Below are positions 1 through 45,268 of a stretch of 45,268 bases of DNA, piece after piece. Position numbers and translations under genes: made by a program. The notes under the pieces were generated by a model. It saw nothing but the letters and a program-made list of their open reading frames with translations. It was not told the origin of the DNA and did no database searches. The stretch is from Rhodococcus maanshanensis NBRC 100610 (GTDB taxonomy: Bacteria > Actinomycetota > Actinomycetes > Mycobacteriales > Mycobacteriaceae), in contig NZ_BCXA01000054.1 of NCBI RefSeq assembly GCF_001894865.1, positions 1 to 45,268 of the forward strand, in the 5' to 3' direction. How positions within the stretch are numbered: the stretch's first letter is position 1; every line of letters starts with the position of its first letter.

Positions 1-35
1 TGCTCCTTTGCGGTTGACGTGGACCTGATCCTGCA

Positions 36-55
36 ACCTCAACTGCACTGGAGGT
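36..55. promoter_or_regulatory. imperfect dyad upstream of the first gene
   Basis: ACCTCAACTG is followed by CACTGGAGGT, an imperfect 20-bp inverted repeat in which 8 of 10 positions match. The shape resembles MerR/SoxR-type operators. The right arm also contains the GGAGG ribosome binding site of the gene starting at 63, so the symmetry may be chance. Confidence 0.2.
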
Positions 56-62
56 CCAGGGG

Positions 63-584
63 TTGTGCGACAGGTCACGCGCGCGCACCGGTGGCGGCGT
101 CGCCTACTCTCGACCGGTGTCCGGAACCGCCAGCGCCCCCGAGCCGCACCTGCCGCTTCCCGTCGAGCTGCCACTCGTCGACGAGCCGGGTGGCACCGAT
201 GTGGACCTCAAGACGCAGATGGTGCGCTTCATCGCGACCGGTGGGCTGTCCGCGATCGTGGACTTCGGGCTCTATGTCCTCGGCTTGGCGCTCGGTATGC
301 CGTACGCGTTGGCCAAGTCGATCGGCTTCGTCGCAGGAACCACCACCGCCTACCTGATCAACAGGCGCTGGACCTTCAAGGCCGAGCCGAGCCGCGCCCG
401 CTTCATCGCGGTCGTCGCGCTCTACGCGGTGACCTTCGCCGTGCAGGTCGGCCTCAACCAGGTGATGGTCCACGCGTTCCCAGACGAGTGGTGGAAGGTC
501 CCGCTGGCCTTCGTCATCGCGCAGGGCACCGCGACGGTGATCAATTTCGTCGTCCAGCGCGCGGTCATCTTCAAGATCCACTAG
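63..584 (+). CDS. GtrA family membrane protein
   Basis: A 173-residue small polytopic protein. A polar N-terminal tail of about 50 residues precedes four hydrophobic segments (about 52-77, 81-99, 112-135 and 145-165). The segment YLINRRWTF (97-105) is a GtrA-family hallmark. GtrA proteins are thought to help flip or present polyprenyl-phosphate-linked sugars; the mycobacterial relative Rv3789 belongs to the arabinogalactan region. The GTG at 63 is chosen because GGAGG lies 8 bases upstream; GTG 117 is an alternative. It stands alone on this strand, so its glycosyltransferase partner is not evident. Confidence 0.8.
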   Translation: MCDRSRARTGGGVAYSRPVSGTASAPEPHLPLPVELPLVDEPGGTDVDLKTQMVRFIATGGLSAIVDFGLYVLGLALGMPYALAKSIGFVAGTTTAYLINRRWTFKAEPSRARFIAVVALYAVTFAVQVGLNQVMVHAFPDEWWKVPLAFVIAQGTATVINFVVQRAVIFKIH

Positions 585-639
585 CGACCCGGTAGCGCGG
601 TCGCGCTGTGACACGCTGTCCGCGTGGAACACAAATCGG

Positions 640-1515
640 TTGTGGCCGATCGCGGACAGGGCGTCTCGGTTGTGGTGGCGCACGGTGGGGCGGCCCGTCG
701 ATCTGGCTGGTGACCATTCCTGGCTGACGGCACCCACCTCGGCGGCGGGAGTCGTCCGGGACCACTGGCTTCTGGGTGAGGCCGAGCGACTCGGTGGAGC
801 GCTGATCGCCGCGGATGCCGACGCCGGACTGCTGCCGGATATGGGATGCCTCGCCGGACCCGGGTTCGACCCAGGCCGCCTCAACCCGGCGATCCGGGAC
901 TTCTACGAGCACACCAGCCAATGGCGTATGGAGATCTGGACCCAGTGGTCGCCGCTGTTCGCGCCAGGTGGATCGATGATCGGCCGGCTGTACGGCAAGC
1001 GGGTTCAGCAACTCGCCTTGCCGGTGGATCCGCTCGCTGTAGCGCACGGCGTGGACAGTGCGATCACGAAAGTGGTTGATCGCGACGGTAACCACGCCGG
1101 CTCGGCCTGGTTGCGGACGCTGCGCGGTACGGGCGACTTCATGTACAGCGGTTACTACCGCAGCGCCGTCCTGCCCGGACATGACCGACCCAGCATCCAC
1201 GTGAGTTTCCCGCTCGAGCAGGGCAACGTCCAGGTCTTCCTGCGCCCACAGAACGGCCAGGACGGGTCATTGCTCCTGGAGTCCCCAGCCGGCGAGTTCG
1301 GTGCGGACGGTGCGTACGTCACCGTCCTCGAGCGGGGGCGCCACTACGCGGCGCGGGTCCCGATCCGCGAGGAGTTCCGCATCTACGTCGACGGTGAAGG
1401 CGTCCTGCGCACCGACCACGTGCTACGGATGTGGCGAATGGCGGCGATGCGGCTGCACTATCGGCTCGATCGGGTGTCCGCGCAATCTCGAGCGACCTCG
1501 GAAGCCGCCGACTGA
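640..1515 (+). CDS. conserved hypothetical protein
   Basis: About 291 residues, family not recognised. There is no signal peptide or membrane segment. The composition is that of a soluble globular protein with many aromatic residues (FYEHTSQWRMEIWTQW near residues 88-103) and a mixed alpha/beta C-terminal half. The start is uncertain: TTG 640 gives the longest form, and GTG 685 or ATG 841 are possible. Coding is supported by the absence of stops over 870 bases together with strong third-position GC. It is transcribed toward, and ends just before, the protease gene on the other strand. Confidence 0.6.
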   Translation: MWPIADRASRLWWRTVGRPVDLAGDHSWLTAPTSAAGVVRDHWLLGEAERLGGALIAADADAGLLPDMGCLAGPGFDPGRLNPAIRDFYEHTSQWRMEIWTQWSPLFAPGGSMIGRLYGKRVQQLALPVDPLAVAHGVDSAITKVVDRDGNHAGSAWLRTLRGTGDFMYSGYYRSAVLPGHDRPSIHVSFPLEQGNVQVFLRPQNGQDGSLLLESPAGEFGADGAYVTVLERGRHYAARVPIREEFRIYVDGEGVLRTDHVLRMWRMAAMRLHYRLDRVSAQSRATSEAAD

Positions 1516-1530
1516 ACCGTCGGAGGCAGA

Positions 1531-2700
1531 TCACCGCGGCGGACCGGTCGTCAGCACGATCGTCGCGGACCGCGACCCGCCGCTCGCGTCGGTCCATCCC
1601 AGTTCGATGCGATCGCCTGGATGCCGGGCGACCATCGTCGCGGTGAGCTCGGCGGCGGTCCGGATCGGCTTGCCGTCGACGGTCGTGATGATGTCGCCGC
1701 GCACCAGCCCGGCCCCCTCGGCGGGGGTGTCGTAACTGACCGCGACGACCCGGGCGCCGGGAATCGTGACGGAGTCGCTGACGCTGATGCCGAGCAGGGC
1801 CGTCGGCCCGATGTGCACGGTCTCCGAGCCGCGGCCCTCGCGGATCTGGTCCACCACCGCGATCGCCTCGTCGATCGGGACCGCGTACGACTTGATCTCC
1901 CGCGGCGGTGCCGGCGTCGGCCCGGCGTCGTGCGCGACGGCGGTGCCCGCGGTGCTGACCCCGATGACGGCCCCGGTGCCGTCGACCAGCGGCCCGCCCG
2001 AGTCGCCAGGCCGGATGTCGGCGTTCACCTCGATCAGGCCCGACAGCTTGTTGGTCGAGCCGTCGGCGGAGTCGCGCGCGGTGACGGAGCGGTTCAGGGC
2101 GGTGACGATGCCGCCTGCGGCCAGGGGGACACCCGCACCCTCGGCGTTGCCGATGGCGGTCACCGGATCGCCGGTCCGCACCGCGGCGGAGTGGCCGAGC
2201 GCGGGCGTCGGCAGCCCGGTCGCGCCCGCGAGCCGCAGCACCGCGAGGTCGCGGGTCCGGTCGTACCCGGCCACCTCGACGTCGTAGTTCGCGCCGTTGC
2301 CCTGGTTCACCGCCAGGATGTCGGTGGCGCCGTCGATGACGTGGTGGTTGGTCAGGACGAGGCCGTCAGGGGTGAGCACGATGCCGGTCCCCGCGGTCTC
2401 GCGCCAGCCAACGCGCGAGATCAGGTGCACGGTCGTCGGCGCCACCCGCTGGTGGATCTGTTCGGGGGTGAGCAGGATCGGCGGCGGCGGTGCCGGTGGG
2501 GTGATCGACTGCGGGGTGGCGACTTCCGGGGCGACGACCCCGGAGGGCGCCGGGGCCGGCACCAGGGTCGGCGGCTCCGACGTCAGCCGCTGGCCGGCGA
2601 GCAGGCCCGCGGTGACGGCCGCCGCGACCGCCAGGATCGCGAGTGCCCGGCGGGCACGGCGACGCTGCGGGGTGGTCCGGTCTTGCTCGGTCCTGGTCAT
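1531..2700 (-). CDS. HtrA-type membrane-anchored serine protease (S1C) with PDZ domain
   Basis: A 389-residue trypsin-like protease of the HtrA/DegP/PepD group, which degrades or remodels misfolded envelope proteins. A basic N-terminus leads into one membrane anchor (about 19-36), then a Pro/Ala/Val-rich linker. The catalytic triad is visible: His in TNHHVIDG (about 120), Asp in RTRDLAVLRL (about 151), and Ser in RPGDSGGP (about 234). One PDZ domain fills roughly the last 90 residues, so the protease domain is expected outside the membrane. ATG 2700 is preferred because the anchor then follows directly; an in-frame TTG at 2751 would add 17 residues but has no ribosome binding site. Confidence 0.88.
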   Translation of the reverse strand: MTRTEQDRTTPQRRRARRALAILAVAAAVTAGLLAGQRLTSEPPTLVPAPAPSGVVAPEVATPQSITPPAPPPPILLTPEQIHQRVAPTTVHLISRVGWRETAGTGIVLTPDGLVLTNHHVIDGATDILAVNQGNGANYDVEVAGYDRTRDLAVLRLAGATGLPTPALGHSAAVRTGDPVTAIGNAEGAGVPLAAGGIVTALNRSVTARDSADGSTNKLSGLIEVNADIRPGDSGGPLVDGTGAVIGVSTAGTAVAHDAGPTPAPPREIKSYAVPIDEAIAVVDQIREGRGSETVHIGPTALLGISVSDSVTIPGARVVAVSYDTPAEGAGLVRGDIITTVDGKPIRTAAELTATMVARHPGDRIELGWTDASGGSRSATIVLTTGPPR

Positions 2701-2909
2701 GTAAACCCGGCATCCGGAGGGGACTCTGGTCGGCGTGGTGCGGTCGTTCAAGATTACGCGGGCGGAGCAGGCGCTGCCGGGCGTTTGGCGTCCCGCCTCA
2801 CTGCAGGACGCGCCGAAAAGTGCCGATTCCGGCAGTTCGGTGCCGTTGCGGCGGTAGCGTCCCTGGCGCGTGCACGATCACTCGTTGCGAACCGGGGAGG
2901 GGCACTTCC

Positions 2910-3446
2910 ATGGAGGTCACATCGAAGGGGAGGTCGCGCCGGTTCGCGCGGGCGACGACCATCGCCCTCGCCTCGACGCTCATGACGGCCGGCTCGGCCG
3001 GCATCGCCTTCGCGTCCACCGGCCCGAGTGCGCCCGGCGCCGCGCCGCCGGGCCTGGCCGAGTTCGCGGACTCGCTGACCCGCCCCGCCATCGGCAGCCT
3101 GAACACCGGCTTCGCCGGGCTCGGCAGCGTCGGGCTCACCTTCGACTCCGGCAGCGCGGGTTCGTCCAACAACGGCCCCGACAACACCGGCTCGCACAAC
3201 ACCGGTTCCGGCAACACCGGCTCCGACAACGTGGGGTCCGCGAACACCGGCTCGGGCAATGTCGGGTTCGCGAACACCGGCTCGGGCAATGTCGGGATCG
3301 GGAACACCGGTTCCGGCAACGTGGGGTCCCTGAACACCGGCTCGCTCAACACCGGCTCGGGGAACACCGGCATCCTCACCGAGGGCATCCTCGTCACCGG
3401 GCTGGGATCGGTCGGTTTCGGATCGCTCGGCATCAACTGGAACTGA
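2910..3446 (+). CDS. exported Asn/Gly-rich pentapeptide-repeat protein (MPTR-like)
   Basis: 178 residues. ATG 2910 is preceded by a strong GGGGAGGGG site. Residues 1-35 form a signal peptide (basic RSRRFAR, hydrophobic core, AFA cleavage site). A Pro/Ala/Gly segment follows. Residues about 86-154 are tandem pentads of the form N-T/V-G-S-x (NTGSG, NVGSA and similar). The C-terminus is Gly-rich and ends GINWN. The repeats resemble the major polymorphic tandem repeats (NxGxGNxG) of mycobacterial PPE proteins, but no PE or PPE domain is present. Function is unknown; an extracellular or surface location is inferred from the signal peptide. Confidence 0.8.
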   Translation: MEVTSKGRSRRFARATTIALASTLMTAGSAGIAFASTGPSAPGAAPPGLAEFADSLTRPAIGSLNTGFAGLGSVGLTFDSGSAGSSNNGPDNTGSHNTGSGNTGSDNVGSANTGSGNVGFANTGSGNVGIGNTGSGNVGSLNTGSLNTGSGNTGILTEGILVTGLGSVGFGSLGINWN

Positions 3447-3463
3447 GCATCAACTGGAACTGA
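3430..3463 (+). repeat. 17-bp tandem duplication across the stop codon
   Basis: The unit GCATCAACTGGAACTGA occurs twice back to back (3430-3446 and 3447-3463). The first copy encodes the last residues and stop of the repeat protein. The second repeats the same codons and stop in another frame, downstream of the gene. Confidence 0.9.
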
Positions 3464-3475
3464 GCGCCGGCTGGG

Positions 3476-4306
3476 TCAGCCCATTCGCCGCTTGAGCACC
3501 ATGTACACGGCGCGGCGCATGAACGAGGTGCCCAGCGCCTTGGCGTTGCCGATCCGCACGTCCATCGCGGACAGCAGTCCCGGCTCGGCCGCCCGCAGCG
3601 CCTCGTGGAACGCCGCCGCCTGGGAGGCCTGCTGGCGCGCCAGTCGCACGCTCCACTGGCCGGCGTTGATGCGGAACGACGCCAGCGGACGGGGGATCGC
3701 CACGACGTCGCCGTGCAGGGCGACCCCGACGTAGGTGGCCTCGTCGATCAGGTACGGGTTCGCGTCGTCCCACCAGCCGATCTTCTCGAGTACGGCCCGC
3801 CGCATCAGCACGCAGCCCGGCTCTCCGAAGATGTTCGCGCCCGCGGTCACCGCCCGTCGTGCGGCGACCCGGCCGCTGACCGGACCGGACAGGCCAGCCA
3901 GTCCGCGGGCCGCGAGCACGGTCTTGCCCGCCGCGTCGACCAGGGTGCGCTGCGAGGCGACCAGCACCGTCTCCGGATGCTCGTCGAACGCGGCCACCTG
4001 CTCGGCGAGGCAGGTCGGGAAGATCGTGTCGTCGCCGCACACCAGCTTGAGCAGGTCGCCGCTCGCGGCCTGGCTGACGCGGTCCCAGTTGGCCTTGGCG
4101 CCGCCACCCGCAGGGGTGTCCAGGATCGTGACGCGGGGATCGTCGGCGTAGGGGGCGATGGCGGCGAGCGTGCCGTCGCTCGAGGCGTGATCGGCGATGA
4201 TCAGCTCGAAGTCCTCGAAGGTCTGCCCGAGGATCGAGTCGATGGTTTCGGCGATGTAGTCGGCGTTGTTGTACGCCGGAACGACGACGGAGACCCGAGG
4301 CGTCAT
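3476..4306 (-). CDS. family 2 glycosyltransferase
   Basis: 276 residues with a GT-A fold of the GT2 family. The N-terminus reads VSVVVPAYNNADYI (5-18), the nucleotide-binding strand carries DHASSDGT (39-46), and the DxD-like metal site is GDD (91-93). There are no membrane segments, so it should act on the cytoplasmic face with a nucleotide sugar. Its ATG overlaps the stop of the upstream gtrA gene by ATGA (4303-4306), so the two are translationally coupled and probably cooperate. The sugar and acceptor cannot be read from sequence. It is the last gene of an rmlA-rmlC-gtrA-GT2 run. Confidence 0.85.
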   Translation of the reverse strand: MTPRVSVVVPAYNNADYIAETIDSILGQTFEDFELIIADHASSDGTLAAIAPYADDPRVTILDTPAGGGAKANWDRVSQAASGDLLKLVCGDDTIFPTCLAEQVAAFDEHPETVLVASQRTLVDAAGKTVLAARGLAGLSGPVSGRVAARRAVTAGANIFGEPGCVLMRRAVLEKIGWWDDANPYLIDEATYVGVALHGDVVAIPRPLASFRINAGQWSVRLARQQASQAAAFHEALRAAEPGLLSAMDVRIGNAKALGTSFMRRAVYMVLKRRMG

Positions 4307-4812
4307 GCGGAACCAGACCTTTTCTTTCTACTGAACGAGAAATCTCGATATCCGAAGAAGCTGGCGGTCGCGGTCACCGCGGTGATCACGATCTGCGCCG
4401 GGATCGGCGGGAATCCGAACACCGACACCGCCAGCGTCATCAGGGCCATGTTGATCGCGAAGGCGCCGAAGTTGACGACGACGAACCGCCACAGGTCCCG
4501 CAGCAGGTGCCCGCGGACGCGGAACACCAGGTAGCGGTACATCGCGAACGCGCACAGCACGTTGCACAGGTAGCCGGCGACGATCGCGAAGTGGTAGCCG
4601 AGCTGGTCACCGACGGCGAGCTGCCAGACGATGAACCAGGCCGTACCCAGCGCCGTGTTGAACCCGCCGACCAGCAGGAAGGCCAGTCCCTGGTTCTTCA
4701 CCAGCCGCATCAGCGGTCCGGCGCCGCCCGACATCCCCGCAGGCGGGGTCGCCTCGGAGGTGCCCGAACTCGGGTCGTGGGGACCTCGGTCGGTCAACTG
4801 GTGGTCCTTCAT
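4303..4812 (-). CDS. GtrA family membrane protein
   Basis: 169 residues. A polar 35-residue tail is followed by four predicted membrane helices, with YRYLVFRVRG in the central loop and FFGYRDFSF near the C-terminus, as in GtrA/DPMS-associated proteins. Coupled by ATGA overlap to the downstream GT2 gene and only 33 bp after rmlC, it is probably the membrane partner for transfer or flipping of a lipid-linked sugar in the same pathway. This is the second GtrA protein in the window; the other lies at 63-584. Confidence 0.85.
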   Translation of the reverse strand: MKDHQLTDRGPHDPSSGTSEATPPAGMSGGAGPLMRLVKNQGLAFLLVGGFNTALGTAWFIVWQLAVGDQLGYHFAIVAGYLCNVLCAFAMYRYLVFRVRGHLLRDLWRFVVVNFGAFAINMALMTLAVSVFGFPPIPAQIVITAVTATASFFGYRDFSFSRKKRSGSA

Positions 4813-4845
4813 CGCTGGTGGTGCTGCCCGCTTGCCCGGTGCACC

Positions 4846-5451
4846 CTACCCGAGGGGTGGTGCACCGGCCCCGAACCGCGGCAGCAGCCCGGACTCGAGC
4901 GCTGCGGCGAGCGACGGCGCGGCCGCGTCCTTGTCGGAGAGCCGGAACTCGAACTCGGTCCCGTCCCGGCCCGTGGTGGGCCAGTCGATGCCGACCTCGG
5001 GATCGAGCGGATCGATGCCGTGCTCGCGGCCCGGCGCGTACCCGGTCGAGCACAGGTAGACGACGGTGGAGTCGTCCTCGAGCGAGAGGAACGCGTGACC
5101 GAGACCCTCGCTCAGGAACACCGCGCGGCGGTCGACATCGTCGAGCAGGACCGCGTCCCACACCCCGAACGTCGGCGACCCGACCCGCAGGTCCACCGCG
5201 ACGTCGAGGACCGCGCCCCGGACGCAGGTCACGTACTTGGCCTGACCGGGCGGCACGTCCGCGAAGTGGACGCCCCGCAGCACGCCTGCCTCGGACACCG
5301 AGCAGTTGGCCTGCTGCAGGTCTAGGGTGCGGCCGGTGGCCTCGGTGAACGTCGGGTCCCGGAACCACTCCAGGAACACGCCGCGGTCGTCACCGAACTG
5401 CTGCGGGGTGAACTCCCAGGCGCCGGGCACTTTCAGTTCGCGAAACTGCAT
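4846..5451 (-). CDS. rmlC: dTDP-4-dehydrorhamnose 3,5-epimerase
   Basis: 201 residues, the usual RmlC length. It epimerises dTDP-4-keto-6-deoxyglucose at C3 and C5 in dTDP-L-rhamnose synthesis, which supplies the rhamnose linker of arabinogalactan. The cupin contains the catalytic His in GVLRGVHF (His62), the tyrosine in STVVYLCSTGYAPGREHG (Tyr132), and the family sequence HGIDPLDPEVGIDWP. Its start lies 3 bp beyond the stop of rmlA, so the two form an operon. The C-terminal tail (after about residue 175) is Ala-rich and variable. Confidence 0.95.
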   Translation of the reverse strand: MQFRELKVPGAWEFTPQQFGDDRGVFLEWFRDPTFTEATGRTLDLQQANCSVSEAGVLRGVHFADVPPGQAKYVTCVRGAVLDVAVDLRVGSPTFGVWDAVLLDDVDRRAVFLSEGLGHAFLSLEDDSTVVYLCSTGYAPGREHGIDPLDPEVGIDWPTTGRDGTEFEFRLSDKDAAAPSLAAALESGLLPRFGAGAPPLG

Positions 5452-5454
5452 TCC

Positions 5455-6330
5455 TCACCATTCCTTGCCGCGGTCGAGCAGACCGAGCAGATAGTTGCCG
5501 TAACCGGATTTGACGAGTGACTCGGCCCGCACCCGGAGCTCGTCGTCGGTGATGAAGCCCCGCCGCCAGGCCACCTCCTCCGGCGCGCCGATCTTCAGTC
5601 CCTGCCGCTCCTCGATGGTGCGTACGTAGTTCGAGGCGTCGAGCAGCGAGTCGAAGGTGCCGGTGTCCAGCCAGGCGGTGCCGCGCGGCAAGACCTCGAC
5701 CTGCAGCCGACCCGCCTCGAGATAGGCGCGGTTGACGTCGGTGATCTCGTACTCGCCGCGTGCCGACGGCGACAGGTCGCGAGCGATCGACACCACGTCG
5801 TTGTCGTAGAAGTAGAGACCGGGCACCGCGTAGTTGGAGCGTGGCTGCTGGGGCTTCTCCTCCAGCGAGATCGCGCGGCCGTCGCCGTCGAACTCGATCA
5901 CGCCGTATGCGGTCGGGTCGGCCACCCAGTACGCGAACACCGCGCCGCCCTCGATCTGCTCGAAGCGCGTCAGCCGGGTGCCGAGACCGGGTCCGTAGAA
6001 GATGTTGTCGCCGAGCACAAGCGCGGCGGAGTCCGAACCGATGTGCTCGGCGCCGAGCACGAAGGCCTGTGCGAGTCCGTTGGGCTCGGCCTGCACCTGG
6101 TAGGTCAGGGAGACGCCGAAGCGGGATCCGTCCCCGAGGAGTCGCTGGAACTGTTCGGCGTCCTCGGGGGTGGTGATCACCAGGATGTCGCGGATGCCTG
6201 CCAGCATCAGCGTCGACAGCGGGTAATAGATCATCGGCTTGTCGAACACGGGCACCAGCTGCTTGCTGACCCCGAGCGTGATCGGATGCAGCCGAGACCC
6301 TGTTCCACCCGCCAGAATGATTCCGCGCAT
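5455..6330 (-). CDS. rmlA: glucose-1-phosphate thymidylyltransferase
   Basis: 291 residues. It makes dTDP-glucose from dTTP and glucose-1-phosphate, the first step of the rhamnose pathway. The N-terminus [16 protein letters not shown] (3-18) is the nucleotidyltransferase loop. [38 protein letters not shown] and [10 protein letters not shown] are all RmlA signatures. It is the first gene of the leftward rmlA-rmlC-gtrA-GT2 run and is divergent from rmlB, with about 60 bp between the starts serving as the shared promoter region. Confidence 0.96.
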
Positions 6331-6332
6331 AG

Positions 6333-7418
<1,086 letters not shown>

Positions 7419-7423
7419 CCGGA

Positions 7424-8356
7424 CTACCGGCCCAGTGAGCGCCGGGTCGCCTCCAGGGTGGCGGCGATCCCCGCGGGCAGGGTCCGGTACGGCCGTCGAT
7501 CCAGTTCCGTCCAGACGGTCGAGCGCAACCGCAGGTCGCCGGCCTGGACGTTCGCGAGCGGCGACGACGCGAGCACGACGGTCGGCTTGCGGCGGAACAC
7601 GGTCCGGCAGGCGCCGAGCAGGGCGCCGATGGTGGTGCTCTGGCCCGAGGCGAAGATCTTGGTGACCTGCTCGCCGGGTCTGGACTGCGCGAGGTCGAGG
7701 GCGTCGGCGACCATCGCGGCCGCGTCGGTCACGAACAGGTAGTCGCGCATCGTGTCCATCGGCACGTAGATCGAGATCGGTGCCGACATCAGGTAGCCAC
7801 GGCACAGGTGCGAGATCAGTCCCTGCGGCTTGGTCAGGTTCTGGCCGGGGCCGTACAGGTTGGCGAACCGCCCCACGACGACGGACGACCCCGTGTCGGC
7901 GCCGAAGCGGTGCATCAGCTGTTCCGCCGCCAGCTTCGCGCGGCCGTAGTCGCCGAGCGGTACCGGGTCGGTGTCCTCCGTGAACGGCGCCCCGGACGAG
8001 CCCGCATACACCCCGCCGGCCGAGGAGGCGTGCAGGACCACGCCCGGTCCCGAGGAGCCTCGGGTGATCCTGGCGATCTCGTCCAGCACGTCGGACAGGA
8101 CGGCGTTCTCCGCGGCGAACTCCTCGGACGTGGTGCCGTTCACGCCGATCCCGGCGCACCAGACGAGCCGCCACGGTCCACCCTCGGCCGTGTCGATCAC
8201 CCGGCGTGCCTCCGCGAAGAGCACCCTCCTGGCGAGGTCGCCGTCGTGCCACGGGATCTGGCTGGTCTCGACCCGAAGGCCCCGCCGCCCGAGCTCGCCG
8301 GTGACGGCACTGCCGAGCAGCCCGCCGCCGCCTACGACCCAGGTCGGGGTGTCCAA
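7424..8356 (-). CDS. NAD-dependent epimerase/dehydratase family protein
   Basis: 310 residues from TTG 8356. Rossmann motif VVGGGGLLGS lies close to the N-terminus, and the catalytic pair is in YGRAKLAAE. A nucleotide-sugar epimerase, dehydratase or reductase role is likely; the substrate cannot be assigned. The TTG sits 1 bp past the stop of the upstream GT2 gene, so coupled translation is probable. A longer form from GTG 8434 would overlap that gene by 77 bp. It is the last gene of a leftward run that includes two large membrane proteins and a GT2 enzyme, so it may prepare or modify the sugar they use. Confidence 0.8.
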   Translation of the reverse strand: MDTPTWVVGGGGLLGSAVTGELGRRGLRVETSQIPWHDGDLARRVLFAEARRVIDTAEGGPWRLVWCAGIGVNGTTSEEFAAENAVLSDVLDEIARITRGSSGPGVVLHASSAGGVYAGSSGAPFTEDTDPVPLGDYGRAKLAAEQLMHRFGADTGSSVVVGRFANLYGPGQNLTKPQGLISHLCRGYLMSAPISIYVPMDTMRDYLFVTDAAAMVADALDLAQSRPGEQVTKIFASGQSTTIGALLGACRTVFRRKPTVVLASSPLANVQAGDLRLRSTVWTELDRRPYRTLPAGIAATLEATRRSLGR

Positions 8357-8357
8357 G

Positions 8358-9407
8358 TCAGGCGCCCGCTGGGTCGGTTCGATGTTCGTGCGGTACCGGC
8401 TCGACGCGTCCGAGCGGGCCCGCCGCCGGATCACCGACGATCAGGTAGGGCGGCTTGCCCATCGCGGTCTTCACGTTGACCCCGATGTACTCGGCGATCA
8501 CCCCGAGGGAGAACAGGATCGCACCCATGCCGAACAGCAGGATCACCATCGTCGAGGCCCAGCCCCGAACCTCGCTGTGGACATCGAAGAACAGGTAGGA
8601 CACCAGCACGTACAGCACCAGGGCAAGGCCGAGCACGGCGAACAGCACCCCGATGAAGCTGACCATGCGCAGGCCCTTGGTCCCGCTGGAGAGGACCATG
8701 CGCCAGAAGTGGGAGAGCAGGCTGCGCAGGTGGTAGCCGGAGCGGCGGCCGTGCTCGGCGCGCAGCTCCACCGGGCTGGTGGTCACGCCGCCCGCGATCC
8801 AGCCGAGCGCGACGTCGAGGTAGGCCTCGGAGCCCGCATACGCGGCCACCGAGCGGCCGACCTCGCCGAGGACGAGCCGGAAGCTCTGGAAGCTGCGGGT
8901 GTTGTCGCCGGAGAGAGCGCGCGCGATGAGCCACTTCGAGCCGCGGGAGGCGGCGTTGCGCAGCATCCCGTGCGGTGCGGCGTTCGTCGGTCTCGCGTAG
9001 ACGACGGTGGCCTGCTCGTCGAGTGCGGTGTCGAGCAGCCCACCGACCGCGGCGGGGTCGTGCTGACCGTCCTCGTCCATGGTGACGATCCACTCGCCCC
9101 CGCTCGAGGCCATGCCCGCCAGGGTCGCAGGATGCTGTCCGAAGTTCCGGCTCAGCCAGATCGGCCTGACGAAGTCGTGTTCGGCCGCCAGCTGCCGGAT
9201 GACCTCGGCCGAGTCGTCGGGGCCGTGGTCGAAGACGAGCAGGACCTCCTCGACCAGCATCGGCCGGCCCGCAGGGGTGAGGCGGGTCGTCGTCCACGGC
9301 AGGATCTCGTCGATCAGCGCGCGGAGCGTCTGGGCGCCCTGGTACACCGGCACCACGACCGAGATCCGGTGCGGAGCAGCCGAGGGTCGGGCGTCATCGG
9401 AGGTCAC
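8358..9407 (-). CDS. membrane-anchored GT2 glycosyltransferase (GtrB/ArnC/DPM-like)
   Basis: 349 residues. The N-terminal GT2 domain has RISVVVPVYQG (14-24), RNFGQHPA (87-94) and the metal site MDEDGQHD (110-117). It is followed by two membrane helices (about 250-275 and 287-310) and a sequence AEYIGVNVKTAMGKPPYLI typical of polyprenyl-phosphate glycosyltransferases. Such enzymes move a sugar from a nucleotide donor to polyprenyl phosphate for later use outside the cell. The two polytopic membrane proteins just upstream are candidate users of that lipid-linked sugar. Confidence 0.88.
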   Translation of the reverse strand: MTSDDARPSAAPHRISVVVPVYQGAQTLRALIDEILPWTTTRLTPAGRPMLVEEVLLVFDHGPDDSAEVIRQLAAEHDFVRPIWLSRNFGQHPATLAGMASSGGEWIVTMDEDGQHDPAAVGGLLDTALDEQATVVYARPTNAAPHGMLRNAASRGSKWLIARALSGDNTRSFQSFRLVLGEVGRSVAAYAGSEAYLDVALGWIAGGVTTSPVELRAEHGRRSGYHLRSLLSHFWRMVLSSGTKGLRMVSFIGVLFAVLGLALVLYVLVSYLFFDVHSEVRGWASTMVILLFGMGAILFSLGVIAEYIGVNVKTAMGKPPYLIVGDPAAGPLGRVEPVPHEHRTDPAGA

Positions 9408-9495
9408 GGGCTGGGAGTTTACTCGGGACGACCACGGCCTCCGCCCACGCCGTGAGTTCGCCGCCCCCGTGTGACGGCTCCTGCCGTCGTCCGGC

Positions 9496-11154
9496 CTATG
9501 GGCAATCGTCGCCGTAGACCCACAACCGGGCGGTGCCCGCGACGAGGAGGGGGCGGTAGGTCGAGACCGTCGCGGCGTCCTGGCCCGGACGCGGCACGGC
9601 GCTCACCAGGTAGCAGGAGCGGTTGCCGGGGAAGATCCACGAACCGGGCGGCGACATGCCGAGGGCCGAGTGATAGCCGTTCCATTCCAGTCCGGCGTCG
9701 ACGTCGACGGCCGGGACGCCCGTCGCCACCAGGTCTTCGGCCGCGTCCCAGCGGGCGGAGTCGTAGGCGAGACCGGCGGCGGTGATCATCAGCGAGACGA
9801 CGGCCAACCCGGCGAGCGCGGCCGCCGCGGGCAGCCGTTCGGCGACGCGGGCGGCGGCCGGGCGGCGCGCGGGTTCCGACGAGCCGGAGGTCCGTTCGGC
9901 AAGGACGATCGCCAGCAGCGGCGGCAACAGCAGCAGCCAGTAGCGGTCGAACAGGTTCTGCCCGGTCAGCGCTGTCGCGAGATTGCCGAGCACCATCAGC
10001 GCCCCGAAGGTGCCCAGCACCGGGTCGACCCGGCGGAGCTGTCGCGCAAGGATCCCGGCGAGCAGCACACCCGAACCGCAGGCGAGCGCCACGATGAGCC
10101 ACCACGCGGCGGTGGGGACGATCGCGGCGGGACGGCCGTGGCCCGCGGCCCAGTACGGCCCGGAGGGGTCGAGGTAATTGCCGACGAAGAAGCTCTCGGT
10201 GCCGTAGCGGTACACCGCCGCGACCGCGACCACCGCGGCCGCGGCGGAGGCGAGGAGGGCGCCCCGGCCCCAGCGCCACGGCCGCGCGACCAGCAGCACC
10301 GCGGGCGCCGCGCCCAACGCCAGCACGAAATAACCCTGGACCAGGATGTTGCCGCCGGTCTTTGCCAGGCTCTCCGGCACGGCCAGCACCGGTGGGTCGC
10401 CGGCGCCGAAGGACTGGCGCCACAGTTCGAACCCCACGACCGCGGTGAGCAGGATCGCGCAGGCACCCGCCACCACGATCCAGTCACGCCGGCGCCGCGA
10501 GCGCCAGGCGGTCACCGCGGCGACCGCCAACACCGTCACCGGTGCGGCGAGCGCCTGCTCCCGGATGGTGAAGCCCCAGAATCCGACGGCCATCGACACC
10601 GCCAGCAGCACCAGCGACTCGCTCCGCAGTGCCCGTCGGCCGACGGCGAGGCAGACCATGATCGCCGCCATCGCGGGCACGTCGAGCATGAAACTGGTGG
10701 TCAACAGCCCGAATCCCGGCCAGATCGCGACGATAAGCACGGCGAGGGCGGCACGGGCCCGACCCGCGGACGGGACCACCAGGTCGTAGACCGCCGCGAG
10801 CGCGACCACACCCAGCAGGGCCACGAAGAGATGCTGGGCGACCAGCCAGCGGGCCAGCGGACCCAGCACGATGAACTGCCCGAACAGCGCCGAACGGTTC
10901 CAGCCGAGCAGTTCGATGCCCCCGGTGCTCCCGAACGTCTGTGCGATCCGGCTGTACGACCACGCGTCGTTGTGCGGAATGGACAGGCCGCCGGTCACCG
11001 CAGCCATGGTCAGCGGCACGAGCACCCCGAGCAGTCCCGCCGTGGCGAGCAACACCAAGGCGACCCGGCTCCGGCGCGCCGTCCCGCCGTCACCCGCGAG
11101 CAGCGAGTCGCTCCCCGGCGTCGCCACGACGTCGGGGGAGGGCGTTGGACTCAT
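9496..11154 (-). CDS. polytopic membrane protein, possible GT-C glycosyltransferase
   Basis: 552 residues with roughly a dozen hydrophobic segments. After the first helix an acidic loop reads GGLSIPHNDAWSYSRI, the position where GT-C enzymes (ArnT/PMT/arabinofuranosyltransferase type) carry a catalytic Asp. The C-terminal part is a soluble Cys-containing segment (NRSCYLVSA, YGDDCP), probably extracytoplasmic. ATG 11154 is preferred over TTG 11160 because GGAAAGG lies 6 bases upstream. It probably transfers a polyprenyl-linked sugar to an envelope glycan; the exact family is not certain. Confidence 0.7.
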   Translation of the reverse strand: MSPTPSPDVVATPGSDSLLAGDGGTARRSRVALVLLATAGLLGVLVPLTMAAVTGGLSIPHNDAWSYSRIAQTFGSTGGIELLGWNRSALFGQFIVLGPLARWLVAQHLFVALLGVVALAAVYDLVVPSAGRARAALAVLIVAIWPGFGLLTTSFMLDVPAMAAIMVCLAVGRRALRSESLVLLAVSMAVGFWGFTIREQALAAPVTVLAVAAVTAWRSRRRRDWIVVAGACAILLTAVVGFELWRQSFGAGDPPVLAVPESLAKTGGNILVQGYFVLALGAAPAVLLVARPWRWGRGALLASAAAAVVAVAAVYRYGTESFFVGNYLDPSGPYWAAGHGRPAAIVPTAAWWLIVALACGSGVLLAGILARQLRRVDPVLGTFGALMVLGNLATALTGQNLFDRYWLLLLPPLLAIVLAERTSGSSEPARRPAAARVAERLPAAAALAGLAVVSLMITAAGLAYDSARWDAAEDLVATGVPAVDVDAGLEWNGYHSALGMSPPGSWIFPGNRSCYLVSAVPRPGQDAATVSTYRPLLVAGTARLWVYGDDCP

Positions 11155-11178
11155 CGGCAACCTTTCCGGTCCGCGCGT

Positions 11179-13404
11179 CTATGTCTCGCTGGTGTTCGCA
11201 TCCACCGGGGCGTCGGTGCGGGAGGTGCGACGACCGCGGTAGTACAGCCCCGTGAGTATGACGACCAGCACGAGCCCGAACCCGGCGGCCGCGAAACCCA
11301 GTCGCTGCCCCGGCGGCCGGAAGTCGATCACCAGCTCGGCGTCGTCGGTGCCGGGCGGCAGGTCGACCATCAGGAACATATCGCCGAGACCCTTGGTCTG
11401 CAGCGGGGCGCCGTTCAGGGTGGCCGTGTACCCCGGCCAGGCCAGACGGGCGAAGACCACGCTGCCGCCGTCGGGGGCGGTGACGCGGAGCCGCTCGGAG
11501 TTCACCTCGGCCGATTCGGGCTCGACCTCGGTCCCGACCGCGGCGCTCACCCGCCCGGCCTGGGTGGACACCGGACCGTCGACCCGCTCGAGCACGTGCA
11601 CCTGGCTCGCCGTCGGCTCGGGCACGCTGACCCAGGTCCATCCGGTCGGGGGCGGGTTGTCCGCGGCGTCGGGGTACTGCTTGTCCTGCAGCACGATCCG
11701 ATCGACGAGCATCAGATCGGCGAAACTCCTGCCGGTGTATGGATCGACCGTGAGCACGTTCTCGAGCGCATCGGGGCAGGTCGACCCGTCGAATTCCATG
11801 CACAGCATCCCGGAGAACCATCGATGCCCGACCGGTGTGTACGCGTTGACGTAGGTCAGGTCCAGGTCCTTGGCGTAGTTGCCGTACACCTGCGACTGCC
11901 AGGGCAGTTCCGTGGATTCCGCGTCGATCCGGATCAGACTGCGGTTGCCGAGCTGCAGGGTGGTGCCCTCGAAGTCGGGGAACCCCTCCTTGGCCTCGGA
12001 CTGCGAGGTCGGCAGGTACCACTTGTTCAGGGCCTGCGGATAGTTGGACACCTGGTAGACCGCGATCGGCAGGATCGTCGCGATCAGCAGCGCGGCGACC
12101 GCGCGATCGCCGAACCTCTTGGCCAGGTACAGGGCCAGGGCGCCGAAGACGGCGATCAGCGCGCCCCACATGACGTGGCGCCCGAAGTACTGGGGTCCCG
12201 ACGAGCTCGCGCGCAGCACCAGCACCACGATCAGCAACCCGGCCGCCACCAGTCGGGGGCGCAGCGGGCGGGTCGTGCCGTATCGGCTCAGCAGCGCGGC
12301 CAGCAGCACGAGGGAGATCACGGCCACGAACGGCAGCAGCCGCGCCGGCCAGCGGATCTGCCCGATGTCGCTCGGTCCCGCGGTGAACAGCAGGATGAAG
12401 GCCAGCAGCAGGATCGCCCCTGAGAACTCCCGCAGCGCGGGCTGGGCCTTGCGCCACGCGATGAACGCGAGCGCCGGGATCGCGAACCAGGCGATGTAGG
12501 TGATCGGCGCGGTGGTCGTCTCCCCGGTCCAGGACTCGATGCTCGACACGGACGACGGGATGCTCGCGGTGAGCGTCTCCGACCAGGGCGCGGTGAGGAA
12601 GTTGTCGTTGAGTGCGCCCTCCTCGCCGGTGCGCCAGGTCACCGACGAGGACAGCATCCCTGGCAGGAATGTGACGGCACCGCAGGCCGCCGCGGCGACG
12701 CCGACGCCGCCGAGCAGCAGCGACGGTTGCCAGCGTCGCTGGAACAGGTATTCGCCGATCATCAGGCAGCCGATCAGCACGCCCGCCATCAGCGCGGAGT
12801 GCGCGTAGCCGACTGAGATCGCGAGATAGAGGAACGCGAACAGGGGCAGCGGCCCTGACCGGCCGCGCGCGTACCGGACCCCGCTGGCCCAGGCCTGCAC
12901 CACCCACGCCATGCCGATCAGCGAGGTGACCCAGGACGGGTCCTCGAAGTACAGGGTGAAGCCCCCGAACGGGGCGGCCGCGCCTGCGACCGCGGCCCAG
13001 GCCGGGCGGGCGCCGTACTCCATCGCCACCCGGTAGACGCCCCAGCCGAGGACGATCGAGAACCCGAGCTTGACCGCCGTCGCGAGCAGGGCGAGGTTGT
13101 CCACCGACGGGGCCGCGTAGTTGATCGCCATCTGGACGGGGTTCCACAGGCCGCCCTGGCCCTCGACCGGGTAGTTGCCCGCCATCCACTGGTCGAGCAC
13201 CAGCGTCGGGAACCACTGACCCTCCCGCATCAGGTGACCGAGCTGGATCCAGTTGCCGACCGCGCCCGACTCGGTGTCGTCGACGTAGAAGTACCGGGGG
13301 TCGACGCTCAGGATCAGGACGAACCCGAGGAAGATCACGCCCGCGACCACGGCCCCCCATGCCCATCGGGTGCTCCGGGTGGATACGGGCGGTTCGAGTG
13401 TCAC
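11179..13404 (-). CDS. large polytopic membrane protein, YfhO-like
   Basis: 741 residues. About 12 helices are spread over the first 430 residues, followed by a large soluble domain (about 440-700) and one C-terminal helix (about 706-728). The layout, and the acidic first loop with DPRYFYVDDTESG, resemble YfhO-like and GT-C envelope glycosyltransferases. GTG 13404 has GGAG upstream. It is the first gene of the leftward run and is divergent from glfT2, which suggests a cell-wall glycan role. Function is inferred only from topology and neighbours. Confidence 0.68.
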   Translation of the reverse strand: MTLEPPVSTRSTRWAWGAVVAGVIFLGFVLILSVDPRYFYVDDTESGAVGNWIQLGHLMREGQWFPTLVLDQWMAGNYPVEGQGGLWNPVQMAINYAAPSVDNLALLATAVKLGFSIVLGWGVYRVAMEYGARPAWAAVAGAAAPFGGFTLYFEDPSWVTSLIGMAWVVQAWASGVRYARGRSGPLPLFAFLYLAISVGYAHSALMAGVLIGCLMIGEYLFQRRWQPSLLLGGVGVAAAACGAVTFLPGMLSSSVTWRTGEEGALNDNFLTAPWSETLTASIPSSVSSIESWTGETTTAPITYIAWFAIPALAFIAWRKAQPALREFSGAILLLAFILLFTAGPSDIGQIRWPARLLPFVAVISLVLLAALLSRYGTTRPLRPRLVAAGLLIVVLVLRASSSGPQYFGRHVMWGALIAVFGALALYLAKRFGDRAVAALLIATILPIAVYQVSNYPQALNKWYLPTSQSEAKEGFPDFEGTTLQLGNRSLIRIDAESTELPWQSQVYGNYAKDLDLTYVNAYTPVGHRWFSGMLCMEFDGSTCPDALENVLTVDPYTGRSFADLMLVDRIVLQDKQYPDAADNPPPTGWTWVSVPEPTASQVHVLERVDGPVSTQAGRVSAAVGTEVEPESAEVNSERLRVTAPDGGSVVFARLAWPGYTATLNGAPLQTKGLGDMFLMVDLPPGTDDAELVIDFRPPGQRLGFAAAGFGLVLVVILTGLYYRGRRTSRTDAPVDANTSET

Positions 13405-13537
13405 GAGAACTCCAGATAGCGCGGTCGGGTGCCCAGTGACATTAACCGAGGTCGGCCTCGGTGGTTTCGTCGGTCAACTGCACGTCGGGATACCCTGCGG
13501 GTGGACATTGGCGACACGATCGAGAGTTGGCGGTTGG

Positions 13538-15388
13538 ATGAACAAGCCCGAATTCCTTGAGTCCGGGGCCCCGGCGGCCGAGGTCGAGCCGCGGCTGCTC
13601 GTGCAGCGCGGCGTCTTCGTCGGCATGTCGCCGATCGTCAACGACGACCTCTATGTCGCGTTCCGCAAGGGCTCCGGCGATCGGGAACGCCACACGCTGC
13701 GCCTGGACGCGGGGGCGCGCGCCCACACCAACACCTACTTCGGACGGTTCGCGGCCAGCTACTGGCAGCGCTGGACCACGGTCACCGAGGTGCGGGTCAG
13801 CCTGCGGGCGGCAGGCTCCGGCCGGTTCCGGGTCCGCCTGGTCGCCTCCGACATCGCCGGGCACCGCCGGATCGTGGGTGCCGTCGCCGGATCCGGCGAC
13901 GAAACGGTCGAACTCTCCTCGCCGCTGGACAAGTTCGTCGACGGCGGCGCCCTCTGGGTGGAGATCGACGCGCTGGACGCCCCGCTGACCGTGGACCGGC
14001 TCGAGTGGACCGCGGCCGCGCCCGAGACCGTCCGCCCTGTCGCGATCGCGATCTGCACGTTCAACCGCGCCGACGACTGTGCGAAGACGGTCGCGGCGCT
14101 GGCCTCCGACGACCGCGTGCTCGAGGTCATCGACGCCGTCTACGTCGTCGACCAGGGGACCGACCTGGTCCGGGACCGGGAACTGTACGGCGAGGTCGCG
14201 CCCAGGTTCGGCGACAAGCTGCACTACCTGCGGCAGCCCAACCTCGGCGGCGCGGGCGGCTTCACCCGCGGTCTCTACGAGGTCTCCGCGACCGACGGGC
14301 ACGCCGACGTGATCCTGATGGACGACGACATCCTGTGCGAGCCGGAGACCGTCCTGCGGCTCAACGCCTTCGCGAACGTCACCGTCGAGCCCACCCTCGT
14401 CGGTGCCCAGATGCTGTTCCTGCTCAACCCGGACTACCTGAACGTCGGCGCGGAGGATGTCGATCTCGGCACCCTGCAGCACGGGCAGCGGGTCCCGAAG
14501 GCGCTGCGCAACACCAGCATGCTGAAGAAGAACCAGGAGCGCCGGGTCGACGCCGGATACAACGCCTGGTGGACGTGCCTGATCCCGGCCGAGGTGGTCG
14601 CGAAGGTCGGCCTCCCCATCCCGATCTTCTTCCAGTGGGACGACGTCGAGTACGGGGTCCGCGCCAGGGAGGCGGGGTTCGTCACGGTCACCCTGCCGAA
14701 CGCGGCGGTCTGGCACGCGGACTTCTACTGGAAGGACTTCGACGACTGGGCGCGCTACTTCAGCACCCGCAATTCCCTGATCGTCGGCGCGCTGCACAGC
14801 GACCTGGACACCAAGCGGCTGGGGCGGCAGTTCTTCCGGCAGATCAGCGAGTACCTCGTCGGCATGCAGTACGGTCTCGCCGCGACCACGCTGCGCGGTA
14901 TCGAGGACTTCCTCGAGGGCCCGAAGGTGTTGCAGGACGGCGGCATCGAGGCGATGGCCGCGATCCGCGCGGAGCGGGCCGAGTACCCGGAGACGGTCAA
15001 GCACGACGCGGCCACCGCTCCCGTGCGGTCCGCGGACCTCACCACAAGGCGCTCGGGCGGCGAGCCGAGCGCCATGCGGCTGATCCTGGTCAAGCGGGCC
15101 ATCGACCAGTGGTTCGGCCGGACCCAGCACGGCCTGGTCAACGTTCCGCGCGAGGACGCGCACTGGTGGCACATCTCGCTGTTCGACCACGTGGTGGTCA
15201 CCGACGCCTCGCAGTCCGGGGTGCGAATCCGTCAGCGGGACAAGGGCAAGGCGATCGCGCTGCTGCGGCGGACGGTCAGGGTGCTGCGGCGCCTGCGTGA
15301 GGACGGTGCCGCCGTCTCGCGCCAGTACCGCGACGCCGCCCCGCAGCTGACCAGCCGCGCGAACTGGGAACGCCTGTACGAGCAGTAG
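13538..15388 (+). CDS. glfT2: galactofuranosyltransferase GlfT2
   Basis: 616 residues, close to the 637 of the M. tuberculosis enzyme. It polymerises the galactan of arabinogalactan, adding Galf from UDP-Galf with alternating linkages. Residues 1-160 form the beta-rich N-terminal domain and the GT2 domain follows. The DDD metal motif is at 262-264 and NLGGAGGF at 235-242. WW lies at 344-345, QWDDVE at 366-371 contains the proposed general base, and the ligand His is at 393 (VWHADFYWKDF). ATG 13538 is chosen; the upstream in-frame extension lacks conserved sequence. A convergent terminator separates it from the glfT1 remnant. Confidence 0.95.
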   Translation: MNKPEFLESGAPAAEVEPRLLVQRGVFVGMSPIVNDDLYVAFRKGSGDRERHTLRLDAGARAHTNTYFGRFAASYWQRWTTVTEVRVSLRAAGSGRFRVRLVASDIAGHRRIVGAVAGSGDETVELSSPLDKFVDGGALWVEIDALDAPLTVDRLEWTAAAPETVRPVAIAICTFNRADDCAKTVAALASDDRVLEVIDAVYVVDQGTDLVRDRELYGEVAPRFGDKLHYLRQPNLGGAGGFTRGLYEVSATDGHADVILMDDDILCEPETVLRLNAFANVTVEPTLVGAQMLFLLNPDYLNVGAEDVDLGTLQHGQRVPKALRNTSMLKKNQERRVDAGYNAWWTCLIPAEVVAKVGLPIPIFFQWDDVEYGVRAREAGFVTVTLPNAAVWHADFYWKDFDDWARYFSTRNSLIVGALHSDLDTKRLGRQFFRQISEYLVGMQYGLAATTLRGIEDFLEGPKVLQDGGIEAMAAIRAERAEYPETVKHDAATAPVRSADLTTRRSGGEPSAMRLILVKRAIDQWFGRTQHGLVNVPREDAHWWHISLFDHVVVTDASQSGVRIRQRDKGKAIALLRRTVRVLRRLREDGAAVSRQYRDAAPQLTSRANWERLYEQ

Positions 15389-15403
15389 GCCGAGGTTAGG
15401 AGT

Positions 15404-15434
15404 CGTCCCCGTGCGGTCGGACCGCGCGGGGACG
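15404..15434. terminator. convergent terminator hairpin after glfT2
   Basis: CGTCCCCG (15404-15411) pairs with CGGGGACG (15427-15434), and GCGG/CCGC extends the stem inward. It lies 15 bp after the glfT2 stop and 22 bp before the glfT1 remnant, so this was probably the original glfT2/glfT1 convergent junction. Confidence 0.65.
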
Positions 15435-15456
15435 CCCCGACCGGGGCCGTTGGGCC

Positions 15457-15764
15457 GTCAGTGCCGCTCGAAGCGTTCCTGCCTGCCCATCTTGCGCAGC
15501 CGCACCCAGTCGCGCAGGCCGGCCGGGTCCCGGCGGTCGATCAGGAAGAACCAGCCGAAGCGCAGCCACTCCTGCGGCAGCAGTCGCCGCATGCCCGGCT
15601 GCGAGAGCAGGTACCCGCGGTTGCGATAGGTGTAGAACCGCTTCGTCTCGTTGTCCGGGTACTGGGTGTGCATCCGGCCGCCCAGGATCGGCTTGAACTC
15701 CTCGGCCCCGTTGGGATGCACATAGGCGGTCTGCAGGCAGGTGCCGAACGCCAGGCCGGAGCGG
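15457..15764. repeat. direct repeat copy 1 (3' end of glfT1)
   Basis: 308 bp, identical by eye to 18015-18322 except one base (15755 G against 18313 C). The left edge falls exactly one base beyond the glfT1 stop codon. The right edge ends inside the coding sequence, where the two copies diverge abruptly. Confidence 0.95.
15458..15764 (-). pseudogene. glfT1: truncated glfT1, 3' 102 codons only
   Basis: This is the last 102 codons of glfT1 including the stop, cut off from its glycosyltransferase core. Upstream on the minus strand the frame stays open into unrelated sequence as far as 15874, giving a chimeric 138-codon ORF whose first 37 or so residues (MKPGDRAHEGNPQSAPP...) do not resemble GlfT1. 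The remnant lacks the DDD site and all of the N-terminal domain, so it is not expected to be active. It sits next to the glfT2 terminator, the place where the glfT1 3' end would lie before insertion. Its one difference from the intact gene is synonymous (Gly197, GGC against GGG). Confidence 0.92.
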
Positions 15765-15975
15765 GTCGATCCGAGCTGGTGCTGAACTGGGTGCCGCGGA
15801 CATCCAACTCGTGCTGGCTCCGTGGGTGGCGCGCTCTGAGGATTGCCTTCGTGCGCCCTGTCGCCCGGTTTCACGTCGATTTGTGAGGAAATTCCGCAGA
15901 TAAGGCCCTAACGTGAGTGTCCAACCTTGTCTTGTGCGATCCTTCTCAGTACCAACGCACTACGAAAGGTCCATC
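15765..15975. other. gene-free left end of the island
   Basis: About 210 bp between the glfT1 remnant and the ATPase gene. Roughly the first 100 bp are GC-rich with no recognisable gene. The last 100 bp are AT-richer and must hold the ATPase promoter. TAACGT at 15909-15914 fits a -10 hexamer, but no well-spaced -35 is seen. GAAAGG just before 15976 is the ribosome binding site. Confidence 0.4.
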
Positions 15976-17265
15976 ATGCTCGTGTCGTTCGGCGTGGAGA
16001 ATCACCGCTCCATACGTGAGCGGATGACACTCGATCTTCGAGTGGGACGAAAGGTCGGCTCCAGAATCGAACCCTGGGATGGCGGCATCGCGCCGATCGC
16101 AGCGATCTATGGTGCGAACGCGTCAGGAAAGTCCTCGCTATGGTCTGCCCTGGATGGCTTTCTCGACCTAGTTCGAGATTCCTACCGCACATCGAACGTG
16201 CTAAGGCACGCGAGGCAACCGTTCGCGCTGGATAGCCACTCGAGGTCAGAGCCGACATCGTTTGATATCGAATTTGTTGCTGACGACGGCATTTTGTATG
16301 GCTACAGCGTTTCCTTCGATGATAGCCGGGTGATTTACGAAGAACTCGTCATGTTTCGGACTGCAAGGCCGACGAAGCTGTTTGAAAGGGTTGAATCGAA
16401 TTCGGATGGGAATTCGGGCGACGCGTCAGCCTCTGTGTCATTCGGTAACTCTCTCGCTGGCCCAAACAGGGCGGTTGTGTCGACCCTTCGAGAGGATTCG
16501 CTTTTTCTTTCGGCAGCCTACGCTGCCGATCATCCTCGTCTGAAGCCCGTCACTTCGTGGTTGCGGAGCAGAATCCGATGCTACGAGACTCGGTCTTACA
16601 TGAGTGCGCTTCCTCATGTTTTTGAGCATATGCATGAAGATCGGGATCACCTGAAGGAGATAATACGCATACTCGAGGGCTCTGACGTTGGAATCTTGGA
16701 TGGGAAAACCAATCGACGCAAGTATAGCGACTCTGAAATTTCGAGGCAGCGAATGCTTGCGGAGCTATTTGGCAGGGCGGGCGACTTTGAGCCTGAAACT
16801 GAAACCGTTGACTTTACCCTCGTGCACAGGGGTGAAGATGGAAACTATGAACTTCCCTTTGAGGCTGAATCGGAAGGGACTCAGGCCCTAATTGCGCACG
16901 CGAACGTGATATTGTTCGCGATGAATTTTGGCGGAGTTGTGTTCTTTGATGAAATTGACTCCAGTCTTCACCCTGAGGTTGTTCGGCACCTCGTTCAGCT
17001 CTTTAGTAGCCGTGAATCAAACCCGCATCACGCCCAGTTGATCTTCACGACCCATGATGTGTCGCTCATGGCCTCGATCGGTGGGCGTCCGGCGCCGCTG
17101 TCGCGGGAGCATCTTTGGTTCACGGAGAAGGGGAGTAATGGCACTAGCGTGCTATATCCAGTAACTGACTTCGGTGTTCGCGAAGAAGATAACGTCATGC
17201 GTCGATACATGACAGGACGCTACGGCGCCCTTCCCCAAATCGACCTGTCGGATATGGGGATTTAG
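15976..17265 (+). CDS. AAA (ABC-type) ATPase, AbiLi/RloA-like defence protein
   Basis: 429 residues. Walker A is YGANASGKSS (45-54), the signature-like loop SEGTQAL is at about 299-305, Walker B is VVFFDEID (321-328) and the H-loop TTHD is at 358-361. The N-terminus (SFGVENHRSIRERMTLDL) is typical of the AAA_15/AAA_21 ATPases found in abortive-infection and OLD-like systems. Residues 140-290 are the family-specific insertion. ATG 15976 is preceded by GAAAGG; GTG 15913 would add 21 residues with no such signal. It abuts rloB (TAG then ATG), so the pair is one operon. Sensing of phage infection is the known role of such pairs; this is inference from family. Confidence 0.88.
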   Translation: MLVSFGVENHRSIRERMTLDLRVGRKVGSRIEPWDGGIAPIAAIYGANASGKSSLWSALDGFLDLVRDSYRTSNVLRHARQPFALDSHSRSEPTSFDIEFVADDGILYGYSVSFDDSRVIYEELVMFRTARPTKLFERVESNSDGNSGDASASVSFGNSLAGPNRAVVSTLREDSLFLSAAYAADHPRLKPVTSWLRSRIRCYETRSYMSALPHVFEHMHEDRDHLKEIIRILEGSDVGILDGKTNRRKYSDSEISRQRMLAELFGRAGDFEPETETVDFTLVHRGEDGNYELPFEAESEGTQALIAHANVILFAMNFGGVVFFDEIDSSLHPEVVRHLVQLFSSRESNPHHAQLIFTTHDVSLMASIGGRPAPLSREHLWFTEKGSNGTSVLYPVTDFGVREEDNVMRRYMTGRYGALPQIDLSDMGI

Positions 17266-17922
17266 ATGGCGGGTCGTGGCCAGAGGGGTAATCTCTCATC
17301 CCGTCGAGTTAGCACACGAAGAGAGCCTCGCAAGAGGATGCTGATCGTTCTCGAAGGAGCAAAGACGGAAAGTAGATATTTTAAGCATATTCAACAGAGT
17401 ATTCGGGGGTTTCGGCTCGAGATTGTTCCTGTGGGAAAGGGGCCGGAGCACGTTGTAGCAGAGGCGAAGCGTATTCGGGAGGAAGATCGGCGGGAAGCCC
17501 GTCGAGAGGGTGACTCGCAAGACACGCTGGATGCCGTGTGGGTTGTGGTGGATGTGGACGACCATGCGTATCTAGAAGAAGCGATCGCCGCTGCGGGACG
17601 GGAAGGGATATCCGTTGCGCTTAGCAATCCATGCTTCGAATCCTGGCTGATCCTACATCAAAAAGATCGGCGTTCTCCGTTCGGCAAGTCTCAAGATGCA
17701 AAGCGGGAATGGGCTAAGATCTGCGGATCCACGAAAACCCAAGATGAGTGCAACCTTGTTGCCGGGCTTTTCGAAATTGCGGACGGGCGTGCGCGCAATG
17801 GCCTTGATAGGCCCTGGGGTGCAACTGTGGCAGGCGTACCGAATCCGGGCACAAGGGTTGGCGAACTTGTCACTCACATCCTGGATCTGGCTGGTAAGGA
17901 TGCTAAATCCACAGGACTGTAG
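17266..17922 (+). CDS. rloB: RloB family protein (AbiLii-like)
   Basis: 218 residues with the RloB pattern: a basic N-terminus, then RMLIVLEGAKTESRYF (24-39) with the acidic Glu30, VWVVVDVDDH (91-100) with a DxDD cluster, SNPCFESWLILH (120-131) and NPGTRVGELV (193-202). The first two blocks resemble a Toprim-type metal site, so a nuclease or nucleotidyl-transfer activity is plausible. The start codon follows the ATPase stop directly. RloB with an upstream AAA ATPase is the AbiL-type arrangement, an abortive-infection pair first described in Lactococcus. It is likely the effector, switched on by the ATPase; this is inferred. Confidence 0.88.
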   Translation: MAGRGQRGNLSSRRVSTRREPRKRMLIVLEGAKTESRYFKHIQQSIRGFRLEIVPVGKGPEHVVAEAKRIREEDRREARREGDSQDTLDAVWVVVDVDDHAYLEEAIAAAGREGISVALSNPCFESWLILHQKDRRSPFGKSQDAKREWAKICGSTKTQDECNLVAGLFEIADGRARNGLDRPWGATVAGVPNPGTRVGELVTHILDLAGKDAKSTGL

Positions 17923-17975
17923 CTTCCATATTGTTCTTACGAATTCGAGGCTGAAATTTCCAGGAGTGTATGGGA

Positions 17976-17991
17976 GCGTATGTGGATACGC
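17976..17991. repeat. perfect hairpin near the right junction of the island
   Basis: GCGTAT, loop GTGG, ATACGC, located 54 bp after the rloB stop and 23 bp before the right copy of the glfT1 repeat. No T-run follows, so a simple intrinsic terminator is doubtful. It could mark the end of the rloB transcript or be a remnant of the recombination event. Confidence 0.45.
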
Positions 17992-18014
17992 AATGGCCGC
18001 ATATCTTGAAGGTG

Positions 18015-18322
18015 GTCAGTGCCGCTCGAAGCGTTCCTGCCTGCCCATCTTGCGCAGCCGCACCCAGTCGCGCAGGCCGGCCGGGTCCCGGCGGTCGATC
18101 AGGAAGAACCAGCCGAAGCGCAGCCACTCCTGCGGCAGCAGTCGCCGCATGCCCGGCTGCGAGAGCAGGTACCCGCGGTTGCGATAGGTGTAGAACCGCT
18201 TCGTCTCGTTGTCCGGGTACTGGGTGTGCATCCGGCCGCCCAGGATCGGCTTGAACTCCTCGGCCCCGTTGGGATGCACATAGGCGGTCTGCAGGCAGGT
18301 GCCGAACGCCAGCCCGGAGCGG
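18015..18322. repeat. direct repeat copy 2 (3' end of intact glfT1)
   Basis: 308 bp matching 15457-15764 with one mismatch. Here the sequence continues without a break into the rest of glfT1, so this copy supplies the C-terminal third of the working gene. Confidence 0.95.
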
Positions 18323-18903
18323 ACCAGGCGGCGGTGCACCTCCACCTCGTCGCCGCGGACGAACAGGCGCAGGTCCGGGACCCCGACCGCGTCGACCGCG
18401 GCTGCGGAGAACAGCGCGCCGTTGAACAGGGAGGCGATTCCGGGAAGCAGGTCGTCGGTGCCGAGCTCCGAGCGCAGCCGCCGCCACTCGACGCCGCGAC
18501 GCAGCGGGAACGCCAGTCGGTCGGGGTCGTCGATGTCGCACACCACGGGGGAGACCTCGGACAGTCCGTGCCGGGTGGCGCAGTCGAGCAGGGTTGCGAG
18601 GACCTCGGGTCCCTCCGGGCGGCCGTCGTCGTCGGCCAGCCAGAGCCAGTCGGCGCCGAGGGACAGCGCGTACAGCATGCCGAGCGCGAACCCGCCCGCA
18701 CCTCCGAGGTTGTGCTTGGAGCCCAGGTAGGTGGCGGGCACGCCCGCACCCTCGACGAGTGCGCGCACCTCCGCCTCGTCGGCGTTGTCGACCACCACGA
18801 GGTGATCGAGTGGCCGGGACTGGGTGGAGAGCACCTTCAGCGACTCGGCGAGCAGCTCGCGGCGCTTGTGGGTGACCACCACGCCGATGATCCGTTCGGT
18901 CAC
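18016..18903 (-). CDS. glfT1: galactofuranosyltransferase GlfT1
   Basis: 295 residues (the M. tuberculosis enzyme has about 304). GlfT1 adds the first two Galf residues to the rhamnose-GlcNAc-decaprenyl linker, priming galactan synthesis for GlfT2. It shows IGVVVTHKRRELL (6-18), NLGGAGGF (65-72), the DDD metal site (91-93) and RGDEVEVHRR (183-192) in the acceptor region. The GTG start overlaps the wzt stop by 4 bp (18900-18903), so wzm-wzt-glfT1 is one operon. Codons from about 195 to the stop lie in the duplicated segment; the gene is intact, but its end has come with, or been rebuilt by, the neighbouring island. Confidence 0.94.
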   Translation of the reverse strand: MTERIIGVVVTHKRRELLAESLKVLSTQSRPLDHLVVVDNADEAEVRALVEGAGVPATYLGSKHNLGGAGGFALGMLYALSLGADWLWLADDDGRPEGPEVLATLLDCATRHGLSEVSPVVCDIDDPDRLAFPLRRGVEWRRLRSELGTDDLLPGIASLFNGALFSAAAVDAVGVPDLRLFVRGDEVEVHRRLVRSGLAFGTCLQTAYVHPNGAEEFKPILGGRMHTQYPDNETKRFYTYRNRGYLLSQPGMRRLLPQEWLRFGWFFLIDRRDPAGLRDWVRLRKMGRQERFERH

Positions 18904-19721
18904 CGGGTGTGTCCCGGTTCGGCCTGCTCGCGCTCCATCTCGGCGATGACGTGCCGCACGTGGTCGGCGGCATCGTCGCCCTCGTAGGCGCGCACGACGT
19001 CCTCGATCTCGCCGTGCATGCGCACCTGGCCGTGATCGATCCACATCGCGGTGTCGCACAGCTGGGCGAGGAACTCGTTGGAATGGCTCGCGAAGACCAG
19101 GATGCCGGAGCGCTCGACCAGCGCCTGCAGCCGCACCCGCGCCTTCTTCATGAACTCCGCGTCGACCGCGCCGATGCCCTCGTCGAGCAGCAGGATCTCC
19201 GGGTCGATGCTGGTCACCACGCCCATCGCGACCCGAACCCGCATGCCCGTCGAGTACGTGCGCAGCGGCATGGACAGGTACTCGCCCAGCTCGGTGAACT
19301 CGGCGATCTCGTCCATCTTCGCCAGCATCTGCTTGCGGGTCTGGCCGAGGAAGAGGCCGCGGATGATGATGTTCTCGTAGCCGGAGATCTCGGGGTCCAT
19401 GCCGACGCCGAGGTCGAACACCGGCGCAACCCGCCCGCGGATCCTGGCGCTGCCGCGCGACGGCTCGTAGATGCCGGACAGCAGCCGCAGCAGCGTGGAC
19501 TTGCCCGCGCCGTTGTGGCCGACCAGTCCGATCCGGTCGCCCTCCTTGAGCGAGAGGGTGATGTCGCGCAGGGCCTCGACCACAACGACGTCGGAGTCGT
19601 TTCGGCCGATCGCGCCGCCCGCCTTGCCGAGGAACGCCTTCTTCAGCGACCGCGACTTGGCGTCGAAGATCGGGAAGTCGACGCACGCGTTGTGCGTGTC
19701 GATGCTGACGTGCTTAGTCAT
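18900..19721 (-). CDS. wzt: galactan ABC exporter, ATPase subunit
   Basis: 273 residues, a single ABC ATPase domain of the O-antigen/teichoic-acid exporter type. Walker A is VGHNGAGKSTL (67-77), the signature is YSTGMRVRVAMG, Walker B is EILLLDEG, and the H-loop is ASHS. There is no C-terminal carbohydrate-binding extension. With Wzm it moves lipid-linked galactan across the membrane; the M. tuberculosis counterpart lies next to glfT1 in the same way. It is 15 bp downstream of wzm and overlaps glfT1. Confidence 0.94.
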   Translation of the reverse strand: MTKHVSIDTHNACVDFPIFDAKSRSLKKAFLGKAGGAIGRNDSDVVVVEALRDITLSLKEGDRIGLVGHNGAGKSTLLRLLSGIYEPSRGSARIRGRVAPVFDLGVGMDPEISGYENIIIRGLFLGQTRKQMLAKMDEIAEFTELGEYLSMPLRTYSTGMRVRVAMGVVTSIDPEILLLDEGIGAVDAEFMKKARVRLQALVERSGILVFASHSNEFLAQLCDTAMWIDHGQVRMHGEIEDVVRAYEGDDAADHVRHVIAEMEREQAEPGHTR

Positions 19722-19736
19722 CTGTGACCGCTCTCC

Positions 19737-20612
19737 CTAAACCCAGTAGGGCACGCGGGCCCGGTACTTGCGCAGTGCCACGAGCGCCAGCGCCCAGCCG
19801 ACCACGGTGATGCCGAGCACGATGTACCAGTGGTACAGCTGCTGGGGCTGCCCGATCATCGGCGCGCGGACGATCTCGAGGTAGTGGTAGAGCGGGTTGA
19901 GTTCGGCGATCCTCGCGCGATCGGCGACCGCGCCGCCCTGCGCGACGAGGCTCTGCGTGGTCCACATGATCGGCGTCAGCACGAACAGCAGCAGGGTCAT
20001 CGACGACAGGATCGGGGCGATGTCGCGGTAGCGGGTGGCGAAGATGCCGAAGACGATCGACACCCACACCGCGTTGAGCACGAGCAGGGCCACCGCCGGG
20101 ATCGCCGCGAGCGATGCCCAGCTCAGGTCTCGCCACACCCCGAACGCGACGACCATGATCACGTAGATGACCAGGTTGTGCGCGAAGAACAGCAGCTGCC
20201 GCCACACCAGGCGGTAGATGTGCACGCTCAACGCCGACGGCAGCTGTTTGATCAGGCCCTCGTTCGAGATGAACACCTCGGACCCCTCGATGATCGAGGC
20301 GTTGATCAGGTTCCACACGATCAGGCCGACCGTCACGTAGGGCAGGAACTGGTCGAGGGGGATGTCGAGCAGCGCCGCGTACAGGATGCCGATGGCGGTG
20401 GCCTGTACGCCGGTGGCGATGGTGATCCAGAACGGACCGATCACCGAGCGGCGGTAGCGCTGCTTGATGTCCTGCCAACCGAGGCTCAGCCACAGCTCGC
20501 GCTGCGCGAATCCGTCCCGCAGGTCCTTGAACGCGCGACGGAGGGTCTGCGAGTCGGAGACCGGGGGGACCTCGGTGGCCAATGCCTCGGATTCTGGGGC
20601 GGATGCTGACAC
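19737..20612 (-). CDS. wzm: galactan ABC exporter, permease subunit
   Basis: 291 residues of the ABC-2 polysaccharide exporter permease family. A cytoplasmic N-terminus carries [22 protein letters not shown], the typical amphipathic entry helix, and six helices follow. It is the first gene of the wzm-wzt-glfT1 operon. TAGGCT (minus strand, 20621-20626) lies 8 bases before the GTG, so the mRNA is probably leaderless or nearly so. Confidence 0.94.
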
Positions 20613-20661
20613 GGAGACCGAGCCTACTGGTCGGCCGCGTGCGGCCGACCAGCCGCCACGG

Positions 20662-21255
20662 CTAGAGGTACTGGCCGGTACCCGAGCCCTGCTGCGGATT
20701 CTGGTGCCCGTGGCCTGCGGTCATGCCTGGTGGGAGCGCACTCTGGCGGATCTGCTCGAGCTGGGACCGCGCCGCCATCTGCTGGGCGAACAGCGCGGTC
20801 TGGATGCCGTGGAACAGGCCCTCGAGCCAGCCGACGAGCTGCGCCTGCGCGATCCGCAGTTCCGCGTCGGACGGCACGGTGTCGTCGGTGAACGGCAGGG
20901 TCAGCCGTTCGAGCTCGTCGCGGAGTTCGGGGGCGAGGCCCTGCTCGAGCTCGCGGATCGAGGATTTGTGGATCTCCTTGAGCCGGTTCCTGCTGGCGTC
21001 GTCGAGCGGTGCCGCGCGGACCTCCTCGAGGAGTTGCTTGATCATGGTGCCGATCCGCATCACCTTGGCCGGCTGCTCGACCATGTCCGCGATCGACTCG
21101 CCGTTCTCGCCGCCCTCCCCGTTGGCGCGCCCCGCGCCCGCGAAGCCGGTCTCGGCCGGCCCCGATCCGACACCGGGGAGGCCTGCGGCGGCCACCATCA
21201 TGGGTTGCCCATCGGGTCCGATCACGACCACCTGCTCATTGTCCGGTTGCGTCAT
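20662..21255 (-). CDS. bpa: bacterial proteasome activator Bpa/PafE
   Basis: 197 residues. The central four-helix region (about 55-170) matches the Bpa family, including [20 protein letters not shown] and [23 protein letters not shown]. The C-terminus ends GQYL, the motif that docks into the 20S proteasome pockets. Bpa forms a dodecameric ring that opens the proteasome without ATP to degrade unfolded proteins. The N-terminal 50 residues are low-complexity (Gly/Glu-rich). It is a single-gene unit downstream of wzm on the same strand but with its own promoter side near 21260, where a TACAAG-like element lies close to the ATG. Confidence 0.95.
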
Positions 21256-21438
21256 GGCTCCATCTTGTATCAGGAGGGGAGCCCGCGCATCGGCCGACGG
21301 CGAACCGATGCGCGGGTTTCGACGCGCGGCGGGGGAGTCGGAAAAGTTTGTGTTGTATGCAGTTACAGATACTGTGATGCCTCACAATCCGGCCATCCGC
21401 ATCGCACCGATTCGAAATTAGGTCCTAGGCTGTCGGGC

Positions 21439-22641
21439 ATGGCATACGACGTCGCCCGGGTGCGGGGACTTATCCCTTCGCTCGGAGACGGTTGGATCCA
21501 CCTCGATCCTCAGGCAGGCATGCTGCATCCGGATTCGGTGTCCACCGCGGTGTCGACCGCATTCCGTGGTTCCGCGGCCTCCCACACCGGCAGGCACGTC
21601 TCCGCGCGGCGCAGCGCCGCGACCCTCGACGCGGCCCGTGAGGCCGTCGCCGATCTCGTCGGCGGCGACCCGGCGGGCGTGGTGCTCGGCCAGGACCGGG
21701 CCGTGCTGTTGGCGTGGCTGGCCGAGGCGCTCAGCTCGAGGCTCGGCCTCGGCACCGGGGTTGTGCTCTCCCGGCTCGACGAGGAAGCCAACGTCGCGCC
21801 CTGGTTGCGGGTGGCGAATCGCTATGGCGCGCAGGTTCGTTGGGCCGAGGTCGAGATCGACACCTGTGACCTGCCCAGCTGGCAGTTCGCCGAGCTGATC
21901 GGGTCGACGACGCGACTGGTCGCGCTGACCGCGGCCTCCCCGATCGTCGGGTCGGCGCCGGACGTGCGGGTGGCGGCGGACCGGATCCACGAGGTCGGCG
22001 GCCTGCTGGTCGCGGACGCCGTCGCGGCGGCGCCCTACGCACACGTCGACATCCACGAGATGGGCGCCGACGTGCTCGCGGTGAACGCGCCGAGCTGGGG
22101 CGGCCCGCAGATCGGCGCCCTGGTCTTCCGCGAACCCGCACTGCTCGACAAGATCCCCGCGATCTCGTTGAACCCGTACGCCACCGGGCCGGAGCGGCTG
22201 GAGATGGGCGGGCACCAGTACGCCCTGCTCGCCGGGCTGACGGCCTCGATCGACTACCTGGCCGGGCTGGACGAGACCGCCCGCGGCAGCCGCAGGGAGC
22301 GGCTGGAGACCTCGATCAGTTCGCTGCAGGACTACCACGACCGGATCTTCGACTACCTGATGGCGTCGCTGCGCCGGCTGCCCCAGGTGATGCTGATCGG
22401 CACCTCACACAGCCGCGTGCCGACCATCAGCTTCACGGTCGCCGGGGTGCCCGCGGAGAAGGTGTCGCTGCACTTCGCCGAGCGCCGGATCGGGACGCTC
22501 GTCGGCGAGCGCGGCGGCAGCAGGCTGCTGGACTCGCTCGGGGTCAGCGACGAGGGCGGCGCCGTGACGATCGGCCTGGCGCCCTACACGACCCGATACG
22601 AGATCGATCAGCTCGTGCGCGCCGTCGCCGCCCTCGGCTGA
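21439..22641 (+). CDS. cysteine desulfurase-like protein without the PLP lysine
   Basis: 400 residues with the fold-type I layout of SufS/CsdA-like enzymes throughout ([14 protein letters not shown] at the N-terminus, [22 protein letters not shown] at about 209-230). In SufS this stretch reads S-x-H-K; here it is N-A-P-S (216-219), so the PLP-binding lysine and the preceding histidine are missing. The DAVAAAPY stretch also lacks the usual DGAQ-H pair. It should therefore not work as a normal desulfurase. The homologue Rv3778c in the same relative position suggests a conserved non-canonical role. TAGGCT at 21426-21431 lies 7 bases before the ATG, which suggests a leaderless start. Confidence 0.82.
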
Positions 22642-22647
22642 TCGGCC

Positions 22648-23634
22648 TCAGCCGAGCGTCAGCACGACCTTGCCGACGGTCTCGGGCGCGTCCAGCAGGG
22701 CGTGGGCCCGCGCGGCCTCGGTGATCGGCAGCTCCGCGTGCACGACCGGCCGGACGACGCCGTCCGCGACCATCGGCCAGAGGCGTTCGGTGACCGCGGC
22801 GACGATGGCGGCCTTGCTCGAGCGCCCGGTCTCCGGCCTGCCGCGCAGGCCCGTCGCGAACACCCGGCCCCGCTTGGCGAGCAGCTTGCCCAGGTCCAGC
22901 TCGCCGACCCGGCCGCCCTGCATGCCGATGACGCAGAGCTGGCCGTCCTTGGCCATGGCATCGATGTTGCGACCGAGGTAGGCGCCGCCCATGTTGTCGA
23001 GGATCAGGTCGGCGCCGCCCCGCGGGGTCCCGGACAGCGCGGCCACGAAGTCGTCCTCGCGATAGTTGACGGTGATCGACGCGCCGAGTCGACGGCACAC
23101 AGCCAGCTTGTGCTCGGAGCCGGCCGTCGCGGCGACGGTGGCGCCGAGGGCGGCAGCCACCTGGATCGCGTGGGTGCCGATGCCGCCCCCTCCGCCGTGG
23201 ATCAACACCACCTGTCCCGCCTGTAGGCCTGCGATCATCACCAGGTTCGACCACACCGTGCAGGCCACCTCGGGCAGCGCCGCCGCCGTGATCAGGTCCA
23301 GGCCATCGGGCACCGGCAGGAGCTGGGTCGCCGGGACCGCAACGCGCTGCGCGTAACCGCCGCCGGAGAGCAGCGCGCACACCGGGTCGCCGACCGCCCA
23401 GCCGCGCACGCCGTCGCCGAGTTCGGCGATGGTGCCCGAACATTCGAGCCCGAGGATCTCGCTGGCCCCCGGCGGCGGGGGATACAGGCCCTCCCGCTGC
23501 AACAGATCGGCGCGGTTGACAGCCGTCGCCGCGACGTCGATGAGGACCTGGCCCTGCCCCGGCCGCGGATCGGGGACCTCGGTCCAGTCGAGCACCTCGG
23601 GTCCGCCGGGGCCGGTCACGGTGATGGCGCGCAT
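22648..23634 (-). CDS. NADPH:quinone oxidoreductase, zinc-independent MDR family
   Basis: 328 residues. It has a GroES-like N-terminal domain followed by a Rossmann domain with LIHGGGGGIGTHAIQVA. The medium-chain reductase zinc ligands are absent, as in Qor/TED2/PIG3-type enzymes. It probably reduces quinones or enones with NADPH in the cytoplasm. ATG 23634 gives the standard MRAITVTGPGGPEVL start. It is convergent with the desulfurase-like gene (6 bp apart) and divergent from the flavoenzyme gene. The M. tuberculosis order Rv3777-Rv3778c is the same. Confidence 0.9.
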   Translation of the reverse strand: MRAITVTGPGGPEVLDWTEVPDPRPGQGQVLIDVAATAVNRADLLQREGLYPPPPGASEILGLECSGTIAELGDGVRGWAVGDPVCALLSGGGYAQRVAVPATQLLPVPDGLDLITAAALPEVACTVWSNLVMIAGLQAGQVVLIHGGGGGIGTHAIQVAAALGATVAATAGSEHKLAVCRRLGASITVNYREDDFVAALSGTPRGGADLILDNMGGAYLGRNIDAMAKDGQLCVIGMQGGRVGELDLGKLLAKRGRVFATGLRGRPETGRSSKAAIVAAVTERLWPMVADGVVRPVVHAELPITEAARAHALLDAPETVGKVVLTLG

Positions 23635-23736
23635 GGTGACGACGCTAGCCCCGCGGCCGCCCCGCTGTCGCGGGAGCGGCCGAACCGATGCGCCACCCCC
23701 TCCCGTCGGGGGCCGAGACCCGCTAGCGTCACGTGG

Positions 23737-24918
23737 GTGACCTACTTCGGCAACATGCAGAACGAGATCTACCTGTCCGGGGTCGGCGGCGCCAGGCCCG
23801 AACTGCCGATGACCGCGGCCGGGCTCGAGGAGCTGGCCTCGACCACGCTGTCGCCGGAGGCCTTCGCCTACATCGCGGGCAGCGCTTCGAGCGAGCGGAC
23901 CGCGGCCGCGAACCTGGCCGCATTCGAGCGGCACGCGATCGTGCCCCGGATGCTGCGCGGGACCGCGGCCCCGGACGCGCGGGACCTGAGCGTGGAGGTG
24001 CTCGGCACCAGGCTGGCGGCGCCGGTGCTGACCGCGCCCGTCGGTGTCCTCGAACTGGTGCACGAGAACGCGGAGCTCGCGGTCGGCGAGGCCGCCGACG
24101 AGCTCGGGATCGGTTCGGTGCTGTCCACGGCGTCCTCCACCCCCATCGAGCAGGTCGGCGCGGTTTCCGGCGAGAACTGGTGGTATCAGCTGTACTGGCC
24201 GTCCGACGACGAGGTGGCGCAGTCGCTCGTGCGCCGGGCCGAGGCGGCGGGCGCGAAGGCGATCGTGCTCACCGCCGATACCCCGGGAATGGGATGGCGC
24301 CCACGAGATCTCGAGCTGGGTCATCTGCCGTTCCTGCAGGGCAAGGGGATCGCGAACTACCTCACCGACCCCGTTTTCCGATCCCGGCTCCCCGGTGCGC
24401 CGGAGGACAGCGCCGAGGCGATGCAGATGGCCGTGCTCACCTGGGTGTCGATGTTCGGGAACCACACCCTGCGGCCTGCGGACGTGACCCGGCTGCGGGA
24501 GTGGACGGACCTGCCGATCGCGGTCAAGGGCATCGTGCACCCGGACGACGCGAGGGCGGTGGTCGACGCGGGCGCGGCGGGCGTGGTGGTGAGCAACCAC
24601 GGCGGCAGACAGGTGGACGGTGCGATCGCCGCGCTCGATGCCCTCGCGCCGGTGGCCGCGGCGGTGGGCGACCATGCGGATGTGTTGCTGGACTCGGGAA
24701 TTCGGTGCGGCGCCGACGTGCTCACGGCGTTGGCGCTCGGAGCGGACGCGGTGCTCTACGGCAGGCCGTGGGTGTACGGGCTCGGCCTCGCTGGCAAGGC
24801 GGGCGCCAAGCACGCGCTGCGAATTCTGCTGGCGGATTTCGACCTGACGCTCGGGTTGGCAGGGTTCGCCGGCGTCGCCGAGATCGACACCTCCGCGCTG
24901 CGCGCCGTCTCCGGCTGA
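23737..24918 (+). CDS. FMN-dependent alpha-hydroxy-acid oxidising enzyme, lactate 2-monooxygenase-like
   Basis: 393 residues, a TIM-barrel flavoenzyme of the glycolate oxidase/lactate dehydrogenase family. The N-terminus (FGNMQNEIY, AFAYIAGSASSERT) and the length match lactate 2-monooxygenase (394 residues in M. smegmatis). The catalytic His lies in SNHGGRQVDGA (around residue 288), with VKGIVHPDDARAVVD before and LDSGIRCGADVL and LYGRPWVYG after it, forming the phosphate site. It may oxidise L-lactate or a similar 2-hydroxy acid. TAGCGT at 23724-23729 lies 7 bases before the GTG, so the transcript is probably leaderless. Confidence 0.88.
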   Translation: MTYFGNMQNEIYLSGVGGARPELPMTAAGLEELASTTLSPEAFAYIAGSASSERTAAANLAAFERHAIVPRMLRGTAAPDARDLSVEVLGTRLAAPVLTAPVGVLELVHENAELAVGEAADELGIGSVLSTASSTPIEQVGAVSGENWWYQLYWPSDDEVAQSLVRRAEAAGAKAIVLTADTPGMGWRPRDLELGHLPFLQGKGIANYLTDPVFRSRLPGAPEDSAEAMQMAVLTWVSMFGNHTLRPADVTRLREWTDLPIAVKGIVHPDDARAVVDAGAAGVVVSNHGGRQVDGAIAALDALAPVAAAVGDHADVLLDSGIRCGADVLTALALGADAVLYGRPWVYGLGLAGKAGAKHALRILLADFDLTLGLAGFAGVAEIDTSALRAVSG

Positions 24919-24930
24919 GGCGACGCCTCT

Positions 24931-24950
24931 TTCATACCGAGCGGTATGAA
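24931..24950. promoter_or_regulatory. perfect palindromic operator upstream of the marR gene
   Basis: TTCATACCG and CGGTATGAA flank AG: a 20-bp palindrome with 9-bp perfect arms. It lies 17 bp upstream of the TAGAAT -10 (24968-24973) and overlaps the expected -35 position, so bound repressor would block transcription. The adjacent MarR protein is the likeliest ligand. A similar half-site occurs at 45099. Confidence 0.75.
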
Positions 24951-24967
24951 TCATGAGCGCAGGCAAC

Positions 24968-24973
24968 TAGAAT
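24968..24973 (+). promoter_or_regulatory. -10 element of the marR gene
   Basis: TAGAAT ends 6 bases before the GTG at 24980, placing the expected transcription start at or next to the first base of the gene: a leaderless mRNA. Confidence 0.65.
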
Positions 24974-24979
24974 GGTTGT

Positions 24980-25474
24980 GTGACAACACAGATCGACGGT
25001 TCTGAGGACGAGGCCCCTCGCTGGCTCGACGACGCGGAGATGGCCGCCTGGCGCGCCTTCATCGACGGCTCCCAGCGGCTGATGGGATTACTCAACCGGG
25101 AGTTACAGGACCGGCACGGGCTCACCACGGCCGACTATCGCATTCTCGTGATGCTGTCCGAGTCGCCGGACGGGTCGGTCCGGATGAGCGATCTCGCGGA
25201 TGGCGTGATCTCCTCACGCAGCAAGCTGACCCACCAGATCCGCCGGATGGAGGCGGACGGGATGGTCACCAGGAACACCTGCCTCGACGACGGCCGGGGG
25301 GTGCTGGCGATCCTCACCGAGGAGGGGCGCCGACGGCTCGAGGAGGCGGCCCCGACGCACGTGCGCGGGGTGCGTCGCTATCTCGTCGATCTCCTGGACG
25401 CGGACGAGCTGACGAGCGTCGAGAGGGTGTTCACCAAGGTGAACACGGCCATCGGAGAGCGATCGGCCGGCTGA
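24980..25474 (+). CDS. MarR family transcriptional regulator
   Basis: 164 residues. The winged helix-turn-helix core spans about 45-115 (LTTADYRILVMLSES, VRMSDLADGVISSRSKLTHQIRRMEADGMV, then the wing DGRGVLAILTEEGRR), with dimerisation helices at both ends. It probably represses its own promoter through the palindrome at 24931-24950. The flavoenzyme gene ends 12 bp before that palindrome, so the regulator's other targets are not obvious from position. Confidence 0.92.
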   Translation: MTTQIDGSEDEAPRWLDDAEMAAWRAFIDGSQRLMGLLNRELQDRHGLTTADYRILVMLSESPDGSVRMSDLADGVISSRSKLTHQIRRMEADGMVTRNTCLDDGRGVLAILTEEGRRRLEEAAPTHVRGVRRYLVDLLDADELTSVERVFTKVNTAIGERSAG

Positions 25475-25526
25475 CCCTGCGCGGTGGATTCCGCCGGGAA
25501 CCGGGGGTGCCGTTAGGATCTGCGAT

Positions 25527-25614
25527 GGAAGCGTGGCAGAGCGGCCGAATGCACTCGCCTTGAAAGCGAGCGTCGTGAAAGCGACCGGGGGTTCAAATCC
25601 CTCCGCTTCCGCCA
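25527..25614 (+). tRNA. tRNA-Ser(UGA)
   Basis: Acceptor GGAAGCG pairs with CGCTTCC. The anticodon stem-loop is CTCGC-CTTGAAA-GCGAG, with anticodon TGA. There is a long variable arm (class II), the T-loop GTTCAAATC, and CCA is encoded at 25612-25614. Confidence 0.96.
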
Positions 25615-25620
25615 AGCAGA

Positions 25621-25656
25621 AACGGCTCCGACCAGGTGTCCCTGGTCGGAGCCGTT
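25621..25656. terminator. strong terminator between tRNA-Ser and hisC
   Basis: A perfect 15-bp stem: AACGGCTCCGACCAG (25621-25635) pairs with CTGGTCGGAGCCGTT (25642-25656), with a 6-base loop. It serves the tRNA and the convergent aminotransferase gene. Confidence 0.88.
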
Positions 25657-25673
25657 GTGCGTGGTACGGAATC

Positions 25674-26765
25674 TCAGCCCTGCTGGGAGGCCTTCCAGAT
25701 CGGCAGTCCGGCCCCGAGGGCGAACTCCAGGAAGGTGTCGTTCTCGTCGGGGTCGCCGATGGTGACGCGCACCCCGTGCCCCGCGAACGGTCGCGTCACC
25801 ACCTTCGCGGCGATGCCCGCCTCGCCGAACGCCGCCGCCTGCTCGCCGAGCGGGAGCCAGATGAAGTTGCCCGAGGACGGCGGCACGTCGTACCCGCCCG
25901 CGATCAGCGCGTCCCGCACCCGCGTCCGCTCGGCGACCACCCCGTCGGTACGGGCGAGTAGTTCCGCATCGGCGGCGAGCGAGGCGACCGCGGCAGCCTG
26001 GGCCACGCTGGTGACCGCGAAGGGCAGGTGCACCTTGAACAGGGCGGCGATGATCTCCGGGTCGCCGATCGCGTACCCGATCCTAAGGCCGGCAAGGCCG
26101 TAGGCCTTCGAGAAGGTGCGCAGGACAACGACATTCGGTCGACCCTCGGCCAGGGCCACGCCGTCGGGCGCGGCCTCGGCGCCCGCGTCGGGTCGCAGGT
26201 ACTCGAAGTAGGCCTCGTCCAGCGCCACGAGGATGTGCGGGGGGACCGCGTCGAGGAACCGCGCGAGGGCCTCCGCGGCGACCACCGTCCCGGTCGGGTT
26301 GTTCGGGTTGCAGATGAAGATCAGCCGGGTGCGGTCGGTGATGGCCGCGAGCATGGCGTCGAGGTCGTGTTCGTAGTCGGCGGTCAGCGGGACCTCGACG
26401 GGGGTGGCTCCGGCCACCTTGACCACCACGGGATAGGCCTCGAACGAGCGCCACGCGTAGATCACCTCGTCGCCCGGCCCCGAGGTCGCCTGCACCAGCT
26501 CGAGGCAGATGCCGACCGATCCGCAGCCGGTGGTGATCCGGTCCGCGCTCACGCCGAGCTTGGCGGCCAGCGCGTCGCGCACGGCGACCGAGCCGTTGTC
26601 CGGATAACGATTGGCGCCGGCCGCGGCCTCGGCGATCGCCTCCACGACGCTGGGCAGCGGACCGACGGTGGTCTCGTTACTGGCCAGTTTGATCGCGCCG
26701 GGAAAGGTGCGTCCCGGCACGTAGGGGGCGATTCTCGAGAGGTCGGGGCGGGTGCGCACGGTCAT
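25674..26765 (-). CDS. histidinol-phosphate/aromatic aminotransferase (HisC2/Pat type)
   Basis: 363 residues, fold-type I PLP aminotransferase. PLP lysine 220 is in RTFSKAYGLAGLRIGY, NPNNPTG lies at 153-159, the Asp/Tyr pair is in DEAYFEYL (183-190), and SGNFIWL is near the C-terminus. The sequence and the position match Rv3772 (hisC2) and the Pat aromatic aminotransferases, which act on phenylalanine and tyrosine precursors. tyrA at 30248 supplies a related pathway. Distinguishing Pat from HisC needs phylogeny. Confidence 0.88.
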   Translation of the reverse strand: MTVRTRPDLSRIAPYVPGRTFPGAIKLASNETTVGPLPSVVEAIAEAAAGANRYPDNGSVAVRDALAAKLGVSADRITTGCGSVGICLELVQATSGPGDEVIYAWRSFEAYPVVVKVAGATPVEVPLTADYEHDLDAMLAAITDRTRLIFICNPNNPTGTVVAAEALARFLDAVPPHILVALDEAYFEYLRPDAGAEAAPDGVALAEGRPNVVVLRTFSKAYGLAGLRIGYAIGDPEIIAALFKVHLPFAVTSVAQAAAVASLAADAELLARTDGVVAERTRVRDALIAGGYDVPPSSGNFIWLPLGEQAAAFGEAGIAAKVVTRPFAGHGVRVTIGDPDENDTFLEFALGAGLPIWKASQQG

Positions 26766-26879
26766 GAATCGACATTATGCGCCGCATCCGATCGGACGTG
26801 GCGGGCGCGGCGAAAAAGAACCGGTGACCGGCGAAAAGAATCTTGAACGGGTGGGCCGTGAGCGTGCCAAGGTATACGT

Positions 26880-27608
26880 ATGTCGGGAATCTTCACGGAC
26901 AGCGCGGTGCTGCGCGCCCTGGGGGAGCATCCGGACGCGCCTCCCGTTCGCGTCCCCCTGACGGCCGTCGAACCGGACGGACCCGCCCGCGGCGGGATCG
27001 TGGTCCTGCACGAGTCGCGGGAGTTCACCGACGCCCTGCTCGACCTCATGCGCTCGCTCGCGGCCGAGGGCTGGTTGACGGTTGCCCCGCACCTGTTCCA
27101 CCGGGAGCCGCTGCACAGCACCGCTGAGGTGTTCGGGGACAACCTGTTCGCCGACTTCGACGCGGCCTTTGACTGGCTCACCGCGCGCGGGGTGTACCCG
27201 GACTGCGTCGGGGTGCTCGGCTTCGACGACGCGGGCACCGCCGCCCTGCTGGTCGCGACCTCCAGGCCGGTCGGCGCAGCGGTCAGCGTGTCCGCGCGCG
27301 GCATCGTGCACCCGCTCGCGGAGGGTGCCCCGGCTCTGGTGGAGGCGGCCCCGAAACTGCAGGCGCCGTGGCTGGGGCTGTACGGGGAGGACGACCCTGG
27401 CACGCCGCGCGCGGAGGTCGAGCGACTGCGGGACGCGATCGCGCGCGCCGAGGTCGCCACCCTCGTGGTCAGCTACAGCGGTCTCGAGCATCGAGCGGAC
27501 GAACCGCCGGAGTTCCCGGTGGACGGCGATGACAACGATCCGGCCGCGCAGGCGATGATGGACGCGCAGCGCCGGATCTTCGACTGGTTCGATGGCAATC
27601 TGCGTTAG
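26880..27608 (+). CDS. dienelactone hydrolase-like protein with substituted nucleophile
   Basis: 242 residues, alpha/beta-hydrolase of the DLH family: VVLHESREFTDALLD (41-55), YGEDDPGTPRAEVERL and GLEHRAD near the expected Asp and His. The nucleophile elbow, normally G-x-C-x-G-G, reads GFDDAG (114-119), so Cys is replaced by Asp116. It may have lost hydrolase activity or use another mechanism. It is divergent from the aminotransferase gene, with about 110 bp between the starts. Confidence 0.82.
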   Translation: MSGIFTDSAVLRALGEHPDAPPVRVPLTAVEPDGPARGGIVVLHESREFTDALLDLMRSLAAEGWLTVAPHLFHREPLHSTAEVFGDNLFADFDAAFDWLTARGVYPDCVGVLGFDDAGTAALLVATSRPVGAAVSVSARGIVHPLAEGAPALVEAAPKLQAPWLGLYGEDDPGTPRAEVERLRDAIARAEVATLVVSYSGLEHRADEPPEFPVDGDDNDPAAQAMMDAQRRIFDWFDGNLR

Positions 27609-27693
27609 AAATCGCCTATGACCAGCCGTTTTGCCTCTTACGCCGCGCCTGTGTAACCTTTCCATCCGGCGGTTCCGAAAGGACCTGAGCCTA

Positions 27694-27785
27694 GGAAGCG
27701 TGCCAGAGCGGCCGAATGGGACTCACTGCTAATGAGTTGTCCTCCTCAAAGGGGACCGGAGGTTCAAATCCTCTCGCTTCCGCCA
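27694..27785 (+). tRNA. tRNA-Ser(GCU)
   Basis: Acceptor GGAAGCG/CGCTTCC. The anticodon stem-loop is ACTCA-CTGCTAA-TGAGT, with anticodon GCT. It has a long variable arm and the T-arm GGAGGTTCAAATCCTC, and CCA is encoded at 27783-27785. The first bases resemble the tRNA-Ser at 25527. Confidence 0.96.
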
Positions 27786-27820
27786 CGCTGGTGCTCGTAG
27801 GCCAGCACAACTGAAGACAT

Positions 27821-27893
27821 GCGCCCGTAGCTCAACGGATAGAGCACTTGACTACGGATCAAGAGGTTAGGGGTTCGAATCCCTTCGGGCGCA
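27821..27893 (+). tRNA. tRNA-Arg(ACG)
   Basis: Acceptor GCGCCCG/CGGGCGC with discriminator A. The anticodon arm is CTTGA-CTACGGA-TCAAG, anticodon ACG (read as ICG after TadA editing; tadA lies at 31832). The T-arm is GGGGTTCGAATCCC. CCA is not encoded. Confidence 0.96.
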
Positions 27894-27901
27894 CAGTGAG
27901 G

Positions 27902-27935
27902 AGCCCCTCACCGACAGAAATGCCGGTGAGGGGCT
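27902..27935 (+). terminator. terminator after tRNA-Arg
   Basis: AGCCCCTCACCG (27902-27913) pairs with CGGTGAGGGGCT (27924-27935) and is followed by TTCTC. The stem core AGCCCCTCA/TGAGGGGCT is the same as that of the terminator after tRNA-Ser(CGA) at 32461. Confidence 0.85.
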
Positions 27936-27951
27936 TTCTCGTGGGCCAACG

Positions 27952-27972
27952 GTTGAACTCCCATCGGGCGCA
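27952..27972 (+). repeat. decayed partial copy of the tRNA-Arg 3' end
   Basis: This 21-base stretch matches 27873-27893 (T-arm and acceptor of tRNA-Arg) at 17 positions, including the last nine bases TCGGGCGCA unbroken. It lies about 80 bp downstream of the original. Old att-type duplications at tRNA ends look like this, but no integrase is nearby. Confidence 0.45.
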
Positions 27973-28036
27973 ATGGCTTTCGGTCGCATGATCGATCAAG
28001 GCGGCTAGCACGCACGTTCGATTCCCGCTAAGGTGG

Positions 28037-28160
28037 TCGATGCGGGCCGATGGAGCCAGCCAGCTCGAAGGCATGGGCCCGCACCAAACGTGCCGCCCGG
28101 TTCCCCGACCTGGGGCGGCATGCGGGCCCCGTCGATCCATGTGATCGGCGGGGCCTTTCG
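28037..28160 (+). ncRNA. possible structured RNA with terminator
   Basis: Three hairpins occur in series. TGCGGGCC near 28040 pairs with GGCCCGCA near 28080. TGCCGCCC (28091-28098) pairs with GGGCGGCA (28113-28120). GGCCCCGTCGATC (28125-28137) pairs with GATCGGCGGGGCC (28143-28155), with one G-T pair, followed by TTTCG. The last is a good intrinsic terminator with no gene in front of it on either strand. A small RNA is possible; no family is recognised. Confidence 0.35.
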
Positions 28161-28281
28161 CATCGCTGCCCCGCGTGGGGGCGCCCTAACCGCCGTGGTG
28201 CCGCCGCCATCTGTGTGCCGCCTGTGGAGGAGCGTCCGGTCGGGCTGGGGATCAACAGGCCGTGGCCAGCGCGCCGCCCCG

Positions 28282-28414
28282 TTATCCACAGGCCTGTGGA
28301 TGGCATAGTCGCAGGTACAGGCTAATTACATCGATGTAATCCACAGGTTCGTCCACACTGTCCACAGTCCGGTCCTGGGTGTTAACAGGATTTGTCCACA
28401 GCTGTGGACAAATC
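28282..28414. promoter_or_regulatory. cluster of DnaA-box-like sites with palindromes
   Basis: Within 133 bp: TTATCCACA (28282-28290, the classic box), TGTGGATGG (28295-28303), TAATCCACA (28337-28345), TCGTCCACA (28349-28357), CTGTCCACA (28358-28366), TTGTCCACA (28392-28400, the mycobacterial form) and TGTGGACAA (28403-28411). Three perfect palindromes overlap them: 18 bp at 28284-28301, 16 bp at 28325-28340 and 26 bp at 28389-28414. The density is far above chance in GC-rich DNA. It could be a DnaA-titrating or reactivating locus, or DnaA control of the gene at 28492. dnaA and dnaN are not in this window. Confidence 0.7.
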
Positions 28415-28491
28415 GTGGGCACGGTCACGGGGCCGACGACCGCCCGGTTGGGGGACACTGGGGAACCCAGGGCCACGGAAGGAACGCAGCC

Positions 28492-29550
28492 ATGACACTG
28501 GCGTCCGCGCTGACCGGTCGGACCGAGACCGGGCGCGCCCGGCGCAGGCCGATGCTGTTGCGTGACGCGCAGGCCAGCGCCCTGGTGGAGGCGTTCGTCA
28601 TCATCGGGGTGCTGACGATCCTGATCACCCGCGCCTACCTGCACCTCACCGGCTACCCACAGGTCGGCGGTTCCACGCTGCACGTCGCACACGTGCTGTG
28701 GGGCGGGCTGCTGATGGTGGCGGCCCTGGTCGTGACGTTCTCGTTCCTGGGCCTGCGGCCGCGGCTCCTCGCCGTGGTGCTCGGCGGCATCGGATTCGGG
28801 CTCTTCCTCGACGAGGTCGGCAAGTTCGTCACCAAGACCAACGACTACTTCTACCGACCCGCCGTCGCGATCATGTACGTCGTCGTGGTGGTCCTGCTGC
28901 TGCTCAACCGCTGGCTGCACGACTCCCGGCCGCCGAGCGTCGCCGAGGACATCAGCAACGCCGCCGCCATCGCGGTGGACGGACTGATCAGGGGACTGCC
29001 GCCGGAGCGCCGCGCGCTCGCCGAGGCGCAACTGCACCGGGCACAGGCGGCGGGCGCCGACCTGACCGCGGTCGCGGACATCGGTGATCTGCTCGCGCGC
29101 TGCGATCCGCGGGAGCCCGGTCGGTTCGGGGGATTGCGGGCGTGGGGATCGCGGCGGGTCCCGGCCGTGTTGAGCGGTCGCACCGCGGTCGGGGTCGCCG
29201 CCTTCGTCCTGGTGCTCTTCTCGACGTCCGGGCTGATCAACGCGATCGTCACGCTGTCCTCCGATCTCGAGGGCTCGGCCGGGGTCGTCACCACCGTCGG
29301 GCAGCTCGCCGGGACCGCCGTCGCGTGCGTGCTGAGCTGGGTCGGCGTCGCGAGGCTCCGCAACGGCAAGTTGTGGCCGCTGCAGTTCCTGCGGGCCGCG
29401 GCGCTGGTCACGGTGCTGCTGACCCAGGTCTTCGATTTCGTCGCGCAGGAGTTCGGGGCGTTGCTCAACGTGGTGGTCGGGTTGTTCGCGCTGGCGGTGC
29501 TCTCGGCCAGGATCGCGGTGCTCGAGCGCATGGCGGCCGAGGCGGCGTGA
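28492..29550 (+). CDS. polytopic membrane protein of unknown function
   Basis: 352 residues with about eight hydrophobic segments in two blocks: about 25-45, 62-82, 87-105 and 118-138, then a soluble middle of about 80 residues, then about 230-250, 260-285, 300-320 and 328-346. The middle part (PPSVAEDISNAAAIAVDGLIRG...) is helical and charged. GGAAGG lies 9 bases before the ATG. The promoter must lie within or just after the DnaA-box cluster. No family assignment is offered. Confidence 0.75.
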   Translation: MTLASALTGRTETGRARRRPMLLRDAQASALVEAFVIIGVLTILITRAYLHLTGYPQVGGSTLHVAHVLWGGLLMVAALVVTFSFLGLRPRLLAVVLGGIGFGLFLDEVGKFVTKTNDYFYRPAVAIMYVVVVVLLLLNRWLHDSRPPSVAEDISNAAAIAVDGLIRGLPPERRALAEAQLHRAQAAGADLTAVADIGDLLARCDPREPGRFGGLRAWGSRRVPAVLSGRTAVGVAAFVLVLFSTSGLINAIVTLSSDLEGSAGVVTTVGQLAGTAVACVLSWVGVARLRNGKLWPLQFLRAAALVTVLLTQVFDFVAQEFGALLNVVVGLFALAVLSARIAVLERMAAEAA

Positions 29551-29626
29551 GCGCCCGGCGACTCGCGACCCGCGCGGTTCTGCCGCCACTGCTGCCCGAA
29601 GGCCCCACGTCGCTTACCGTAGTCAG

Positions 29627-30226
29627 GTGACCAATCCAGCTCAGGGCGCAGCGGCCACCGATTCGGTCTGGCCTGCGGTCCTCACGTGGCGGGCCCACGC
29701 CGCTCCTCGGATGGAGTCGGTACGAGTGCAGCTCGTCGGTAACCGGATCAAGGCGGCCGGCCGGATCATCGGTGGACAGTGCGCCGAGCACCCCGCGTTC
29801 AGCGCGTCCTACGACCTGGTCACCGACGAGAACGGGGTGACCCGCAGGCTCTCGCTGCGGACCAGCCTTGCGTCGGGTGAGCGGCAGGTCTCGATCAGCC
29901 GGGACTCGCAGGGCAACTGGATGGTCGAGAACGGGACCAACCCCAAGCGATCCACCTTCGGCGGCGCGCTGGACGTCGACGTGGTGCTCAGCCCGTTCTT
30001 CAACACCCTGCCGATCCGGCGGCTGGGCATGCACACCGACTCCGAGGACATCCAGGTCCCGGTCGTGTACGTGTACCTGCCCGACCTGAGCGTGCAGGAG
30101 GCGAGCTTGACCTACAGCAGCGGCGCGGACGGCATCCACGTGCTCTCGCCGGTGTCGAGTTCCTCGGTCACCATCGACCGCGACGGGTTCATCCTCGACT
30201 ACCAGGGCCTGGCCGAGCGGATCTAG
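29627..30226 (+). CDS. putative glycolipid-binding family protein
   Basis: 199 residues, beta-rich, without signal or membrane segments. The sequence (WRAHAAPRMESVRVQL, ASYDLVTDENGVTRRL, DVDVVLSPFFNTLPIRRL, VPVVYVYLPDLSVQ, HVLSPVSSSSVTIDRDGFILDYQGLAERI) matches the putative glycolipid-binding family (formerly DUF1089, similar to the PA1994 fold). The actual ligand is not known. TACCGT at 29615-29620 lies 6 bases before the GTG, indicating a leaderless mRNA. Confidence 0.82.
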   Translation: MTNPAQGAAATDSVWPAVLTWRAHAAPRMESVRVQLVGNRIKAAGRIIGGQCAEHPAFSASYDLVTDENGVTRRLSLRTSLASGERQVSISRDSQGNWMVENGTNPKRSTFGGALDVDVVLSPFFNTLPIRRLGMHTDSEDIQVPVVYVYLPDLSVQEASLTYSSGADGIHVLSPVSSSSVTIDRDGFILDYQGLAERI

Positions 30227-30247
30227 GCGCTCCGCGCCCGTGCGCGG

Positions 30248-31243
30248 TTACCGAGTCCCTGCACTCGCCAGGCGCGCACGGGCGCGCAGCGCCCCTCCGC
30301 GGCGGCCGGCGTCGCGCATCCGCTCCACCCAGCCGTCCTCGCCGACCGCGACGTCGGTGATCTCCCAGCGGTCCAGGTTCTCGTAGCGCAGCCGCGCGGC
30401 GTGCCCCGCCGTCACCAGGGTCTCGGTGCTGCCGCTGTCGGAGAGGGCGTCGCGGGCGTCGGTCAGCAGTTGCAGCGCCTCGTCCAGCGCGACGATCAGC
30501 TCGCCCGAGTTCGCCTCGCACATCGCGCGCACCAGTTCCGGTGCGGTGCCCGCCACCCGGGTGCCGTCGCGGAACGAGCCGGCGGCCAACCCGAGCGCGA
30601 GGTCGCCGCCTGCCGCCGCAACGGTCGCGAGCGCCTCCGCCAGCAGGTGCGGCAGGTGCGAGATGCGGGCGGCCGCCGCGTCGTGCTCGTCGGCGGCGGC
30701 AGGCACCACCACCGAGCCGCAGTCCACGGCCAGCGCGGCCACCTGGCCCCACACCACGGGATCGACGCCGTCGTCGGTGCCGACCACCCACACCGCGTCG
30801 CGGAACAGTGCGACGTCGCCCGCCGCCCAGCCGGACTGCGAGGTCCCCGCCATCGGGTGTCCTCCGACGAACCGCGCGCCGAGGCCGTGCCCGCGCACCG
30901 CGTCGAGGACCGCCCGCTTCACGCTGACCACGTCGGTGAGCGCGCAGTCGGGGGCGTGCGTGGCGACCGCGCCGAGCACGGCGTCGAGGGCAGGGACGGG
31001 CACCGCGACGACGATCAGCGCGCCGGACCGCTGGGCCCGGCGCAGCACCGCCTCGAGGTCGGTGTCGGCGTCGTATCCGTCGGCGCGGGCGTCCTCGACG
31101 GCGCCGGCGGAGCGGTTGTAGCCCCACGCCGTCCGGCCGGCCGCGATCGAGGCCCGGAGCACCGAACCGCCGATCAGTCCGAGCCCGAGAACGCACACCG
31201 GCGGGTCAGTCGCTTCAGCAGACACCCGGATAGGTTGGCACAT
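30248..31243 (-). CDS. tyrA: prephenate dehydrogenase
   Basis: 331 residues. It oxidises and decarboxylates prephenate to 4-hydroxyphenylpyruvate in tyrosine synthesis. The NAD motif is [10 protein letters not shown] near the N-terminus; [17 protein letters not shown] carries the catalytic His, and [11 protein letters not shown] the second conserved His block. ATG 31243 and GTG 31225 are both possible starts. It is divergent from the tadA-associated gene with about 50 bp between the starts. The M. tuberculosis order tyrA-Rv3753c-tadA is similar. Confidence 0.92.
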
Positions 31244-31291
31244 TTGCCTGCGGACTTCATTTACCGGCGCCGGGCGGACTACGGTGACGGC

Positions 31292-31831
31292 ATGGCTGCT
31301 CAGCGCGCGCGTGACAACAGCGCCCCCTCGGACCAGTTCGAGGATCTCGATGGCTTCGGCGTCGCGGTGGTCCTCGACGACGGCAAGTGGAAGTGCACGG
31401 CGCTCACCTCGGCCGCGCTGAACAGTCTCGAGGCCGCGGAGACCGAGCTGCGCGAGATGCGGAGCTCCGGCGCGGTGTTCGGCCTGCTCGACATCGACGA
31501 CGAGTTCTTCGTCATCCTCCGCCCGGCGCCGACGGGCACCAGGCTGCTGCTCTCGGACGCCACCGCGGCGCTCGACTACGACATCGCCTCCGACGTGCTC
31601 GACGCGCTCAACATCGAGACCCCCGACCTCGACCCCGACGAGCTCGACGACGTCGATCCGTGGGAGGAGGGCGACCTCAGCCTGCTGGCGGACCTCGGCC
31701 TGCCGGAACCGGTGCTCGGGGTGATCCTCGCCGAGACCGAGCTGTACCCCGACGAGCAGCTGGGCATGATCGCGCAGCGGCTCGGCTTCGCCACCGAACT
31801 CTCCTCGGTGCTCGACACCCTGCCCCGGTAG
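31292..31831 (+). CDS. tRNA adenosine deaminase-associated protein
   Basis: 179 residues, acidic ([20 protein letters not shown]), soluble. The family is found next to tadA in actinobacteria (Rv3753c type) and is named for that linkage; its biochemical role is unproven. TACGGT at 31280-31285 lies 6 bases before the ATG, so transcription probably begins at the start codon. The stop is followed directly by the tadA ATG, giving a two-gene operon. Confidence 0.88.
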
Positions 31832-32305
31832 ATGTCGCTGCCCAGCGGGGCGAGGGACCGCGACGAGGCGATGATCCGGGCCGCGATCGCCGCCGCCTCC
31901 GCCGCGGACACCGCAGACGTCCCGGTCGGCGCCGTGGTCTTCGATGCGAACGGCGTCGAGCTGGCCAGGGCTGCAAACGCCCGCGAGGCCAACGCCGACC
32001 CGACCGCGCACGCCGAGATCCTGGCGCTGCGCGCGGCCGCCCTCGTGCACGGCGACGGCTGGCGGCTGGAGGGCGCGACCCTGGCCGTGACCCTGGAACC
32101 GTGCACGATGTGCGCGGGGGCGCTGGTGCTGGCCCGGATCGAGAAGGTCGTGTTCGGGGCGTGGGAGCCCAAGACCGGGGCCGTCGGGTCGCTGTGGGAC
32201 GTGGTCCGCGATCGCAGGCTCACCCATCGCCCGCAGGTGCGCGGCGGCGTGCTGGAGGACGAGTGCGCGGCCCTGTTGGAGGGCTTCTTCCGGGAGCAGC
32301 GCTGA
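31832..32305 (+). CDS. tadA: tRNA-specific adenosine deaminase
   Basis: 157 residues. It converts A34 to inosine in tRNA-Arg(ACG), which is encoded at 27821 in this window. The zinc site consists of His60 in HAEI with catalytic Glu62, and PCTMCAGA with Cys91 and Cys94. [20 protein letters not shown] is typical of TadA. It follows its associated protein without a gap. Confidence 0.95.
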
Positions 32306-32370
32306 TCGCGCGGAGGCCCCGGTCAGCGGCCGATTTAGCGCCAGGCCCCGAGTCGGGTAAAGTCACCGGC

Positions 32371-32461
32371 GGTGGCGTGTCCGAGCGGCCTAAGGAGCAC
32401 GCCTCGAAAGCGTGTGACGGGTAACCCCCGTCCGAGGGTTCAAATCCCTCCGCCACCGCCA
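32371..32461 (+). tRNA. tRNA-Ser(CGA)
   Basis: Acceptor GGTGGCG/CGCCACC. The anticodon arm is CACGC-CTCGAAA-GCGTG, anticodon CGA. It has a long variable arm and the T-loop GTTCAAATC, and CCA is encoded at 32459-32461. Three serine tRNAs fall within 7 kb. Confidence 0.96.
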
Positions 32462-32501
32462 AAAAGCCCCTCATCTGCTCACGCAGGTGAGGGGCTTTTT
32501 T
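32461..32501. terminator. intrinsic terminator after tRNA-Ser(CGA)
   Basis: AAAAAGCCCCTCA (32461-32473) pairs with TGAGGGGCTTTTT (32488-32500). The inner CTGC/GCAG lengthens the stem, and a run of six T follows. The A-tract on the other side makes it usable in both directions. It begins within the encoded CCA. Confidence 0.93.
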
Positions 32502-32524
32502 ATGTCCTCGCCGATCCGGCGTGA

Positions 32525-32564
32525 ACGTGGGCCTCGCCGCTCTCCACATCAGCGAGGCCCACGT
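32525..32564. terminator. hairpin in the tRNA-Ser/tetR gap
   Basis: ACGTGGGCCTCGC (32525-32537) pairs perfectly with GCGAGGCCCACGT (32552-32564), a 13-bp stem with a 14-base loop. It lies 140 bp downstream of the leftward tetR stop, and may end that transcript. Nothing else is recognised in 32565-32704. Confidence 0.5.
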
Positions 32565-32704
32565 GCCGCCCGACTCGGGCTAGGGGCCGGGGCGGCAGGC
32601 AGGGACGGTAGGCGACTCGCCGTCGGGGCCGCCACGATACTCAGCAAACTCTCAGAAAACGCCCCTGCGGCGGGTTCGGCGACGGGTGGCAGATGGCGTC
32701 CCGG

Positions 32705-33289
32705 CTACCGCTCGGCTTCGTCCACGGCGGACGCGATCATCCCGGTCAGCTCGGCGCCGACGCGGTCGAGGGCCCGCACGCTGCGCTGCGCCCTTGCCAC
32801 CAGCAGCGCGCCCTCGATGGCGGTGACGGCGGTGGTCGCCAGGGAGTCGGCGCGGGCGGGCGGCACGCCGCGTCGGGTGAGGGCCGCAGCGATGGCGTCC
32901 TCGCAGGCGGTGAAGGCCTCGCCTGCGATCTCCCGCGCGGCCGCGAAGTCCCCGCTCTCCAGTGCGCCCGCGGCCACCGGGCAGCCCGACTGGAAGTCCG
33001 AGTCCAGCAGCTGCCGACGGAAGACGCCGATGAGCCGCGCCAGGGTCTCGGACGGCCCGCCCCGCGCGAGGCTCGACTCGATCAGCGTCTCCATCAGCGC
33101 GCCCGCAGTGCGGGTGGCCTCCTCGGCCAGCTGGGTCTTACCGCCGGGGAAGTGATGGTAGATCGACCCGCGCGGGGCCTCCGCGCGCTCGATGACATCG
33201 GCGAAGGAGGTGGCGTCGATGCCCCGCTCGCGGAAGAGGGCGATAGCGCTCGTGAGCATCCGGTCGCGGGCGGTTGGGCGTTGTGTCAC
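32705..33289 (-). CDS. TetR family regulator (LmrA/YxaF type)
   Basis: 194 residues. The N-terminal HTH is TSFADVIERAEAPRGSIYHHFPGGKTQL (about 27-54). The C-terminal ligand domain with GCPVAAGALESGDF resembles the LmrA/YxaF group that senses small aromatic compounds and drugs. It is divergent from the SRPBCC gene (110 bp gap). CTATG...CATAG at 33311-33328 in that gap is a weak candidate operator. Confidence 0.9.
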   Translation of the reverse strand: MTQRPTARDRMLTSAIALFRERGIDATSFADVIERAEAPRGSIYHHFPGGKTQLAEEATRTAGALMETLIESSLARGGPSETLARLIGVFRRQLLDSDFQSGCPVAAGALESGDFAAAREIAGEAFTACEDAIAAALTRRGVPPARADSLATTAVTAIEGALLVARAQRSVRALDRVGAELTGMIASAVDEAER

Positions 33290-33399
33290 GTGCTCGTTCT
33301 CCCTTGCTGCCTATGTCGGTCAGCATAGTTCGGTACTGTCGGCCCCCGAGATGTATCGCACGGCCACGGCCGCGGGGCCTCGAACGAAAGCGAGCGACC

Positions 33400-33891
33400 A
33401 TGCACTGGTTCGACCTCGACCCGATCGACGACTCCTACTTCGAGACCGCGGATTTCGTCTACACCTACGGCATGGATCTGCGCGCGGGGGCGGACGAGGT
33501 GTGGCGAGGCCTGACGGGCCTCGAGCCGCTGTCGTGGTGCCGGCTGCTCGGCGTGCACTACACCTCGGCGACCCCGCACAGCGCGGCGACGACAAGGACC
33601 GCCAAGGTGGCGGGCGGCTTCATGCAGCTGCGCGAGCAGTTCTTCGTCTGGGACGAGGAGCAGCGGCGGCACGCGTTCTACGTGAAACAGGCCAACGTCC
33701 CGCTGTTCCGGTCGTTCGCCGAGGACTATCGGGTCGAGCCGACGCCGACCGGTTGCCGCTTCGTCTGGACCTTCGCCTTCGCGCCGCGCCCCGGCTTCGG
33801 GATCCCGGTCCGGCTCGCGCTGCCGGTGAACAAGGCGCTCTTCGCGAGCTTCGTCCGGGACACCCGCAAGCGATTCGGCTCGGTGAACTGA
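33400..33891 (+). CDS. SRPBCC-like small protein
   Basis: 163 residues, soluble, with an alternating beta pattern (HWFDLDPIDDSYFETADFVYTYGMDLRAGADEVWRGL, then GCRFVWTFAFAPRPGF) that suggests the START/polyketide-cyclase-like fold. The family assignment is by appearance only. ATG 33400 is chosen after GAAAGCGAG. It is divergent from the TetR gene, which probably regulates it. Confidence 0.6.
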   Translation: MHWFDLDPIDDSYFETADFVYTYGMDLRAGADEVWRGLTGLEPLSWCRLLGVHYTSATPHSAATTRTAKVAGGFMQLREQFFVWDEEQRRHAFYVKQANVPLFRSFAEDYRVEPTPTGCRFVWTFAFAPRPGFGIPVRLALPVNKALFASFVRDTRKRFGSVN

Positions 33892-33931
33892 GACCCTGCG
33901 GAGCGCGCGGGCGGTCAGTAGTGTCCCGGAC

Positions 33932-34618
33932 ATGAGCAGACGCTGGTGGGTACTCGGCGGGATCGCGGTCGTCGCGGTGCTCGCGGTCGTCGCGGGGCCG
34001 TGGGTGTACGGCACCTGGATCGCCGAGGACGACGCGCCCGCCGCCTCGGTGTCCACCTCCGGCGCACAGCCCGCGACCGGGGAGGTGAACGGGCGATGGG
34101 TGGTCGACGCAGGCCTCCCGCCGAACGAGACCGCCGCCGGCTACACGGTGCACGAGATCCTCAACGGCGCCAGCGTCACCGTGGTCGGCTCCACCGGGGA
34201 GGTGAGCGGCTCGGCGACCGTCGAGGCCGAGAAGCTGACGGCGGGCGAGATCACCGTGCAGGTCGCCTCCATCGCGACCGACGACCCCCGCCGCGACGGG
34301 CAGTTCGACACCCGCGTGATGTCGACCGGAGAATTTCCCACCGCCACCTTCGTCGTCGACGGCCCGGTGGATCTGTCCGGCCTGCCGCGCGACGGCACCA
34401 CCGGAACCGTCACCGCGACAGGAACCCTGACCATCAAGGGGGTGGCTCGGCCGGTGACCGTCGATGTCGAGGTGCTCCGGTCGGGCGATTCGCTGGTCGC
34501 CTCAGGCAGCATCCCGGTCACGTGGACCGACTTCGGTGTGCAGCCCCCGTCGCTCGGGTTCGTCACGGTCGACGGATCCGGGACCGTCGACTTCCTGGTC
34601 AGCCTGCGACGGGCCTGA
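33932..34618 (+). CDS. YceI family protein, membrane-anchored
   Basis: 228 residues. One N-terminal membrane anchor (about 5-27) is followed by the YceI lipocalin-like beta-barrel from about 50 (GRWVVDAGLPPNETAAGYTVHEIL, DPRRDGQFDTRVMSTGEFPTATF, GTLTIKGVARPVTVDVEV). Family members bind isoprenoid or amphiphilic molecules. It should be exposed outside the membrane. TAGTGT at 33919-33924 is 7 bases before the ATG (leaderless-type start). Its last 20 bases overlap the convergent gene ending at 34599. Confidence 0.88.
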   Translation: MSRRWWVLGGIAVVAVLAVVAGPWVYGTWIAEDDAPAASVSTSGAQPATGEVNGRWVVDAGLPPNETAAGYTVHEILNGASVTVVGSTGEVSGSATVEAEKLTAGEITVQVASIATDDPRRDGQFDTRVMSTGEFPTATFVVDGPVDLSGLPRDGTTGTVTATGTLTIKGVARPVTVDVEVLRSGDSLVASGSIPVTWTDFGVQPPSLGFVTVDGSGTVDFLVSLRRA

Positions 34619-34991
34619 GCGAGCGGGACTCGAGGCCCACCGCGACGGCCAGCGCCGCCAGCGCGCCCACGTCCACCGCACGCACCCGGGACGACTGCGG
34701 GTTCGTCGGTCCCACCGCCGCGGTCAGCGCGACGTAGCTGCCCATGCTCGTCGCGGCGGCGGCGACGGTGGGGACCCGGAACGACGGTACGAACGTGCCG
34801 GCCAGCAGTCCGCCGCCGACGATCGCCAGCAGCGCGGCGCGGTGGCGCAGCAGCAGTTCCATATCGGGGTCGGCCACCCGCACGCCGTAGAGGGACTCGA
34901 CCCGCGACGCCGACAGCGCCGCGGCGCCGGGCGCCAGGTTGACCAGCCCGACCCCGACCAACAGTGCCCGTGCGATCCGATCGGCCCACAT
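34599..34991 (-). CDS. small four-helix membrane protein
   Basis: 130 residues with four hydrophobic segments (about 6-26, 44-62, 70-90 and 105-122). ATG 34991 has GGAAGGGG upstream. The family is not recognised with confidence; it may belong to one of the small DUF-type membrane families that often sit beside transcription factors. It is divergent from the AraC regulator, with 33 bp between the starts, and overlaps the yceI-like gene tail to tail by 20 bp. Confidence 0.72.
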   Translation of the reverse strand: MWADRIARALLVGVGLVNLAPGAAALSASRVESLYGVRVADPDMELLLRHRAALLAIVGGGLLAGTFVPSFRVPTVAAAATSMGSYVALTAAVGPTNPQSSRVRAVDVGALAALAVAVGLESRSLRPVAG

Positions 34992-35024
34992 GGTTGCCCC
35001 TTCCGTGGTGGTTGTTGTGTCAGC

Positions 35025-35807
35025 ATGGCGGTTGTGGACCGGCCGCCGCTTCCAGAAACGTGCGCTGCACCCCCGGCGCCCGCGCTGTGGGTCGGGTACG
35101 GGCACGCCGTCTATCTCGGACCCTCGCTGCGGCTGGAACCGCACTCGACGGCGGTCTACTGCCTGGCGGTCGGCGTGGATGCGCCCCTGACCCTGCGGGT
35201 GGACGGGAGCGCCGACGTGGTGCTCCGGTCGGTGCTCGTGCCGCCGCGGGCGGTGCACCAGATCGTCGCGACAGGGGAGCGAATGTTGTTCTGCTACTTC
35301 GACCCCGGCTCGGCGCGGGCGGGCGGGTGCCTCGAGCGGATGGCGGCGGCGCAGGGCGGGTTCGGGAGCGGGCACCGGGCCGAAGCGGAGCTGGTCGGGC
35401 TCTGTGGCGCCCCTGCCCTCGATGCACTCGGCATCCTGGACGCGGCGTCCGGCCCGGTCCTCGGTCCGGTCGACGAGCGGATCGACGGCGTGATCCGGTC
35501 GATCCGGGCGCAGCCGGGGTCGCCGGTCTCCGCGGCGGAGTTCGCCAGGGACACGCACCTGTCGACGCCCTATTTCCTCCGACTGTTCGCCGCCGAGACC
35601 GGCACCAGCTTCCGGCGCTACCGGCTGTGGGCCCGGATGCTGCACGTCGCGACGGCGGTGTCGAAGGGCTCGGATCTGACCCGCGCCGCCGTCGACGCAG
35701 GCTTCGCGACCCCCTCACATTTCAGCGACGCGTTCCGTCGGATGTTCGGTCTGACCGCGACCGCCCTGCTGACCGGCGGGGTCGAGATCGTGGTCGACGG
35801 ACCGTGA
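35025..35807 (+). CDS. AraC family transcriptional regulator
   Basis: 260 residues. The N-terminal cupin-like sensing part spans about 1-150. The C-terminal AraC/XylS domain with two HTH motifs is at about 165-255 (VSAAEFARDTHLSTPYFLRLFAAETGTSFRRYRLWARM, then AAVDAGFATPSHFSDAFRRMFG). It lies head to head with the small membrane protein gene; the shared 33-bp gap makes that gene the likely target. Confidence 0.9.
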   Translation: MAVVDRPPLPETCAAPPAPALWVGYGHAVYLGPSLRLEPHSTAVYCLAVGVDAPLTLRVDGSADVVLRSVLVPPRAVHQIVATGERMLFCYFDPGSARAGGCLERMAAAQGGFGSGHRAEAELVGLCGAPALDALGILDAASGPVLGPVDERIDGVIRSIRAQPGSPVSAAEFARDTHLSTPYFLRLFAAETGTSFRRYRLWARMLHVATAVSKGSDLTRAAVDAGFATPSHFSDAFRRMFGLTATALLTGGVEIVVDGP

Positions 35808-35849
35808 TCGTCAGGGCGTCAGGTCGCGGCCCTCAAGGCCGGGGCACCC

Positions 35850-38150
35850 TCAGTCATGCTCGCCGTGCTTGTGCTGGAGGACCAAGACCGCGATCTGTAC
35901 GCGCGAGGAGAGCCCCAGTTTGGCCAGGATGTGTTCCACGTGTCCGTTCACCGTGCCCGTTGAGATTGCCAGTCGGTCGGCAATGTCCCTGTTGGTCAGG
36001 CCTTCGGCGATCAGATCGGCGACCTCGCTTTCTCGTTCGGTCAGACCGGCCAGGTGTCGAGCGGTCGGGGTCTCCTCGGGTGATTGCTCTCTCAGGGCAA
36101 AGGCGATCGCGCCGCCGAAGTCCAACGCGCCGCCCTCGCGGTAGGCAGCCTCGTACCCGGGCACGCCGAGTGTCCCACTGACATTCCGCGTGAACTCGTC
36201 CGGATGGACATGGAGGTCGGGGAAGCGCACCGTGACAGTGCCTGCGGCACGGCCGAGCGCATCGGAGGCTCCCATCAGCACGGCGGCCCGCCGCGGTTCG
36301 TGCTGCTCGCTGGCTATCCAGGCCAGAGTCTGTAGACAGGTCACCGCCGAACCCGGGTCCTCTCCCGCCCGCATCAACCGAAGTGCCTCCTCGAGACATT
36401 CCACCGCGCGATCGTTGTCACCCTGACCCCGCACAGCGGTTGCGATCGACAGCAGCGCATACGACCGGTACACCGTCCCGCCGTGCGCTTCGTTGGCGGC
36501 AAGAACCTGCTCGTGGCACGCGACCGCCTCTGCGACCTGGCCGCGTGCCTGGCGGGCCAAACCGAGTACCAACAGCGCCTCGACGAGCCGCCTGAAGTCC
36601 CCGCGTGCCCGGGAGATTTCGACGGCCTCTTCCAGGGGTGCCAGGTCTCGATCGATCTCACCGCGGTGGAGCGCGATGAATGTCTCGATGATCACGGCGT
36701 CGACGTGCAGGATCGGGTCTTCTCGCTGCGCATCGAGGGCGCGGCCTTCCTCGAGTCGAGAGGTCGCGGCTTCCAGGTCCCCCTGGGTCGCGGCGAGGAT
36801 GGAGGCGTTGTACAGCGCATTGGCCCGGTGTACGGAGGGCTCATCGGACGTCCGTGCCAGAGCCCGGTCGAGCCACCGTCGCCCCTCGCTGAGGAGCCCA
36901 CGGGAGAGCCAGAATTTGCCCATGGCCGCGGCGATCCGAAGTGCGCTCTCGCCGGACTCGGACAGGCTGACCTCGAGTGCCTCGCGCAGGTTCGGCAGCT
37001 CTCGGGCGAGGCGTGCGGTCCACTCGAGCTGGTCCGGACCGCTCCACGCGGCGTCCGCCTCCAGCGCCAACTGCAGGTACCAGTCCAGGTGTCGCCGGCG
37101 CAGGGCCAGTTGCTGGCCGGCGTCGTCGAGCTTCTCGCGGCCGAAGTCCCGCACGGTTTCCAGCAATCGGAAGCGAACCCCACCGCCCGATTGCTCACGG
37201 ATCAGGATCGACTTGTCGACGAGAGACGCCAAGGTATAGATCAGGTCCTGCTCTGCCCCGTCCTCGGCGCACACGGCCTCTGCCGTGTCGAGGTCGAGAC
37301 TGCCGGCGAACACCGACAGCCGAGCCCACAATTGTTGTTCGGCGGGCGTGCAAAGGTCGTAACTCCAGCCGATGCACCATTGCAGGGTCTGCTGCCTGGT
37401 CGGAGCGTTCCTGCGGCCGCGGGTCAGCAGGGTGTATCGGTCGGTGAGCCGCTGGAGGATCTGCTCGGGTGAGAGCACTTTCAGCCGCGCCACCGCCAGC
37501 TCGATCGCCAACGGTAGCCCCTCCAGCCGGGTGCAGACCTGTGCGACGGTGTCGACGTTGTCGCCGGTGAGTTCGAAATCCGGGAGCACGAACGAGGCCC
37601 GTTCGGCGAACAGTGACACGGCATCGAAATGAGCCGAGTTCCGAAGCGAGAGTGGGCGGTCCGCTGGTGGCGTCGTCAGGGGGGCAACCCGAACCACGGA
37701 CTCACCGCCGACGGTGAGCGGTTCCCTGCTGGTGGCGAGGATGTGGAGCTTCGGGCAGGTGGTCAACAGCTTCTTGGCGAGCTCGGCCACGGCCTCGATC
37801 AGCTGCTCGCAGTTGTCCAGGATGAGAAGTCCCGTGCCCGGGTACAGGACCTCGACAAGCACCTCGAGCAGAGGGCGGGCTGAGCGATTGTTCACCCCGA
37901 CGCTGGTGGCGACCAGCTCGACCACCAACGTCGGATCGCGCAGCTCGCCGAGTTCGACCAGCCACACCCCATCGGGATAGGCCCTCCGCTCCGCCTCGGC
38001 CGCGCTGAGGGCGAGCCTGGTCTTGCCGACCCCCCCGATGCCGGACAACGTCACCAGACGGGAGGTCGACAGGGCTTTGCGTACCTCGGACAGTTCTGCT
38101 TTGCGGCCGACGAAGCTGGTCAGCTCCATCGACAGTGTTCCCACACTCAC
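35850..38150 (-). CDS. LuxR family regulator with AAA/NB-ARC-like ATPase
   Basis: 766 residues. The ATPase domain has Walker A GIGGVGKT (37-44) and Walker B LLILDNCEQ, then LATSREPL and LPLAIELA as in the actinobacterial AfsR/LuxR-type ATPases. Helical repeat-like segments occupy about 330-640, and a LuxR HTH closes the protein (LTERESEVADLIAEGLTNRDIADRLAISTGTVNGHVEHIL, about 700-745). Such proteins are signal-gated activators; the signal and targets are unknown. GTG 38150 or ATG 38129 may be the start. Confidence 0.92.
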   Translation of the reverse strand: MSVGTLSMELTSFVGRKAELSEVRKALSTSRLVTLSGIGGVGKTRLALSAAEAERRAYPDGVWLVELGELRDPTLVVELVATSVGVNNRSARPLLEVLVEVLYPGTGLLILDNCEQLIEAVAELAKKLLTTCPKLHILATSREPLTVGGESVVRVAPLTTPPADRPLSLRNSAHFDAVSLFAERASFVLPDFELTGDNVDTVAQVCTRLEGLPLAIELAVARLKVLSPEQILQRLTDRYTLLTRGRRNAPTRQQTLQWCIGWSYDLCTPAEQQLWARLSVFAGSLDLDTAEAVCAEDGAEQDLIYTLASLVDKSILIREQSGGGVRFRLLETVRDFGREKLDDAGQQLALRRRHLDWYLQLALEADAAWSGPDQLEWTARLARELPNLREALEVSLSESGESALRIAAAMGKFWLSRGLLSEGRRWLDRALARTSDEPSVHRANALYNASILAATQGDLEAATSRLEEGRALDAQREDPILHVDAVIIETFIALHRGEIDRDLAPLEEAVEISRARGDFRRLVEALLVLGLARQARGQVAEAVACHEQVLAANEAHGGTVYRSYALLSIATAVRGQGDNDRAVECLEEALRLMRAGEDPGSAVTCLQTLAWIASEQHEPRRAAVLMGASDALGRAAGTVTVRFPDLHVHPDEFTRNVSGTLGVPGYEAAYREGGALDFGGAIAFALREQSPEETPTARHLAGLTERESEVADLIAEGLTNRDIADRLAISTGTVNGHVEHILAKLGLSSRVQIAVLVLQHKHGEHD

Positions 38151-38267
38151 AGGAGGCCCGTTTCGGCAGAATCCACATCAACGACCATCTCGCAAGTATC
38201 GACCACCGGTCAAGAATGTCCCGTTGCAGTACCAGTACCGCCGTGGTCGAGGGTGGGAGCGGAACTC

Positions 38268-39230
38268 CTACTTCACGTTCGGGAAGAACGGGTCGACGGG
38301 GAAACAGGGCACCGGTGTCTGGTGATCGGGATCGAGGGCGTTGAGCACGAACCGCCAGGCCCTCTCGCTGTAGAGCGACGAGAGGTGTTCGGACTTGTCC
38401 GCCGTGCAGCCGTCCTGCAGCAGGATGTTCGTGACGTTCGCGCCCGTCAGGAACTGTTCGGTGTACGGGGTCACGATCTCGTCGTACCTGGTCACGATCG
38501 TCGTGTACCGGACACCGGGCCGGGTGTCGCCGTTGCCGTAGGTCTGCCGCATCAGGTCGGAGTCGGTCGCCTGCTGGGTCAGGGCCGGGGTGAGTTCGGT
38601 GAGCACGTCGTAGAAGGCGCGGCCCACCGGCGGGACGAGGCTGCGGACATAGACACCCCCGCTGAGCGTGGTGCCGTGGGCGCTCGGCGAGATACCGATC
38701 TGCTTGTCCACCTTCTGATCGCCGCCGAGGGCGTTGAGGTAGTAGTGCGAGAGCACGCCGCCGCCCTGCGAGTGGCCGACGAGGTCGACCTTTGTCGCGC
38801 CGGTGGCCGCGAGCACCCGGTCGACGGTGCCGGACAGCACCCGTGCCGATTCGCGGATGTCCCCGAGCGCCTGGATCGGGATCTCCGAAACCCAGACGGG
38901 GTTGCCGAAGTTGAACGTGTAGACGCAGTACCCGTTGTTGCGCAGGTAGGGCGCACCGGCCTGCCACGCGGACGCCTGCGTCGCGAAGGTCGGGTTCACC
39001 AGGACCACCGGGTTCGGGCGTGCGGCGGACGGTCGGCAGGCCGGGTCGTTCGCGCCCGGCGGCACCACCTCGGGGAAGGGCAGCGCGCGCAGCCCGGCGC
39101 CGAGGTCGAAGGGGACCGGGAGCGGCCCGCTCGCCGGTTCGGCCGCCGCGGTGCCGGTTCCTGCTGCGACGGCGGCCAGCAGGCCAATAAGCGCGAGGCC
39201 CGCCCGCAGACCTCGATCTCGGATTGCCAT
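38268..39230 (-). CDS. secreted triacylglycerol lipase/esterase
   Basis: 320 residues. The signal peptide is about 1-30, ending at AAAEPASG. This is an alpha/beta-hydrolase of the EstA/LipB-like lipase group: PVVLVNPTFATQASAW, the nucleophile in VGHSQGGG (Ser about 154), a RYDEIVTPY acid region and EHLSSLYSERAW near the catalytic His. Cysteines (ACRP, YCVY, GCTAD, PCFP) probably form disulfides. ATG 39230 is preferred because AGGGGA lies 6 bases upstream. It probably hydrolyses lipids outside the cell. Confidence 0.88.
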   Translation of the reverse strand: MAIRDRGLRAGLALIGLLAAVAAGTGTAAAEPASGPLPVPFDLGAGLRALPFPEVVPPGANDPACRPSAARPNPVVLVNPTFATQASAWQAGAPYLRNNGYCVYTFNFGNPVWVSEIPIQALGDIRESARVLSGTVDRVLAATGATKVDLVGHSQGGGVLSHYYLNALGGDQKVDKQIGISPSAHGTTLSGGVYVRSLVPPVGRAFYDVLTELTPALTQQATDSDLMRQTYGNGDTRPGVRYTTIVTRYDEIVTPYTEQFLTGANVTNILLQDGCTADKSEHLSSLYSERAWRFVLNALDPDHQTPVPCFPVDPFFPNVK

Positions 39231-39253
39231 CGGTTCCCCTGTCGTCACACCTT

Positions 39254-39269
39254 CTTACTTTTGAGTAAG
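39254..39269. promoter_or_regulatory. palindrome upstream of the lipase gene
   Basis: CTTACT-TTTG-AGTAAG, 6-bp perfect arms, located 24 bp before the lipase start. The position fits a repressor site over the promoter. No regulator gene is adjacent. Confidence 0.55.
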
Positions 39270-39313
39270 TTAACACGTGAAGTGTGACGCAGGCCATCAC
39301 CGCTACCGGGCGG

Positions 39314-40237
39314 TCATGGCGTCCATCCCGGCGGGCCGAACACGTACCCGAACCGTTCCCGCCACGACCCGGCGGCGCGCACGTCGCGGCCGATGGCGGC
39401 GTACTCGTGCCCCTGCAGGGTGAGGATGTTGTTGGTGCGCACCGGGGTGGTCAGCCCGTAGGTGGGGCGGTGCGTCTCGGGAGTGAAGGTGCCGAACATG
39501 CGGTCCCAGATGATCAGGATTCCTGCGTAGTTCTTGTCGAGATACTCGGGGTCGCAGCCGTGATGCACCCGGTGGTGCGACGGCGTGTTGAACACCAGCT
39601 CGACCGGCCGGGGCAGCCGGTCCACCCGCTCGGTGTGCACGAAGAACTGGTACACGAGGTTGATCGAGAACCCGACGAACACCATCCACGGCGGGATCCC
39701 GATGAGCGGCAACGGGATCCACATCAGGATCTCGCCGCTGTTGTTCCATTTCTGTCGCAGCGCGGTGGCGAAGTTGAAGTACTCGCTGGAATGGTGCGCC
39801 TGGTGGGTGGCCCACACGATCCGGGTGCGGTGGGCGATCCGGTGGTACCAGTAGAACAACAGGTCGACGCCGACGATCAGGATCGCCCAGGTGTACCAGG
39901 CGTCCACCGGCAGATGCCACGGCGCCAGATACGCGTAGATCGCCGCGTACCCGACCAGGGCGATGGCCTTCCATGCGGCGCTGGTCAACACGGACACCGC
40001 GCCCATCGAGATGCTGGTCCGCGCGTCCACGGCGTCGTAGCCGCCGCGCGGGGGATGGGCCCGCCCGTCCGCGCCGAATTCGGGCGCGGCGAGGTACCGG
40101 GCCGCCGTCCATTCCAGGGCGAGGAACAGGACGAAGAAGGGAATGGCGAACGCGACAGGGTCGCGCAACGGCCTCGGCAGCGAGTTCCACAATTCCGGCA
40201 GGGATTCCCACATGTAGAGCAGTGTGACCGGCGACAC
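39314..40237 (-). CDS. sterol desaturase/fatty acid hydroxylase family membrane protein
   Basis: 307 residues, with several membrane helices in the first 160 residues. The three His clusters of the di-iron centre are present: HRIAHRTRI, THQAHHSSEYF and SHHRVHHG. It probably hydroxylates or desaturates a membrane lipid. GTG 40237 gives the longest form; ATG 40213 (MWESLPELWN) is equally likely. It is separated from the convergent lipase by the short gap containing the palindrome. Confidence 0.88.
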   Translation of the reverse strand: MSPVTLLYMWESLPELWNSLPRPLRDPVAFAIPFFVLFLALEWTAARYLAAPEFGADGRAHPPRGGYDAVDARTSISMGAVSVLTSAAWKAIALVGYAAIYAYLAPWHLPVDAWYTWAILIVGVDLLFYWYHRIAHRTRIVWATHQAHHSSEYFNFATALRQKWNNSGEILMWIPLPLIGIPPWMVFVGFSINLVYQFFVHTERVDRLPRPVELVFNTPSHHRVHHGCDPEYLDKNYAGILIIWDRMFGTFTPETHRPTYGLTTPVRTNNILTLQGHEYAAIGRDVRAAGSWRERFGYVFGPPGWTP

Positions 40238-40304
40238 GGGGCCCTGTCACCGGATGTTCACCCCCCGTGATGCGGGCGCCGACATTTGCATCCACAATGA
40301 CCGG

Positions 40305-40769
40305 GTGAAACGCACTGTGACCGCCCTCGCACTCGGGGCCACTCTCCTTCTTGCCGGCTGCAGCTCCGAGGACACCTCGTCCGCGGCCGAGGCCTCCGCC
40401 GCTCCCACCACCACCTGCCCCGGCGACGCCAGCGCCGACGATCCCACCGCGACCGTGATCGCGAAGTCCGCGGCGCTGCCCTCCGGCGTCACCGTCGACG
40501 GTGCCGTCACCAAGCTGAACAGCGGACAGACCCCGTCGACCGTGGATCTCACGGTCCGGGTCTGCGCGAGCGACCTCGACGGCGACGCGCTCAAGGACAC
40601 CGCCTCCGCGATCGCCGTGATCGCCAAGCCGTCGCTGCTCGGATCCATGATCGGCGTGCTGACCGTCACGGAGGTCGGCGGAGACAGCGTCCACACGACC
40701 AACTTCCAGGCCGAGAACTGGGATCCGGCGCAGCCGGCCGACAGCCACCGGGCGGCCTGGACCAGCTAG
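40305..40769 (+). CDS. hypothetical lipoprotein
   Basis: 154 residues. The lipobox LLAGCSS (Cys at 19 or 20) follows a short signal peptide. The mature part is Ala/Thr/Asp-rich with two Cys (TTCPGD, VRVCAS) that may pair, and it ends in W-rich NFQAENWDPAQPAD. The family is unknown. GTG 40305 is chosen because the signal peptide then begins with VKRTV; CACAAT upstream may serve as a -10 for a leaderless transcript. Confidence 0.72.
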   Translation: MKRTVTALALGATLLLAGCSSEDTSSAAEASAAPTTTCPGDASADDPTATVIAKSAALPSGVTVDGAVTKLNSGQTPSTVDLTVRVCASDLDGDALKDTASAIAVIAKPSLLGSMIGVLTVTEVGGDSVHTTNFQAENWDPAQPADSHRAAWTS

Positions 40770-40785
40770 CCACTACGACAACGAG

Positions 40786-40827
40786 CAGGGCCCGCCCTTT
40801 CCGTGGTGACGGAAGGGGCGGGCCCTG
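40786..40827. terminator. bidirectional terminator, lipoprotein/MMPL genes
   Basis: The 18-nt arm CAGGGCCCGCCCTTTCCG (40786-40803) pairs with 40810-40827 apart from one T-G pair, around the loop TGGTGA. It stands between two convergent genes. Confidence 0.9.
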
Positions 40828-40848
40828 TGTGGTTCCGGCTCGGCGGGG

Positions 40849-43008
40849 TCAGACCCGCGCGGGCTCCAGATCCTCGTCGGGGCGGCTTGCGGTGACGGCG
40901 TCACCGTGCCCCGGCCACCAGGCCTTGTGGCCGAGCAGTGCGGTGATCGAGGGCACCAGGAACATCGACATCACGAACGACGAGAGCAGGATGCCAAGGG
41001 CGACAGCGAATCCCATCTCGGTCATGAAGGCGATCCCGGACAGCAGCATCGACCCGAAGGTGCCCGCCAGGATGATGCCGGCAGCGCCCACCGACGGCCC
41101 GCCGTGTGCGATGGCCAATCGGGCTGCCTCCCTTGGGCTTCGGCCCTCGCGTGCCTCCTCGCGGAGTCTCGCGATCATCAGGATGTTGTAGTCCGTCCCG
41201 ATCGCCACTACGAACAGATACAGCATGATCGGCAGCGAGAACGAGATGCCGGGCCGATCGCCGACCACGGTGAACAGGAACGCGGTCGCGCCCATGGTGG
41301 AGAAGAACACCAGCACCACCGACGCCATCAGGTAGAGCGGCGCCACCAGCGAACGCAGCAGCAGCGCAAGGATCAGCGCGATCAGCACGCCCGCCACCGG
41401 GAAGATCACCGACAGGTCGCGGTTGTTCGCGTCGCGGATGTCCGTGAACGCCGCGGTCGGCCCGCCGACCAGCACCTCGGTGCCCTCCGGTGCGGCGGTG
41501 TGCGCGGCCTCGCGCAGCGGGTCGATCGCGTCGAGCGCCTCGTTGGACTGCGGGCTGTAGTTCAGCAGCAGGTTGATCTGAGCGGTGCTGCCGTCCTTGG
41601 AGATCAGCGCGAAACCGCCGTCCGGCCCCGCGGGCATGGCGCCGCCGATGCCGGGTGCGGACGCCAGTTCGTGGGCGACCCGCTCCACCTCGGCCTTGTC
41701 CAACGCAGTGCCGTTCGTGGAGTGCAGGTACACCAGCGTCGGGTTGAGTGCGCCGGCGGGGAACCCGGACTGCAGGTCCTTGATGCCGCGCGCCGACTCG
41801 GTGGTCGACGGCAGCTGACCGAGCTGGTCGTAGTCCGTCTTGAAGCCGAACATGCCGAGCGCCATCACGACCAGCAGCCCGCCGGAGACGAGCGCGACCA
41901 CGCCGGGACGACGGCCGGTGAACGCGCCGAGCTTGGCGAAGACGGTGCCCTTGGGCTCCTTCTGCCAGGACTTCGACGGCCAGAACACCTTGGTGCCGAT
42001 CAGCGCCACGATCGCGGGGATCAGCGTCAGCGAGGCGAGCGCCATGATGCCGACGCCGATGGCCAGACCGGGGCCGAGGCTGCGGAACGCGCCGAAGATC
42101 GCGAGCAGCAGCGCGCAGAACGCCACGATGATGGCGCCGGCCGCGGAGGCGATGACCTCGCCGACCCGCTCGACCGCATTGATCAGCGCGGTGGTCTTCT
42201 CCTCGCCCGCGCGCAGCCGCTCACGGAAGCGGAACAGCAGGAACAGGATGTAGTCGGTGCCGACGCCGAACAGCACGACGGTCAGGATGATCTGCAGCGA
42301 CTGGTCGACCTGCAGGCCGGTGCCCTTCGCGACCAGGGCGATGATGCCGGGCGCGATGGACGAGACGATGCCGACCGAGACGATCGGCAGCAGGGCCGCG
42401 ACGGGACTGCGGTAGATGACCAGCAGCAGCCCGATGATCAGCAGGACCGTGACGATGCCGATGATCGCCTCGGCGTTCTTGAACGCCTCCTCGTTGTCGA
42501 CCATGAGCGCGGCGTCACCGGTGACCGACATCCGCAGGCCGCTGTCCGCGAGGGTCTCGCCGCCGATCTTGCGGATCTCCTTGACCGCCTCACCGACCGG
42601 CTTCTCGTCGGGCAGGCCCTGGAGTCCGACGCTGACCAGCTGGACTTCCTTGTTCTCGGCGAGCGCCTGCGGTCCCGTCTCGGCGCCGACGACCCGATCG
42701 ATACCGGTTGCGTTGATCGTGCCTGCCAGGCTCTCGACCTTGGCCTGGTCCTCCGCGGAGAGCTGCTGCCCGTCCTCGCGCTTGATGACGATGGTCGCCG
42801 TGGCGTCCTCGGATTTCCCGAACTGCTCCTCGGCGAGGTGCTGCGCCTGAATGGACTCGTAGGTATCCGGCAGGAATCCGGACTGCTCCTTGTTGAGCAC
42901 GTCGGTCAGCGTTGGCGCGAGCGCCACGACCGCGACGGCGGCGATGATCCACGCCGCAATGATCTTCCATGGATTGTGTACAACGAATCGAGCAAGTTTC
43001 CCGAACAT
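40849..43008 (-). CDS. MMPL/RND family transporter (YdfJ-like)
   Basis: 719 residues, the short MMPL type. It has an N-terminal helix (about 14-34), an extracytoplasmic domain, a first helix block (about 180-360, with GVGTDYILFLLFRFRE), a second extracytoplasmic domain and a second helix block (about 525-690, with VAIGTDYNILMIARLREE). The paired GTDY motifs are the proton-relay region of MMPL proteins. It probably exports a lipid or drug using the proton gradient. ATG 43008 has GGAGGGG upstream. It is divergent from a TetR gene, with an operator in between. Confidence 0.93.
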   Translation of the reverse strand: MFGKLARFVVHNPWKIIAAWIIAAVAVVALAPTLTDVLNKEQSGFLPDTYESIQAQHLAEEQFGKSEDATATIVIKREDGQQLSAEDQAKVESLAGTINATGIDRVVGAETGPQALAENKEVQLVSVGLQGLPDEKPVGEAVKEIRKIGGETLADSGLRMSVTGDAALMVDNEEAFKNAEAIIGIVTVLLIIGLLLVIYRSPVAALLPIVSVGIVSSIAPGIIALVAKGTGLQVDQSLQIILTVVLFGVGTDYILFLLFRFRERLRAGEEKTTALINAVERVGEVIASAAGAIIVAFCALLLAIFGAFRSLGPGLAIGVGIMALASLTLIPAIVALIGTKVFWPSKSWQKEPKGTVFAKLGAFTGRRPGVVALVSGGLLVVMALGMFGFKTDYDQLGQLPSTTESARGIKDLQSGFPAGALNPTLVYLHSTNGTALDKAEVERVAHELASAPGIGGAMPAGPDGGFALISKDGSTAQINLLLNYSPQSNEALDAIDPLREAAHTAAPEGTEVLVGGPTAAFTDIRDANNRDLSVIFPVAGVLIALILALLLRSLVAPLYLMASVVLVFFSTMGATAFLFTVVGDRPGISFSLPIMLYLFVVAIGTDYNILMIARLREEAREGRSPREAARLAIAHGGPSVGAAGIILAGTFGSMLLSGIAFMTEMGFAVALGILLSSFVMSMFLVPSITALLGHKAWWPGHGDAVTASRPDEDLEPARV

Positions 43009-43039
43009 GTGCCCCTCCACACCGCGTTCTGCAAGTTTG

Positions 43040-43055
43040 CCTACCGTGCGGTAGG
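43040..43055. promoter_or_regulatory. palindromic operator between mmpL-like and tetR genes
   Basis: CCTACCG-TG-CGGTAGG, perfect 7-bp arms, located 31 bp upstream of the transporter start and 115 bp upstream of the tetR start. It fits a TetR-type operator that controls the exporter, and perhaps the regulator itself. Confidence 0.75.
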
Positions 43056-43170
43056 TAGACTACGCACCCACGTGGGCGACGGACAACTGGAATGATTCGT
43101 CGCCGCGCTGTGTGGGGCCTTATGGTGCCGGTGTGTTCGGACCGGACCGAAGGAAGAGAGGTGGTCGACG

Positions 43171-43722
43171 ATGGGCGCGCGAGATACCAGATCGGCCATC
43201 AGAGAGGCCGCTCTCCGGCAGTTCATCGCCAAGGGCGTCGAGCAGACCAGCCTGAGGGAGATCGCCGACGAGGTCGGCATCACCAAGGCCTCGCTCTACT
43301 ACCACTACTCGTCCAAGGCCGACCTGCTCCTGGCCATCGTGACCCCGATCCTGTTCGTCATGCGCGACGTCGCCGACGCGCTCGATCAGGCGCCGCACAC
43401 CGAGGACGGCATCCGGGAGGTGTTGCGCCGCTACCTGATCGGGCTGCTCAATCACCGTGCGGAGGGGTCGCTGTTCGTCCGGGACGCCTCCGCGATGAGC
43501 GCCACCCTCGGCCCGATCCTGCCCGAGCTGATCGAGATCAACCGGCGGATCAACATCTGGTTGGCCGGCCCGGACGCCCCAGCGGAGTCCACGATCCGCG
43601 CGGTCGCGGCGCTGGAGGTGCTCAACACGGCGCTGTCGGCGAACCTGGCGGTGCCGGACGCCGACGACGAGGAGCTCGGGCGGGTGCTGCTCGACGCGGC
43701 GATGGGCGTGCTGCGACTGTAG
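43171..43722 (+). CDS. TetR family regulator of the divergent exporter
   Basis: 183 residues. The HTH is TSLREIADEVGITKASLYYHYSSKADLL (about 25-52), followed by an all-helical ligand domain. The divergent arrangement and the palindrome at 43040-43055 indicate that it represses the MMPL gene until its ligand is present. ATG 43171 is used, with purine-rich GAAGAGAGG upstream. Confidence 0.92.
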   Translation: MGARDTRSAIREAALRQFIAKGVEQTSLREIADEVGITKASLYYHYSSKADLLLAIVTPILFVMRDVADALDQAPHTEDGIREVLRRYLIGLLNHRAEGSLFVRDASAMSATLGPILPELIEINRRINIWLAGPDAPAESTIRAVAALEVLNTALSANLAVPDADDEELGRVLLDAAMGVLRL

Positions 43723-43758
43723 ATCCGGTCGACCGCAGACGCCCCCGCCCGCAGTCGG

Positions 43759-44877
43759 TCACACCGAGATCAGCGCCCGCCCACCCGCCAGCAGGCCCCG
43801 GCGCGCCAGGATCGGCCGCACCCCCTCGCCGAACCAGTACGCCTCCTCCAGGTGCGGGTACCCGGACAGCACGAACTCGTCCAGGCCGAGCGAGTGGTAC
43901 TCCTCGATCCGGTCCGCGACCTCCTCGTGGCTGCCGACCAGCGCGGTGCCCGCCCCGCCGCGGACCAGCCCGACGCCCGCCCACAGGTTCGGGGAGATCT
44001 CCAGGGACGCGGTGCTGCCGCCGTGCAGGGCCGCCATCCGCCGCTGCCCCTCCGACTCGGACCGCGCGAACCGGGCGCTGGCCTCGGCGACCGCGGTCGG
44101 GTCGAGGCCGGCGAGCATCGTGTCGGCGACCGCCCACGCCTGCTTCGAGGTGTCGCGGGTGATCACGTGCAGCCTGATGCCGAACCGGATGGTCCGCCCG
44201 GCCCGTTCGGCGTGCTCGCGGACCGCGGCGATCTTCGCGGCCACCTGTGCCGGCGGCTCGCCCCAGGTGAGGTACACGTCGGCGTGGGCAGCCGCCACCG
44301 GCAGTGCCGCCGCGGAGGATCCGCCGAAATAGATGGGCGGCACCGGGTTCGGCGGAGCCGACGTGGTCGCGCCGACCAGCTTGTAGTGCTCGCCGTCGAA
44401 GTCGAACGGGGCCTCGCCCCACGTCCCGCGCAGCGCCTGCAGGAACTCGGCGGTGCGCGCGTAGCGCTGCTCCTTGGTCAGCCAGTCGCCGTAGCTGCGC
44501 TGCTCCTGCGAGTCGCCGCCGGTCACCACGTTGAGCAGCAGTCGCCCGCCGGACAGGCGCTGGTAGCTGGCGGCCATCTGCGCGGCCAGTGTCGGCGAGA
44601 TGACCCCTGGCCGGAACGCGACCAGGAACTTGAGCCGCTCGGTCAGCGGGATCAGGGCGGCCGTGGTCAGCCAGGCGTCCTCGCAGTGCGTCCCGGTTGG
44701 GGTGAGCACGCCGGTGAACCCGGCCTGCTCGGCGGCGCGGGCGACCTGGGTCAGGTACTCGAGGGTCGGGGCCCTGTTCCCGGCGGTCCGGGGATCGGCG
44801 GTGGACGAGTTCGAGTTGTCCACGATGCCGCGGCCGTCGCCGGCGGTGGGCAGGAACCAGTGCAGGTCGATGCTCAT
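43759..44877 (-). CDS. FMNH2-dependent alkanesulfonate monooxygenase (SsuD-type)
   Basis: 372 residues of the bacterial luciferase-like LLM family. The N-terminus (IDLHWFLPTAGDGRGI), LKFLVAFRPGVISPTLAAQMAA, NVVTGGDSQEQRSYGDWLTKEQRYARTAEFLQ and the late VLSGYPHLEEAYWFGEGVRP closely follow SsuD. It splits alkanesulfonates to aldehyde and sulfite for sulfur supply, using FMNH2 from a partner reductase not seen here. Upstream is a 24-codon leader peptide gene. The C-terminus is complete. Confidence 0.9.
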   Translation of the reverse strand: MSIDLHWFLPTAGDGRGIVDNSNSSTADPRTAGNRAPTLEYLTQVARAAEQAGFTGVLTPTGTHCEDAWLTTAALIPLTERLKFLVAFRPGVISPTLAAQMAASYQRLSGGRLLLNVVTGGDSQEQRSYGDWLTKEQRYARTAEFLQALRGTWGEAPFDFDGEHYKLVGATTSAPPNPVPPIYFGGSSAAALPVAAAHADVYLTWGEPPAQVAAKIAAVREHAERAGRTIRFGIRLHVITRDTSKQAWAVADTMLAGLDPTAVAEASARFARSESEGQRRMAALHGGSTASLEISPNLWAGVGLVRGGAGTALVGSHEEVADRIEEYHSLGLDEFVLSGYPHLEEAYWFGEGVRPILARRGLLAGGRALISV

Positions 44878-44971
44878 GAAGGGTGCTCCGAGATGTCAGT
44901 GCGGCGGCATGCGCGCGCCGGTCGACGAGCCGTTGGGGCCCAGTCGCGGGGAGGGGGAGCGGGGCGGACCG

Positions 44972-45046
44972 CTACTGACAGAGCGCGGCGGCAACGCGCA
45001 GGAGGTCGACGTGGCGTCGCACCGTGAGCGCAGAGTTGCCGGACAT
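44972..45046 (-). CDS. 24-codon leader peptide upstream of the ssuD-like gene
   Basis: The minus-strand ORF from ATG 45046 to TAG 44972 encodes 24 residues that include RRHVDLLRVAAALCQ at the end. This is the actinobacterial leader-peptide pattern (RRHVDLLRV...LC) found before cysteine and sulfur assimilation genes. The Cys near the stop suggests that ribosome stalling at low cysteine affects the downstream gene. It lies 94 bp upstream of the ssuD-like start on the same strand. The conserved pattern is recognised from memory; the control mechanism is inferred. Confidence 0.8.
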   Translation of the reverse strand: MSGNSALTVRRHVDLLRVAAALCQ

Positions 45047-45098
45047 GCGGTCCAGGCTGGCAGTGGCGAGCTGGGCCTGTCAACTGCGCTTGCCCGGT

Positions 45099-45119
45099 TT
45101 CATACCGCGATGGTAGGAA
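45099..45119. promoter_or_regulatory. inverted repeat between leader peptide and rrf2-type gene
   Basis: TTCATACC, 5-base spacer, GGTAGGAA: one mismatch between the 8-bp arms. It lies 52 bp upstream of the leader ATG (minus strand) and 38 bp upstream of the Rrf2-type start (plus strand). Rrf2/CymR-type sites often have such arms, so this is a plausible operator for sulfur control. Confidence 0.55.
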
Positions 45120-45157
45120 TCAACCGCCGGATGGACCGGTCAGGCGAGGGGGCAGCC

Positions 45158-45268
45158 GTGCACATCACCGCGAAGGTGGACTACGCCGTGCGCACGCTGG
45201 TCGAACTGGCCGCGGCGGGGGTAGGCGCCCGTGAAGGCGGAGTACCTCGCGAACGCGCAGACGATCCC
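45158..45268 (+). pseudogene. Rrf2 family regulator, 5' part, apparent frameshift
   Basis: From GTG 45158 the frame reads HITAKVDYAVRTLVELAAAG, the start of actinobacterial Rrf2 (CymR/IscR-like) regulators. The expected continuation PVKAEYLANAQTIP is present but in the next frame, beginning CCC GTG AAG at about 45228. One extra base (or two missing) in about 45217-45228 separates the two parts. The gene runs off the window. It may be a real loss, a sequencing error, or a site of programmed shifting; the divergent ssuD-like gene is the probable target. Confidence 0.65.

Follow-up and report, generated by a model that had tools for sequence, protein, structure and literature searches.

A lower-GC RloA-RloB cassette between two copies of the glfT1 3′ end in Rhodococcus maanshanensis

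To our knowledge, the spread of small defence modules that lack integrases and transposases is poorly explained. In the case of e14 in icd and of genomic islands in tRNA genes, the element supplies a replacement end for its target gene and the old end is displaced. Insertion with long target duplication has reportedly been described for restriction-modification genes by Nobusato et al. in 2000 and by Furuta et al. in 2010. Passages of several papers describe this type of insertion for restriction-modification genes (PMC1643837, PMC3874152, PMC3031569, PMC4978471), one of them with long target duplications “in the order of 100 bp” (PMC3874152). Judged by these passages, the locus analyzed here resembles such insertions in having a defence module without transposase or integrase, long and variable direct target repeats and a close relative with an empty site. 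It differs in that the cargo is an AbiL/RloAB pair rather than restriction-modification genes, in that the repeat is a 308-bp gene end and the target gene is kept whole, and in that the same gene end has been used independently by unrelated cargo. Our literature search found no report of insertion with long target duplication for AbiL/RloAB.

The locus lies in a stretch of 45,268 nucleotides of R. maanshanensis NBRC 100610 (the window). On the plus strand, glfT2 (galactofuranosyltransferase 2, positions 13538..15388) was recognized by its identity to the gene of the closest relative, genome G003 (97.7% at the amino acid level over residues 142-616); the Pfam GlfT2 domains were matched by the homologue from G620, a genome of a second genus, which was scanned in place of the window protein. 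The spacer that follows (15389-15456; predicted fold −45.3 kcal/mol, z −3.4) contains a GC-rich hairpin (15404..15432, plus strand), a possible terminator, which the alignment also places in the empty site of G003. Next to this original downstream spacer lies a remnant copy of the glfT1 3′ end (15457..15764, minus strand), followed by the cassette (15765..18014) and by a second copy of the glfT1 end (18015..18322, minus strand), both copies being defined by a repeat finder and by alignment. The second copy is in frame with the chromosomal glfT1 core, giving an intact gene (18016..18903, minus strand, GTG start, 295 aa) that is 97.3% identical to G003 at the amino acid level over its full length. 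The original prediction placed the remnant by the glfT2 terminator; the remnant does adjoin the glfT2-side spacer with its hairpin, but a terminator scanner found no classical terminator there.

By exact recount, the direct repeat consists of 308 bp, namely 298 identical positions, one mismatch and 9 identical positions; blastn gave 308 bp at 99.7%, and the repeat finder a shorter, rounded version of 300 nt at 100%. The repeat starts 1 bp beyond the glfT1 stop codon. The sole mismatch, 15755 G against 18313 C, is synonymous (Gly codon in both copies) and lies 10 bp from the element-side edge, and the base at 18313 is that of G003. A 44-mer from the repeat occurs twice in the window against 0 expected in shuffles, and a whole-genome protein search found the glfT1 end in these two copies and no others.

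The inserted cassette, 2250 bp long and absent from G003, has a GC content of 54.3% (0.543, against 0.709 for glfT1 and 0.701 for glfT2). Its rloA/abiLi gene (15976..17265, plus strand) encodes a 429-aa AAA (SMC/RecF-like) ATPase that matches PADLOC AbiLi at E 3.1e-80 and Pfam AAA_21 at 2.5e-35 (123.5 bits, cut-off 27) and contains what we take to be a Walker A motif, GANASGKS, and a Walker B-like motif, VVFFDEIDSSLHP. The ATG of rloB/abiLii (17266..17922, plus strand, 218 aa) immediately follows the rloA stop codon. RloB matches Pfam RloB PF13707 (1.8e-28, 100.5 bits, cut-off 31.5) and PADLOC AbiLii (6e-22), its only PADLOC match at E 0.001; in 33 aligned sequences, T34, E35 and D96 are invariant and E30, G31 and D98 near-invariant. 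A PDB sequence search with RloB gave no significant match, and RloA weakly matches PtuA in PDB. The two proteins are the only non-overlapping ORFs of at least 120 aa lying wholly inside the cassette, and scans of both revealed no recombinase, transposase or integrase. Inverted repeats of at least 18 bp are absent from positions 13500-20500. As originally proposed, the recount, the GC values, the family matches and the ORF list describe a lower-GC AbiL-type pair with no recombinase of its own between 308-bp glfT1-end copies, the distal one of which keeps the gene intact.

The window pair has the gene order of the AbiL (RloA-RloB) family, and both proteins match its models, although RloA is only 31-34% identical to five aligned relatives; 39% identity is the figure both for its best match found and for its best plasmid relative. 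An RloB-like gene lies 3′ of RloA in 122 of 147 scanned relatives. The leftmost 0.2 kb of the cassette has no match elsewhere in the 101 genomes searched. PARIS (AriA/AriB), Septu and OLD likewise combine an AAA ATPase with an effector nuclease, either fused to it or separate. RloA does match AriA models, but at 1.6e-33 this is far below its AbiLi match, and the partner matches AbiLii rather than AriB. Phage defence by the window pair is a prediction: RloB would be a nuclease toxin of the TOPRIM/OLD type, which RloA probably holds and would release during phage infection. In earlier reports, an RloB-type (D44) toxin from C. algidicarnis is neutralised by its AAA partner (PMC10440598), and, of two AbiLii proteins expressed in E. 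coli, that of F. nucleatum is toxic and the lactococcal one is not (PMC3985639).

A search for an empty site at the glfT2-glfT1 junction of relatives had been proposed, and G003 supplies such a site: the alignment shows a single glfT1 end and no cassette. The stop codons of the two genes are 70 bp apart in G003, and the same spacer measures 68 bp on the glfT2 side of the window before the remnant. RloA was not found in any of the five other genomes of the genus that were searched (G001-G005). Entry of the cassette after the split of this lineage from that of G003 is the best explanation. All 9 differences from G003 that belong to the window's own lineage are common to both glfT1-end copies, indicating that the event is recent or that the copies have been homogenised.

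A search for other cargo at the same place had also been suggested, and such cargo was encountered in G620, where an independent, decayed duplication of the glfT1 end, with an inner edge 19 bp from that of the window, surrounds an unrelated amidohydrolase-TetR pair. Among 395 family genomes with a glfT1 match, such a duplication was confined to these two. Two further second matches were rejected as stubs: in G731 the match is a frameshifted gene of nearly full length at another place, and in G773 it covers 31 aa. No decayed stub was found 3′ of 59 further glfT1 genes (locus L330 served as positive control; L377 was too short and was dropped). Other large inserts 3′ of glfT1 (L334, L360, L364, L383) had no stub, and ten proteins scanned from them gave no match to an integrase family.

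Flanking direct repeats occur at 15 of 165 testable RloA loci, in several phyla; for comparison, 711 random intervals and 265 other genes gave 3 cases each. With the window included, repeat lengths range from 28 to 308 bp. Clear gene or tRNA pieces account for just 8 of the 15 (L069, L074, L075, L119, L125, L126, L151 and L260, the last with a weak RloA match, E 1.7e-9). This strict set of 8/165 gives p 0.026 against the genes and 1e-4 against the random intervals, and 7/165 without the mid-gene piece of L074 gives p 0.049 and 5e-4, with filtering applied to RloA loci, control matches unfiltered and some viral loci near-duplicates. Left out of the strict count and retained among the 15 were the terminator-like repeats of L058 and L117, the intergenic repeat of L120 and the 28-29 bp repeats of L189/L193/L194, which probably represent a single lineage; L240 was dropped from the strict count, its flanking repeat being a dispersed multi-copy repeat of its genome. 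Septu PtuA was unusable as a control family (0/346 genomes at E 1e-30). Among 11 cassettes compared, no common end was detected, only scattered pairwise matches, of which L117/L119 (30 bp, 87%) and L074/L125 (49 bp, 76%) were the best.

Several of these loci are informative individually. In Streptosporangium canum (L125), the fbiC 3′ end is duplicated around RloAB, and 2 of 4 relatives tested have the empty site, with fbiC beside the same solute-binding-protein gene; sequence on the remnant side matches the relatives' spacer in short collinear pieces (13 + 37 bp and 11 + 36 bp), none of them strong by itself (E 0.02-0.2). In the empty-site comparison for L119, the other flank differs in relatives. 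Gene 3′ ends are also duplicated around inserts of 5.9 kb (L094, 53 bp) and 9.5 kb (L104, 132 bp), both beyond the distance limits and excluded from the counts. The repeat starts 2 bp after the stop codon in L104, 3 bp after it in L094 and 4 bp after it in L119, while the edge lies ca. 25 bp short of the stop in L125, just inside it in L151 and 45 bp past it in G620. L075 duplicates the 3′ end of a tRNA-Arg and L069 a tRNA-like 3′ end; L126, with a repeat beginning at the start codon, and L260 have gene 5′ ends as targets. The copies have diverged in L119, L125 and L104; the longest identical runs are 70 bp in L119, 64 bp in L125 and only 9-41 bp at the other loci measured. Long flanking repeats are absent from an E. 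coli prophage pair (L271) and from a plasmid pair of Rhodococcus (L057).

Insertion, duplication with its polarity and recurrence of the footprint are observed, and the mechanism can be read in more than one way. We give a probability of roughly 0.4 to the leading proposal that a foreign RloA-RloB (AbiL-type) module was inserted at the glfT1 3′ end, with long target duplication, through a RecA crossover. The module, probably as circular DNA, would have arrived already bearing a glfT1 3′ end; one crossover within this end would have fused the chromosomal core with the incoming end, keeping glfT1 whole, and would have left the old end beyond the cassette as the remnant. If RecA performed the crossover, a recombinase of its own would be unnecessary. 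Recombination between the two copies in the opposite sense would remove the cassette and restore the empty site. That the cassette brought a replacement 3′ end, as originally suggested, is indicated by the parallel fbiC case and, weakly, by the position of the mismatch, which puts the G003 base on the gene side and the deviating base in the part of the remnant that faces the element. The e14-like pattern of a replacement end and a displaced old end is matched in the window, although without a detected integrase and with a repeat far longer than the usual crossover core, but insertion with long target duplication matches equally well. RecA is favoured by the 298-bp identical run together with the varied targets, by the runs in L119 and L125 (64-70 bp suffice for RecA), by the occurrence of RloAB pairs also on plasmids of 3.7-5.3 kb and by the lack of a common cassette end, which, like the lack of terminal inverted repeats, sets the cassette apart from a transposon. 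Against the RecA proposal, the 19-bp proximity of the G620 edge is unexpected from chance homology capture, two loci lie at tRNA or tRNA-like 3′ ends, the runs of 9-41 bp are short for this enzyme if they are not a product of decay, neither a circular form nor a donor was seen, the closest plasmid protein reaches only 39% identity to RloA, and edges 1-4 bp past the stop in four cases are a regularity needing explanation.

The nearly shared glfT1 edge and the tRNA sites would be better accounted for by site-specific integration through a tyrosine or serine recombinase that acted in trans, supplied by a helper phage or element, or that has since disappeared, which we consider only a little less probable than the RecA proposal; glfT1 codons ~194-200 would be attB, and the cassette would carry attP with the replacement gene end. 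Usual integrase targets are indeed tRNA 3′ ends, gene 3′ ends are restored, and two independent insertions in different genera with unrelated cargo agree with it. Yet neither the window cassette nor the proteins scanned from other cassettes include a recombinase, and the cassette lacks the integrase gene of an integrase-borne island; the rarity of the glfT1 duplication, the 5′-end and mid-gene targets and the lack of a common end all speak against such an enzyme. Variable repeat lengths and differing ends would also result if foreign DNA had been captured at offset sister-chromatid breaks, or by homology-facilitated illegitimate recombination of linear DNA, with duplication of the stretch between the joints. 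Such capture is possible at any site, and the repeat starts just past a stop (window, L104, L094, L119) or at a start codon (L126) appear too regular for it, though the edges of L125, L151 and G620 deviate; the diverged copies of L119, L125 and L104 suggest an imported second end, but later decay of a stub looks alike. We regard this explanation as improbable. An assembly product is very improbable indeed: the assembly is a draft of 96 contigs, and an empty chromosome plus the cassette as a free circle would give an identical graph (a repeat mis-join being the other variant), but both cassette-glfT1 joints must presumably be real reads regardless, a single base distinguishes the copies, and other genomes show comparable architecture.

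The locus is a recent and almost undamaged case for which a relative with the empty site exists; it is accompanied by the second case at glfT1 with other cargo and by the measurable excess of flanking repeats at RloAB loci. It leads to the testable claim that a gene-end homology arm would suffice for the docking of a defence cassette with the host gene unharmed. A wider generalisation, which we consider unlikely, is that RloAB pairs are minimal mobile elements of ~2 kb without a mobility enzyme, for which a spare gene end would serve as landing address and repair patch, codons 194-200 of glfT1 being a docking site shared by unrelated cargoes; if so, even a gene such as glfT1 could host RloAB elements.

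The Gly codon at the mismatch was considered as a marker of the donor and rejected, as it varies freely among 29 relatives (GGG in 9, GGC in 9, GGT in 5, GGA in 5 and AGG in 1).

The convergent genes glfT2 and glfT1 are separated by a repeat-framed cassette. Rightwards from glfT2, a 68-bp spacer, with a strong GC hairpin inside, is followed by a 308-bp remnant copy of the glfT1 3′ end (the stub, 15457-15764), by a 2250-bp cassette of 54.3% GC and by a second 308-bp glfT1 end (18015-18322), which is in frame with the glfT1 core. The two copies are identical over 298 bp, followed by one synonymous mismatch (15755/18313) and 9 further matching bp; the repeat starts 1 bp beyond the glfT1 stop codon. 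The cassette encodes RloA (AbiLi, AAA_21) and RloB (AbiLii, PF13707), whose start directly follows the RloA stop.

The cassette at glfT1 is an insertion. The empty site supposed in the original prediction was found in G003, the nearest relative found, where 70 bp, including the same hairpin region, separate glfT2 from the glfT1 stop and a single glfT1 end is present. No RloA was present in the five other genomes of the genus that were searched; one of them, G004, contains a broken RloB-like stretch (L267, 5060-5443) without RloA. Since the stub retains the original spacer, it is the displaced old end of glfT1, and the gene now uses an end that arrived together with the cassette or alongside it. 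Nine differences from G003 are common to the two copies, which implies either a recent event or homogenisation. Their sole mismatch lies in the part of the stub nearest the cassette, the gene-side copy having the G003 base; this placement fits an imported glfT1 end and could also be one mutation.

A match to the glfT1 C-terminus was detected in 395 of 401 family genomes, with more than one match in four (the source genome G000, G620, G731 and G773). G620, from a second genus, is a true second case of glfT1-end duplication. Its stub has decayed: it is 324 bp long, is identical in 275 of 334 alignment columns, reaches ca. 45 bp past the stop and lies 2.5 kb from the intact glfT1. An amidohydrolase gene and a TetR gene occupy the interval. 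In its genus relative G723 (L379), glfT1 is followed after 67 bp by a methyltransferase gene (81% identity) which in G620 lies beyond the insert. Other cargo at the same place, which the original prediction proposed to look for, thus exists as an unrelated insert that has no significant sequence in common with that of the window; in a gene of ca. 0.9 kb, 19 bp separate the inner edge of one event from that of the other. Given this second event, and no stub behind 59 further glfT1 genes in which one was sought, insertion at glfT1 is rare but has happened more than once. Across family genomes in which both genes were found, the distance from glfT1 to the tylF-like methyltransferase gene ranges from ca. 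17 bp to 11 kb, and the cargo in the gaps examined (L330, L334, L360, L364, L383 and others) is varied, both metabolic and regulatory.

We searched for direct repeats (at least 40 bits, up to 800 bp upstream versus 1500 bp downstream of RloA) in the best 80 of 561 stretches encoding RloA relatives in species genomes, one plasmid locus, 66 loci from viral contigs and, from actinobacterial genomes, 34 loci of which 28 gave a usable RloA match. Such repeats frame RloA in 15 of 165 testable loci: 9/78 (3/81 not testable), 4/59 viral (7/66 not testable) and 2/28 actinobacterial. In the same loci, random intervals gave 3/450 and 0/261, and other genes 3/265 (Fisher test, p = 4e-9 and 9e-5, respectively). 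The direct-repeat footprint therefore occurs beyond the glfT1 locus. A strict set retained 8/165 (p = 1e-4 versus random intervals, 0.026 versus other genes). Rejected as target pieces were the repeats of L240 (dispersed), L058 and L117 (terminator-like), L120 (intergenic) and L189, L193 and L194 (short, probably of one lineage). In the strict set, L075 has a tRNA-Arg end as its target and L069 a tRNA-like end where ARAGORN called no tRNA; the other targets are the 3′ ends of an orphan ORF (L119), of a CofGH/FbiC-like radical-SAM gene (L125) and of a phage portal gene (L151, 72% identity), the 5′ ends of hsdR (L126, a 70-bp duplicated start) and of a DUF1156 gene (L260), and a stretch within citrate synthase (L074). 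In L126 (218-8027), RloAB has DarT and macro-domain genes on one side and hsdR on the other.

The duplicated fbiC 3′ end frames an RloAB insert in Streptosporangium canum (L125), for which relatives provide a second empty site. Sphaerisporangium corydalis and Thermocatellispora tengchongensis have, next to fbiC, the solute-binding-protein gene that adjoins the stub in S. canum (72% and 78% identity, respectively), a neighbour absent from the fetched stretch in two other relatives tested. Beside the fbiC stub, short stretches match the spacers of the two species with that neighbour in collinear order, each match being weak by itself. The polarity is as at glfT1, the stub adjoining the old downstream neighbour.

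"Insertion with long target duplication" is known from restriction-modification genes (Nobusato 2000; Furuta 2010, as cited in passages of PMC1643837, PMC3874152, PMC3031569 and PMC4978471), whereas the cargo here is AbiL/RloAB. For H. pylori Puno135, a table of PMC4978471 lists RloAB as part of a strain-specific cluster. Titles and passages, from a coverage that excludes most subscription journals, yielded no report of such duplication for AbiL/RloAB, and a term search of PMC10121019 found no such passage.

We lean, with a probability of about 0.42, towards recombinational insertion driven by RecA, in which incoming DNA with its own glfT1 end would have entered by a single crossover. Identical runs of 298 bp in the window, and of 70 bp (L119) and 64 bp (L125) within otherwise diverged repeats, argue for it, as do varied targets that include 5′ ends, the lack of an end common to the cassettes compared and the finding of no recombinase gene in the cassette. 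Against it, identical runs are just 9-41 bp in seven other loci measured, which may reflect decay. Somewhat less probably, a recombinase supplied in trans acted on the glfT1 end; the nearly common inner edge of the two glfT1 events and the tRNA ends among the targets speak for it.

In enterobacteria, plasmids of 3.7-5.3 kb carry RloAB pairs, which shows that small circular carriers of the pair do exist. One plasmid-borne pair has matches in 26 of 5426 E. coli genomes, with 29 of 34 places located on plasmids. In a chromosome record of E. coli strain 73 (L272, 4965-14821), a 5.25-kb RloAB plasmid is present beside mobB as a tandem series of complete and incomplete copies, reflecting either real integration or misassembly. 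Elsewhere (L271, 7137-9119), a lambdoid prophage contains RloAB downstream of ren, with no long flanking repeats.

The window also contains an array of 15-bp tandem repeats (3138-3409), with units of the type AACACCGG, that seems to encode Asn/Gly-rich pentapeptide repeats, and four tRNA genes, Ser(TGA), Ser(GCT), Arg(ACG) and Ser(CGA), all on the + strand (25527-32461).
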